Below, piece by piece: positions 1 to 64,000 of a stretch of DNA of 64,000 nucleotides. The DNA comes from Boletus sp. NGJ (taxonomy: Eukaryota; Basidiomycota; Agaricomycetes; Boletales; Boletaceae): assembly GCA_019096195.1 (NCBI GenBank), contig JAGTXK010000119.1:62001-126000 (forward strand), in the 5' to 3' direction. The notes beneath the pieces were generated by a model. The model was not told the DNA's origin, ran no database searches, and worked only from the letters and a program-made list of their open reading frames with translations. Both the position numbers and the translations under genes were made by a program. Numbering within the stretch: position 1 is the first letter of the stretch; each line of letters starts with the position of its first letter.

Positions 1-2600
1 TACTCCCAAAGTCTACCCAGTTGCCCCAGGCCTACTTTTTGCCCTCACCTTTCCTTTAGATTTGATGGGTACACTGTCCTTATTGCTATTGTCATCTAAG
101 CCCTCTTTACTACCCTCCTCCTTTGAGGCCCCCCTCAATCTCATCTCCTGATCCCTGTGATAACTAGCCTCCTGACCCCACCACCTTCATCTTCTGCTTT
201 GAATCACTATTTCTCTTCCCTTTCTGGTCATCTGGGCTATGGTCATCTGGGCTGGCTGCCTTGTGACCAATGAACTGGGTGATGATTTCTTAGTAGGAGT
301 TGATGTGTTTGGATTCATGCAGCCCCTCAAGTTGTAGGGTCATGTTGAGCAATACAGGGTATTCAGAGAATATGAGAGATAGTATCTATAATTCATTGCT
401 TAGTTTTAGCCTCCAAACATATATCATGGCCAGTGAGTAGACCCACCCCTTCAAGGGTGTCAATCCATTTCTCAGACTTAAAGTCAGGATGGACAGGAAT
501 CGAGCAGATGAACTCTATTCCAGCAGATCTGGATGCCCAAAGTTTGCCATGGAGAGGGATCAGGTAAACAAACAGTTGGAACTAGGAGCACACCCATGGT
601 TTCATGTCAGTATTCATGATTGAAGAATATGCATCTACTCCAGTTTACCTTGAGGAGAGCTGGCTTGATTGGCTCAAGCAATGTCACTATATTGAACAGG
701 AGAGAAAAGGGAGGCAGTAGTTGCCCTCATGCAAGCCACTTATAATGACTGCTTTCATCTTGCACACTGGGCTAATGCCCTCTTCATTGCCTCAGGCATT
801 GTTCAAAACCTCCCTTGCTGCTTCATCAGTCTGTAAGATCATCTGCACATTGTATAGTATATAGTTATCCCATCCTTGACTCCAGGCTAACTCTGATCCA
901 TTCATGAAGTGTTTCTCCACCATTGTATCTGGACCAAGGAATTTCATAAAATTGTGGTTGAACACAGTGCAAAGACTTAGTGGTATAACATCTTGCATCA
1001 GCCATGCTGCCTTCAACCAATCAACAATCACTAATAGCAATTTCCTTGCCTCAGTATCATAGAAATTGACATCTATTTGATCCACTACATCCTTCATCAC
1101 AGCTGGGTCAACAGTCATGTCATTGAAGCACCAGAGCAAATGTTGCTCCATCATATAGCATAGATAGGCAATTAACTGAATGATTTAAATTCACAATATA
1201 ATATGTGAGCATCAATCTTACTCACCATGCTGCAAGTCACCATCATTGTCACATAAAGGCACTTAAATTTCATGTCCTTCAGAGTGTTCATGAAATGTAC
1301 ATCATGTGGTTCTATTATCTCCATCAACTTTCAGAAGTAACTCTTGCCCAGTAGCTTGAGTTGTTGTGGAACTGTCTCCTTTCTTGTCCCCCCCTGTGGC
1401 ACCATATGCCACATCTGCCTGTCCAGGTAGAATTAATGGTATCTCTATAATAATGCCACTTCTGATCCTTCACAATATGTGAACTTTCTTTTGTTTCTTG
1501 ATAAATACATCTCAATCTTACAGTTGACTTTATCTGTGAGCAACATAAATTAGCCTTTATATGTATTTACATATATTGCCATTCCACAAGTGTGACATCA
1601 CTAGCACATATTGTGCAGATGGTTCACCAAACACATCCTCCAATAACATCTGCAGCACTAATAATTCACTGTCCATCATATGGGGGCCTGTCATGGCACA
1701 CATTGACTACTTACACTTTGGCACTAACTCCACATTTCACCAAATTGACACTTACTCATCTTATATATCTTGACCACCCATTGTTTATGGAATGCCAGTG
1801 ATACTGTGAGCTTGTCTCACTTCAGCTTCCCAATCCTGTTATCAACCTTGACATCCTTTGGATTTGCCATTGCCTCTGCATGTGCCAGAAGGTTGACTAC
1901 ATCCTTCTTTATCATTGTGAGCTCCCTCATCCCATACTCCACCCATATCTCAAGTGCACCAACTCAGTGCTGCCCTCCAGGTACTAATATGTTCAACTCC
2001 TCCTTCCCTTTAGCAAGTTCTAGGATGGGAGGTTTCTCTCCTTCATTTGGCCCACTTGTTGCCATCTCAGACCATGTACCTGGCTTCATGTAAGCTCAAT
2101 TGATGACTATCAGAATCACATAGTCTCGATATTGAAATGTTCTTGATAAACAGGCTGAGCACATTATTGACTTTTGCAGGATCCAATCTTCATATATTCT
2201 AGTGTTCAAAGACAAGCTGTCCTTTGTGATCAATCAAGTTCCATTTTGCATATCTGATCAGTGCTGCCAACACTTTCCTGTCCTTCTCCTCCCATTCTGC
2301 TCTCTTGCCTTCAATTTCTGTCTTTTTCATTGCTCTGTCATCAGCCCAGAATGTTGGCCCCTGTTCTCACTTCATAAGTGCTCATACCTATAAATCCTGA
2401 GATTTACTTTACTTACCTTCTTCTTCCACTCACTCCCCTCTACTACTACTTCTACGCCTCCCCTCCCCTCCCCTACCATTGTTCCCACTCTCATATTTCC
2501 ACCCTTTGCTAGTTTTACATGCATCACCTTTGGTGCTGTCTACTTTCTTGCTTTGGGGCCTATTAATTCCTTGTTTGCATTCAACCAGTAAGAATGTAAG
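1..2600 (-). pseudogene. Decayed multi-exon coding region, family not recognised
   Basis: The minus strand reads as protein over long stretches with few stops. One frame runs through 1154-792 (120 residues, Trp/Leu-rich, with LLLVIVDWLKAAWLMQD) and on past single stops to about 480. A charged tail (KKSSPSSLVTR, RLRGASKEEGSKEGLDDN) lies at about 310-1. Further upstream, 1515-1324 and about 2100-1790 (GALEIWVEYGMRELTMIKKD) also read as protein, and a Gly/Arg/Ser-rich stretch near 2520-2430 is followed by a GTAAGT donor-like sequence. The composition is coding-like, but scattered stops and frame changes say it is dead or a diverged repeat. CpG is almost absent, as in the old retroelements next to it. 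I do not recognise the family; it could be a transposon-linked gene or an old host gene. The exon structure is not resolved. Confidence 0.4.
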
Positions 2601-5351
2601 TTGATTATCTATTGAATCAATTGACTGAGATTACATTTCCCTCCTGCATTTTTTACTTCACACTTTACCCACTAAGATAGTGCCACAGGCACAAGTTGTA
2701 TTTCCTCTGTTACCACTTGAGGTCTGTATGTAAGTGAAAGGTAAAGTCTGAGGAATACAGTACTACTCACAAAGTGGTAAGTAGTAAGGACCCCAGAATG
2801 TTGGATACCACAAGCTCATGCCCCTCAGCCCCAATCCAAGCTGCCAATGCAGTTGTTATCTATTTCAAATCTTTTTATTATTTACCATACAATATTGTGA
2901 CATCATTTTCTATCATAGTGTTGCTTGAGCACACAGTATCCTTTCACACCCTTTGCCATAATTGCACCATACAGTATATTAAAGAGACCACTGATTACTA
3001 CCACACCTTAGTCTGTTGCTTATTACATATGATGACTGAGATGAGCTGACATTATTATTCCTTCAACTTAATTGAATTCATTTATATATAGTCAATCTTC
3101 TTGAATTGATCTTCTCAATAGCTGTCATATGCAGTCCCTTCCTTTAGCCTTTATAGAAATCAATAAAAGAAGAAAAAACAATTACAGCAATGGCAAGGCC
3201 AACTGAGCACCCAGCCAGTGCTGACATGGCCCTCACCCTCAACTGCATTGCCCCCTATCTTTTGGGTACTGTGCACACCCTGTCCCACTCTCCCAGCATG
3301 GCACCCTCAATGACTTGTGTCAGTCAGGGTGATAGAATAAGAGGGGAGGATGACATTGCCTATGGATTGCCATGTGTGAATGAGTCAAAATGATGAGGAT
3401 GTGTGGCATTTGTAGTCTTCAATTTGTAGATGGGTCAATGCCATGTACCATTATGCTCAAGAGTGTCAGATGAGACACCCCCAAGACACATAGCTACTAC
3501 AATACTCCACCACCATGAACCTGATGGGCAAGCCAATCCCATATGCGTATGCATCAATTGGATGCTGACAGATGCTCCACTCTGATGCACCCCCACATAT
3601 ATCTCATCTTAAACCAACTAGCCTTCTCAGCCTGTTGATGCCAGCATGAGTGTACCTCCAGTGCAGTGAGGGTAAGGTTGAGAGAAATTAGGGCATAATG
3701 CCTGCAAAAATGCAGATGTTGGATCTTTGGTTTGTTGTCTTGCCCTGGAGTTGCCTGTCTGTCCAAATGGGAAGGGTGGGCAAGGGGGTGAAGGTGAGGA
3801 AGGTATAAGAGATAGAGACAGATGAGGGTGGGGGTGAAAGTGGGATGAAGGTGTAGGAGAGAGACTGACCACAAAACATGTGTTGCACAGTTGCACTTGA
3901 GCAGGCATTTGGAGGTGAGGGGAAGGTTGAGAGCAAATATGAGGCTGGAAGTTCAAAGCTAAAAATAAGATCAGATGTTAGAAAAGTCTAGGATAGGAGC
4001 TACAATTTGCTATCTTTATCAAGCTCAACAGGTGTTGCGTATCAATGCCTGCATCTTCTCACTAATTTTGTGAGCTTGTAATAAAACACATTGTGCTTGA
4101 TCCATTTTTTTACAACGTCCTTGCCTTCAACTCAACTCTGAAAATCCAACATCAGAAAGTCAAGATGGGGGTCTGGTAGTAGTATCCACTGCCTACTTAT
4201 GCAAGATACTATTGGGTGAAATTCTGAGAGTAATAAAAAGACTCAGCATCTTTTCCCAGCTAGCCAATATAAACTGAGCAATTCACTATTCCATAGGCCC
4301 ACTCTGATAGAGACCTGACAAATAGGAGTGCCTATGGGTTATTTGGCAGGTTGAAACAAGGGGTTGCTTTGGGTCAACAATCTGAGATCTGCTGCATATA
4401 TGATATGAGTGGACCAGATGGTGATATAGCAGAAAGATGTGGCCCATCTCTGGCCCAACAAACCCCTCAGAGAATTTACAAGCTGCCTCAATATTACTTT
4501 CAGTCCATGTCCAATTATTAATTTACCTGGACAGTCTACTCTGCCAGTGGAGATAGATAATCTCCTGTGTCATCAGGATGGAAGCTCAGAGAATTGTGTT
4601 TATTTCTGCGTGTTTCTGCCTACATGTTTATTCAGCCCTGCAAAAAGAAGAGTGCAGAGTGTCTTGGCTAAGTTGTTCCCACCACCAGAGGCACCCTCAG
4701 GGTCCAGAAAACAGTGTGAAGCTCCATCTCAAAAAGCTTTGGCCAATAAGCAAGCACACTCAGTAGCTGTACACCCAGGAACCTAGCAATGCTGAGAACA
4801 TGTTGAATGCCTTGTGTGAAACCAGCATCTACTAGTGGCATTGATGTGATAAACAGGGAGATGGCCCTATGACACAGATAAATGGTAACAAATGCTTTAA
4901 ATTCTAATAATCCATAGTCTTCAGTATGGTGATGAATAAGCTCAGGTATATTGTGAGGAAGAATCTATAGTCATAAACATATCAGGGAGAACATTTAGTA
5001 CATGAGATTGAGGCTGATTTTTTTGGGTTGTGAGGTTAGCACTTTGGTATTATTGACTTGGACACAATGCTGAGAGCTATTTTACTCCCACTATAACCAA
5101 GCTATGAATAATCTATGAAAGAACATACTAAGATATTGTGAGCACCTAAGCCATGACAGTCATTTAGAACACCATTCAGAGCTGCAGTGTGTTATTGGTG
5201 TCATATCAACCTGAATTAACACCCTCCTCCAGTAGCATCTTAAATCTAGCCATAAAACATTGGTTCAACTGTGATTACATGATCACCACTAGGTTGGCAT
5301 AACATTCTTTTTGATCTGCATCCATCTATACTGGACAACACTGCAGGTAGT
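2601..5351. other. No recognisable gene; AT-leaning, CpG-poor DNA
   Basis: I find no convincing coding region, repeat family or RNA gene here. About 3620-3950 is strand-biased (purine-rich on plus, so pyrimidine-rich on minus), which produces long low-complexity Pro/Ser/His frames that are not credible proteins. Short frames on both strands elsewhere lack family motifs. CpG is rare, suggesting old, deaminated sequence. It could hold an element too decayed to see by eye. Confidence 0.5.
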
Positions 5352-6222
5352 TGTCATATCCCATACAACTCAACAAGCCCAACTCCAGCATGCTCTTTTA
5401 CCCTTAGACTTGTAATTCCCTTGATATAGCTATGCTTCATTACCTATCTATGTCACACCTCATAGCTGTCTCCAATCCAGTGTCTGTCCTGCTTAGGAGC
5501 ACTGCTTTGGCTAGACACCATCTCAGTTCTGATACTGTTGCTTATTCTACATCACAAACTCCATTACTAATACTGTCACTCTGACCATATATAAATCTTC
5601 CGATACAACACTTGTATAATCAGTTCGAATATCAACTTTGAACACTACTCCTGTCCTCTGTTTAAGTCTTGATGACTTACTCCAACCTCTGCTTGACTTG
5701 ACATTTGACCACGTTAAGTTCTAAACCTCTGAATCTCCAACGTCCTTGAAATCCAGGACAATGGACTCAAGCAAGGGTGCATCACATAAGGTGAAGCCAA
5801 GTTCTAATACCACCACCACTTCACTCTGGCCATTTGGAGTTATATCAGAGTTGTCTGTTCTTAAAGTATTTTCAAACTCTCACTTGCAAATGAGTCTCAC
5901 ACATGGCTACATTCACCACCAGATCACAGACTCACACCTTAGGTGCAAACCCCTCCGCATCCCCACTTTACAACCTGTTGAGTGCATTTGGCAGCAGTCA
6001 ATAAGGTTTAGAACTTGTTGATCAATTCTGAAGCTTCTCCACATAATGAACTTCCACCTCCACTTCACAGTTGTGACCACTTCCAGAGTCTCCTACTCCG
6101 GGAGTGCACATTATTAAATGCCCAACCAACAATAACCTTACCACCTCCCTGCTTTCCAGCCAGCACTCTAGTAGAAGAGTGCCCACTGCCTTTCCAAATA
6201 ACAGCAACATCCTGGGAGTCCC
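5352..6222 (+). mobile_element. F: 5' part of a Ty3/gypsy element (same family as E), LTR plus start of gag
   Basis: The sequence from TGTCATATCC (5352) to about 5809 matches the 5' LTR of E (15161-15687). The following leader and gag start match E at about 22137-22510, including the stretch around CCAGCACTCTAGTAGAAGAG. The copy stops at 6222, where an LTR end of the D family begins. It is a fossil fragment; the rest is not in the window. CpG loss suggests it is old. Confidence 0.75.
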
Positions 6223-6779
6223 TGTTATAATATAAATATTTTCAAACTTTTCATTGCAAACCTTAGTCACTCATTTCTTGTCTCATATCACATGACTTAT
6301 AGTCTAGACCCATTACATGACTACCTCATGTATTTAATTACCATCTAGTTTATATCTTATCTATTTCCATAGTATGTAATCTCTGTCACTATTCTCTCCC
6401 AGATGGTACTAGTGTAGAGTTGGATGGGCATGGGAGATAAGGGAAGCATGGAGGAAATTGTGTGGGAGGACATTGTTGAAAGCGGTTGTACTAAGAGGGT
6501 CCTCTTTTGACCACCATCTGCTCAAATACCAACTTTCTGGTATTCAAATACTAATTGTTGATAGTCAGATTGGAGGTTTTGTGGCACCAGCAATGCCCTT
6601 TCATAGATCCTATAGTCTACCATCCTCTTCAGTAGTGTTGCCACATGATAGTTCTCTATCTCAGACTCCTTGCACAGAATCTCAAATCTTTGAATAAATA
6701 GGTTGGTTGAGTGTCCATTCTGCTTCAATGCCTTTAACTTCCTTAGCGATTCATGAGCCAGCATGTTAATTCAGATGTA

Positions 6780-8382
6780 CAGTGGCTCAAAAAAGTGTCC
6801 CAATGTTTGACTATTTTGCAAAGACTTGACATTTGCAAAAGAACCAAAAGGCATTAGCCCTAACCCTTGCTGGGCCATTGATAGCCCTAATCCTTGCCCT
6901 GAAGATGAGCCCTTAGTCATGTGAGTTGGTTGTCATGGTACTGAGTTATAGCCATATTAAAAGGATATGTCATTGGGACACTTATTTGACCCTGATACTA
7001 TCAACTATCATTTAGTAAATAACATAAGGTTCTGATGGATGCTGTGCTTCAACCCTGTCTGATTATGTCACTTACATAACTCCAAATGGTATAAAGAGCA
7101 GAGATACCATTCAGCCAACCCTACTTCATTATGAAATCCACTCCCTCCTCTGCTAGTGCCAATATTCTTTTTCTCTCTGAATCTGGCCTTTCTACTAGGC
7201 AAATATCATTCCAAACTGGTCTGGGGAGGTCTACTGTGGCCAGGGTTATCAAGGAGATCCACCCAGGCAAGGAAAACATCAAATTAGGATGTCCTTCTAA
7301 ACTTTCTCCTACTGATAAAAGGAGAATTGTCTCTAGTATTACCTCTGGCAAAGTTGAAAATGCTGTCCAGGCTACCCATCTCATCAATTCTGCTCTCTCT
7401 TCTCCTGTCTCTGCTCAAACTGTTAGGAATGTTCTCAAGTCTGCATCTCTCAAGGCTGTAGTCAAGAAAAAGAAGCCACTCTTGTCTGTGAAGCATAGGC
7501 AACATAGGCTAGCCTTTGCTCTCAAGCACCAACATTGGACTGTGGAGGACTGGACTAGGGTCATATGGTCAGATGAAACCAAGATCAACAGGATTGGGTC
7601 AGATGGAAGGAAGTATGTGTGGAAATTGGCAGGAAAGTCTTTGCAAGACATGGAAGTCCAGGGAACAGTAAAGTTTGGAGGAGGTTCCTTGATGGTTTGG
7701 GGATGCATGAGTTGGAGTGGAGTGGGGATTCTTGCAGAGGTTGAAGGGAGGATGAATGCTGAGCAGTATGTCTCCATTTTGGAGGATCATCTGCTTCCTT
7801 CCATGGAAGATTCTGGAATTCCTGAGAAGAGAGCATTATCTTTCAACAAGATAATGACCCCAAGCACACCTCTAAAAGAGCCAAGGAGTGGCTGGAATCT
7901 CAAGGGATCAAGCTTCTTGACTGGCCAGCACAATCTCCAGACCTTAATCCCATTGAACATCTCTGGCAAATCCTCAAAAAAAAAAACTCAATAGCCATAC
8001 AACACCACCAAAAGGAGTATGGGAGCTTTGGGAGAGAATTGAAGTGGAGTGGGGGAAGATAGAGGTTGAGGAGTGTCAAGGATTGATAGAGAGTATGCCT
8101 AGAAGACTAGAGGCAGTGATAAAAGCAAAGGGAGGGCATACAAAGTACTAAATTGAAGAATAGAAATGTTGCTCAAAAAAGTGTCCCAATGACATGTCAC
8201 TTTAATATGGCCATATCTCAGTGCCATGACAACCAAATTATATGACTAAGGGCTCATCGTCAGGGCAAGGATTAGGGCTATCAATGGCCCAGCAAGGGTT
8301 AGGGCTAATGCCTTTTGGTTCTTTTGCAAATGTCAAGTCTTTGCAAAATAGCCAAACATTGGGACACTTTTTTGAGCCACTG
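6780..8382 (+). mobile_element. Tc1/mariner DNA transposon, copy 1 (1603 bp, complete ends)
   Basis: The ends are CAGTGGCTCAAAAAA at 6780 and the inverted copy ending at 8382, flanked by TA at 6778-6779 and 8383-8384, the canonical target duplication of Tc1/mariner. The inverted repeats are long (about 210 bp). Each TIR is bounded by two copies of the terminal motif in inverted relation: outer 6780-6805 and inner 6971-6990 on the left, inner 8171-8191 and outer 8357-8382 on the right. The TIRs contain CCCTAACCC-like telomere-type motifs. The element lies inside the gag region of fossil D1, so it is younger than D1. The transposase is frame-disrupted, so this copy is non-autonomous today. Confidence 0.93.
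7131..8151 (+). pseudogene. Tc1-family DD34E transposase, broken by frame changes
   Basis: This is the cut-and-paste transposase of copy 1. Residues 1-120 hold two helix-turn-helix regions (LSTRQISFQTGLGRSTVARV, then VSAQTVRNVLKSASLKAVVK). The first catalytic Asp is in VIWSDETK and the second in the DNDPKHTS region, with the final Glu in [10 protein letters not shown]; the spacing fits Tc1 DD34E. Length to the final TAA at 8151 is about 340 codons, normal for the family. I chose ATG 7131 because the paralogue at 57968-58984 starts at the same residues (MKS). The frame changes just before the second Asp (about 7.83-7.85 kb) and again at an 11-A run near 7975-7986, where 9 A would keep the frame. 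The gene is therefore dead, but its parts are all present, which suggests moderate age. Confidence 0.92.
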
Positions 8383-9356
8383 TATCCTCTGATTTTTGCT
8401 TGTAGAGCATTCCATGAGGGCCATGCTGCATCTCCTTTCTTTTCTATTACTACATTATTTGCATCTCTGATGTTGTCTTCTTCTTGGTCAAGATATTTCT
8501 CTATTGTAATTTAGGTGAAACCAGCTGCCTTCTTGTCGAACCAAAAAAGGACTGCTATGCAGAGTACCTTGTCTGACCTCCATGTTTGCACCTCTACCCA
8601 TAGATGTAATTGAATCCACCAGAAACAAGACTCACTTCTATTGCCTTCCCATGTTCTGGGGTCAGTGATTCATTTTATTACGTTAGTTTTTTTTTTGTTG
8701 ATGTTTAAGTCAGCAAGGCATTAGATGAGGTCATCTAGGTTCACTGACATATTTTACAATGGGCTTAAGAGAGGAGCAGGGACAAAGGTAGGTGCGGAAG
8801 TAATTGATGCAATAAAGAAGAAAAGGATTGGTAGGATAGGAAGTGTGAATTCTTTTAGAGTTGGGTTTCAAAGACCTGAGGATTTTCTTGGCAGGAGCTA
8901 TCTTGTATTCTTCTTTCAGATCCTTACTACATGGTATCTTTCAACCATATTCTGGGGATCATATGACTTGATCCAGCATAACAATTAATAATCTGAGGTG
9001 ACCACAGCAACCTGAATAAAAACTACTCAATCCTTTTCCATGTAAAGATTAGAGATGAGCACACAAGGAAGAACTGTGATGATCCTTGCTATTGCTCTGT
9101 ATGTGACATCACAGGTGATCATGCAAACCTGGGTACACTAGCATAGTATCACTATATGGACTGTTAGACACTCAACAGACAACAGAGGCTAGTGCACTAT
9201 GCCCAGTAGCAATGTTATCCTTATTTATGATGCCAGGCAAGCATATAACAATGCATTTTGGCAAGTGCTTTACTTGTCACCATCAAGTGGTGAAAACTTC
9301 ACAAACTTCCCCTTAGCTCTAGGATCCGAGCATTGTGTATGACAGTCAAATCCAAG

Positions 9357-9816
9357 TGTTATGAAATCAATTGTCCTCAATGACTAACTTCCACAAGGCT
9401 CGGAAATCTCACAGGATACATGATTTCTGGCACAGGATAGAGGATATATAGGTCTAGTCTGAAATGCTCCTTACACCTACAATAGTCTAGGATCAAGGCA
9501 ATGATGGATTGGAGAACAACAAAGTGGATTTGACTGGCTAACCCAGTCATCAAGTACTAGTATATATATGTTACAGGACTATGCACAGACCAAGCTATGT
9601 GTATAAGGAAATACTATAAGTAGATAAATGAGAGAAGCATCTGTGAGAGAATAGTGATAGAGATTACTATGAGAATAGATAAGGTATGAACTAGACAATA
9701 ATTAAATACATGAAGTAGTCATGTGATGGGTCTAGCCTATAAGTCATGTGATATAAGATGGGAAATGAGTGACTAAGGTTTGTAATGAAAAGTTTGAAAA
9801 TATTCATATTATAACA
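9357..9816 (-). repeat. LTR shared by D1 and D2
   Basis: TGTTATGAAATC at 9357 to ATTATAACA at 9816, homologous to the LTRs of A (reverse complement) and B. On its right side the minus-strand sequence is the polypurine tract and pol end of D2, so it is the 3' LTR of D2. On its left side is the leader of D1, so it is also the 5' LTR of D1. This LTR-internal-LTR-internal tandem is typical of recombination between copies. Confidence 0.8.
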
Positions 9817-12800
9817 CTACCCCCTTTCTAAGACTCAATTTCCAGGTGAGTCATGGATGGTTTGGAGATGGTGAAGTTTTCATAAGGAGAGAAGAGTGAT
9901 TCAACATTAGCTGTGGATAAGCCATTGAGTTTTCTCAAGGCAGATGGATTTTTCTAGTGGAATTTGGTGACTGCTTTAGGAGTGGTGTTGATAATGTCTG
10001 CCAATCCCCACATTCTGTCTGTTTTGTCATATCCAGCCCAATGAATGAGATATTCCAGCTTTCTTCCTTTTAATTGAGACACTGCAACATATTCAATCTC
10101 ATATTGTTCTTCTCCTTCCTGATCTATCTCAATCACTTTGGGATGGGCTTTGGGTTGTTCTAGTAGCATTTTCCAATAAGGTTTTATGTGAGAGATATTA
10201 ACCATGGGATGAATGTGTATGGTTTTGGAAAGGTTTTTAAGGTTATGGCATTTGGAAGGACTTTTATGATCTCATAAGGTCCAATCCATTTTTGGGTAAG
10301 TGTTTTTGCCATGTATGGGAGGTTAAGGTTGTCAGTAGAGAGTCAAACCTGTTGGTCAATAGAATAATCTGGAGTGTCTAAGCTTTTCTTTTCTAATCCT
10401 TTATCATTTTTTCTCTTGATTCTTCCAATGCCATCTCTATATCCTTGTGTGATTGACTCATATCTCCTGCAAAACCAGTTAATTTTCCTTTGAATCCCAT
10501 GTAGGGAGCATAGTTTCAAATAATATTAAAAGGAATGTCACCTGTGGCTGTTGTAATGGTATTATTATGGGAGAATTAAGCCATTTTTAAATAGTTGGCC
10601 CATTGGTCTTGCTTCTTTCCAATGTAAGCACAGAGATACTGTTCTAAGTCTCAATTCATGTGCTCCATTTGGCCATCAGTTTGGGGGTGATAAGCCATGG
10701 AAATCTTTTGAGAGATATTGAGGAGCTTGCAAAGTTATCTGATAAAAGCTGACACAAATTGTGGATCTCTATCGGAAACAAGTGTGGAGGGTAGTCCATG
10801 TGTATACCAAATATGGTCATGAAATAGAATAGCCAAGTCTGCAGAAGAACATGTATCATATGTGGAAATAAAAACTACTTCTTTTGAGAATCAGTCTATG
10901 ATTACACAAATTGCTGTAAATGAATGTGATTTAGGTAAATGCATAATGAAATCTACAGATAAATCTTCCCAAGGGTGCTTAGCCATGGGAAGTGGTATTA
11001 TTTTGCCTGCCAGTGCCTTTTGCTTACCTTTTGTGAGGATGCACACTTGACAGCTATCTATATATCTTTTGTGACACCAGACCATGAAAAGTACCATGTG
11101 AGAGTATGAATGATTTAAGAATGTCCTTCATGTCTGGTAATTAGAGAGTCATGGTATAAAGTAAGGAATTGTGTATGTAATAGTTCAGGTATGAAAACTT
11201 TGTTTTTGTTATTTTTGAAAATATTCATATTATGGTTGAAGGTGTAGTCCAAAATAGTGTCAATGCCAAAAGCTAATAATTCTTTTTCCAATTCTAGTAT
11301 AAAGTTCAAAAATAGAGAAACAAAATTAATAAAAAGAGAAGGTGGTAAAACTATAATATTTGTGTTATGGTTAACTACTGCATTGCCATGGTCAGGACAA
11401 TGGAAGAGAGTGTTATGACCTTTCATAACTGGGTGACATATTACTACATAATTGACCTTTGTTAATTACTGGACTAGCTGGACTTGAGCAACTGGATCCT
11501 TAAGCCTGAGTTCTCTAGGTATGGGGACTGACAGCTAGCTTTATGTAGAGTCTCCTCCTTTAGAGAGAGTGAGGAAAGTCCCTACAACTAATGGGGGAGT
11601 CTTGGACTTTGAGGATAGTAACGCCTGTCATCCTATTGACTACAAGGAAATCCTTCTTGTAGTGGCCTGTATTGGTATTGCTGCTGGTTAGGTGCGTGAA
11701 CGACCCTGTCTGAGCAGAACCCTGTCTGTGTTGATGTCACCACTGATTAAGCATGTGAATGGGTAGCGAGAAAGCCGCACAAGTGCAAAGTGATGAGAAG
11801 AAGTATCACAAGCATGAGTGTCATCACTTCCAGAGTGGGCACAGACCCTGAAGTGATGTGAAACCAAGAGTAGAGTTGATTACATGGTAAGAAGCATAGA
11901 TCAAGGTTAAGGGCTACATGAAGAGCATATGCCCATATATATAGACCTTCCCAATCTAGAGCAGGCTTCTCATCGTATATAGTAATATAAGATTGCAGAT
12001 TGAATATTACTATGAAAGGAGATCAAAGGCATTAGATGAATGAGGAAATGGAATACTAGGCTATGTATGAGAGAACATAGCCGAGGAGGCAATGTCTGTG
12101 ATTGAATTGGAGGTGAAATACATATAGGAGAAATAGAGGGCTGTGTTACAGCCAAGTGATGCATCGCCTAAAAGGGACATTCAGGATGGGGCAATGCTTG
12201 GGTGGGTGTTATGGGGGAATCCCGAGTCATAGGAGTTGAAGAGTAGGTTGTCCCAGAGTCCAGGAGGGGGAGTAGGAAGGGAAAAAGATATACCCCCTTC
12301 TACAACCATAACATCATTAAAGATGTCATTCATCATCTATTGAAGTTGGAGGTGAGTTGGTCATCCCAAAATACATAACTATCAGCTCATAAGTGCCAAT
12401 AGAGGTGACGAAAGCACCTTTCCTTCCTTTATCCACACATTGTTATATTCCCAATGTAAATCAAGTGCAGTGAACAAATCACCATTTAAATTAGAGGTAG
12501 AGGATAGGAATTTTTGATGGTACCCTTGTTTAAATATCAGTAATCTATTACCATACATTTTTTACCTTTTTTTTGGAATAAAGAAAACAGGCGAGGTCTG
12601 CAGAGATTTAGAGGGAGAGATATAGCCCTTTTTTAGTTCTTTATCAATGAATGTGCAGACTTATTCCATTTCTGTGTCTAATAGGGGAATAACTCTACCC
12701 TTCTTCAGAATGAAGTCCAGCTTGAGATCTACTGCATGATCCCAGGGCTTTCATAGTGGCATTCTTGTTGATTCTTCTTCAGAGAATACATGTGGTAAGT

Positions 12801-15160
12801 GGGGGGAACCTGTTCTGCTAGTCCTTCTTCTATCATACATAAATGAGTGTCTGTATGTATAGTAGGTCTGATTTCTAGTATTGGGTGCAATGGAAAAAGT
12901 CTATGGTCTGTTTTACCCAATTAATGTTAGGATTATGGCAGTAAAGCCAATCATATCCTATAATCATTTGATGAGTTCCCAGTTTAGAAATATAAGTGTC
13001 TATAGTTTCATAATGTCCTGCTATCTCCACCATTAAGGTTACCACATGTTGGATCTGTCCAATGGCACCTTCTGACCTGTCTGTGTTATGTACCCTTATA
13101 GGATTTGGCAGTTTAAAGAAGGGAATTCTGTCACAAGCTATGTAGTCCAAGTCAATGAAAGTGTGGGAAGCACCTGAGTCCAAGAGAGCTTTGAACTCAT
13201 GCTTAACCCACTGGCCATTCTGCTAACAATGTATGACGGTCTCAAGTGAGAATTCTCCACTGAATGACAATATTGTTGTACAATGCATAGTGACCTTTGA
13301 ATTGAGGGGTTTATAAATATGCAATATTTTTTGTTGCCTTTGTAGAGAATTAAGCACACTATATTTTAGTTCTGGTGGCATGCTCAATTGAGATGCCCTT
13401 ATGAAAGTACAAGAAAGATTACATAGTACAGAAGAAAGATCAGAGATAGGGAAATTGTAGTCCATACAGTCTACTAAAGGTCTAGCCAGACACATGAACA
13501 CCCTCATTATTTATGTGCATTGTCCTTTTAACACCTTGGCTGCTCAGTGCTTTATCTCAGCCTCAAACTTATCTTGATTAAATGCTTCAGCCTCCTCTAA
13601 GATGAAGGCCCTTTGTGCAGCTTGTGGTACTGGTGCTGCAACCAGGGGGGTGGGAAGGGAACAACCTGCATAATGCTGAGAAACTTGAGAAAAACTGGCA
13701 TACTCATTTTCTGCCATGGGTACATAAGTACTCTGATTGTAGTCCCAAGTAAACTGTTTGCCTCTGTTGAGGCAGGCAGGTTTGACAGTGATATGGATTT
13801 TTGGGACAATCTGGTTTAATGTGTCCTGGTTGATTGCACAGAAAACAAGTTCTTGTGTCTTGTTGGGAACTTGGTCCAGCCTGCTGGACACCTACAGAAT
13901 CTCCATTGAAGCTCCTTGACTGGGCTGCATACTGGTTGCCATATGTAAATTGTGGACATGGGAGATGAGGGTTTGATGGTCACAGGGGGTAAGGGAAGTG
14001 CAGAGGATATTGTGGGGGGCATTGTTGGAAGGGATTTTGCTGGAGGGGTCCTCTTTCAACTGCCATTTGTTCAAACATCCTCACAATCTTCTGATATTCA
14101 AATAACAGTTGGTGATAGTTTGGTTGAAGGTGTTGCAATGTCAGCAATGCCCTTTTGTACATTCTGTAGTCTACCACATTTTTCAGTAGGGAAGCCACAT
14201 AGTAGTCTTCTATTTCAGACTCCTTGCAGAGGATCTCAAATCTGTGGACAAACAAGTCAATTGGATGTCCATTTTTTTTCAACACTTCTAACTTCCTTAG
14301 TGACTTGTGTGCCAGCATGTCAATCCAGAAGTAGTCCCATATTTCTTTTCTCAATGTGTTCCATGAGGGCCACACCACATCTCCTTTCTTTCCTATTATA
14401 ACATTGTTTGCATTGGTGATTTTGTCCTCTTTTTAGTTGAAGTACTTTTCCATTGTTATTTGAGCAAAACCAGCTGCCTTCTTTTTGAATCAAAAGAGAA
14501 CTGCTATGCAAAGCAGTTTGTCAGACCTCCATTTTTGGACCTCAACCCACAAATGTAGTTTAATTCACCAAAAGTAGAATTCTAATCTATCACCATCTCA
14601 TGTACCAGGGTCAGCAATCTACTTAGTGACATTTATTTTTTCCTTCTCTACGTTTAGGTTGGCAAGGTGCCTTATGAGGTCATGCAAGTCCACTAACATA
14701 CTTGACTATTGGTTTTAGAAGGATTGAAGGTGAAAGTAGGTGTAGAAGTGGGGAATTTGATATAAAAGGAAGGCATTGGTAGGTTACAGTAGGATGTGTG
14801 AATTCTTTCTGGATTAGATACTCAAGACCCAATGATTTTCTTAAAGGGGGCTATTTTAATATCTTCTTTCAGATCCTTATTATGCAGTATCTTCCAACCA
14901 CATTCTGGAAATCCTACAACTTGATCTGGTATATGAACTGATAATCCAAGATGACCACAGCAACCTGGATAAAAACTACAAAAATCCTTTTCCTAATATA
15001 GTCAGAGGTGAGCACACAAGGAAGAATTGGGATGATCCTTGCTATTGCTCTGTATATGATATCATAGGTAATCATGTAAACCTGGATATACTAGCATAGT
15101 ACCACCTTATGGACCATTAGGCACTCAACAGACAATGGGGGCTAGTGCACTATGCCCAAT
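9817..15160 (-). mobile_element. D2: old chromodomain Ty3/gypsy element (family of A and B), fossil
   Basis: Minus-strand parts in order from the right: leader about 15160-14450; gag about 14450-13540 (DMLAHKSLRKLEVLKKNGHP, matching A); protease near 13180 (DSGASHTF); reverse transcriptase about 12900-12314; integrase about 11200-10560; chromodomain about 10130-9990 (LEYLIHWAGYDKTDR). A solo LTR of the G family (11411-12313) lies within pol. Element E begins abruptly in the leader at 15161. The element is broken in many places. In 14101-14400 (gag) I count no CpG at all against 17 in the matching part of A, which marks it as the oldest copy here. Confidence 0.85.
11411..12313 (-). repeat. Solo LTR of the G family inside D2
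   Basis: Runs from TGTTATGACC at 11411 to CATAACA at 12313 (903 bp). Its reverse complement matches the 884-bp 5' LTR of G (42412-43295): both begin TGTTATGG and end GTCATAACA, and both contain similar TATATAT and CATAGCC/GGCTATG-type stretches. No internal G sequence accompanies it. The 5 bases on its two sides (AGAGA/GAGAG-like on the left, TCATT on the right) do not form a target duplication. Confidence 0.75.
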
Positions 15161-15706
15161 TATCATATCCTGTACAACTTGACACGACCAACTCTGGAAC
15201 TCCATCCACAACTCTGGCATGTTCTCCCCCAGAGCATGCTCTCATGCCCTCGGACTTGTGACTCCCTTGTTATAGTATTCTTACTTTCTCATTTATACAT
15301 ACCTATGCTTCCTCATCTGTCTTAGTACTGCCTTATAGCTGTCTCTAATCCAGTGTCTGTCCCACTTAGGAGCACTGCCCTGGTTAGATACTATCTTAGT
15401 TCCAGTACTCAGCCCATTACTCATTATACATCATGAACTCCATTACTAATACAGTCATTCTGATTATATATAAACTCTCGGTACAACACTTGTATAGTTA
15501 GTTCAAATATCAACTCTAAACACTACTCCTGTCTTCTGTTCGAGTTTTGACAACTTACCCTGATCTCTGCTTGACTTGACATTTGACCATGTCAAGTCTT
15601 GAACCACTGAATCTCCACTGTCCTTGAAATCTGGGACAATGGACTCGAGCCAGGGCACACCACATAAGGTGAAGCCACGTCCCAACACTCTCAACTAACT
15701 CTGGTT
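15161..15706 (+). mobile_element. E, piece 1: 5' LTR (15161-15687) and first bases of the leader
   Basis: TATCATATCC at 15161 to about GTCCCAACA at 15687 matches the LTR at 41961-42411 and the F LTR at 5352-5809. The short leader that follows ends at 15706, where A is inserted; the TGGTT at 15702-15706 is repeated at 22132-22136 on the far side of A. E itself interrupts the leader of D2. TATATATAAACTCTC near 15470 resembles a promoter region within the LTR. Confidence 0.82.
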
Positions 15707-16192
15707 TGTAATAATATAGGAAATTTTCAAACTTTTCAAACACTCTCTTACGTTTCATTACTCTTCATATCTTTTTCTTCATAAGTCACGTGACTGTGCA
15801 CGTGACCGTGGAAACATATCACATGACAGGTCTAGAACCTATGACGTCATATGACATCATACCTCATGTGATCCACGACCTTTTAATTTCCGCTCTTCTC
15901 ACACAGCCCTATTAATCTCCGTCTTACCATACGTAGTAATTTATCACACGCACAGCATGGTCCGTGCACACTTCTCCTTCATGTATATAAACTAGTACTT
16001 TGACGACTGGAATCCCCAGTCTAATCCACTTGTACTTTCCTCCAACAATCCATTAGCTTCGGTCTTCAGGCCGTCGTAGGGTTGGGAACATACAGGACTA
16101 AGACTCCCCACCTGATTCGTTCAGCCAGGACACGTGTAGCCTGCGACGCATTTCCGAGCCTTGTGGTGTGCTTTCCGAAAGGATTCATAACA
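15707..16192 (+). repeat. 5' LTR of A
   Basis: 486 bp, TGTAATAATA to TTCATAACA, nearly identical to 21647-22131. CACGTGACTGTGCACGTGAC near 15787 is a pair of CACGTG-type E-boxes. TATATAAACTAG near 15985 is a plausible TATA box. The sequence after it (TTGGATTAGACTG from 16194) is conserved in B and D at the same place and is the likely primer-binding region; I cannot assign a primer. Confidence 0.93.
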
Positions 16193-16807
16193 CTTGGATT
16201 AGACTGCGATACACAACGCTCGGACTCCAGAGCTAAGGAGATATACGCGGGCCCAGCGTTTAAGGGACATCTGAATAGTATTCACCACTTGACGGTGACG
16301 AGAAAAGCACTCGCCGAAACGCTTGAATATACGCTCGTCCGGCGTCATAAATAAGGATAACGTTGCTGCCGGGCATAGTGCACTAGCCCCACTTCTTAGG
16401 TGGTTGCCGACCTAAGCGTACGCTGGTTCTACGATAGTGAACCCAGGTTCTCGTGATCACCTGTGACGTCACGAAGTAGCGTTAGGGGGATTTATCTCGC
16501 CTTTCTCCTGTGCTACGCCTGCTTGTAGTAAAAGCAGTTATACTCCGGTCCCCCTACCACCGCTGCCCACCATTTTTAACGATCTATATTTCGACTCCTA
16601 CGAAGGCGTAGGAACCCCAGAGCCGGATTGCAAGATAGCTGGCAGTAAGGTTCTGAAAGAAGACCGACGAAGGAAAAGGAAAACCTACACAAGAAATCCC
16701 GACAAAGTTCAGACCTCTCCGCCCATCCTCCGCATTCGCCTTATACCGCATCCAATACTTCCGCTCCTACCTCCGCCCCGTATCCCTCCTAAGGCCCAAC
16801 CAACGAT

Positions 16808-17968
16808 ATGTCTAGAGTCGACATCGATGAGTTGGTAAAGAAGCTCGCCGACCTCACGCAGGAGCGCGACAAGGACAACATCACGAAAAAGATCGCCGAT
16901 CCTGGGAAATGGGACGGCACAAGGTCATCATTCCGCCCCTGGTGGATCAAGCTCCGTCTTTGGGTTGACGCCCAAACATGGAAAAACAACAAGATTATGG
17001 ACATCGCGGTCCTTTCCCGTCTTGAAGGAAAAGCGGAAGCATTCGCGCAACTCATCATGGAACACTACCTTGATGAGGAAGCTACCATCGAGACGGACGC
17101 AAACGGGGTGGCGCTACCGGCAAAAGGAGCCGACGCGTGGCCCACTTGGAACAGGTTGCAGGAACAAATTAAAACCCATTTCTGCATCGACACTCTGGCT
17201 CACGAGTCTTTGAGGAAGCTCGAGACCCTAAAACAGAATGGTCATCCCATCGACCTGTTCCTCCAACGATTTGAGATACTAAGGAAAGAGTCGTACATCG
17301 ACGACCACCACGCTGCAGTTCTACTGAAAAAGGCAGTAGACTACAAAATCTACGAAAGATCTCGCTTGAACAGCCCAGCTCGCAATTTTGACTACGAAGA
17401 TCTAGTCCTCAACTACAGAGTAATAGGGCGAGCATTCGAGCAGATAGTAAACGAGCGTGGACCACCTCAACGATCTCAACCGCGTTCATCCTTCCCTCCT
17501 CCTCGTGGGCAACCCCCACAAAATTCATATCGTCCTACCTACACGGCAGTAGGAACGCAACCGGGTCGCGGCGCGCCCATGGAGATAGGTGTCCAGCAGG
17601 CTGGACCCTCAAAGGAAACTCGTACCTGTTTCCATTGTGGCAAGCCCGGCCACATCAAACCCAACTGCCCGACGAACCCGTTTAAAAGGACAGGTCGTCC
17701 ACCAATGCAACGCCAGATCTGGGACTGGAACCAAGGCTCGTACGTCGAGCAAAGCCAGGGAGAAAATGAGTATCCCACGTTTTTTAATGAGTCCCAATCT
17801 CGCGCATACGCGCAACGACCTCTCCCGCAACCTCCCGTAGCTACGGCGGTACCAAACGTAGCAGCAAGGTCTTACGTTACCGATGAGGCGGAAGCGTATT
17901 ACAGAGACAAATTCGAAGTAGAAGCAAAAGCCAGAGCTGCTCAGGCTTTAAATGGACAGCGCCAATGA
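16808..17968 (+). CDS. Gag of element A (retroelement capsid/nucleocapsid), 386 aa
   Basis: Structural protein of the retroelement particle. The N-terminal two thirds resemble retrotransposon Gag (FRPWWIKLRLWVDAQTW, then LAHESLRKLETLKQNGHPID). A single zinc knuckle CX2CX4HX4C (CFHCGKPGHIKPNC) lies near residues 275-288, after a Pro/Arg/Gln-rich linker. The C-terminus is Ala- and charge-rich. The reading frame is whole. Its TGA stop overlaps the ATG of pol as ATGA (17965-17968), and the same overlap is present in B. This points to pol being reached by termination-reinitiation rather than frameshifting, a mechanism proposed for some fungal Ty3/gypsy elements. Confidence 0.9.
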   Translation: MSRVDIDELVKKLADLTQERDKDNITKKIADPGKWDGTRSSFRPWWIKLRLWVDAQTWKNNKIMDIAVLSRLEGKAEAFAQLIMEHYLDEEATIETDANGVALPAKGADAWPTWNRLQEQIKTHFCIDTLAHESLRKLETLKQNGHPIDLFLQRFEILRKESYIDDHHAAVLLKKAVDYKIYERSRLNSPARNFDYEDLVLNYRVIGRAFEQIVNERGPPQRSQPRSSFPPPRGQPPQNSYRPTYTAVGTQPGRGAPMEIGVQQAGPSKETRTCFHCGKPGHIKPNCPTNPFKRTGRPPMQRQIWDWNQGSYVEQSQGENEYPTFFNESQSRAYAQRPLPQPPVATAVPNVAARSYVTDEAEAYYRDKFEVEAKARAAQALNGQRQ

Positions 17969-20900
17969 GTGCAGAGGGAACTCAGCGGCAAGAACTATTT
18001 TCTTCATCATCTCTTACCACATGTACACATACCGATTTTCCTATCTCTGATCTTTCTACTGTTCTACGTAAATTATCTATGAAATCTGCGAGGGCGTCTC
18101 AATTGAGCGCGGCACCAGAATTAAGTGTACTTAATTCCCTCGTAAAACAACAAAAAATAGCGAATATATATAAACCCACGAAAGTCACGTTAAACCAAGC
18201 ATCGACACTTTCCTATGGTGGAGAGTTCTCTCTCGAAACCACAGTATCATGCAACGTTAACGGCCAGTGGTCGCGTTACCGTTTCCAGTCCCTCCTGGAT
18301 TCGGGAGCGTCGCATACGTTTATCGACCAGGACTATGTAAAGAGACACGGAATACCTTTCTATACCATCGACAACCCCATTAAGATACATAACGCTGACG
18401 GTTCGGAAGGAGCAATCGGACCGATCCGTCATGCGGTAACCCTGATGGTGGAAATCGAAGGACATTACGAAGTCATAGACGCTTACATATCTAAATTAGG
18501 AACTCATCGAATGATCATCGGGTATGACTGGCTATATCGTCATAACCCTGACATCGATTGGGTCAAACAGACAATTACGTTTCCTCGATGTACATCCTAC
18601 TGTAAAATTATGGGCCTAGGACCCACTTCCTCTTACGAACCGCTTCAATTACGTACGATAGAAGAAGGACTAAAAGAAAAAGTCCCTAAAACCTATCACG
18701 AGTTTCTAGATGTTTTCTCGGAGAAAGAATCTCAAAGAATGCCCTTACGAAAACATTGGGATCACGCAATCGATCTCAAAGAAGACTTCATCCCCAAGAA
18801 AGGACGTGTTATTCCCCTTTCGGACATCGAGATGGAAGAAGTCAGAACGTTTATCGAAAAGGAAGTCAAAAAGGGTTACGTCAAACCCTCCAAATCTCCG
18901 CAGACATCTCCCGTCTTCTTCATTCCTAAAAAAGACGGCAAAAAACGAATGGTTATGGATTACCGTTATCTAAACGAAGGAACAATCAAGAATTCGTATC
19001 CACTCCCTCTCATTCCGCAATTAATTGATCGACTCAAAAACGCGGACCTATTTACGGCTATGGATCTCCGATGGGGCTATAACAATGTCCGCATCAAAGA
19101 AGGCGACGAATGGAAAGCAGCATTCGTCACCCCTATTGGAGCTTACGAACCCACCGTTATGTATTTCGGACTCACGAACTCCCCTCCTACATTCCAAACT
19201 ATGATGAACGATATATTTAACGACATGTATGCCGTAGTCGTCATCTACATCGACGACGTCATGATATTTACCTCAAAAAAGACAAAAGAACAGCACGAAG
19301 AAGTTGTAAAGGAAGTTTTACGCCGTCTCCGCGAAAACGACCTTTACGTAAAACCAGAAAAGTGTACCTTCTCGGCAACAAAAGTGGACTTTCCTAGGGA
19401 TGGTGGTATCTAAAGAGGGGGTAGAAATGCAGTCGAAGAAAGTAGCTGGGGTCATGGATTGGCCGATTCCTACTCGCTTGAAGCAACTTCAAGGCTTTCT
19501 CGGACTCTGTAATTATTATAGACGATTCATCGAAGGCTTCGCGCAAATCGCACGACCCTTGAACGATCTCACCAAAAAAGACGTTCCATTCAAATGGGGT
19601 CCAGACCAGCAAGAAGCATTTCATCCAACTTAAAAAGAAAATTCACGGAAGCACCACTTCTCGCGTATCCTAACCGCGATCAAGAAATGCGTGTGGAAAC
19701 CGATGCTTCAGACATCGCCACGGGAGCAGTGCTCTCCACACTATGCAACGATGGTAATTGGCGACCAGTCGCCTTTATCTCTCACTCTTTTGACAGCGCA
19801 GAGCGCAACTACCCTATCTACGATAAAGAACTGCTTGCAGTTATACGCGCATTAGAAGAATGGCGTCACTATTTAATAGGTCGCGAAGGTTTTGAAATCT
19901 GGACCGATCACAAAAACCTCGAATACTGGAAGAAGCCTCAAACACTTAAGCGGACGTCAAGCACGTTGGCACGCGCTTCTTCAAGAATTCAACTACTCTT
20001 TCGTATACAAACCGGGATCGTCAAATGGAAGAGCCGATGCCTTATCCCGACGACCAGATCACGGTGACGCAGTTGATAGATCACAATCAAAACGTCACCG
20101 TTCTCCCTCCTTCCATATTTATAAACCACGTTTCTCTTTCTTCTGATCTTATGACAAAAATACAAAAAGAATCCAAAAAACATAACGTCGACGCAATAAA
20201 CAATTTCCTTTTCTACTCAGAACTTAATCTATTCAAAAACGAAAAAGACCAAATCTACGTACCTGAATCTCTACGTACCGAAATCATTACCTTATGTCAT
20301 GACTCGCCCATTGCAGGACACGGCGGTCATTCCAAAACCATACATACTCTCTCTCGTTATTTCTCGTGGCCAGGAGTCACAAAAGACGTTAAAACTTATG
20401 TAGATCACTGCCAAGTGTGCGCCCTCACGAAGGGTAAGCAAAATGCACCGGCAGGAAAAGTCATTCCTCTTCCCGCGGCAAAAAGACCTTGGGAAGATCT
20501 ATCTGTAGATTTCATCACTGGCTTACCGCCATCACAATCTTTTACGGCTATATGCGTTGTAGTGGACAGATTTTCAAAAGAAGTTATTTTTATACCAACA
20601 TACGATACCTGTTCTTCGAAAGATCTAGCTATCCTATTTCGAGACCACGTCTGGTCAACACACGGACTTCCCTCTACCCTCGTATCAGATCGAGGACCAC
20701 AATTCGTTTCCGCATTTCACCCAAGAGCTTTGCAAGCTTCTTGGTATAAAACAAAAAATCTCTACGGCATACCACCCGCAAACGGACGGACAAACCGAAC
20801 GCGTTAACCGAGATCTCGAACAGTATCTCCGCGCGTATGCCGGCAAGAAGCAAAACGAATGGGTCGAATGGTTGAAATTAGCCCAATTCTCTCACAACAA

Positions 20901-21583
20901 CACCGTCACTACGGCCACTGGAGAAATCCCCTTTAAAGTCACACGAAACTACATACCGCGAATGGGTTTCGAAGGGGATCTCACGGGTTTTGCAGACGAA
21001 ATTGGGCGAAATCACAAGGAGATTGAAGAAGCGCTGGAAGCTACACGAGAGAGGATGATCACCTCTTCCGATAAAAAACGATCAACAGCACCCGAATATT
21101 CTATTGGTCAGCAAGTCTGGCTTTCCACCGATAAATTAAAACTTCCGTATACGGCGAAAGAAACTAACACAAAAATGGATTGGCCCCTACGTCATCACTC
21201 GGGTACTTCCAAACGCCGTAACGCTCAAATTACCTACTTCGGTTCACATTCATCCAACCGTGAACATTTCTCGCGTCAAACCTTATAGAGATACGCTGCC
21301 TGGACAGCCTAAATCTCGACCTGACGCTATAGAAATTGACGAAGAAGGTGAAGAGCAATTCGAAGTTGACTATATCGCCGCTTCCAGGTTGAAGAAAGGC
21401 AAAATAGAATATTTGGTTCACTGGAAAGGTTACGACGAAACCGACCGTACTTGGGAATCCGAAGACATTCATGTAACTGCACCGGATGCAGTTCAAGATT
21501 TCCATCGTCGTAACCCTTCCGCACCACGCAAGCTTCGTGGTTTATCATTATCGGCATTTCGCTTCTTTATTCGCTCCTTATGA
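17965..21583 (+). pseudogene. Pol region of element A (PR-RT-RNase H-IN-chromodomain), fossil
   Basis: Domains in order: aspartic protease DSGASHTF near 18300; reverse transcriptase with YIDD near 19245-19258; RNase H with ETDASD near 19700; integrase zinc region (DHCQVC near 20404) and core (DLSVDFITGL near 20500); chromodomain (IEYLVHWKGYDETDRTWE) near 21400-21480. This order, integrase after RNase H plus a terminal chromodomain, defines a chromovirus. The chromodomain suggests targeting to modified histones. The region is broken about four times. Confidence 0.9.
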
Positions 21584-21646
21584 AAATTTCACCGAACACG
21601 AAAAAACAACGACTCGCCTGGAATTCGAGTCTTAAAGAGGGGGTAG

Positions 21647-22131
21647 TGTAATAATATAGGAAATTTTCAAACTTTTCAAACACTCATCTTACGTTTCATT
21701 ACTCTTCATATCTTTTTCTTCATAAGTCACGTGACTGTGCACGTGACCGTGGAAACATATCACATGACAGGTCTAGAACCTATGACGTCATATGACATCA
21801 TACCTCATGTGATCCACGACCTTTTAATTTCCGCTCTTCTCACACAGCCCTATTAATCTCCGTCTTACCATACGTAGTAATTTATCACACGCACAGCATG
21901 GTCCGTGCACACTTTCCTCATGTATATAAACTAGCACTTTGACGACTGGAATCCCCAGTCTAATCCACTTGTACTTTCCTCCAACAATCCATTAGCTTCG
22001 GTCTTCAGGCCGTCGTAGGGTTGGGAACATACAGGACTAAGACTCCCCACCTGATTCGTTCAGCCAGGACACGTGTAGCCTGCGACGCATTTCCGAGCCT
22101 TGTGGTGTGCTTTCCGAAAGGATTCATAACA
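21647..22131 (+). repeat. 3' LTR of A
   Basis: 485 bp, preceded by the purine tract AAAGAGGGGGTAG and followed by the target duplication TGGTT (22132-22136). It differs from the 5' LTR by a few substitutions and small length changes. Confidence 0.93.
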
Positions 22132-25100
22132 TGGTTCTTCAGAGTTACATCAGAGTTGCACATTCTTAACAGTATATTCAAACTCCCACTTGCAAACAAG
22201 TCTCTCACATGACTACATGCACCACCAGATCACAGACTTGCACCTTAGGTGCAAACCCCTTCACATCTCCATGTTACAACCCATTGAACACATTCGGCAG
22301 CAGTCAATGAGGTCCAGAACTCGTCAACCAATTCCAAAGCTTCTCCACTTGATGAACCCCCACCTCTGCTTCATAGTCATGACCATTCCTGGAGTCCCCT
22401 ACTCCAGGAGTGCACATTATTGAACTCCTAACTGACAATGACCCCACTACCTTCCCGCTTACCAGCCAGCACTCTAGTAGAAGAGTGCCTGCTGCCTTTC
22501 CAAACGACAGCAATGTCCCAGAGATTCCTGGAGATGACCTGTCCAATGATGACCCCAACTTCCCTGATAACGATGTCCCCTCCAACTCTGACAATGAGCA
22601 TGTTCCACAAGACACCCTCATGCTGCTAACCGATGCCATTAAAGGTCTTGCTCACTCCACATGTCATCCCTCTGACCACACCCCAGGCACTAAAGTCCAG
22701 GAACTGGACCAGTTTGATGGAACTGAATCTTGCAAACTCCAGATCTTCCTGGTCCAGTGTGAGTTGAACTTCCAAGACTGCCCAAAAGCTTTCAAAATGG
22801 ACTGTGCTAAAGTCACTTTTGCACAGTCCTACCTTAAGGGTATGGCTCTGGAATGGTTCGAGCTGGACCTCCACCAAATGGAAGATCCTGCATTCTGTCC
22901 CCTCTGGATGGATGACTTCAAAGAGTTTGTCCTAGAACTCCAGACCAATTTCGGTTCACACAACCCTGTAGAAGATGCAGAGCACCAGCTTGACCACTTG
23001 TCAATGAAGGAAACTCAACACATCAACAAGTATGTGGTTGAGCTCAACTGGATTGCTTCACAAGTCTGCAGTTATGGAGAAGGTGCCCTCCAGCACCACT
23101 TCTATAATGGTCTGCCAGATCATATCAAGGACGAAATCTCTCGCATTGAAAAACCCCTAATATTCTCTGACCTCCAAAGCCTCGCACAGGCTATTGACAT
23201 GCACTATTAGGAGTGCAAGTCTGAAATCAGCAGGCAAACAAAAGCATCAACCCCATCCTCTACCTCCAAAACATCCACTCCTGCCACATCATTCTCTCCA
23301 TGCCCCTCTGGTAGCACGAAGGACTCCAAGGAGTCCAAAGGCAAAGGAAATACCACCTCTGCTCATCCAAAGCCAGACTTACCATCCAAACTAGGCAAAG
23401 AGCTCACTTTGGAGGAAAGAAAGCACAGGTTCAACAACAAGCTCTGCATGTTCTATGGCCAAGCCAGTCACATGGCGAAGGATTGTCTAAAGTTGACCTC
23501 CAGCACATTCAAGGGTTACGCTGCAACCACCACTCCAAAAACCAAAATGGAGGTCTCCAATACAGAGGCAAAAAAATAATCCATGACCTCCATAACTCTG
23601 TACAAACTGGAGGTTGTGTTGGACCCACTTGTGCAGCTAAGGAGATCTGCCTTAACGCATCCACTCTTTCTGACCCCAAATCCCACACCCTCTGTCTTCT
23701 TAGTCTCCTTTACCATTCTGCCCTTCTCCACACTTGTAGACTCAGGCTCCTCTGATTATTTCATAGATACAACCTTCATTAATAAAAATGAACTTTCAAC
23801 CTATCCTATTCCTCCACTCCAGCTCCATCTCTTTGACGGAACTACCAACAGTATGATCACCCAAGCCACCAACCTCTCAGTCTGTTTCACAACTGGTGAC
23901 ATCACTCCAACGACCTTCTATGTCACTCCACTGGACTTCACTTATTCCATTGTTCTAGGACACAACTGGCTCACCCACCACAATCCATTGATTGATTGGG
24001 TCACAAGCAGTATCATGTTCCATTTATCCAAGCAGCAAGTGCTAGCAACTCTGAGCTCTTCTCCATAGCCTCTAGAATCTCTTTCTTCAGCTGACACCAC
24101 ACCCAATCCACCATGTTTCACCAACCACAAAGCTCCACCCATCATGCTAGTTAGTGCCCCAGCATCCACACTAGCCTGTCATCTTGAGGGCTTCATGCAA
24201 TTCAGCTTGCAACTCCATCCCAAGAGAGCAATCTCCATTCCACTTCCATCACTCCCCCAGAATCAGTTGACCTCTCCGGTGTTCCCTCAGAATACCACAA
24301 TTTCTCCGATCTCTTCAGCAAGAGCAAGGCCTCCTAGCTTGCTCCACATCAAGAACATGATCTAAAAATTGATCTGGAGGAAGGAGCCTCTCCTCCCTTA
24401 GGAACTACCTACTCCCTTTCCACCTCCAAACTCAACTCTCTCTGTGCCTTCCTCGATGAACACCTAGCCATGGGCTTCATCCAACCCTCTTCCTCTTCCC
24501 ACGCTGCTCTAGTCCTCTTCATTTGCAAAAAGGACAGTTCACTCTGCCTTTGCGTCAACTTCTGAGGACTTAACAAGATCACAAAGAAAGACTACTACCC
24601 ACTCCCCCACATCTCCAACCTTCTAGACGCTCCAAGCCATGCAAAGATATACACCAAGATCGATCTCCAGCATGCATACCATCTGGTCCACATTACCAAC
24701 AGAGACGAATGGAAAATGTCTTTCCAAATGTGCTATGGCTTGTATGAGTGGCTGGTAATGCCATTCGGCCTTACCAATGCCCTTGCGGCTTTCCAACAGT
24801 TTGTCAACACTGTTTTTGCAGATCTTCTAGATGTTAGCATTATCGTCTACCTGGATGACATCCTGGTCTTCTCCACGGATAAAACCACTCATAGAGAACA
24901 TGTTCAGGAAGTCCTCTGGTGACTCCACAAACATGAGCTTTATGCAAAACCCAAGAAATGTGAATGATCCACTAGCACAACCAAGTATCTTGGCTACATC
25001 ATAACACCCTCCAGTCTTACCATGTCTTTGGACAAAGTCAAGGACATCCAATCTTCCTCAGATTCACCAACTTCTACTGGTGTTTCATCACCAACTACTC

Positions 25101-27535
25101 CAACATCATCATTCTGCTAACCTGGTTGACCCACAAAGGTATTCCCTGGCTCTTTGGAGACAACTATCAATCCACCTTCTGCTCACTAAAGGAAGCCTTC
25201 ACCACTGCTCCTATCCTTACCCATTGAGCTCCTGACACTCTGATGATTGTAGAAACCAACACCTCTGACTATGCTATTGCTGGGATTCTCTCCATCCATT
25301 ATCTGGATGAAGAACTCCAGCCCATTGCTTTCTTTTCACAGATGCTCACTGCTCCAGAGCTCAACTATGACATCCATGATAAGGAACTCCTCACCATTCA
25401 CAAGTCTTTCCAGGCTTGGCATCACTATCTTGAAGGCTCCGGCACTCCAATCAATGTCGTCACCAACCACATAGAGTACTTCACAACATCAAAACTCCTA
25501 ACCCACCAGCAAGCCTGGTGGTCGGAGTTTCCCTCTCAATTCCACATGATCATCCACTTTTGCCCTGGATGCCTTGGCACAAAACCTGATGTCCTTACAG
25601 ATGCTGGAACGTCTACCCCAAAGAGAGGGATAAGGACTACAATCATATTAACCCACACAATTTCCGCCCCATCTCTACCCAGGAACAGCTTGCTTCTTCC
25701 CTCTGTGCCACCTACCTTGCAGCTCCAATACTCCAAGCTGGCACCCTTTTTGATATAGAGCAACTTCATAGCAACATCCTATCCACACTTCCCTTTGACC
25801 CACTTGCTGAACTACACATGTCCTCCCCTGATCCGGACTCACACTGGTCTGTTGACGAAGACGGTTTCCTCCATCTTGACAAATACATCTATGTCTCTGA
25901 TGCTAATAACCTCCAACTCTAAGTCCTCTGTTATAAACATGACCACCCCCTCTCTGGACATTTCAGCCAAAACCAGACATTGGAACTTGTATGCTGCAAA
26001 TACACTTGGCCAAGGATAAGGACATTCATCAAAGAATATGTCACCTCCTGTACCACTTGCACCCACACAAAGGTTCCAAGACACTGACCCTATGGGTTGT
26101 TGAAACAACTTCCCATCCCTGAGAAGCCATGGAATTTCATCTCTATGGATTTCATTGAGCAACTCCCCTCATCCTCCAGATTTACTGCTATTCTTGTCGT
26201 TGTAGACCAATTATCCAAACAGTACATATTCATTCTGACGTATGACAAGGTAACTTCCCCAGACTTGGCAAAACTCTTCCTACTCCACATCTTTTCTAAG
26301 CATGAAGTTCCCTCCCACATCACCTCTGATTGAGATTCAGAATTTGTCTCCCACTTTTTCTGCTTGCTTGGAAAAGCTCTCGATATTCACCTCCACTTTA
26401 CCTCCAGTTACCATCCTGAAGGAGACAGTCAGACAGAATGAATGAATCAGACACTCAAACAGCACCTCCACATTTATTACAACTACCAGCAAGACAATTG
26501 GTCCAAACTCCTGCCATTAGCAGAGTTTGTGTACAACAACACTCTAAGTGCTACTACCAGTGTCTCTCTATTCTTTGTCAATAAAGGCTATCATCCCAAC
26601 ATTACTGTATACTCTGAGCACAACCTCACTTCCACTAAAGCTCGTGAGTGCTCTATAGATCTCAATTCCCTCCATGATCATCTCTAAGAGGAGATGGCTG
26701 CCACCCAAAAGTGTTACCAAGGACCTGCAGATACCAGGTGATCTCCAGCACTGGACTTCAAAGTCAGTGACCCAGTCCTCATGAAAGCAAAGTACTTCTG
26801 CTCCACAAGGCCATCCAAGAAGCTCTCTGAGAAGAACCTTAGGCCTTATCCAATCATCACTTGGGCAAGCTCCCACTTCTTTACTCTCTGACTCCTGGAG
26901 TCAATGAAATCCATTCACCTGGTCTTCCACATCTCCCAGCTAGAACCCACTGTATTCAACACCATACCTAATCAGGTACAATCTTCTCCACCTCCAATCA
27001 AAGTAGACAGAGAATCAGAGTACAAAGTTTCAGAGATCCTTGACTCAAAGATAGATCAATGTCACCAGAATTGCAAACTCCTATACCTCATCCGTTGGTC
27101 AGGATATGAAGGAACAGAAGAAGAAACCTCCTGACTGTTAGCCACCAAGCTCGGTCATGCTTCCGAACTTGTCCTCAACTATCACACTCGCTATCTGCAC
27201 AAGCCCAGACCTTACTCCACATGATTGGACAAAGAACTCCATTATAAAAAGGAAAAAGAAAGTTATAAACTATCTACTACTCTTCTTCTTTCTCTTCACC
27301 CTCATCTCCACTCTCCTCATCTTTCTCTACCACCTCCACAGCCAATCTGGCCAACTCCATCTCTGCCTCTTTCTCCTCCTCTCCTCCTATCTCTTCCCCT
27401 GACTCTTCACTTCTGTATACCTTCTCTGCTTTCAACTCCACCAAGCACTCCAGCAGCGAGTTATGCTGGTCAAGATGTCTATTCTGTGACTTTAGAGCAT
27501 TGTGGATCCAAAGGATCTCTGAGAGTGTTATGAAC
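22132..27535 (+). mobile_element. E, piece 2: leader, gag and pol of an old Ty3/gypsy chromovirus
   Basis: The leader resumes after the TGGTT duplication of A and matches F. Gag lies about 22410-23580 (KVQELDQFDGTE, then LKGMALEWFELDL, a retrotransposon Gag signature). Protease is near 23735 (LVDSGSSDYFID), reverse transcriptase about 24400-24960 ([10 protein letters not shown] near 24850), RNase H near 25240 (ETNTSDYAI), integrase about 25930-26690 (FISMDFIEQLP), and chromodomain about 27020-27130 (LLYLIRWSGYEG). From about 27225 the plus strand is pyrimidine-rich and the minus strand encodes part of an acidic protein (see the separate entry). The copy is a fossil with many breaks. B interrupts it at 27535/27536. 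Confidence 0.88.
27225..27535 (-). other. E antisense coding region, distal part (acidic, coiled-coil-like)
   Basis: The minus strand encodes a Glu/Lys-rich stretch (LVELKAEKVYRSEESGEE, EEKEAEMELARLAVEVVEKD) downstream of and opposite to pol. It is the far half of an antisense coding region whose near half is at 41279-41817, separated by the insertion of B. It has the composition of the acidic C-terminal tail seen in a family of Agaricomycete proteins that pair a cysteine cluster with a coiled coil. It is part of the fossil E. Confidence 0.5.
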
Positions 27536-28003
27536 CTTTCGGCACAAATCACAAGGCTCGAACTATTTGCAGGTTACACGAATCCTGGCTCAACAGATGA
27601 GGTGGGGAGTCTTAGTCCATACTGTTCCCAACCCTATGATGACCAGAGTGGCCAAAGCTAATGAGTTGTTGGAGGAAAAATACAAGTGGATTAGACTGGG
27701 AATTCCAGTCGCCAAAGTACTACCTTATATATGTACAGGAATGATGCACAGACCAAGCAGTGTGTGTGATGAATTACTAAGTATAGTAAGATGGAGATTA
27801 AAGGGCTGTGTGAGAAGAGCAGAAATTAAAGAGTTGTGGATCACATGAGGTGTGACGTCATTTGATGTCATAGGTTCTAGACCTATCATGTGATATGTTC
27901 CCACGGTCACATGCACAGTCATGTGACTTATGAAGAAAAGAGTTGAAGAAAATGAAAAGTAAATGTTTGTGTGAAAAGTTTGAAAATTTCATATATTATA
28001 ACA
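27536..28003 (-). repeat. 3' LTR of B (left end)
   Basis: 468 bp, TGTTATGAACC to TATAACA. Homologous to the A LTR in reverse complement, including CACATGACT E-box-like motifs and the TATATA near 27725. Confidence 0.92.
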
Positions 28004-28014
28004 CTACCCCCTCT

Positions 28015-31000
28015 TTAGGACTCAAATTCCAGGCAAGTCGTTGTTTTTTCATTTTCGGTGAAGTTTTCATATGGAGTAAATAGAGAAGCGAATGCTGATA
28101 TAGATAAACCATGAAGCTTGTGTGGTGCAGATGGGTTTAGATGATGGAAATCTTTAACTGCATCTGGTGCAGTAATGTGAATTTCTTCAGATTTCCAAGT
28201 GTGATCAGTATCGTTGTAACCTTTCCAGTGAACCAAATATTCTAATTTGCCTTTCTTCATCCTGGAAGCGGCAATAAAATCAACTTCAAATTGCTCTTCT
28301 CCCTCTTCATCAATCTCTATAGCGTCGGGTCAAGATTTAGACTGTTCAGGCAGCGTTTCTTTATATGGTTTGATGCAAGAGATGTTCACTGTTGGGTGTA
28401 TGTGAACAGAGTTTGGGAGTTTAAGTGTTACGGTGTTAGGAAGGATCCAAGTGATAGTGTAAGGACCAATCCATTTTTGAGTAAGCTTTTTTGCCATATA
28501 TGGAAGTTTTAATTTATCTGTGGATAGCCAAACCTGTTGGCCAATAGAATATTCTGGTGCGATGGATCGTTTTTTATCGGAAGAGGTGATCATCCTCTCT
28601 CATGTAGCTTCCAGTGCTTCTTCTATTTCCTTATGGTTTTGTCCAATCTCATTTGTGAAACCGGTAAGATGCCCTTCGAAACCCATACGTGGTATGTAGT
28701 TTCTGGTGACTTTAAAGGGGATCTCGCCAGTTGCTGTTGTTACGGTATTATTGTGCGAGAATTGAGTGAGCTTCAACCAATTTACCCAATTGTGTTGTTT
28801 CTTTCCTGCATATGCGCGGAGATACTGCTTGAGATCTCGATTAATGCGCTCTGTTTGTTCGTCCGTTTGCGGATGATATGCGGTAGAAATCTTTTGTTTA
28901 ATGCCAAGGAGCTTACAAAGCTCTTGGGTAAACGCCAACACAAATTGGGGTCCTTGGTCTGATACGAGGGTTGAGGGGAGTCCGTGTGTTGACCAAACAT
29001 GGTCTCTAAATAAAACTGCAAGGTCCTTCGAGGAACAGGTATCATAGGTAGGTATGAAGATGACTTCTTTTGAAAATCTATCTACGATAATGCAAATAGC
29101 AGTAAAAGATTGTGATGAAGGTAGACCGGTTATAAAGTCTACTGATAAATCTTCCCAGGGTCTTTTTGCTGTGGGTAAAGGGATAACTTTTTCTGCCGGT
29201 GCATTTTGCTTACCCTTCGTGAGGGTGCACACTTGGCAGTGATCTATGTATTCTTTAATGTCTTTTGTGACTCCTGGCCACAAGAAATAACGAGAGAGTG
29301 TGTGAATAGTTTTAGAATGACCACTGTGTCCTGCTATTGGTGAATCATGACATAGAGTAATGAGTTCTGTATGTAAAGGTTCAGGGACGAATATTTTGTC
29401 TTTTTCATTTTTGAATAAACTAAGTTCGGAATAGAAAAGGAAATTGTTTATGGCATCTACATCATATTTTTTGGATTCTTTTTGTATTTTTGTTATAAAG
29501 TCTGAAGATAGAGAAACGTGATTTATAAATATAGATGGCGGAAGTACTGTGACGTTTTGATTGTGATCTATTACAGCGTCTCCATGATCTGGTCTTCTGG
29601 ATAGAGCGTCGGCTCTTCCATTTGATGACCCTGCTTTGTATACAAATACATAGTTGAATTCTTGAAGAAGCGCATGCCAGCATACTTATCTGCCACTAAG
29701 GGTTTGAGGCTTCTTCCAATATTCTAGGTTCTTGTGATCGGTCCAGATTTTGAATCTTTCGTGACCTATAAGATAGTGACACCATTCTTCTAGCGCCCGA
29801 ATTATTGCAAGTAATTCTTTGTCATAGATAGGGTAGTTGCGCTCTGCGCTATCAAAAGAGTGAGAAATAAAGGCGACTGGTTACCAATTACCATCATTGC
29901 ATAATGTGGAGAGCACAGCTCCCGTGGCGATGTCTGAGGCATCGGTTTCCATGCGCATTTCTTGATCACGATTTGGATATGCGAGAAGCGGCGCTTCCGT
30001 GAATTTTCTTTTTAGGTTTGAGAAAGCTTCTTGTTGTTCAGGATCCCATTTGAAGGGAACGTCTTTCTTGGCAAGATCGTTCAAGGGTCACGCGATTTGT
30101 GTGAAGCCTTCTATGAATTGTCTGTAATAATTACACAATCCAAGGAAGCCTTGGAGTTGTTTAAGTCTTGTAGGTATCGGCCAATCCATGACCCCAGCTA
30201 CTTTTTTCGTCTGCATTTCTACCCCCTCTTTAGATACTACCATACCTAGAAAGTCCACTTTGTCAGCCAAGAAGGTACACTTTTCCGGTTTTACGTAAAG
30301 GTTGTTCTCGCATAAGCGGCGTAGAACTTCCTTTACAACTTCTTTGTGCTGCTCTTTGGTCTTTCCAGATGTAAATATCATCACATTGTTGATGTAAACA
30401 ATGACTACCGCATACATATCATTGAAGATATCATTCATCATAGTCTGAAATGTGGGAGGAGAGTTCGTAAGTCCAAAATACATAACTGTTGGTTCATATG
30501 CTCCGATGGGGGTGACGAAGGCTGCTTTCCATTTGTCGCCTTCTTTGATATGTACATTGTTGTATCCCCATTGAAGGTCCATTGCTGTAAATAAATCCGC
30601 GTTCTTGAGTCTATCAATTGATTGCAGAATCAAAGGGAGTGGATAGGAATTTTTGATAGTTCCTTCGTTTAAATAGCGGTAATCCATTACCATTCGTTTT
30701 TTACCATCTTTCTTGGGGATGAAGAAGATGGGTGATGTCTGTGGAGATTTTAAAGGTTTGACGTAACCCTTCTTGACTTCCTTTTTGATAAATGTTCTTA
30801 CTTCTTCCATTTTGATGTCTGAAAGGGGAATAACATGTCCTTTCTTGGGAATGAAGTCTTCTTTGAGATCGATTGCATGATCCCAATGTTTTCGTAAAGG
30901 CATTCATTGTGATTCTTTCTCTGAAAAGACATCTAGAAATTCATGATAAGTTAGCAGAACTTTCTCTTTGAGTCCTTCTTCTATAGTATGGATGTTAACT

Positions 31001-31680
31001 GGTTCATAAGAAGAAGTGGGGCCTAGTCCCATAATTTTACACTAAGAAGTGCAACAAGGGAAGGTAATTGTCTGTTTTACCCAATTGATGTCAGGGTTGT
31101 GGCGATATAGCCAATCATAACTGATGATCATGCAATGGGTTCCTAGTTTTGATATATAAGCATCTATGACTTCGTAATGTCCTTTGATTTCCACCATCAG
31201 GGTTACCGTGTGATGGATCGGTCCGATAGCTTCTTCCAAACCATCAGCGTTATGTATCTTTATGGGGTTTTTAATATTATAGAAAGGGATGCTGTGACAA
31301 GTAACGTAGTCCTGGTCGATAAAAGTATGCAATGCTCCTGAATCCAAGAGGGATTGGAAACAGTAGTGCGACCACTGTCCATTGACATTGCACGATACTA
31401 TGGTTTTGAGGGAGAATTCTCCACCATAGGATAATGTAGATGCTTGGTTCAATGTGACTTTCATGTGTTTATAGATATTTGATATTTTTTGTTGTTTGAC
31501 AAGGGAATTAAGCACACTTGTATCTGGTGCCACGCTCAACTGAGACGCCCTTGCGGATTGTATTGATAGTTTATGTAGGACAGAAGAAAGATCAGAAAAC
31601 GGGAAATCACTACTAGTACAGTTCGTAAGAGAAGAAGAAAGAGATAATTGTTTGTGCTGCTGAGTGCCCTCTTTACTCAT
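28015..31680 (-). pseudogene. Pol region of element B, fossil
   Basis: Same domain order as A: protease (LLDSGALHTFIDQDY), reverse transcriptase (GLTNSPPTFQTMMNDIF), RNase H (ETDASDIATGAVLS), integrase (DHCQVCTLTKGKQ; DLSVDFITGLPSSQ), chromodomain (LEYLVHWKGYNDTDHTW). The start overlaps the gag stop as ATGA at 31680-31677, as in A. Broken in several places. Confidence 0.88.
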
Positions 31681-32840
31681 TGGTGCTGTCCATTTAAAGC
31701 CTGTGCAGCTCTGGCTTTAGCCTCCACTTCAAACTTGTCTCTATAGTATGCTTTAGCTTCCTCCGAAATGTAAGACCTTGATGTCACACTTGGTGCTGCT
31801 GTGGCGATAGGAGGTTGTGGTAATGGTTGTGATGCGTATGCTTGTCTGGATTGGGGTTCATTAAAAAACTGGGAATACTCATTTTCTCCCTGTGTTTGCT
31901 CGACGTACGAGCCTTGGTTCCAATCCCAGATCTGTCTTTGCATTGGCAGACGACCGGTTCGTTTAAACGGGTTCATGGGGCAATTTGGTTTTATGTGGCC
32001 AGGTTTACCATAGTGGAAACAAGTCCTTGTGTCCTTAGACGGTCCAGCCTGCTGGACTCCTATTTCCATTGGGGCTCCACAGCCCGGTTGTGTGCCCACT
32101 GCTGTATACTGAGGGTGGTATGAATTGTGTGGGGGTTGCCTACGAGGAGGAGGGAATGATGATCGAGGAGGTTGAGTTTGGATGGGTGGTCCATGTTCAT
32201 TCGCCATTTGTTCAAACGCCCTTCCGATTACTCTATAGTTTATAACTAAATCCTCGTAGTCAAAGTTTTGAGCCAGACTGTTCAGACGAGATCTCTCGTA
32301 GATTTTAAAGTCTACGGCCTTTTTGAGGAGAACCTCTGCATGATGATCATCTATATACGACTCTTTCCTTAGGATTTCAAACTTTTGTAGGAACAGGTCT
32401 ATAGGGTGACCGTTTTGTTTTAAAGTCTCCAGTTTCCTTAGAGACTTGTGCGCCAATGTGTCGATACAGAAGTGCATCTTAATTTGTTCCTGTAGCCTGT
32501 TCCATGTGGGCCATGCATTGGCTCCTTTTGCCAGCAGCATGGTCCTGTTTGCATCCGTCTTGATGGTTGCCTCCTGATCAAGATAATGCTCCATTATAAG
32601 CTGAGCGAGCTTTCTGCCTTTCTCTCAAGGCGCGAGAGGACTGTGATGTCCATGATCTTATTGTTTTTCCAGGTCTATGCATCAACCCAGAGACAAAGCT
32701 TTATCCACCATGGGCGGAAGGTGGACCTTGTGCCATCCCATTTTCCAGGGTCGGCGATCTTTTTCGTGATGTTATCCTTGTCGCATTCCTACATGAGGTC
32801 GGCGAGTTTCTGAATGAGCTCGTCAATGTCTAGATGAGAC
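31677..32840 (-). pseudogene. Gag region of element B, fossil
   Basis: Homologous to A gag throughout: LAHKSLRKLETLKQNGHPID, then a knuckle region (CFHYGKPGHIKPNC) and a Pro-rich linker. CpG count in 32221-32520 is 9, between A (17) and D2 (0) over matched sequence. Confidence 0.85.
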
Positions 32841-33177
32841 ATACTTGTTTACAGGTTTAAGAAGTGAGGTTGGGCGAAGATAAGAGCAAAAGTGAGCGAT
32901 GCGATATAGGGCGAATGTGGAGGAGGGGCGGAGCGGTCTAACTTTGTCGGGATTTCTTTGATAAACTTTCCTTTTCCTAGGTCAGTCTTCTTTCAGTGCC
33001 TTACTACCTGGTATCTTACAACCAAGTTCTGGGGCACCTACGCCTTCATAGGAGTCGAAGTAGAGGTCATTAAAAATGGTGGGCAACGGTGGTAGGGGGA
33101 CCGGAGTATAACTACTTTACTACTAGCAGGTGTGCACAGAGATAAGTCGATATAAAATCTCCTATCACACTGCATGA

Positions 33178-33800
33178 TGTTACAACTACCCTGGGTAAGG
33201 AGAGGCATTAACTTGGATGGTCAAGTAGCGATGAGCTACCGGGGTCGAAGAAGGTAGCTTAAAGAGCTACGAGACAGAGAGTCCCTTGGTAGGGTCAAGG
33301 GTTCGACGACAGAGGGCCTCCCTCGTTGTAGGGTCAAGGGTTCAACGACAGAGAGTCTTCCTTATTGTAGGGTCAAGGGTTCGACGATGAAGGGTCTTCC
33401 TTGTCGTAGTCAAGGATTCACTCAGGGAGTGAAGTCGAGACGCAGAAGAAGTGTTCACTCGAAGTAGAACAATGACTTATAGAGGTCCGGAGGAACAATG
33501 ATGAAAGTTCACCAAGTAGGTGTAAATTGCAGAATCAACTACGAGAGTGAGGTTTATATACGAAGTAATCGTGGGAAAAGGATGAGTAAGCCGCAGCACT
33601 GAAGAGATCCTATGGAATGGGAAATAGAAGGGATCTTCCATACGAAGTCAGCGTAGAAGTACAGGTTGTGCAAAGGGTGCAAGGATGAGCCTTGGCTATA
33701 TGGAGTCCCACTGTGTAGCAAATGGTACAAGGGAAGTTAGAAGGATGAGGTAAGAACAAGGACGACTAGCAAGAAGAAAGAAAAGGAAAGAATCGTAACA
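33178..33800 (-). repeat. 3' LTR of C, with internal tandem repeat
   Basis: 623 bp. Contains about three copies of a ~40-bp unit (GTAGGGTCAAGGGTTCGACG core) at about 33290-33410; the right LTR has about two, which accounts for most of the length difference. Confidence 0.9.
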
Positions 33801-33837
33801 TTACCCCCTGTTACATGCAAAGTACCACTGAGCAACT

Positions 33838-34997
33838 TTAGTCCAAGCCATGGTAGGACCCACAGGGGGATCTGGTCATGTTACTCATAGCAGCGCTGTC
33901 AAAGATGTCTGGTTCATCATAAGGGTTTGTTGGTGTGGTAGGATGGTTTTGGTGTGTAACCTCCGTGGTAAGACGATGGAGGAAGGAGCGGCGGCGAGTG
34001 AGATGAGCACCGCAGATGGGGGGTGGAGGAGGTATGTGCCAAATTGAACAAGGTGAAGAGGACATTTGGCCGGATGATGACGACGAGGTGGACGGGGTCT
34101 GCGGGTTCAGACAACGACGTAGGGGATAGTGTGCTTGTGTGTGACCGGATTCCCAATGCAAGCATTGGGGGCATTGATAGACGGGACAGCGGATGTGTAA
34201 ATGACCTAGGTGGTGACATTGATAGCAGGCCTCAGAGTAGCGAGAGTGAGAGGGTCCTAAGGGGACCACTCCATCACAACCTGTCCAGTAAGCTTTTTCG
34301 TGGCGGACGACCACAAGTTCCTCTTCGCCTAGAGGGGACGATGAGGTGGATGGTGTGGAGGGTGCGGGAGGCATTACTGGGACAGGACAATTGGCTAAGT
34401 CCCTCATGTATCTGTCGAGGTCATCTAGGAGCTCGATGGCTCCGAGCTGATGGAGGGCATTAAGGAGCGCTGCCTTGAGTTCACTGGAAATGCCCCTGAG
34501 GCGAAGTTGGGTTAAGGAGAGGTGGGCATGGCGGTATTGCGGTTGGCAATGGACTCGAGGTTGGCCATTTGTAAGTACGCTTTATAGAGGGAGTATAGGG
34601 GGGAGGTGTAGTCCAAGTGGGCCCCAAGTCCTAGTGCCATTTGTGGGTCCTCAAGGTTCTCCGTGAGGCGGGTGACCTCGGCTAGGTCCGGGAAGTCATT
34701 GTGTAGGTGTGTGGCATAGGTGGGGACGTCTACTGACATGATTGGTATGGGGGTAGAGGCTAGCGAGACTGGTGTCAGTGGACGTGGAAGGCGAGGTTCA
34801 CCGTGGGGAGAAGGTAACAGAGGAGAATTAGGACGAGAGTAGTCGTCAAGAGGGAAGCTAGAACGCAAGAATGACGAAGGAGAGGAGAGAGTAGGAGATA
34901 TAGTATGGCTACCAGGTATTGTAGAAAGAATATATGAGGAGGGAGACATGGTGGCATCGGGGGAGGTCGTTGCGCCGGTGGCGAGGGGAGTGGTCAT
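33838..34997 (-). other. Extra coding region of C between pol and the 3' LTR (zinc-knuckle protein)
   Basis: The ATG at 34997 overlaps the pol stop as ATGA (34997-34994), the same overlap used for gag/pol in A and B. The N-terminal part is Ser/Pro/Thr-rich. The later part has a CX2CX4HX4C knuckle (CYQCHHLGHLHIRC) followed closely by a second Cys/His group (CPQC...H...H...C), then a Ser/Pro-rich tail. Such knuckles bind nucleic acid in Gag proteins, so a nucleic-acid-binding role is a reasonable inference. Canonical Ty3/gypsy elements end with pol, so this is an addition. Part of a fossil; not whole. Confidence 0.6.
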
Positions 34998-37900
34998 AGT
35001 ACGAGTTTGAGCGAGGTAATGGAGGGGAACGTCCTAGGGTGATGTTTCTTATAGTCGAGCAGAGTGGACTTGGCATGTTTCAGATCCTGTTCAGGGACCC
35101 ATGAGTCTTCTTCTGCAGAGTACCCTTTCCATCGGATCAGGAAGGAATGGCACGACGGGGAGCCATGATGTCGTAGGACTTTATCAATTTCGTATTCCTT
35201 CTCACTGGCGATCAGGTCAGACAGTGGTCTGATGAAATGTTTGCCGTATGTGGCATTTTTGTGACATGGGGAGAGGAGTGAGGCATGGAAGACCGGGTGG
35301 ATCTTCCATGTGGTTGGGAGGCAGAGTTTATAGATGATGGAAGACAGAACGTGCGTTATGGTAAAGGGACCTTCTTGCTTCAGTGTGAACTTTGGGTCTG
35401 CGATGGAATGTTTCAGGTTTCTGGCTTCCAGCCAGACCCGGTCACCTTTCTTGAATGGGGTGAAGTGGCGGCGAGTGCGAGAGGTCATGACCTGTTGTGC
35501 AAGTTTGTGTGCTGCCAAGGCTTCGTTCCTGGCGGTGGAGAGTTTCTGGATGCATTCCTCCAGAGCGGGGATTGCAGAGTCAGGAGTGACCGATGGGAGG
35601 GCACGGGGTTCATATCCCATGAGGAGGAAGAACAGGAATTGCCTGGTGACAGAGTGGGGTCAGTGGTTGTGCATGAATTCGGCATGGGAGATCTTCTTGG
35701 CCCAACTAGTGGGTTCATTGCCACAGAAGATCTGAAGATAGGTTTCAATTTCCTGGTTGACCTGTTCTGTTTCCCTATTGGATTGGGGGTGGTAAGCGGT
35801 GGAAAGGGAAAGGTTGTACTTCAGGAGTTTTCTGAGTTCTTTGGCAAAGGCCAAGGCGAACTGGGGTCCTTGGTTGGAGATAATTTTGTCATAGAGGTCA
35901 AAGCGGAGGTATACTTTGTGGAAGAAAAGGGTTGTGATCCCTTCCGCAGTCACTGATTTCTTCGTAGGGCAAAGAATTACCCCCTTTGTAAGCCCATGGT
36001 CGACCACGACCAACAGGGAATCAAAGCTAGAGGATGGGGGCAAGTCGGTGATGAGGTCACAGGATACCTGGTGGAAGGGAAGTGAGGTGGTGGAGCGGAT
36101 GGGGTTCAAGGGGGGCATGGTGGGGTGAGTATTCGCCTTATTCTGCTGGCACGAAGGGCAGCCAGATACGTAAGCACAAACATAGGAGGCCAGGCCAGGC
36201 CACCAGAAGTCGGTGGAGACGAGCTGTCAGGTTTTCTGGTAGCTGGGATGGCCGGCCAACTCATGGTCGTGGCAGCATTGAAGAACCGAACATCGGAGGG
36301 AATCGTCCGGGGGAACGTAAACGCAGTTGCGATAGGACAAAAGGCCGTCTAGGTACAACCAATCAGAGAGGTGGGTGCAAAGGAATGTGGGCATGGAGGT
36401 ATCTGTCACTTGGAGGTGTTGGAGGACAAGAGGGTCAGACAGGGAGGACCATTGGATGAGGGAGGCCAAGGAGGTGTCAATCAGATTGACGAACATGGAA
36501 GGGGGAAGGAGGGTGACACCCTTGTTGTTGGTATCGGTCTGTGGGATAAGGTTGGAGCGACAGAAAAGGGCATCTGGGCTGGTGAGGAGGTGGCCAGGGA
36601 TGTGGATGATTTTGAGATCGAAATCGGTGAGGTCGAGGAGCCAGCGGGCTTGCTGACAATTGAGGTTCTGAGGCGACTTAAAGTACAAGAGGTTTTTGTG
36701 ATCGGTAAAAACCTGCACTGGGAAGGGGGAGCCATAGAGGTAGTGGCGCCATGACTTCAACACGCAGATGACAGCAAGGAGTTCGCGATCGTAAATGTCA
36801 TAGTTCTGCTCAGTGGAGGAGAAGGATTGCAAGAGGTAGGAGCAGGGGTGCCAATCACCATTGGTGTCGGTTTGTAGGAGGATGGCACCTGTGGCGTATT
36901 TTGAGGCATCTGTGGCGATGGCGAAGGGGGCAGAGAAGTCAGGCAGGTGGAGGACCGGCTTGGCTAGGAAGAGGCATTTAAGGTGGTCAAACATGTCTTG
37001 ACATTCGCTCGACCAAACCCAGGGTTGGTGGAGCTTTGTGAGGTTGATGAGGGGGCAAGCAACTGTGGAGTAATCTGGGATGAATCGACGATAGAAGTTG
37101 GCAAAGCTGAGAAACGATCAGACTCCGGTGACTTTGGTGGGAGCAGGCCATTTGGCAATCCCATCAAGTTTGACGGGGTCCATAGCCAATCGGTTTGGGC
37201 GGACAATCATCCCGAGGTACTCCACCTCGTCGGTAGCGAAGGTACACTTCTCGAGCTTGAGGTGGAGGTCGAGCTCGGTCATGCGTTGGAGGACGCGCTT
37301 GGTCCGTTCGGTGTGTAGGGTGTCGTCTGGGGAAGAAGATGAGGAGGTCGTCCATGTAGATGATGAGCCACCCTTCGGCGATCATGTCCCGGAAGGAGTC
37401 ATTCATGAATCGCTGGAAGGTCGCGGGGGAGTTGCACAGGCCGAAGAACATGACGGTGGGCTCGTAGAGGCCTCGAGTGCGTGACAAACAGCGGCTCTCC
37501 ACTGGTGACCATCTTTGATGCGTACGTTGTTGTACCCCCAGCGGACGTCGAACTTGGTGAAGGTGGTTGCCCCCTTGAGTTTGTCGAGGAGGTTAGAGAC
37601 TAAGGGGAGAGGGATAGGCGTCGCGAACGGTGTGTTCGTTGATGTACCGGTAGTCCTGGCATGGGTGGAGGTCGCCGTTCTTCTTTTTGACGAAGAAGAA
37701 GGGGGAGGCCTGGGGAGAGGTCGACGGGCGGATTTTTCCTGTTTTGAGGTGTTCATCAAGGAACTCTTCAGTCACCTTCTGTTCATGGGGGGAGAGTGGG
37801 TAGACCTTTCCTGATCTTCGGGACAAAAGTTTCCTTGACGTTGATTTCGTGGTCATATGGGTGTGACGGGGGCACATGGTCGGTGGCTTCTTTCGAGAAG

Positions 37901-38810
37901 ACGGAGGCGTAGTCAGCGTATGCGGCCAGCGAGGGTTGGCTTGGGTTTTGCCTTCTCGGCAGCTTCTGCGAGCTTCGGTGGCGACTGTGATCTTGGCGAT
38001 GACGGCGGAGGCGACGTATTTGTATTCTCCCCGGATGATCTGGTGCATGACGCGGTTCCGGTTCGCATGTTCCGTAGGTACTCTCGCTCTTCAGTTTCCT
38101 TCTGGAGGAAGCCACGGAGGTGGTGACAGGTTCGAAGGTTTATGTCGACGTGGCCTGGTCAGGACTTGAGGGTCCATCCGCTTCGGCGGGGGTGAGGTCT
38201 GGTCCTCGTGTGGTAGAGGTCGGCAGACTGGTCAAGGGTCTCGTCGAGGGTGAGGGTGTTAGCCGCCCAGTCGATGGTCAGGATTACAAGAGCGGAGCCA
38301 AGGTTGGCCAAGGATGATGTTCTCTTGTCCGCAGGAGATGACATGGAGGGTCGTCCTCATAAGGACGCCCTTGATGTTAACAAAGAGGTCGCAGGTGAAT
38401 TTAATGTCCCCGTTCTTGTTGAACGAGGTGTCTGCGTTTCGAACATGCGGATGGGGGTGTGGAGTCATGTGTAGTCGGGAGTTTATGTTTCCACACGAAC
38501 TGGTAGTCGATGCAGGAGATCTCCGCGCCACTGTCTACGAGGGCTCTGGTGTCGACGGCTTTCTTAGCGTGTGCAGGGACGAGGAGTTGAATAGGGATAC
38601 GAATGCCTTTCAATTTCGACTCTACTGTTACAGCGGCACAGCTAAGAGAGGGGGAAACATGCGTCGAAGGTGTTTCCCGTTTCAAAAACCCGAGGAGACT
38701 TGTCTGACGGTCTCTCCGTCGGAGTCTCCCTCTTCTTGTTCGACAACCCTGACTTTCTTGGCAGGCGAGGTCTTCGCCTTCTTGATGGGGGAGGTGAAGG
38801 TGGTACATGC
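34994..38810 (-). pseudogene. Pol region of element C, fossil
   Basis: Protease, RT ([26 protein letters not shown]), RNase H (ATDASKYATGAILLQ), integrase (VSCDLITDLPPSSSFDS) and chromodomain in chromovirus order. Pol ends at an ATGA overlap with the extra region. Broken in several places. Confidence 0.88.
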
Positions 38811-39860
38811 TGGTGGTGATGTGACCCGGTTGGCGACAGCAGAAGCAGAGCTTTTGGTCGAAGCAACATGTTTCCGTTCTTCAGGGGTCAACTTGGGGAT
38901 GGAGACGGCGTCGACGTCCATGGCATCAGGGTCTCGGGGTTTGGAGGAGATGGGCGAGGAGAAGGAGTGGTAGGTGTGTGCGGACGGTTTGCTACTCCTT
39001 TTGGCGATCTCGTCAGCTCTTTCCCATTGTGTTTGGAAGTGGATGGTGCACGGGAGTACCACTCTTCGATGGTGGTGGGTACCGTGTCCATGGACATGAT
39101 CCGTCGCATGAGCCCCGATGGGATCCCGGCAGAGTAGTACCCGATGAGGACATTTGGGTCAACGATCTTGGCAAGGGAGGTGTTGTTCTGGAACTCCGAT
39201 GTGTACTGTGTGAGGGGGGGGGAGTACGAAGTTGTCCTGCTTCTTAACCATTCGCTTGGTGGATAGCCAGGCGATGGCATTTCCAGTGGTGTCTCGGTGT
39301 TTGAATGCCTTTTCAAAGGCGGTGATGAAGTCAGCGAATGACCCGAGCAGTGATGGTGACGCCGTTGATGGCGTTCTGTCGATAGGTGGTAGCCCAGGTG
39401 AGGGCTGGTCCCTTGGTCATATAGGACAAGGCGAAGGCGATCTGTTTGGCGTCGGTGTCGTAGACCTTGGCGTTGACGTGGAGGTAGAACTGGATGGTGT
39501 TCAACCAAGGTACCGAGGTGTCAAAGGAGCCGTCATAGGCTTCAGGAGGTGCCAATACGGAGTTCGGTGGGTCGAGCTCGCCGAAGACATGGGTGACGGG
39601 GGAGGGGGTGGTGCAGAGAACGAGGGTACTGCCGTCAACGGTGTTGGAGATGGTGGTGTGGGGGTCCTTGGTAGACGTAGACGACCTGAGAGCTGGTGTG
39701 ATAAGTCAAGGGCCGCGTCCTGTTGTTGTTGGGACGGGAGGTCAAGGTCGAGGTCAGTGTCTGGTGATCCCTCTTCGTGGTCAGAAGAGTTGTCGTCAGT
39801 GGGGGGTGTCTCGGCACGTGCACGAGGGTTCCACCACGCTGGGGTTCAGGGTAGGACATT
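38680..39860 (-). pseudogene. Gag region of element C, fossil
   Basis: WLNTIQFYLHVNAKVYDTDA and FALSYMTKGPALTWATTYR are typical of retrotransposon Gag of fungal chromoviruses. A Lys/Glu/Pro-rich C-terminal part (MDVDAVSIPKLTPEERKH) follows. I see no clear knuckle in gag here, unlike in the extra 3' region. Not whole. Confidence 0.75.
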
Positions 39861-39925
39861 GGCGAGCAATGGTGGGTGGAGGACTATAACGAGCGATAGC
39901 CTCAGGGTAGAGAATTTACACCTTT

Positions 39926-40517
39926 TGTTACGACTACCCCGGGTAGGGACAGGCAGTAGACTTGGGTGGTCGAGTAGCGACGAGCTACCGGGGTCGAAGG
40001 GGGTAGCTTAACGAGCTACGAGACGGAGAGCCCCTTGGTAGGGTCAAGGGTTCGACGACATGGAGGGTCTTCCTTGTCGTAGGGTCAAGGGTTCGACGAC
40101 GAAGGGTCTTCCTTGTCGCAGTCGAGGGTTCACTCAGGGAGTGAAGTCGAGACGCAGAAGAAGTGTTCACTCGAAGTAGAACAACGACTTGTAGAGGTCC
40201 GGAGGAGCAATGATGAAAGTTCACCAAGTAGGTGTAAATTGCAGGATCGACTACGAGAGTGAGGTTTATATACTTAGTAATCATGTGGAAAAGGGATGAG
40301 TAAGCCGCAGCACTCGGAGAGATCCTATGGAGTGGGAATATAGAAGGGACCTTCCGTATGATGTCAGCGTAGAAGTACAGGTTGTGCGAAGGGGCGCAAG
40401 GATGAGCCTTGGCTACACGGAGTCCCACTGTGTAGCTAATGGTCCGAGGGAAGTCAGGAGGACGAGGTGAGAATGAGGACGACTAGCAAGAAGAAAGAAA
40501 AGGAAAGAATCGTAATA
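39926..40517 (-). repeat. 5' LTR of C (right end)
   Basis: 592 bp, TGTTACGACTACCCCGGGTA to the end at 40517, followed by CATGA. Two copies of the internal tandem unit at about 40040-40125. Confidence 0.9.
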
Positions 40518-40797
40518 CATGACATCACAGGTGATCACGCGAACCTGGATTCACTATCGTAGAATCGACGTACGCTTAGGTCAGCAACCACCTAAGAAGT
40601 GGGGCTAGTGCACTATGCCAGGCAGCAACTTTATCCGTATTTATGATGCCGGACAAGTGTATATAACTAGTATTTCGCCGAGTACTATACTCGTCAGCAT
40701 CAAGTGCTGAAGACTTCAGATGTCCCTTAAACGCTGGGCCCGCGTATAATCTCCTTGGCTCTGGAGTCCGAGCATTGTGTATATAGTCTAATCCAAG

Positions 40798-41273
40798 TGT
40801 TATGAACCTTTTGGCACAAACCACAAGGCTCGAACTATTTGCAGGTTACACGAATCCTGGCTCAACAGATGAGGTGGGGAGTCTTAGTCCATACTGTTCC
40901 CAACCCTATGATGACCAGAGTGGCCAAAGCTAATGAGTTGTTGGAGGAAAAATACAAGTGGATTAGACTGGGGATTCCAGTTGTCAAAGTACTACCTTAT
41001 ATATGTACAGGAATGATGCATGGACCAAGCAGTGTGTGATGAATTACTAAGTATAGTAAGATGAAGATTAAAGGGCTGTGTGAGAAGAGCAGAAATTAAA
41101 GAGTTGTGGATCACATGAGGTGTGACGTCATTTGACATTATAGGTTCTAGACCTATCATGTGATATGTTCCCATGGTCACGTGCACAGTCACATGACTTA
41201 TGAAGAAAAGAGTTGAAGAAAATGAAAAGTAAATGTTTGTGTGAAAAGTTTGAAAATTTCATATATTATAACA
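40798..41273 (-). repeat. 5' LTR of B (right end)
   Basis: 476 bp. The outer end TATAACA is followed by the target duplication GAGAG (41274-41278). The inner end adjoins the conserved primer-side sequence (CTTGGATTAGACT on minus). Confidence 0.92.
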
Positions 41274-42411
41274 GAGAGCCCCACCATGACTTCTAACCCT
41301 GTCTCATCTCTGTTGGAGCCACTTGGCCCTGCTTGGCTCCCTCCTACCATCCAGCATTTCCTCCACCTCTCTGACTGTTCCTCTCTAGGCTGCTCACATT
41401 TCACCTTTGCATCGCAGCACTCAATGCATGACTTCAATTTTCCAGGGCTGAGCATACACTCAAGGCCCTGGCGGTTGCAGCGAAAACACGGTTGCTCTGC
41501 CGATGCCCTCTTTTTTCCTTGCCTGACATTCTGTCACACATGGATCTCCTCTGCCTGTCATCTGTTAGCTTCATTGTGCTATAGTGAGGCCCACTCACCC
41601 TTCTGATGGCCTCCTCCTTGGCCTCTCGACGCACCCTCTCTTCTTCCTCTCACACCTTCCACTCTGCCTCCTTGCACACCCTCCTCTCTGCCTCCTCCTT
41701 CCAGGCCTGCACTCTTCTCCACTGCTTAGCATACTTGGCGCCACTGACCTCGTCATTGTTCTCATTCTCCATGGTACGTTTGTTGGACCACTCTTCAATA
41801 TTGTTGAGGTCAGACATGATGGATAGGTGGAAGGTAAGGAGTATGCAGAATTCACTGGATATACCCTCAACCTTTATATCTTTTTTCGGACTCTGACTTT
41901 CTCCACTCCACATTGTCTCTTGCCTAGGCCTTCAGGGGTTCAGACCTAAGAGGGGGATACCATTATATCCCATATAACTTGACAAGTCCAACTCTGGCGC
42001 ATTCTCCCCCAGAGCATGCTTTCATGCCCTCGAACTTGTGACTCCCTTGTTATAGTATTTTTACTTCCTCATTCATACATACCTATGCTTCCTCATCTGT
42101 CTTAGTACTGCCTTGTAGCTGTCTCTGATCCAGTGTCTGTCCCACTTAGGAGCACTGCCCTGGTTAGATACTATCTTAGTTCCAGTACTCAGCCCATTAC
42201 TCATTATACATCATGAACTCCATTACTAATATTGTCATTCTGATTATATATAAACTCTCAGTACAACACTTGTATAGTTAGTTCAAATATCAACTCTAAA
42301 CACTACTCCTATCCTCCATCCGAGTCTTGAACCTCTGAATCTCCAATGTCCTTGAAATCCAGAACAACAGACTTAAGCAAGGGCGTATCACATAAGGTGA
42401 AGTCATGTCCC
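41274..42411 (+). mobile_element. E, piece 3: 3' end with antisense coding region and 3' LTR (41961-42411)
   Basis: E resumes after the GAGAG duplication of B. A purine tract (AAGAGGGGGATAC, 41949-41960) precedes the 3' LTR, which matches 15161-15687. The LTR is cut a few bases before its expected end by the insertion of G at 42412, giving the order E, then G. Confidence 0.82.
41279..41817 (-). other. E antisense coding region, proximal part (coiled coil plus cysteine cluster)
   Basis: Starts at an ATG at 41817 (MSDLNNIEEW) and runs opposite to pol between the chromodomain and the 3' LTR. A long Arg/Glu/Ala-rich helix (KQWRRVQAWKEEAERR) is followed by a Cys-rich motif (CIECCDAKVKCEQP). It resembles half of a fungal Zn2Cys6-type cluster, and also the cluster of the gene at 60299-62130. 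I recall similar coiled-coil plus cysteine-cluster proteins from Agaricomycete genomes but cannot check. The region is divided by the insertion of B. Part of fossil E. Confidence 0.6.
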
Positions 42412-43295
42412 TGTTATGGACAATGAAGGGGGTGCACCTTTTTCCCTTCCTTTCATACTCCCTCCATTCCCAGTCATTGATGACTTGTGGGGAGACCTCT
42501 TGTTTGACTCCTCAGAGACAATATGGGGAAGCTTCCTTATGGGAGAACACCTAACTCTCAGAACTTCCCTTGACAACACTGCATTCTAGAGCGGTGAACA
42601 GCCATCTATGAGATCTCAAATCTCTCCAATGGCTATTCTCTCCATTCTGTGTCTCCTTTATTTCCTGTTTCACTCTTACCTATGCTTCATATCAGACTCT
42701 GCCTCCTCAGCTATGCTCTCTTGTACATAGCTTGTAGTCTATCACTCCCAGCCTCATTCCCGATTCAGTTCTCCTTCCTACTTATGGTAACTCCACTTAT
42801 GCCTGCTCTAAAGGGGTAAGCCCTATATATAGCTAGTCGATCCCCCTGTATCTCCCAACCTTGATCTACACCACATCCCATGTAATCTACCCAACTCCAG
42901 GTTCCACATTATTTCAGACGTCAGTGCCACTCTGGAAGTACAGTAATAACACTAGTGCTTGTGATACTCCTAGTATTCACATCGCACTTGTGCAGTATCC
43001 TCACTACCCCCTCGCGTGCTTAACCAGTGGCAACACCAATGCAGAACAGGTTCTGCACTGCAGAGTATTAGCCTGCAAACAATAGGACTATACCACTATC
43101 ATCAAAGCCCAAGACTCTGCCATTGGTTGTAGAGAGACTCCAAACTCAGGGGAGACTCTATGTAAAGCTAGTTGTCAGTCCCTATACCTAGGGAACTCGG
43201 GCCTAGGGAGCCATTTGCTCAAGTCCAGCTAGTTCAGTAATCAGCTAGGAGATCAATTACTTGGGAACATGGCACCAAGTTACAAGGTCATAACA
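42412..43295 (+). repeat. 5' LTR of G
   Basis: 884 bp, TGTTATGG to GTCATAACA. GTCCC (42407-42411), just outside, is the likely target site in the LTR of E. TATATATAGCTAG near 42820 is a TATA-like motif. Matches the solo LTR at 11411-12313. Confidence 0.82.
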
Positions 43296-46200
43296 AAAGA
43301 TCAAGGTTATAAATTGTTGTGACTATCTAGTCCAACACTCCCATCTATTCAGAAATAGAACTGCCTATCAGAGAATAGGCTCTCGCTCTACACACTGTGC
43401 AGAATCAACCTCTTCTAGCTCTTATAGAGGTAGGACCAAGAAGAAGAAGCCACATCAACACAGGCTTCCACTCCTACCTCTGAAACATCTTCGGCAAGAA
43501 GGATCCCGGGGTTATCTTCCCACTACAACAACCCTTCTTCCCATGCATTTCCAGATCCACCCAGACAACCAGATTTTCCAGGTGGTCTCTGCTCTCAAAC
43601 CATGACCCCATTGGCAGATCCTATTCCACTGCCTGCATTCCAACCGGTTCCCATCAGAGTAGATTCCCCAGATCCATTCGACTTCAATTGAAGTGGATGA
43701 TCTAGTCCAGATCCCAACCTCCCAGGAAATCCCTGACCAGACAAAGGCTCAGATAACAAAGACATGGTTGAAATTAAAGCTGTGCTGCCAAAGGAGTTCA
43801 CTGGCGAGACCAACGATGCCAAGAGATGGCTCATGGCAATGGAAGGATACTTTCATCTTGGAGGCCCAGACAAATTCTCAGAGGAAGCCAAAAGGCTCAT
43901 CCTGCTGAACAGAATGTCCAAGGGAAGAGGAAAAGCATTTGCAGAAGCCTGGCTAACCAGGCTACTCAACGACACTGTGCCGGATGCAGACAAATCCTAC
44001 CTTGAAATAAAGAAAGCCTTCACCCTCACCTTCACCCCCCACAACACTAGCAACCTAGCCATGGCAGAATTTGGATCCCTTCAACAAGACAAAAGGAATC
44101 CAAAGGGATTTGACAAGTTCGTCTCCTAATTCTTCCTACTAGTGGTCTGCTCCAAATTACAAGAGTTCCACTCCATCTTGGAATTCTTCCTCAGAGGGAT
44201 CGACCAAAACATCACCAGGCAGCTAGTCAACAGCAAAACCTTCCAAAAAGCCAAGAAAATGGAAGAAGTTTACGAAGTGGCTGCAAATATTCATGGGGCA
44301 TGGCAACAGATTGAAGAGATACAGAAAGGACCCTTTGCATCCTGAGGAAGAGGAGGAAGAGGAAACCACCATGATTTTAATGCCATGGACATGGACTGAA
44401 TCACCCTATCTCCAATTGAATATGCCAAATGAATCAGGGAGCAGAGATGCTTTATCTGCAATAACATTGGGTGCAGTACCAGAAACCATCCAGGGTACAA
44501 ACCAAGGAGAAGAGAGGGAGATAGGAAACCTCAAGAAATGCACACCCAAGTCATCACTATCAGAGAAACACCACAGGATCCCCTCGACAAATATCTGGCA
44601 GACATCTCCAAGAGGAATGGACAAGACAAAGTTCTCAGGATGCTCAAAACAGCCTTTGACATGGAGCTTGATGAGCAAGGCCTCGCTCTGAAACGAGCAG
44701 AGGAAGATGCCACAATGGAATGGGAAGAGAACATCAATACTCTTGCCCTTGAACCCACTATGCAAACTTCCACCATTACTCCTGCTAAAGCATCTTTTTA
44801 GATGGAGGAGGAGAACCAACATCACCCTCCTTCTATATGATTGCCCCTATATTTATATCTGGATTAAGAAGTAATTCTATTCACATTCCTCTTTCAATCT
44901 GGAAACAGGATGGCAAAATCGTTGGAACAAATGCTTTAATTGATAGTAGAGCAACCAGATGTTTTATCTCTCAACAAGAAGTTGAGAAGATGAGATTACC
45001 CATATGGAAGCTGGACACCCCAGTCCAAGCTTGGAACATTGATGGAACACAAAACCAATTGGATACTATCAAAGAGAAGACCAACATTGTGTTAGATTAT
45101 GGAGGAATACAAGAATGGCAGGCTCTCTATGTCCTCAACTGTGGCAAAGACGAAGTCATCCTAGGACTTCCATGGCTCAGGGTGGTGAACTCTGAAATCA
45201 ACTGGACAGAAGGACGGGTAACCATAGTACTGTCTTCCTATCAATGGACCCAAGGAAATCCACTGGAAACCCTGGAACAATAATATCTACTACAATATCT
45301 GCAACATGGTGAAGAGGAGTATGTGCAGGACAGACTCTACAAAACCTTCAGTCATTGCATGCCCCTACAATGGGCCAATTTCTTCAATGTGCACAGGCAT
45401 GTACCAGAGTTTGTTATCAAAAGAACAACTCTATCTACCAAGATCGCCCAACAAGCACCAAGGGCAAAAACCATATTACCAGATGCATTCAAGAAATATG
45501 AAGATGTCTTTATGGAAAAGACAATCACCAAATTACCCCCCTCCTGATCATACAATCATGCAATCGAGTTAAAGGATTCGTTTCTTCCAAAACGAGCAAA
45601 AGCATATCCTTTAAACCTGCTGGAACAACAGGCATACAAGGAATTCATCAACAAACATATCAAAACTGGGAAGATATCCCCATCAAAATCCCCCCAAGCT
45701 GCCCCCTTCTTCTTCATACAGAAGAAAGATGGAAAACTCTGCCCCTGTCAAGACTATTGATATCTTAACAGTCATATGATCAAAAATGTATATCCTCTTC
45801 CCTTAATTTCTGATCTACTGGATAAATTAAGGGGCTCATTGATCTTTACCAAGTTTGATGTACGATGGGGCTACAACAACATATTGATCAAACCTGAAGA
45901 TCAATGGAAGGCGGCTTTCCTCACTCCATTCAGGCTCTTCGAACCAAATGTGATGTTCTTTGGAATGTGCAATTTCCCAGCAATGTTCCAAGCTTTTATG
46001 GACAATCTCTTCAGAGATTACATTGCTGAGGGATGGTTGGTAATTTACATGGATGATCTGTTAATACACTCTTCAGATCAAGCAACCCACAACGAAAGGA
46101 CACAAAAGTTCTTAGAACACTTCTGGCAGCATGAAATGTACTTCAAACTGGAGAAGTGTACTTTCTCGGCCAAAGAGATTGAGTATCTTGGAATGATTGT

Positions 46201-47885
46201 AGGGAAGGATGATGTCCAAATGGACCCAGTCAAACTCAACGCAATCAAGCAATGGACCCCCCAGTGAATGTAAAGGATGTCCAATCCTTCATTAGGTTCT
46301 ACAACTTCTACAGGAAATTCATCCCCTCCTTCTCCAACATCGCTTGTCTGTTGTTAAATCTTACAAAACAGAAGACACCATGGTCATGGGGAGAATCTCA
46401 AGAGAAGTTGTTCAGAACCCTCCAATCAGCATTCACAAGGAAACCTGTTCTTGCCTTCCCCAATACATCCAACCCTTCACCCTTATGACTGATGCCTCTC
46501 TCACTGCATCAGGAGTGATACTCATGCAGATCAACAACAATGGAGACATGCAACCTTGTAGTTGTCTCTCCCAGACTTTGTCTTCTGCAGAGAGAAACTA
46601 TGATATATCTGACAGGGAACTTTTGGCTGTCATATGAGGTCTAAAAAAATGGCAGCAATACCTCCTTGGATCACCCCACCCTGTGACAGTGCTAACCAAT
46701 CACAAAAATCTCACCTTTTTCAAAGAACCCTGACAGTTATCCCGATGACAAGCATGGTGGCTTCTGTTCCTACAAGACTACGACATGGTCTACCACACCT
46801 TTCCAGGAACCAAAATGGCCCCTGCTAATGCCCTATCTTATCGAGACAAAGTTGATACTTCCAAGGATAATGAAGACATCCAACTTCTTCCATCTGATGC
46901 CTTTGATCATCAAGTCCAAATGATCAACCTGGCATTAGCTGAGAAAATTAAGGGATCCTCCTCATTCAACCCCTTAATTCTCTCTGCCCTGGAACAAATG
47001 GAGAAAGATGAACCCCTCTTTGGAAGATCAAACATGGAAGACTGGACCTTTGACAATGGCAACTTATACTTCAAGAATCGAATGTATATCCCAGAACCAG
47101 CCCAACAGGAACTGGTATCCTCCATCCATTCCTCCTTTGAAGGAGGACATGGAGGACACCTTTGAATCACCACCTTCCTGACCAAAGATTACTAGTGGCC
47201 CAGACTCACTACATTTGTCCAAGAATATGTTGCCAGCTGTGCTGTTTGTCAAAACCGACTACCCCACTAGCCTTTGAAGGATGCCACCCATTCCAAAATC
47301 TTTCTATGGACCTCATCACCAACCTTCCCCCGGTGAACGGATTTGATTCAGTCATGGTTGTGGTCAACCATGACCTTAGTAAGGGGGTAATTCTTGCCCC
47401 TTGCACAAAAACAGTGGATGCTGCAGGCATAGCCCACCTGTTTTTCAAAATGTATTTAAACGATATGGATTATATGACAAAATTGTATCTAATTGAGGAC
47501 CTCAATTCGCATCCACCTTCGCAAGGGAATTTGGAAGACTACTGAATTATGACATTGCCCTCTCAACAGCTTACCACCTGCAGACTAATGGAGAAACTGA
47601 ACAATACAACCAAGAACTGGAAACCTACCTATGGATCTTCTGTGACAGCCAACCCCAGAAATGGCTGGAACTCCTTCCTTTCATAGAGTTTACTCACAAC
47701 TCTACCAAATACTCTGTAACAGGAAGATCTCCGTTCTCCTTGATCCTCAGATATGAACCCAGATCATATCCCCCCTTAGGAAAAACCTTCCTCCCAGCCT
47801 TGGAACAACACTTCTCTGGATTAGAAGATGCCCCACATAATGCAGTCACCTTTTCCCATACTACACAACAAGCCTGCTTGCAAAA
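42412..47885 (+). mobile_element. G: Ty3/gypsy element, 5' LTR to integrase, cut by the satellite-bearing unit
   Basis: 5' LTR 42412-43295, leader to about 43700, gag from about 43764 (EFTGETNDAKRWLMAMEGYF), protease near 44940, reverse transcriptase about 45560-46100 ([10 protein letters not shown] near 46045), RNase H near 46480, integrase about 47080-47600. The sequence stops resembling pol near 47885, before any chromodomain, and a different GC-rich sequence begins. No 3' LTR lies in the window. Old, with many breaks. Confidence 0.85.
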
Positions 47886-48059
47886 GGCCTGATTGGTATG
47901 GATGGCCCCGGCACAGGCCCAAGGTGTGGGGGGACATGAGACATGGGCAGGCCCGAGGGCATGAGTATTAGTAGATTACGGGAGGGCCTGCCAATACATA
48001 ATCAAGGAAAGCTCGATAAATAAGAAGGGGCCTAAGGGGGGGGGGGGTTGTATGACCTA
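47886..48059. other. Junction sequence, possible left terminus of the KDZ unit
   Basis: Homology to pol of G ends here and GC-rich sequence containing GGCCCGAGGGC-type motifs starts, with an 11-G run near 48040. If the unit to the right is a transposon, its left end lies within this stretch; I cannot fix it to the base. Confidence 0.4.
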
Positions 48060-49270
48060 GCCCGAATATCATCTTTCGGGCCCAAGCATGCTCTCCATAA
48101 TCGAGCCTGAAGAATGCCTGCAGGCCTGAGTTGTGAATAAAATACCAAGCACGTGGAATCCGAGCAGGCCTGAACGGTGTGAGGGGGGAAACCTCATTGC
48201 TAATGGACAGGCCTGAGCAGGGTGAGGGGGAGATACCTCAATGTATACGGACAAGCCTGGGCAGGGTGAGTGATGCAATCATCAGTGCATTCTGGATAGG
48301 CCTGAAATGGGCGGGTTTGCGTATGTTGACGTATTCAGGAGGGCCCAAGGTGGTCTGAGGGGGAACATACCTTGATGCATTCGGACAAGCCTGGGCAGGG
48401 TGACTGATGGACTCATTGACATATTCGAGCAGGCCCAAGAGGGGCAGGTGGATGAGCCTCGATGCATTTGGATGGGCCTGGAGTGACAGGGGGGAACTCA
48501 CCTGGATGCATTCGGACGGGCCTGGGATGCTCGGGGGAATGCACGTCGATGAATTCGGATGAGCCTGGGCAGGGTGGCTGACTGGACTCATCAACATATT
48601 CGAGCAGGCCCGAGGAGGGTAGGGGGGCAGGCCTTGATGTATTCGAACGGGCCTGGAGTGGTGGGGGGAGCTCACCTCGATGCATTCGGACGGGCCTGGA
48701 GTGGCAGGGGGGAACTCAACTCAATGATGCATTCAGACAGGCCTGGGATGCTCAGGGGAACACATCTCAATGCATTCAGACACGCCTTGTCAGGGTGACT
48801 GATGGACTCATCAACATATTCGAGCAGGCCCGAGAGGGGCAGGTAGAGATGACAGACCTCGATGTATTCGGATTTGCAAGCAGGCTTGTCGTGTAGTAGG
48901 GGAAAGGGTGACTGCATTATGTGGAGTGACAGGAGGGGAATGCACCTCAATGCATTTGAACCTGCATGGGGTGATGGACGGACTCGTCGACATGTTTGAG
49001 CAGGCCTGAGGGGGGAAGGGGGAAAATGCTTCGATTTATTCAGACAGCCTGGGGGTGGTCTGGGGGAACTCACCTCGATGCATTCGGACTAACCTGGGCA
49101 AGGTGAGTAATGCGCCCGTAGATCTATTCAAGCAGGCCCGAGGTAGGTAGGGGTGGATACACTGAGATGTATTTGGAAGGCCCTGAGGTGATCAGGGGGA
49201 ACGCACCTTAATGCATTCAGACAAGCCTGGGATGCTCGTATTTGGACAGGCCTGAGGTGGATAGGAGAGA
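48060..49270 (+). repeat. GC-rich minisatellite array
   Basis: Imperfect tandem repeats built from units like GATGCATTCGGACGGGCCTGG, each followed by a G-rich stretch (AGGGTGA or GGGGGGAACTCACCTC). A longer order is visible: GACTCAT..ACATATTCGAGCAGGCCC recurs near 48410, 48585 and 48805. No coding potential is credible; the long minus-strand frames are repeats of Ser/Pro/His. The last 58 bases of the window are an inverted match to this array. Confidence 0.85.
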
Positions 49271-49518
49271 AATAAATTCAGACTGGTAATGCACACACCC
49301 ACCAATGTGGATGGGTTGCAGGGTAAGGGGAACCGAGGCTTGTAGGGGGAGGAGAACCAAGCTGGGATATTGCTCCCTTCCAATCACACCCATTTATTCT
49401 CAAATCCACTTGCCTGCATAGTATCCTGGCAAAAATGCTGCCCTTCTAACCATATTATATACATTGCAAATTCCCCAGCTGCCAGAATTTTGAAACATCA
49501 CCCTCGGAAATAGCCAAG
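49271..49518. other. Spacer between minisatellite and TET/JBP gene
   Basis: No gene is seen. Likely holds the promoter of the plus-strand gene that follows, but I cannot point to an element. Confidence 0.4.
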
Positions 49519-50873
49519 TTGGTATATATTGCGCATTTCTCCCCAATAAGTCCATCCCTTCCATATGCATCTCAAATCACCCATCTACAAACCATGCATC
49601 ATTTACATATTCTGAGCAAATGGGCAATGTTCTATACAAACACTTTGACAGCCTACATAGTGGCTAGATTCAAGGCATCATTGCAGTCTGGCATGCAGAT
49701 CACCCTCCCACACCTAACCATTCCCCTTGAGACTATTTGTGAGGCAGATCAGATGATAAGAATTATGGTCACTGCCTACCAGAACCAAGGCATGAATTCC
49801 CCCTTGGGTGACGAGACTGTGAAGCTCATTCTCTCTCAGTGATCATAGGGGATATTGACAATATTCAGTTTGGTGAGTGAATGAAAAGAGGGGGCTGTTC
49901 AAAGAGTCAGGACAGGAATGAACTCAAACTAACTATTGGCCTTGATGGCCAACAGTATGAGCAACTCATAGAACCCTCGATAATCACCGATCAATCCAGA
50001 TATATCCTGCTATGGTATCTGCCAGGAGCTTTAAGTCAGCCGAACCAGATAGGTTCGTTACATATTAAGCATGAGTCATTACCAATCAATCATAAAGTTA
50101 TATATTTGGGATCACCTGCACCTTCTTACCGGTCCTCTCTCCCAAAGTGTGTCTGGGAAGCCACAGCAAGCTTGGCGAATCTCGCCCGAATACTTCCAAT
50201 CTGAGGCAGACATTTGAGAGTCGATTAACCTCTCCCCTGCTTCATTCCAACAAGGCCAAAGTGTAAGTTAAGTCAGATATGGTGACCTTCTTCATTCATC
50301 CTGCTTGGCATTTAGAGTGACCCAGGTGGACCCAAAGTCTCGGCCCGCTTGAAGGGTGCCTAGGATGGTAATGGAGATAGGGAATGGGTTCAGGCCATGC
50401 AAGAACATGCAGCCCTTCTTGCTGCCACCCTTGCTATAATGCATCCCAACATGTACTCAACTAGACAGGAGGCCATGTTTCAGCTCGGCAATTGGGCCAC
50501 TGAACAGGAAGATCTGGATTTCAAAGATGTCTTTGAATCATGGGCATCCATATATAACGTGGTGTCTATCATGGCTAACCACATGAGCCCTCTCCACACT
50601 GACATTAACAGTCGGCCTCAGTGGCTGGATCTGCTTGTCACGGTCGGCAACTATGCTGAACTTGATTTCATCATTCCAACCATCAAACGATGACTCTGGT
50701 ATCCCCCAGGAACCATCCTTGGTCTTTCTGGACAGATGTTGGAGCATGATGTTGGTCCAGCGGACAGTGATCGGGGAGTTCTGGCATTCTACATGCGAGA
50801 CAATGTCCATGAATACTTCAGCATTCCCCATTGCAACTATGTGGAGTATAGTATATGGAGCAGACAGTCATAG
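49519..50873 (+). pseudogene. TET/JBP-family 2-oxoglutarate/Fe(II) dioxygenase, decayed copy
   Basis: The family oxidises 5-methylcytosine or thymine in DNA. The N-terminal part (49519-50204) has WAMFYTNTLTAYIVARFKA and ILLWYLPGALSQPNQ, which I recognise from fungal TET/JBP proteins. A 53-nt phase-0 GT-AG intron lies at 50263-50315 and joins SPASFQQGQS to SDPGGPKVSARLKGA. The catalytic core reads from 50397: the iron HxD is His 50595-50597 with Asp 50601-50603 (SPLHTDINSRPQW), the distal His is 50745-50747 (LSGQMLEHDV), and the Arg-containing end is DRGVLAFYMRDNVHEY. All metal ligands are kept. Two in-frame stops interrupt it: a TAG after RLKGA, and a TGA at 50691-50693 just before LWYPPGT, where an Arg CGA would fit the family. 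The region 49842-49881 also does not read through. The start at 49519 is uncertain. It is the neighbour of a KDZ transposase, a pairing known in basidiomycetes. Confidence 0.85.
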
Positions 50874-50967
50874 ATTACAAAGAAATGGACTAGATTATAT
50901 AGGAGGATGTAGCAAGGCTAAATCACCTATGTGCGTGATGCAATTTGTGGAGCCGCCCCATGTCAAT

Positions 50968-51677
50968 TCATGACTCTACCAGAGTTGCCTTGGTCTTCTT
51001 AAGCTCAGCCATATTCTGCTCCAGCTCAGCCAGAATTCCTGCCTCTATCTTCTGCAATTGGGCGTTATGAGCCCTATCTATTGGAGATTCATTCTCAGGC
51101 CAAATACCCTGGTGAAATATAAGCTGGCAACAATGATGGCCTAAAAGCCTGAAAATACATACTCCGAAAAAGTCATCAGCCTTCATGAGTGCATCCACTC
51201 TCTCACCTCATCCATCAAGTAATAGCTCGGCATGTTGCCCACCCACCATGGTTCTTTGAATCTGAACATTGGCCCATCAATGGCAGGCTGCCAGTTAGGC
51301 AAAAGCTCCATGGTTCTCCTCAGGCCATCAAATCCAGCCGGATTGCAAGCCAAGATACTGGCTTGCAGGGCCTCTGGTGACATTCCTACTTTAATGAAGC
51401 TGGAGCATGCCGGGGTTAGGGGGGGGACTGTTTGCTGAGGTGCATATGCCATGAGAAAGAAACCAAATGTTTGCTAGAATTTGATATGGTTAGGAAGTTA
51501 TTGTCCAAAGTAATTTAGTGGGCATACCGATTCCACCTGCAGGTTATCATACCAAGTTGCTAGCCATTCATCAATGGGAACTTGAGTGAGATGGGTGATG
51601 GTGACTTCAATCCTGCACTTGTAATACCAAAGAATAAGGTGGAAATTGGATGTGGACATGTTTTCAATTGTCTCCAT
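50968..51677 (-). pseudogene. Unrecognised gene between TET/JBP and KDZ, C-terminal coiled coil
   Basis: The ATG at 51677 (METIENMSTS) begins exon 1. A 54-nt GT-AG intron at 51527-51474 (phase 0) joins YDNLQVES to QTFGFFLMAYAPQQ. The middle is rich in Pro/Trp (MELLPNWQPAIDGPMFRFKE). Near 51190 the frame changes to ADDFFGVCIFRLLGHHCCQL, which ends in a heptad-like tail (KIEAGILAELEQNMAELKK) and stops at 50968. The change could be a second intron or a frameshift; I cannot decide, so I call it a possible pseudogene. It is tail-to-tail with TET/JBP (about 95 bases between stops) and downstream of KDZ on the same strand, so it may be cargo of the same unit. No family assigned. Confidence 0.55.
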
Positions 51678-51829
51678 GATGGGATGAGGGGAAGGTTCAA
51701 TCAAACATTCTATTTGGAAGCTTGACTTTATATATGGTATGGGAGCTGAAGTTTGGAAACTCCCAGTGTCAAAGACAATGGGCAGCTAATCATTGCAATC
51801 AGACAATGGGACTACTGTCAATATCCCCC

Positions 51830-54800
51830 ACCCATTCTAATTCTCGGCAACCTTCCCACTCCACTTGGCACTGGTCCCACAGCTGAGCATACATCAATTG
51901 TTGCTGGGCTGCATGGCATGCCTGGCCTCAGAGACCCTTCTGCAAACTATCAGTGAATCGCTGTGCCCATTTGGAGGATTTATGGTTGAAGAAATTGACA
52001 GTCCATTCAAACTCGGTCTTCAACAGTTCATTCTCCTCTTTCCAGCGATCCATTGTTGCTTTGGCATGTAATCAATATACTTGGTAAACTGGTGGAACCA
52101 TTAGCAGGACACCTAATACTGAGTCAGATGAAATCATATTACATTTGGACATCCAATCATTCATCTCTGTGTCCCCAGGTACATCCATTGACCAGAACCA
52201 GGCCATCCCAGTGGTTTGATGGTTTCTGGCATTCAGCATGGCGACCACAGTGCTAACCTTCAGATCCTCATCCTTCAGAGGCTGATACCAAGCCATCATC
52301 TCCTCATCAGCTAAAAGATGCATCATTGCAGCTCGGCATTGGTGATATATGGCAGCATGTCGGCTGACAACTGAATCCACAGCATTCACTCTCCCCCATG
52401 CCTGGGTGTTTCTTGCATGGCTGGATGCATGCCAAACATTGGTGTGAAACAACACTGCTTTGTCTGCCAAAGCCAGCCGAACTTCATGCAAGGCATCATT
52501 TGCTTGCCCAGCTCAGAGCATCAGCTCCTGTTTGACCAAATGCTGAGCATCCAGAGCATTGCATTTATCAATGCCCAAATTTGATGACAAGGGTAGCCTG
52601 ATTTCATAGGGTTGTTTGCTTCCAAGGGTGTGGTCCATGCCTTCATCAATTAAATCTGCTTTGGTCTCTGAAATATCCAATATGAATTCTTCAGCATTTT
52701 CTGCAGCAAGAAATGCTGAAGCTTCGGCCAAAAAGCCCACAATTTGGGTTGAAAGCCGATTGGTGTGGCATGCAAGAGCCAGCTGTTGTAACTCAGTCCC
52801 TCTTAAACCCAGCCATTTGATATCTCGTTTGAGTGATATTTGAGCCTCCTTGATTTTTAAACCCCTAGACAGCCATGTTGCTGCTCCATGGAGCATATCA
52901 GTCTTCTGAAATGCACTTTCCAGTATTTCTAGCTCAACGGCACACACTATTGGTGCTGTCATCAGATTAGTGACATTTGACAACTCCAACCCTGGTCAAC
53001 TTACCTTTCTTCAATTGAACCTCAAATATATCCATTTCAGAAGGATCATTCCAACGTGTCTGCATGGCTGTCTCCTCCTGCTTTAGCCATTTCTGTTGTT
53101 GTAGTTCGGGCACAGTTGCATCAAGATCATGGAATGCATTGTAAGTTGCTGCTGAGGAGGTCCAAGTAACCTTAAGCTTCCATGCCAGACTTCTACCTGT
53201 CATGAGTGAGTTTAGCTAACATCCTCCAGCAGTACAAGCTGGAAAACATGTACTCATTCGGATCATCTTGACAAAATTAGAATCATTCATCTGGAAGTCA
53301 AGAAGCTCTTGCCAATATGGAGATGACATTCCCTGAGTTGACCCAGAAACTATGTTCAAATTTGACCATAATGTCTTGATTATCTCTCCATTGATCCATC
53401 CAGCTCCATAAATGAATAGAGGAGCATACTGAGCGAAGCATGATGCCTGGTGTCTGTGCATGTGCCAGATTCCGATCCCAGGTATGATCTCCAGATCTGT
53501 AGAGAGTTGAAGAAACTTGTTGTTTTTAATCTGAGCCTAGAACTTTTTCATGTAGGAGCAGTTAATGTCATAGAAACATATAACCCTCTCAATATGGTCC
53601 ATGTTGTGTGTTAGGACATTAATGAGTGAATAGTCCATATTCACCTGCCTGTGCAGATGTGAGAAATGGGAGATATGAGTCACCATATTAGATACCTCTC
53701 TCCCTTTTGAAAATCCACTACTGAATGTGGAACAAAGCAACCGTGGCGAGCACAAGCTGAACCACCAATCCTGGTGGCCTCCAATTTACCACAGCTCGCA
53801 TTTGCTTGATTAACAGCTTGGTGGTTGTTACAACTAGACCTCTGGACTTATTAGTCAGAAATGGGCAGCATGCTATCGTGGTACATGACTAATACCTCCA
53901 GGGGGTGGTTTGTGACCTTAAGATATACTCGGTAATCTGGTCGAGTTACCATATAACCGAGACCGTCCATGAGCCAGGTCTGGTCAGCCGGGCACTTCTC
54001 CTGCATATGTTCGGCCTTGAAGTTTCCATCCATGACCAATGTTCAGGTATACTTCTGACTGTCCACTCATGGGTTGGATTGGAAATAACTTGAAACATAA
54101 ACCACTCACTTGGTCAGCTCATCTGAAGACGCATGCACGTTGATGCCAGGTTGCAGGCAGGTGGGGCAAAACAGAGCCAACTTGCCATATTTTGGAGCCT
54201 GAGAAGCATGGCCAAACCTATTCCACTTGAGCAGCTTAAGAACTCTCCACTGACAGGCTACCTGAAGTAACTCTCGGTAATGATTCTTGAATGCCATGAA
54301 TATGAGAATAAATGGGTTCATGAAACATACCGGCACAATATGAGGGAAAACATTCAAGGTGATCCTTTGGAGCTTGCTGTAATAATTCATTCCCGAAGTT
54401 CTGCATTCTAGATTATCCCAGATGAAATCGTTCAACACAGAAAACATAAAAGTGGTTTTCGGCATTTGCAGGGTCACTGGAAAAAGCCTGCACCATAGCA
54501 GCTGGAGATAATCCGGCTCCGAACCAGAACATGCGCAGTAGTTAACAGTGATAAAATGAATGCTGGTGACATCAACGATAGTAAGATAATCTGAACCAGT
54601 TGGTGGATGAAGGTAAGGAGGAATATCATCTTGATCAACATCCTCCCAAGTGTCATCATCCATGGGCACTGGACCTCTGGGAATATTCTGGTTTGCACAA
54701 CCATCCAATAGGCAATGGTCTCCTTCATGGCCGAGATCAAGTTCAAGCCTGGTCTGATTTCACATCGGTCAACCTTTATGCAGGAGCTTACATTTAGACA

Positions 54801-55444
54801 TGCAATGGGCTCACCAACATCAGAGCGGAATGCTCAAAGAATCCTCCAGTCCACTGCTCAATTCCATAAAATGGATGTCTTTGATGCTGATCCTGACAGC
54901 ACTGAGTGCAAAACAAAGGGTGACTGAAACAGTCCAAACACCAATAAATACCATCCCTATGACACACACTGCATTCTCGGGGCTGTGAGGGGGCTTTCAT
55001 ATCTAGGAGTGTTTGCAGAAATTCATCCTTATGAGCTACTCATTCATGGAGAGAATCATTGGATGGCTAGATGATTGTATGAGTGAGGGCATTGAATGCA
55101 GATAAAGATCTGCACATTTTTGTGGGGTAGTCTGATTGGCTGTATTACTTCGAATTGCACTTCTCTGTCATCCTGCCTTTATCAAAATCATCAGAATGAT
55201 GTAAGTGCAGAAATGCCAAAGTACCAACATACATATCACTCTGAAATGTAAACTAAGAGCCTGGAGGACCAGGCTTGCTGGGAGTGGATTGGGCTGATTG
55301 TGCTGAAGTAGTTCGCCCTGAGTTCTGGCCAGAATTCACTTTGACAAATGCCATCTTTGGACCCCTTGTAGTGTTCTTCATTACCCATGCAGCATGAGTC
55401 ACTCTGCCTGGGTTAATCTTTCTCTCGTAGGGGTTCTTTGGCAT
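51830..55444 (-). pseudogene. KDZ-superfamily transposase with CxC2 cysteine cluster, decayed
   Basis: This is the transposase of Kyakuja-Dileera-Zisupton DNA transposons. N-terminal start MPKNPYERKINP at 55444. CxC2 cluster at about 54950-54800: CSVCHRDGIYWCLDC, CTQCCQDQHQRHPFYGI. Then YLTIVDVTSIHFITVNYCAC and CQWRVLKLLKWNRFGH to about 54106. An intron probably follows (donor near 54107, acceptor near 54060), then the RNase H-fold core: VMDGNFKAEHM (first Asp) with LMDGLGYMV, VNMDYSLINVLTHNMDHI and CFYDINCSY, then GIWHMHRHQASCFAQYAP and GEIIKTLWSNLNIVSGSTQG. The C-terminal helical part includes ANDALHEVRLALADK, MAWFWSMDVPGD and EFEWTVNFFNHKSSKW. At least one in-frame TAG (in NE-stop-VAHKDEF, just upstream of the cluster) and frame changes, e.g. 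near 52.5 kb, show it is dead. Length fits the family's ~1000 residues. Confidence 0.9.
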
Positions 55445-55912
55445 TCTTGGGACAGATGAAGCTAGGTACTGTAACTACAAATACACACATAACAAGAACG
55501 ACTCACATTTTCATACAGTACAAGAGCCAAATTGATCACTTCCTCATCACCCATAACCCATAGCATATTTCAGAATTTCAGACAAGTCACTTCGGTTAGC
55601 TTGTCACATCTGGACTTGTTGGAACTTCTGCCTGAGACAATAGACATTGGATGACTGATGAGGCTATCAATAATTGAGTTCCTATTGGATACTTCCTTTG
55701 TTCTGCAATCTCACCTAGTATGTACCTGTCATATGCCCTGTAATGAGGGGGCTAATTGGCAAACACCTCACCTCGGCTGCTTGGTGCCTGGCAGAGATGG
55801 AAGAGACAGGACAACATAGACAACAGGCAATATTGGGATACTGATTGGGCAATGAGAGTCTAACCTGGTAATACAGCAGTCCACACTGAAACCTCTGCCC
55901 TTAGCCTCTGTA
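55445..55912. promoter_or_regulatory. Divergent intergenic region between KDZ and the plus-strand gene
   Basis: About 470 bases separate the two divergent starts (55444 minus, 55913 plus). It should carry both promoters if they are genes of one unit. I see no motif I would defend. Confidence 0.35.
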
Positions 55913-57737
55913 ATGTCCGACTTGGAGGATTATGCTGCCCAAATATCAAGCAACCATATATCAATATATCAATCATCTGAGGATGATAGAGAGGACAGTC
56001 TGGTAGAGCCAGGGCCAGATGTTGCCAAGAATGAGGCAGGGCCATCCTGAACACAAGAAATAGAAGAGGAGATCGTAGTGCAAGAGGAACATACTGGAAT
56101 TTCCAACCATGTGCTACAACTACTGAAAGATCGATGGCCATCCTGGAAGGCTGCCAAAGGAAATAAAAGAAAGATGATCTGGCGAGCCCTTTTGACTGAT
56201 GTCCACCAGCTAAGAGAGAACTGGTGCATGGACAGTGCAGAATGGGACTGACATCTGCAGGTGCATATCATTACTGGCAACCTCTATGATTTACACTGAA
56301 CATGACTTAGATATATCTGAATTGGATGCATAAACATAATCAACCAGCAAAGAAAAAGAGTGGCTTCTCCATTGGTAGGCTCTGGACAGCTCGGTCCATC
56401 ATTTGGGAGCTTCAAAAAGATGAAATCAAAAAGGCCATAGAGGCATGCTTCGGAGCATGATCATGTTCTGCTTGAATGTTTCATCATTATCAAAAGGTAC
56501 TAGCCAAAGTAATCAAAGGCCTATTCCCTGGAGAAATGCAGCAGGCCAAGCTTACTGCCAAGGTATGGAACCAGTGAGGCGCCTCTAATAATGCCAAGGC
56601 AAGGTGAGTGTTTGAGCGGGAACATTTCAATTGAGACTAATGGTTGCCAATTTGGTGGTTTAGATTTGTGACCAAGGGAGCAGCATTTGCAATGAAGCAG
56701 TTCTCTGAAGAAATATGGAGGAGAGGGGGAATTTGGATGGTAATATTGACTGGTTTCAAGGGTGAAAATGGAGAGCTATTCTCAAGCTGGTGTGTGAACG
56801 TCAATTGTTCAGAGTGCCCTTGGGGTCTAATTCCAAATAGCTTCGACTGTAATGCAGAGATTGACAATGACCCAGATTTCAACAGATTCCATTCCGTCCA
56901 AGGTGAATGGGATCGGTATCTCAGCCGATGTTTTGAACAAGCTGGGGATGAAGCCAAAGGGGAGGAGGAGGGTGAAAATGGGACTGGGGGTGCAGGACCG
57001 AAGCTGATAAAGAGGAAGCAGAAATGCAGTGATGAGCTGGTGAAAATGATTACTGCATCGAACAGTGCCATCTGGATCCCTAAGCTAACTGGCCGAATGC
57101 AATCCAATTTGCAAGCCATGGTTCACGGATTTCTTACTGCCCATTACCATATGTGATCATCACATCAGGCAGCCTTACTCTTGACTCTGCTGGCAGATTT
57201 AACAAGCAAAATGCCTAAGGTTTCAGCACCCTTCAAAAAATTAGCAAAATTCCAGGACTTCCTATTCTTGGGTGAGCATCTTCCTGAGGGTTTTATCTTC
57301 TCTGATGACCCAAGCCATTTGAAAACAAGTGAGGCCCAAGAGTTTCTCAAGTTCATTCAGTCACAATGGAAGGACAAGCCTGATAACATATTCACATTTC
57401 AGTATTGGCTTGAGGCTAAGGACAAGCTGCAGGACCTGGTAGATACCTCAGAGATGGAGGTGGAGGTGAGCCAACCCCAACCGAAATCTCGGTCAAAAGG
57501 GGCGAGTCGCAGCAGACCTAGTCAACCTGACCATTGAGAATCAGCTGACTCTGACTCTGACAGCTCCGAATCTGCAGGCACTAAATAAGAAGGAGCTGCT
57601 GCAGCAATGAACAAAGGAAAAGGCAGGGAGGTGGCTAGTTCAAGCCTGATATCTTGGTCAGAAAGTGACAAAGATGTTGGACACACAGCACCGAAGGCCA
57701 CTGTATTCAAAGTTGGACCACCCAGGCATGATAAGTA

Positions 57738-59347
57738 CAGTGGCTCAAAAAACTGTTCGCATGTTTGGTCATTTTTCACTAAACACATTATTCCCCAATA
57801 ACTCCTAACCCTTATCCTAACATATAGGTGTATGAAATGAAGCACTGACCCTTGGCTTTCTATCCATCAAGGTTGTAAGACATATGAATAAGAATGGATG
57901 AACTGGCAGCCATTTCAAAACAATGACTCATTTGGACAGTTTTTTGACTCTAAATTTATCTAGATATCTAGTACTTGCTATGAGCTCCTTTGGCCTTGAT
58001 AACTGCTTCAATCCTTCTAGGCATACTTTCTATCCATTTCTGACACTGTTCCTCATCAATCTTTCCCCACTGCTCCACTACTCTTTCCCACAATTAATGA
58101 ATACCTGTAGGAGCATTTTCATAATCTGAGAGGCATATCTTGAGGTGATTCCAAGTATGTTCAATGGGATTAAGGTCTGGAGATTGTGCAGGCCAGTCCA
58201 GAAGCTTGATTCCTTGCTCTTCAAACCATCTTTGGGCTCTTTTGGAGGTATGCTTGGGATCATTATCTTGTTGAAAGATAATGTCATCTTCTGGAATTCC
58301 AGATTCCTCCGTGCTTTGCAGCAACCCCTGCTCCAATATGGCCACATACTGTTCAGCATTCATTCTCCCCTCTACCTCACTCAAAATCCCCACTCCATTC
58401 CACCCTATGCAGCCCCATACCATCAGTGAACCTCCTCCAAACTTGACTGTGCCTTGGATCTCTCTAGCAATTAGCCCCTCTCCTTTCTTTTTCCACACAT
58501 ACTCTTGCCCATCTGACCCAATCCTATTTATCTTGGTCTCATCTGATTATATAACTCTCTTCCAGTCCTTCACAGTCCAATGCTGATACTTGAGAGCAAA
58601 GGCTAATCTTCTTTTCTTGTGACCACTAGAAAGCAGTGGCTTTTTCTTCTTTACCACAGCCTTTAAGGAGGCTTCCTTGAGAGTATTTCTAACAGTCTGA
58701 GGACAGACAGGGGTATCAATAATGGTATTGATGTATTGGGCAGCATGAACAGCATTCCTGGCCTTGCCAGTAATAATTTGCTGGACAATAGCTCTTTTGT
58801 TGGTAGAGGTAAGCTTGGAAGGACAGCCACCAAGAAGCCTAGTCTTCTCTGGCTGGAGTTCCTGAAGCACTTGGCATACTGTAGACTTCCCTAGGCCAGT
58901 TTGGGCAGAGATTTTCCTAGAGGAAAGCCCATGAGAGGAGAGAGAGATGATATTGTTTTTTTGAGAGATGGAAATGGATTTCATGGTGATGGTGGGAAAA
59001 TAAACATGGAATGATGGGGTTTATATATGTTGTCTGACATTCAGTTACATAATGGTGACATAATAGAAGCCCTACCAAATGTATGTAATCATATTACAGC
59101 ATGCTAGGGTCCAATATATGTAATCAAAACTTAGAGTCAAAAAACTGTCTGAATGAGTCATTGTTTTGAAATGGCTGCCAGTTCATCAATTCTTATTCAT
59201 ATGTCTTACAAGCCTTAATGGATAGAAAGCCAAGGGTCAGTGCTTTATTTCATACACCTATATGTTAGGGTAAGGGTTAGGGGTTATTGGGGAATAACAC
59301 ATTTAGTGAAAAATGACCAAACATGCGGACAGTTTTTTGAGCCACTG
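57738..59347 (-). mobile_element. Tc1/mariner DNA transposon, copy 2 (1610 bp, complete ends)
   Basis: Starts CAGTGGCTCAAAAAAC at 57738 and ends with its inverse at 59347; TA at 57736-57737 and 59348-59349. Terminal 15 bases are identical to copy 1, with the rest of the TIR diverged, so these are sister families. Long TIRs again carry an inverted inner copy of the terminal motif (57929-57950 and 59134-59155). The subterminal parts contain CCTAACCCTTATCCTAA, similar to telomere repeats. It is the last insertion visible in the unit at 47.9-64 kb. Confidence 0.94.
57968..58984 (-). pseudogene. Tc1-family DD34E transposase, copy 2, two in-frame stops
   Basis: 339 codons from ATG 58984 (MKSISISQKN) to TAG 57968-57970, full length for the family. 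Helix-turn-helix regions LSSRKISAQTGLGKSTVCQV and VCPQTVRNTLKEASLKAVVK; catalytic region SDETKINRIGSDGQEYVWKK, then [14 protein letters not shown], then [16 protein letters not shown]. The frame is single throughout except for a TAA just before SDETK (where the paralogue has Trp) and a TAA before LWERVVEQW. It is thus close to intact and younger-looking than copy 1. Binds the inverted repeats and excises at TA in related elements. Confidence 0.93.
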
Positions 59348-60298
59348 TATCCTTCGCCTGATGAGGTAGCAAGCCTTTTATCTGATTCCATGCAGTCAAA
59401 CAAACTCTCCCGACCTCTCCAAAAAGGGTTATTCCAGACAGCCAAGCAGGCTGACCATGCACACTTCCACCAATGAAGATCAGACTACCCAGAAATGGTG
59501 CGTAACACACTCCCCACCCATGAGACTTTTGTGATGGTCTTTGCAGTGATCAGCAAAGCTGAGAGTGGGGCTGGCTGCCGAGCATAAGAAGGATGGTTTG
59601 GGAAATACCCAAAGGGCCTCTGTTGCAAATACAGGGCGAATGAATAGAATTGCTGTGCAGACTCAAGGCCATTCAAACAATACTGAACCTATGGTGGGTA
59701 GAGAGGGTTGGGTTGATGAGCTGCCAGTTATTCCAACCAAACCTGGTCAGAAATGCCCCCGAAGAGACCTGCACCTATTAATGAGGAAGGTAGAGTTTGG
59801 CTGGTAATGGCAAGGCATTACAAAGTCTGATGTTCCCTCTTTAGCAGCTAGCCAATCCCAAAAGAAATTGAAGTCAGCATTGAAGGCCCCTCAATCAGTG
59901 ACCGAGAGTGGCATTAAGTCTTTTCCGAGATGTCAAACTGGGAAATCAGTCTTACCACCTTGGAATGACTTCAGCCGCAAGGGCAAGTTTTCAACTTCAC
60001 ATATTCTGGCCATCATTTTTTGATGGGGAAATGCACCAGATACTCTGACTCCACAGCATTCTGGGAGGCCACGCAAAGCTCCACTGCCACCAGATGCTGA
60101 TGCATCTACATTTTTACATCCCCCCTGAAACAAACGCAAAGTGTGATTGGATAAGATTCAGTCATATAAGACATGGTCATATCTTACTTATGCTTTTCTT
60201 ACAATGCCCTTATGTGTAACCTTTTGACATGACAATGCAATGCAGAGTTTTGAACTGATAGCTAAATACAAAGTACATAAGTATGGAAAGTGTCCACC

Positions 60299-62130
60299 CT
60301 ACTCAATGTCCTCCATGGGTGCAGCGCCCTCACCCCTTTCGGCATCCTTGGTCATGGAAGTTGGCTCCAATGCTGAGGTTGGAGCAGTCAGGTCCGGCAA
60401 AGCCGGCATTGGCAGGGACAACGCCGAGCTCATGTTTGGGGCCGTGATTGGATCAGTGAGGGGAAAGAGCAGAGGGGGACACCAATGGGTTGCATCCAGG
60501 AAAGGGTTGGGCAGGCCCCAATTCAATGTTGCTGGGGCATTGGCCTCAACCTGAGGATTTCTGCTTGACTGGGGGAGAAACAAGGTGGCGGGGTTAGAGT
60601 CAGCGAGTTTGATTGAGGGTGGTTTGGGGGTATCGGCATCTTTGGAACTGTCGATGGCCCAGTGTTCGGTTGTCTTGAGTGAGGTAAGACCTTGGTCAAA
60701 CAGGAAGGTCATTTGAGATGGTCCAACCCAAATATTCTCTCCAAAGTCCACATGTGTTTTCTGAACAATGCTGTCCAAAACACAACCAAAGCTCAGCAGG
60801 CCATCCTTGACAGCAGCCAACCTCTCCTCCACCCATGCATTCCTCATGCAAAGCTCTCTGTAGGCCCTCAACAGGGTGTCATAGTCCCAAGGTAACTCAG
60901 AGGATTCAACCATCTTGCTGCTTGATGCGCTCTTGTTTGCCCTAGGCAAAACAACCCCGTCAAATGCTGGAAACTCACATGTCAATGGCGATGTTCAAGT
61001 TCAGCTCTGTTACGACTTACTTGTTGTTTGCTTGAAACCCCCTGCCTTTTCAGAGCTGAGTTGGCATGCCTTCTTTCTAGGGGGGCCAATCTTGACCTCA
61101 CTTCAGGGCTCACTCTGGGAGGTTCCAGCACTTTGTACAGCCGAGTAATTTGGATGGCTGGAAGTGGCAGAGAAGGCAGGGTGGTAGCGGGAAGCATTAC
61201 CTGAGGGCGAGACTTGGAATGGGCTGGTTGACTTTAAGTGACATCTTCCCTCGGCTGAGCCTGTGTCATATCAGGTGGACCTGGTTGTGGACCTTTGGTG
61301 GATGGGGCTCGAGGCAGTAGAGACTCCAAATGCAGGCATTTCTTTAGCAATGAGCACCTCACCTTACACCTGTGGCATTCGGTGCAGGTGTACCCATCAC
61401 CAGGCCTGCAGATTTCCCCCATCGTTGGCAATGGTCATAGCTTTCTCCCGATGGCACATCCTGTGAGGACTCTTGAGTTTGAGCAGGCATCCTGTCCAGC
61501 CTTGGGCTTGATGACTGCAGCAACGAGTGAGTCCGGGTCCTTTGAGGCTGGAACACTTCTGGATGACAAAGAGATCATCCTTGTGGTGCACCATTGTCTT
61601 CCTCCTGATCAACCTCCTGAGCCTTACCTTTGCCCTTATTGACTCTTTGATCATCCTGAAATTCTTTCATGTTGGGCATTTCTGGAGTGGCCTCCTCAAC
61701 TGGACTAGAAGCAACTGCCTTTAAGGTAGGAGGTCGTGAACCAGAGCCACTTGGGTCCTGGTCTGGGGAATTGACCGCCCTATCAATTTGGAGCCAGAGG
61801 TGGTCTGGTCAGCTGCTGATGTCATGGGTGAGTATGGCATTTCAGTCGGGCCATTGATCATTTTGATAATTGGCTAGTTGTATGTCCAAGGCGATGGAAA
61901 GGAGGAGGATTGCATCTGCATGTCCTGTGACAGACCAAATCGTTTCCTACAAAGTGAACATTCATTGTTATCTAGTAGAGCTTATAAATACTTACCAAAG
62001 CTACCTTGATCTCATCAATGGCCTTGTGCCATGCCTTGGTCTGAGCTGTGATATCAGGCATTTGCTAAAGAACCTTCACAGCAAGGATGTCAGCGATGTC
62101 TGCATTTGCTGCATTGACAATACATTGCAT
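60299..62130 (-). pseudogene. Cysteine-cluster protein gene of unknown function, decayed
   Basis: The start region at about 62130 (MSSSMQCIVNAANADIADIL, then ITAQTKAWHKAIDEI) is followed by a GTAAGT donor near 61993 and an acceptor near 61947. Next comes a Ser/Pro-rich stretch (PSGSGSRPPTLKAVASSPVE). A cysteine motif lies near 61380 (CTECHRCKVRCSLLKKC), like half of a fungal Zn2Cys6 cluster. After more frame changes, 60985-60299 reads cleanly: LPWDYDTLLRAYRELCMRNAWVEERL (helical), then a Pro-rich tail ending GAAPMEDIE. The pattern of helix, basic Cys cluster and acidic end recalls mushroom proteins with a DNA-binding-like cluster and the antisense coding region of E. Frame changes around 61.4-61.0 kb suggest decay, though some are surely introns. 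No function assigned. Confidence 0.5.
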
Positions 62131-62520
62131 GCTGGAGCTCATTGCTGTGGTAGCTGATGTGTTGAATGCAGAAAGAGAAGGAGAAAAGAGTGTGGTTTGG
62201 GACAGATTTGCAAGCAACACTTATATTGGCATATGCCAAGCATTTGCACTCCGATGGCATTGTTTGGCTATTCCACACTTGGCTGAGTCAGCTAGCCCCA
62301 AGTCAGACACCCAAACCTAACATCGTTGATTTACCCCATATCCATCTCATTTTACTGCAATTGCGACATGCAAAAACAAGTTTGATTTACCCTTCCTGGT
62401 ATGTCCTACTAATATTCTGGCCGACGATGCTGAGCAGTTTCGTTATTACAGTTGACAAAAGCTCGGTGGCAAACAGTTCACAGTCATTACACTCCATGCT
62501 AGCATGCAAATCCACAATAG

Positions 62521-63354
62521 ATGATATCGGTGAGTCGTCTGTTTGACTCTGGAAAAGTCCTTGATATACCATCCTCAGACATGGTCGATGTGTCATTGGC
62601 AAGAGGTGCTGCAATCCAGCATTCAGCACCATTTTCCTTGGGTGGTTGCATTCCCTTAGCCCACAACCAAAACCCCGCCATTCAGATTCCTTCACCCCCA
62701 CGATTTGTCCCCATGATTGGCAAACACATTGGTAAGATATCATCGCCCTCACCTTTCATCCCCATCATTGCCACTCCTGTGGGTCAGATACTGTTGCCCC
62801 CACCATTCGAGCCCATGACTGCCAAACACGCCAGTGGCATTCACGAGTCATTCCAGAGAATACAGATCCCAACCCTCCCACCATTGTCTTTAAAAACCGA
62901 GATACTCCAGCCACAGATAAGGATTCCAATGCCACCTCCATTTTAGCCCAGCTCATCGCAGCATCATATGAATGCTTCGACTGATCTCACTGTCACTTGC
63001 ATCCCAACACCACCACCATTTCCTTCAAAGAAACGCCCTTGCTCTAACAGCATTTGCATTCAAACATCACCCCCATTTGCTCATATGAAAACTGATGTGC
63101 CCTCTCAAGTTGCCACTCTGGCAGCATTGCCAAAGCCGAAGAAGCTCAAACAGGCTCCAAGGTATCTGTCCCCTGGTGCCAAGCAGCCTGCCGAGGTTCG
63201 ATGCTGCCAAAGATTGGTACGAGACCTACTGGGCCGTAAAGTGAGACAGGAGAGACAAGTAGCAATCGAGCGAATGATCCAAGGTCAGGGTGGGTGGAAT
63301 ATTCATTTTGGGTGGTTAAGTCGCATGCTAAAACACGTGTTTAGAGGCTTCTAG
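62521..63354 (+). pseudogene. Proline-rich repeat protein, unrecognised
   Basis: The frame from 62521 contains about seven degenerate repeats of the type I-x-I/S-P-x-P-P-x-F-x-P-M: IQIPSPPRFVPM, ISSPSPFIPI, ILLPPPFEPM, IQIPTLPPL, IRIPMPPPF, IPTPPPF, then QTSPPFAHM. A TAG near 62944 interrupts the frame once. After the repeats comes a basic region (KPKKLKQAPRYLSPGAK, VRDLLGRKVRQERQVAIERM) to the stop at 63354. The frame stays open on both sides of the stop, which favours a real, recently broken gene. An intron around the stop is possible. The start is uncertain. No family recognised. Confidence 0.45.
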
Positions 63355-63942
63355 AAATGGTGCCGAACATAATTGGCTTATTAGAGATGGGGTCAATGTC
63401 GTGGGCATTCCAGATTTTGGTATGTTAGCTTAGTCCCGGGATCACACATTCGGTAATACAGTATTTCAAATAGTGTTTGCCAATGCTGCAATGCTCAATG
63501 GGATGTTGGAATGCTACACCCAAGTTTCCCACAGACCAATCAAACATCCTCTCGCTAGCATGGCCATGGAGATGGCAGTGGATTCATTCACTCGGGCTTC
63601 AAAGTAAAAGGTGGAATTATTGAAAACCCAGCTAAGGCTTTTGGAGATGCTAGAGTACGTACAAGAGCAATGTGTGTGGGCTAGTGCCATATATACTGGG
63701 ATGGCAAACTGTCAGAAAGCATCAAAGGCTTGGGGTGGAATCCTGGCCCTGTTGAGTTCTAGAAATAAAAGATGAGTAGAGCTCAGTGTTGCCATGCCTA
63801 ATTGAGAAACAAGGTTGCCAGTAAATTGTCATGCATATATCTTGTTGGCTAAATTCTGGCTGGTTATATTGGGGGATACATCACTTACCCTGCATAGTTA
63901 GCTATGAACACCCTGATGTCCACCTTGTCCACAATGCTTGAG
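63355..63942 (+). other. Possible further coding sequence, not resolved
   Basis: One plus frame at about 63440-63770 reads MLECYTQVSHRPIKHPLASM and LLKTQLRLLEMLEYVQEQC (helical) with two stops. It may be a following exon of the proline-rich gene or decayed cargo. Nothing recognised after 63780. Confidence 0.3.
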
Positions 63943-64000
63943 CCTGTCTGAATGCATTGGGGTGAGTTCACTCCCGTTACTCCAGGCCCATTCAAATACA
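63943..64000 (-). repeat. Inverted copy of the 48.1-49.3 kb minisatellite, runs off the window
   Basis: The reverse complement of these bases reads TGTATTTGAATGGGCCTGGAG, then a G-rich spacer with GAACTCACC, then AATGCATTCAGACAGGC. This matches array units near 48638-48700 (TGTATTCGAACGGGCCTGGAG, GAGCTCACC, GATGCATTCGGACGGGCC) with mainly C-to-T and G-to-A differences. Only one unit is visible. Confidence 0.7.

Follow-up and report, generated by a model that had tools for sequence, protein, structure and literature searches.

What kind of element places the genes for a TET/JBP dioxygenase and a KDZ transposase between inverted copies of the same GC-rich repeat, and could such an element act on its own silencing? 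The locus lies at the right-hand end of the 64,000-nucleotide stretch of Boletus sp. NGJ DNA analysed here (the window). We consider it fairly likely that a decayed, large, TET-carrying KDZ transposon of the cut-and-paste kind, probably Kyakuja-type, runs from 47.885 kb to beyond 64 kb, and that it was inserted into a gypsy retroelement. At least 16.1 kb of it is seen, of which 1.6 kb is a later Tc1/mariner insertion, leaving 14.5 kb without it. Gene content and precedent both lend good support to the identification as a KDZ transposon with a TET/JBP gene.

The TET/JBP dioxygenase domain is found at positions 50364 to 50870 on the forward strand, as had been predicted. With an X at its one stop codon, the translation matches Pfam Tet_JBP (E=1.1e-9, above the Pfam cut-off) and the structure of CcTET (E=2.3e-14 over 141 query positions). 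An HTD motif is followed by Ser and Asp at the positions that align with CcTET residues 331 and 337. The frame is, however, interrupted within the domain by a TGA at 50691-50693, opposite an Arg of CcTET. The original prediction that the enzyme could oxidise 5-methylcytosine at the element's own silenced copies consequently does not extend to this copy. Positions 49881 to 50201 of the forward strand, which we take to be a possible N-terminal coding part in a provisional gene model, have no match in Pfam or the PDB. CcTET of Coprinopsis cinerea (PDB 7vpn, 8jkk) belongs to the same dioxygenase family and is a characterised enzyme, whereas the Boletus gene carries a stop in its domain. A search of viral contigs with the TET exon pattern gave one pattern match, which was not confirmed.

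The KDZ transposase gene, likewise correctly predicted, occupies positions 51800 to 55039 of the reverse strand in a hand-made model of seven exons with provisional gene ends; exon boundaries were placed manually, guided by fungal KDZ proteins. The resulting 973-aa reading has five in-frame stops, some of which could sit in introns outside the model. In the spliced reading, with X at the stops, the KDZ domain is complete (residues 294-517, PF18758 profile positions 2-217 of 217, E=6.5e-42), and one exon alone, with no read-through, gives E=8.1e-14. Residues 126-209 form a CxC2 cysteine cluster (PF18803, E=7.9e-20 in the whole reading and 6.1e-22 in one exon). A separate coiled-coil gene had been proposed beside the transposase. 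It probably represents the transposase's own C-terminal half, because in our model the open reading frames (ORFs) at 52072-52995 join the KDZ gene in frame by splicing. The KDZ core exon pattern had eight pattern matches in viral contigs, none of them confirmed.

The association between TET and KDZ was reportedly first described by Iyer et al. in 2014. More recently, TET-carrying Kyakuja elements with an AG-type TET have been described from five orders of Agaricomycotina (Kojima 2025, PMC12730594), a precedent for the co-occurrence of the two genes in basidiomycetes. The same paper had already proposed escape from methylation silencing via TET, so the central idea of a TET-carrying KDZ transposon that evades silencing is published; it also describes TET function as not experimentally validated and raises non-specific action in Agaricomycotina as a speculation. 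Like these elements, the Boletus locus combines a KDZ transposase and a TET/JBP gene, and the residues that follow the iron-binding HxD, with Ser in place of Gly331 and Asp at Asp337, fit Kojima's AG type. The element is probably of the Kyakuja type described there, with Zisupton and Dileera as the other candidate lineages.

The ends are where the locus may depart from its relatives. The left subterminal array extends from 47885 to 49278 on the forward strand, is GC-rich and adjoins the TET/JBP and KDZ genes. A weight-matrix scan found 24 units of about 44 bp between 48015 and approximately 49278, with a start-to-start spacing of 40-47 bp in 20 of 23 cases and a majority consensus of GATGTATTCGGACAGGCCTGAGGTGGGTGGGGGGAGAAACCCTC; the array becomes degenerate towards its outer edge. 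Overlapping TRF calls with periods of 43, 44 and 174 bp cover the same DNA. GGCCY cores on the forward strand begin at 47886, and the array holds 25 of the 95 in the window, a density of 18 per kb compared with 1.1 per kb elsewhere. A forward array had been predicted at 48.06-49.27 kb, and these results bear it out. The units score between 20 and 44 (n=24), and outside the array only the right edge (15.0), position 3890 (15.2) and position 46426 (9.7) reach 9 or more. At 3890 no array is seen by eye, and a self-blastn of the window gives no array match there. The array showed no signal as a folded structure (z = -0.98). Its pattern had no match in viral contigs and two matches in bacterial and archaeal genomes, where, by our own rough estimate, about two are expected by chance.

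At the right edge, an inverted array fragment occupies positions 63942 to 64000 on the reverse strand: 59 nt, or about 1.35 units, ended by the end of the window. It shares 48 of its 59 letters with the reverse complement of 48463-48521, while the best of 200 dinucleotide shuffles of the fragment reaches 32 and the same-strand control 28. All ten best ungapped placements of the fragment on the forward strand (31-48 of 59) fall within the array; the best forward placement outside it has 30 identities, and the opposite strand yields at most 29, self excluded. A 22-letter probe taken from the fragment, with up to three mismatches allowed, has six sites in the window where none is expected, namely the fragment itself and five opposite-strand sites within the array. 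The weight-matrix score of 15.0 is no better than that of the chance-like site at 3890, and the matrix requires whole units. The predicted inverted repeat at 63.94 kb is thus present, although what had been called an array is visible as 59 nt only, which we infer to belong to one. The two inverted repeats fit paired subterminal ends, the right one being visible over these 59 nt only.

At the left junction the unit meets a Ty3/gypsy element, G (43294 to 47884, forward strand; 5′ limit provisional), in which protease and reverse transcriptase are matched and gag weakly so. G is truncated in pol, past the position that matches the integrase zinc-binding domain of a gypsy relative found in the window. 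Its best alignment to that relative stops at 47874 (46.9% identity, E=5.7e-35) and a weaker one, in another frame, at 47905; in the relative the same frame remains open as far as 34997, some 160 codons beyond the point where G stops. The left edge therefore breaks G in mid-pol, as predicted, and lies at about 47881-47886. The last 52 bp of G (47833 to 47884, forward strand) recur in inverted orientation inside the array (48873 to 48924, reverse strand; 49 of 52 identical). The left end was thus rearranged, and the junction may not be the original transposon end. Kyakuja elements have a 7-bp target-site duplication and CA..TG termini (PMC12730594); a CA dinucleotide at 47881, near the junction, is weak evidence with respect to the latter.

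The remaining DNA is a mixture. Two ORFs of 171 and 126 aa at 56641-57537 (forward strand) have no Pfam match. They are followed by a Tc1/mariner element at 57738-59347 (reverse strand), with DDE_3 and HTH_Tnp_Tc3_2 domains, inverted repeats of about 222 bp that are 93.7% identical, and TA on both sides. This is a later insertion, outside the KDZ element's own make-up. Further right are ORFs in several frames at 60302-61808 (reverse strand), with a CTECHRCKVRC cysteine cluster and acidic and proline-rich stretches, and proline-rich ORFs with probable C-terminal pieces at 62521-63772 (forward strand), with an in-frame stop at 62944-62946; neither group has a Pfam match. Scanning 14 ORFs between 59.5 and 63.8 kb gave no meaningful Pfam match (best E=0.18). 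The gene list of the original prediction holds for TET/JBP and KDZ, whereas it had left the Tc1/mariner element unnamed and its coiled-coil gene is doubtful.

A smaller KDZ-TET transposon, running from about 49.3 or 49.9 kb to 57 kb, with the arrays and the right-hand genes belonging to other surrounding repeats, would be near the size of Cryptococcus KDZ1, KDZ2 and KDZ3 (approximately 9-11 kb, PMC12810828). The scanned right-hand ORFs are without a family link to KDZ, and the region is a heap of nested elements, as such a reading would have it. We nevertheless think it rather unlikely, since the only two good repeat matches in the window bracket the KDZ-TET genes, and do so in inverted orientation. 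CpG depletion is also alike (observed/expected ratios of 0.21-0.31) in each of the four segments compared over 49.45-63.94 kb, Tc1 excluded, yet the value for G is close (0.19).

Could the array instead be a host minisatellite or satellite, with an independent patch at 63.94 kb and the KDZ-TET genes as mere neighbours? Tandem arrays can disperse, the second patch is ended by the right end of the window, and the fragment of G within the array shows breakage and patching of array DNA at this locus. That said, the 64-kb window is rich in repeats and yet contains no further patch, with only positions 3890 and 46426 scoring 9 or more outside the array and the right edge, and the array directly abuts G at about 47885, as expected of an insertion. 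We regard this explanation as improbable.

On the preferred reading of one large TET-carrying KDZ transposon, inverted 44-bp arrays at its ends are possibly new, given that the Laccaria families Kyakuja-1_LB and Kyakuja-2_LB lack terminal inverted repeats according to Kojima (PMC12730594). Terminal inverted repeats, which had been supposed for KDZ elements, are therefore not general among them. Long inverted arrays do not fit well with these Laccaria elements, although arrays that lie within the tips are not necessarily terminal inverted repeats; the Boletus copy also differs in looking dead. The words ‘subterminal’ and ‘minisatellite’ are absent from the main text of that paper, and no KDZ element with subterminal or tandem-repeat ends was found among the literature matches listed. 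Cryptococcus KDZ1-3 share a KDZ transposase with a cysteine-cluster domain, but have CxC1 and terminal inverted repeats of 139-241 bp (PMC12810828), where the Boletus element has CxC2, putative array ends and a length of at least 16.1 kb.

How might a working relative behave? We infer that the arrays are element ends and transposase-binding sites, and that all the DNA they enclose forms a single unit. The CxC2-KDZ transposase would recognise CAGGCC-type sites repeated along the 44-bp subterminal arrays, each repeat spanning about four helical turns and the arrays being inverted at the two ends; it would then pair the ends and mobilise the unit. The TET enzyme would oxidise 5-methylcytosine and so relieve silencing. 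A stronger version, which we consider a long shot, is that the arrays form a self-recognition platform of repeated, inverted, CpG-bearing sites, where methylation would block the transposase and to which the KDZ/TET proteins of the element itself would steer demethylation. Such a platform would make an enzymatic fungal counterpart of the plant VANDAL/VANC system of anti-silencing through tandem motifs, with the targeting encoded in the element ends.

Galileo and Foldback, for which no TET is known, offer a structural comparison. They too are DNA transposons with long, internally repetitive inverted ends, but belong to the P-element superfamily of Drosophila (PMC3573991). VANDAL elements with VANC may be alike in combining an anti-silencing function with motif-bearing tandem repeats in non-coding DNA; VANC, however, is a DNA-binding anti-silencing protein and not a dioxygenase, and the motifs are found in introns and upstream regions, not in inverted ends (PMC5735166). 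Should the array ends prove real, they would provide a defined, testable site in TET-carrying KDZ transposons where transposase binding and 5-methylcytosine oxidation could meet, and a way to ask whether fungal transposons apply TET enzymes to themselves.

The later history of this copy comprises the Tc1/mariner insertion and the loss of CpG. With five stops in KDZ, one in TET and CpG depletion, the copy looks dead, and as now read it should make neither full-length protein. In the body of the element the CpG observed/expected ratio is 0.26, an approximately fourfold depletion, with TpG at 1.44 and CpA at 1.43; in the array the CpG ratio is 0.48, a retention that may reflect the age or homogenisation of the array as well as any protection by TET. 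The mutations resemble those left by methylation, with CpG lost by a process like 5-methylcytosine deamination. CpG hypermutation is disputed in Agaricomycotina, having been reported in Tricholoma matsutake contrary to an earlier report (PMC6980582). That a TET-carrying element still ended in CpG loss bears on the efficacy of such an escape.

Two further indicators were set aside. CpG level is a poor clock, as the Tc1 element has a lower ratio (0.04, from only three CpGs) despite being younger there, being nested in the KDZ element. Five of the six stops (five KDZ, one TET) are TGA, which alone is not significant because 56.5% of all stop triplets in the region are TGA. Comparisons between copies were made elsewhere in the window too. 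The Tc1 repeat arms (two CpG sites) and a young pair of LTRs (99.4% identity, CpG unchanged) were uninformative. One large pair, formed by two copies of a different element, does show the CpG excess, with transitions at 28% of CpG sites (n=737) compared with 9.6-14.9% of other C sites, and a small LTR pair agrees, with 25% of only 12 CpG sites changed against 0-5% elsewhere.

The gene pair, the AG-type residues of the TET domain and the context of the unit, which would run from 47.885 kb to beyond 64 kb, fit a TET-carrying Kyakuja transposon, the KDZ type of Kojima 2025 (PMC12730594). Our evidence base consists of the 64-kb window, family libraries, PDB sequences and published papers. The window is rich in repeats, and its gene content points to a basidiomycete, probably an Agaricomycete. 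The KDZ transposase occupies 55039-51800 on the minus strand, in a spliced reading with six GT..AG introns that were placed by hand, guided by known fungal KDZ proteins. This reading is 973 residues long and is interrupted by five in-frame stops (TGA four times, TAG once), some of which could lie in introns absent from the hand-made model. With X at the stops, it matches Pfam KDZ at E=6.5e-42, covering 2-217 of the 217 profile positions, and Pfam CxC2 at E=7.9e-20. Single exons of the gene match Pfam without read-through (CxC2 6.1e-22, KDZ 8.1e-14), as do two further KDZ pieces, more weakly (0.00025 and 0.026). The original prediction had a separate coiled-coil gene between KDZ and TET; this is probably part of the transposase, because the ORFs there splice onto the KDZ frame. 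They resemble the C-terminal portion of KDZ proteins in fungi.

The TET/JBP domain lies at 50364-50870 on the plus strand, and matches both Pfam Tet_JBP and CcTET, the Coprinopsis cinerea TET dioxygenase. Its first exon alone scores 1.8e-6 for Tet_JBP, under the Pfam cut-off, and with one TGA read as X the domain reaches 1.1e-9, over the cut-off. The latter reading matches CcTET at 2.3e-14, with the X aligned to arginine, and has Ser at the position of Gly331 and Asp at that of Asp337. Residues at these two positions are described in PMC12730594 as features of the AG type, which Kyakuja bears. Among the other ORFs of the unit, those scanned between 55.9 and 57.5 kb and between 59.5 and 63.8 kb gave no meaningful Pfam match (best E=0.18). 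Elsewhere, amid repeats, there is a second cysteine-cluster ORF (41198-41533, minus strand; Zn_clus 20.1 bits, Pfam cut-off 21).

At the left edge of the unit lies a GC-rich array of 44-bp repeats. Scanning the window with a weight matrix built from these repeats gives 24 units from 48015 to about 49278, spaced 40-47 bp apart in 20 of 23 intervals, and plus-strand GGCCY cores reach outward as far as 47886, the junction with the Ty3/gypsy element G. The density of these cores is 18 per kb in the array versus 1.1 per kb in the rest of the window. All ten exact window matches to CAGGCCYRAG fall inside the array (13 of 29 with up to one mismatch), as do six of the eight CAGGCCTG palindromes. CpG loss appears to account for some of the differences among units, since the main CpG column reads CG (11), TG (7) or CA (5) in 23 of 24 units.

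The predicted inverted copy at the right edge of the window stands, although it is seen for just 59 nt. Positions 63942-64000 are identical at 48 of 59 positions to the reverse complement of one array stretch, where the maximum in 200 shuffles is 32; the top ten plus-strand placements all lie in the array, and the best elsewhere is 30. The weight matrix, which requires whole units, gives this cut fragment only 15.0, which does not exceed the 15.2 of a site at 3890 that looks unrelated. Weighing the shuffle and placement tests against that score, we conclude that the repeat is present at both edges, oppositely oriented.

The unit is probably a decayed member of the known TET-carrying KDZ kind, with ends that may be unusual. 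The observations of the original prediction have mostly held up, its interpretation only in part. That TET aids escape from silencing had already been proposed in PMC12730594. The inverted 44-bp arrays are the possible novelty, because according to that paper the Laccaria Kyakuja families have no TIRs, and its main text uses neither 'subterminal' nor 'minisatellite'. Cryptococcus KDZ elements differ, with TIRs of 139-241 bp and a size of about 9-11 kb (PMC12810828). In plant VANDAL elements, tandem motif arrays can serve as targets of the transposon's own anti-silencing protein (PMC5735166). Modelled on this, the arrays would be a self-recognition platform where the element's KDZ/TET proteins direct demethylation, a reading we regard as a long shot.

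G (43294..47884, plus strand) is alignable to a related gypsy element of the window as far as 47874, where the alignment ends; a weaker alignment in another frame extends to 47905. In the relative, the same frame remains open to 34997. The last ORF of G does not itself match any Pfam family, and we infer that the cut lies within the integrase, because the relative's integrase zinc-binding domain starts in the preceding ORF. Inside the array, 48873-48924 is an inverted 52-bp copy of the junction end of G (47833-47884; 49/52 identical) that stops at the exact junction base. This looks like templated repair, and we read it as a patch to an array break made when the array was already joined to G. 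A Tc1/mariner element (57738-59347), with TA on both sides, is nested in the unit. A second copy of this family lies at about 6.8-8.4 kb (6777-8388); the two are 72% identical across about 1.1 kb, both within nearly CpG-free stretches. A 39-41 bp tandem repeat (GTAGGGTCAAGGGTTCGACGACAGA...) occurs at 33289-33409 (3.1 copies) and 40038-40118 (2.0 copies), in two similar stretches flanking a gypsy-like element.

Without Tc1, the unit has a CpG observed/expected ratio of 0.26 (TpG 1.44, CpA 1.43); the array stands at 0.48, G at 0.19 and Tc1 at 0.04. A young Ty3/gypsy LTR element (15707-22131), which has matches to protease, RT and integrase and a weak one to gag, is CpG undepleted, with a ratio of 1.23 at 16.5-22.1 kb and LTRs 99% identical. 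Its relative at 27526-33184, in opposite orientation, is 82% identical and partly CpG depleted. Between the two, transitions affect 28% of CpG sites (n=737) and 9.6-14.9% of other C contexts; in the reversed comparison CpG has no excess (6.5% of 308). This is the pattern expected from methyl-CpG deamination. CpG hypermutation of this kind is reported in Tricholoma matsutake, contrary to an earlier report of its absence in Agaricomycotina (PMC6980582), and basidiomycete CpG signatures have been tied to a Masc2-type methyltransferase (PMC4352252). In 2-kb windows over 1-14000, 16000-22000 and 28000-40000, adjacent stretches shift from ratios of 0.01-0.10 to 1.05-1.34 and 0.60-0.90. This mosaic seems to track element identity, and age only partly, as the nested Tc1 is lower in CpG than its position suggests.
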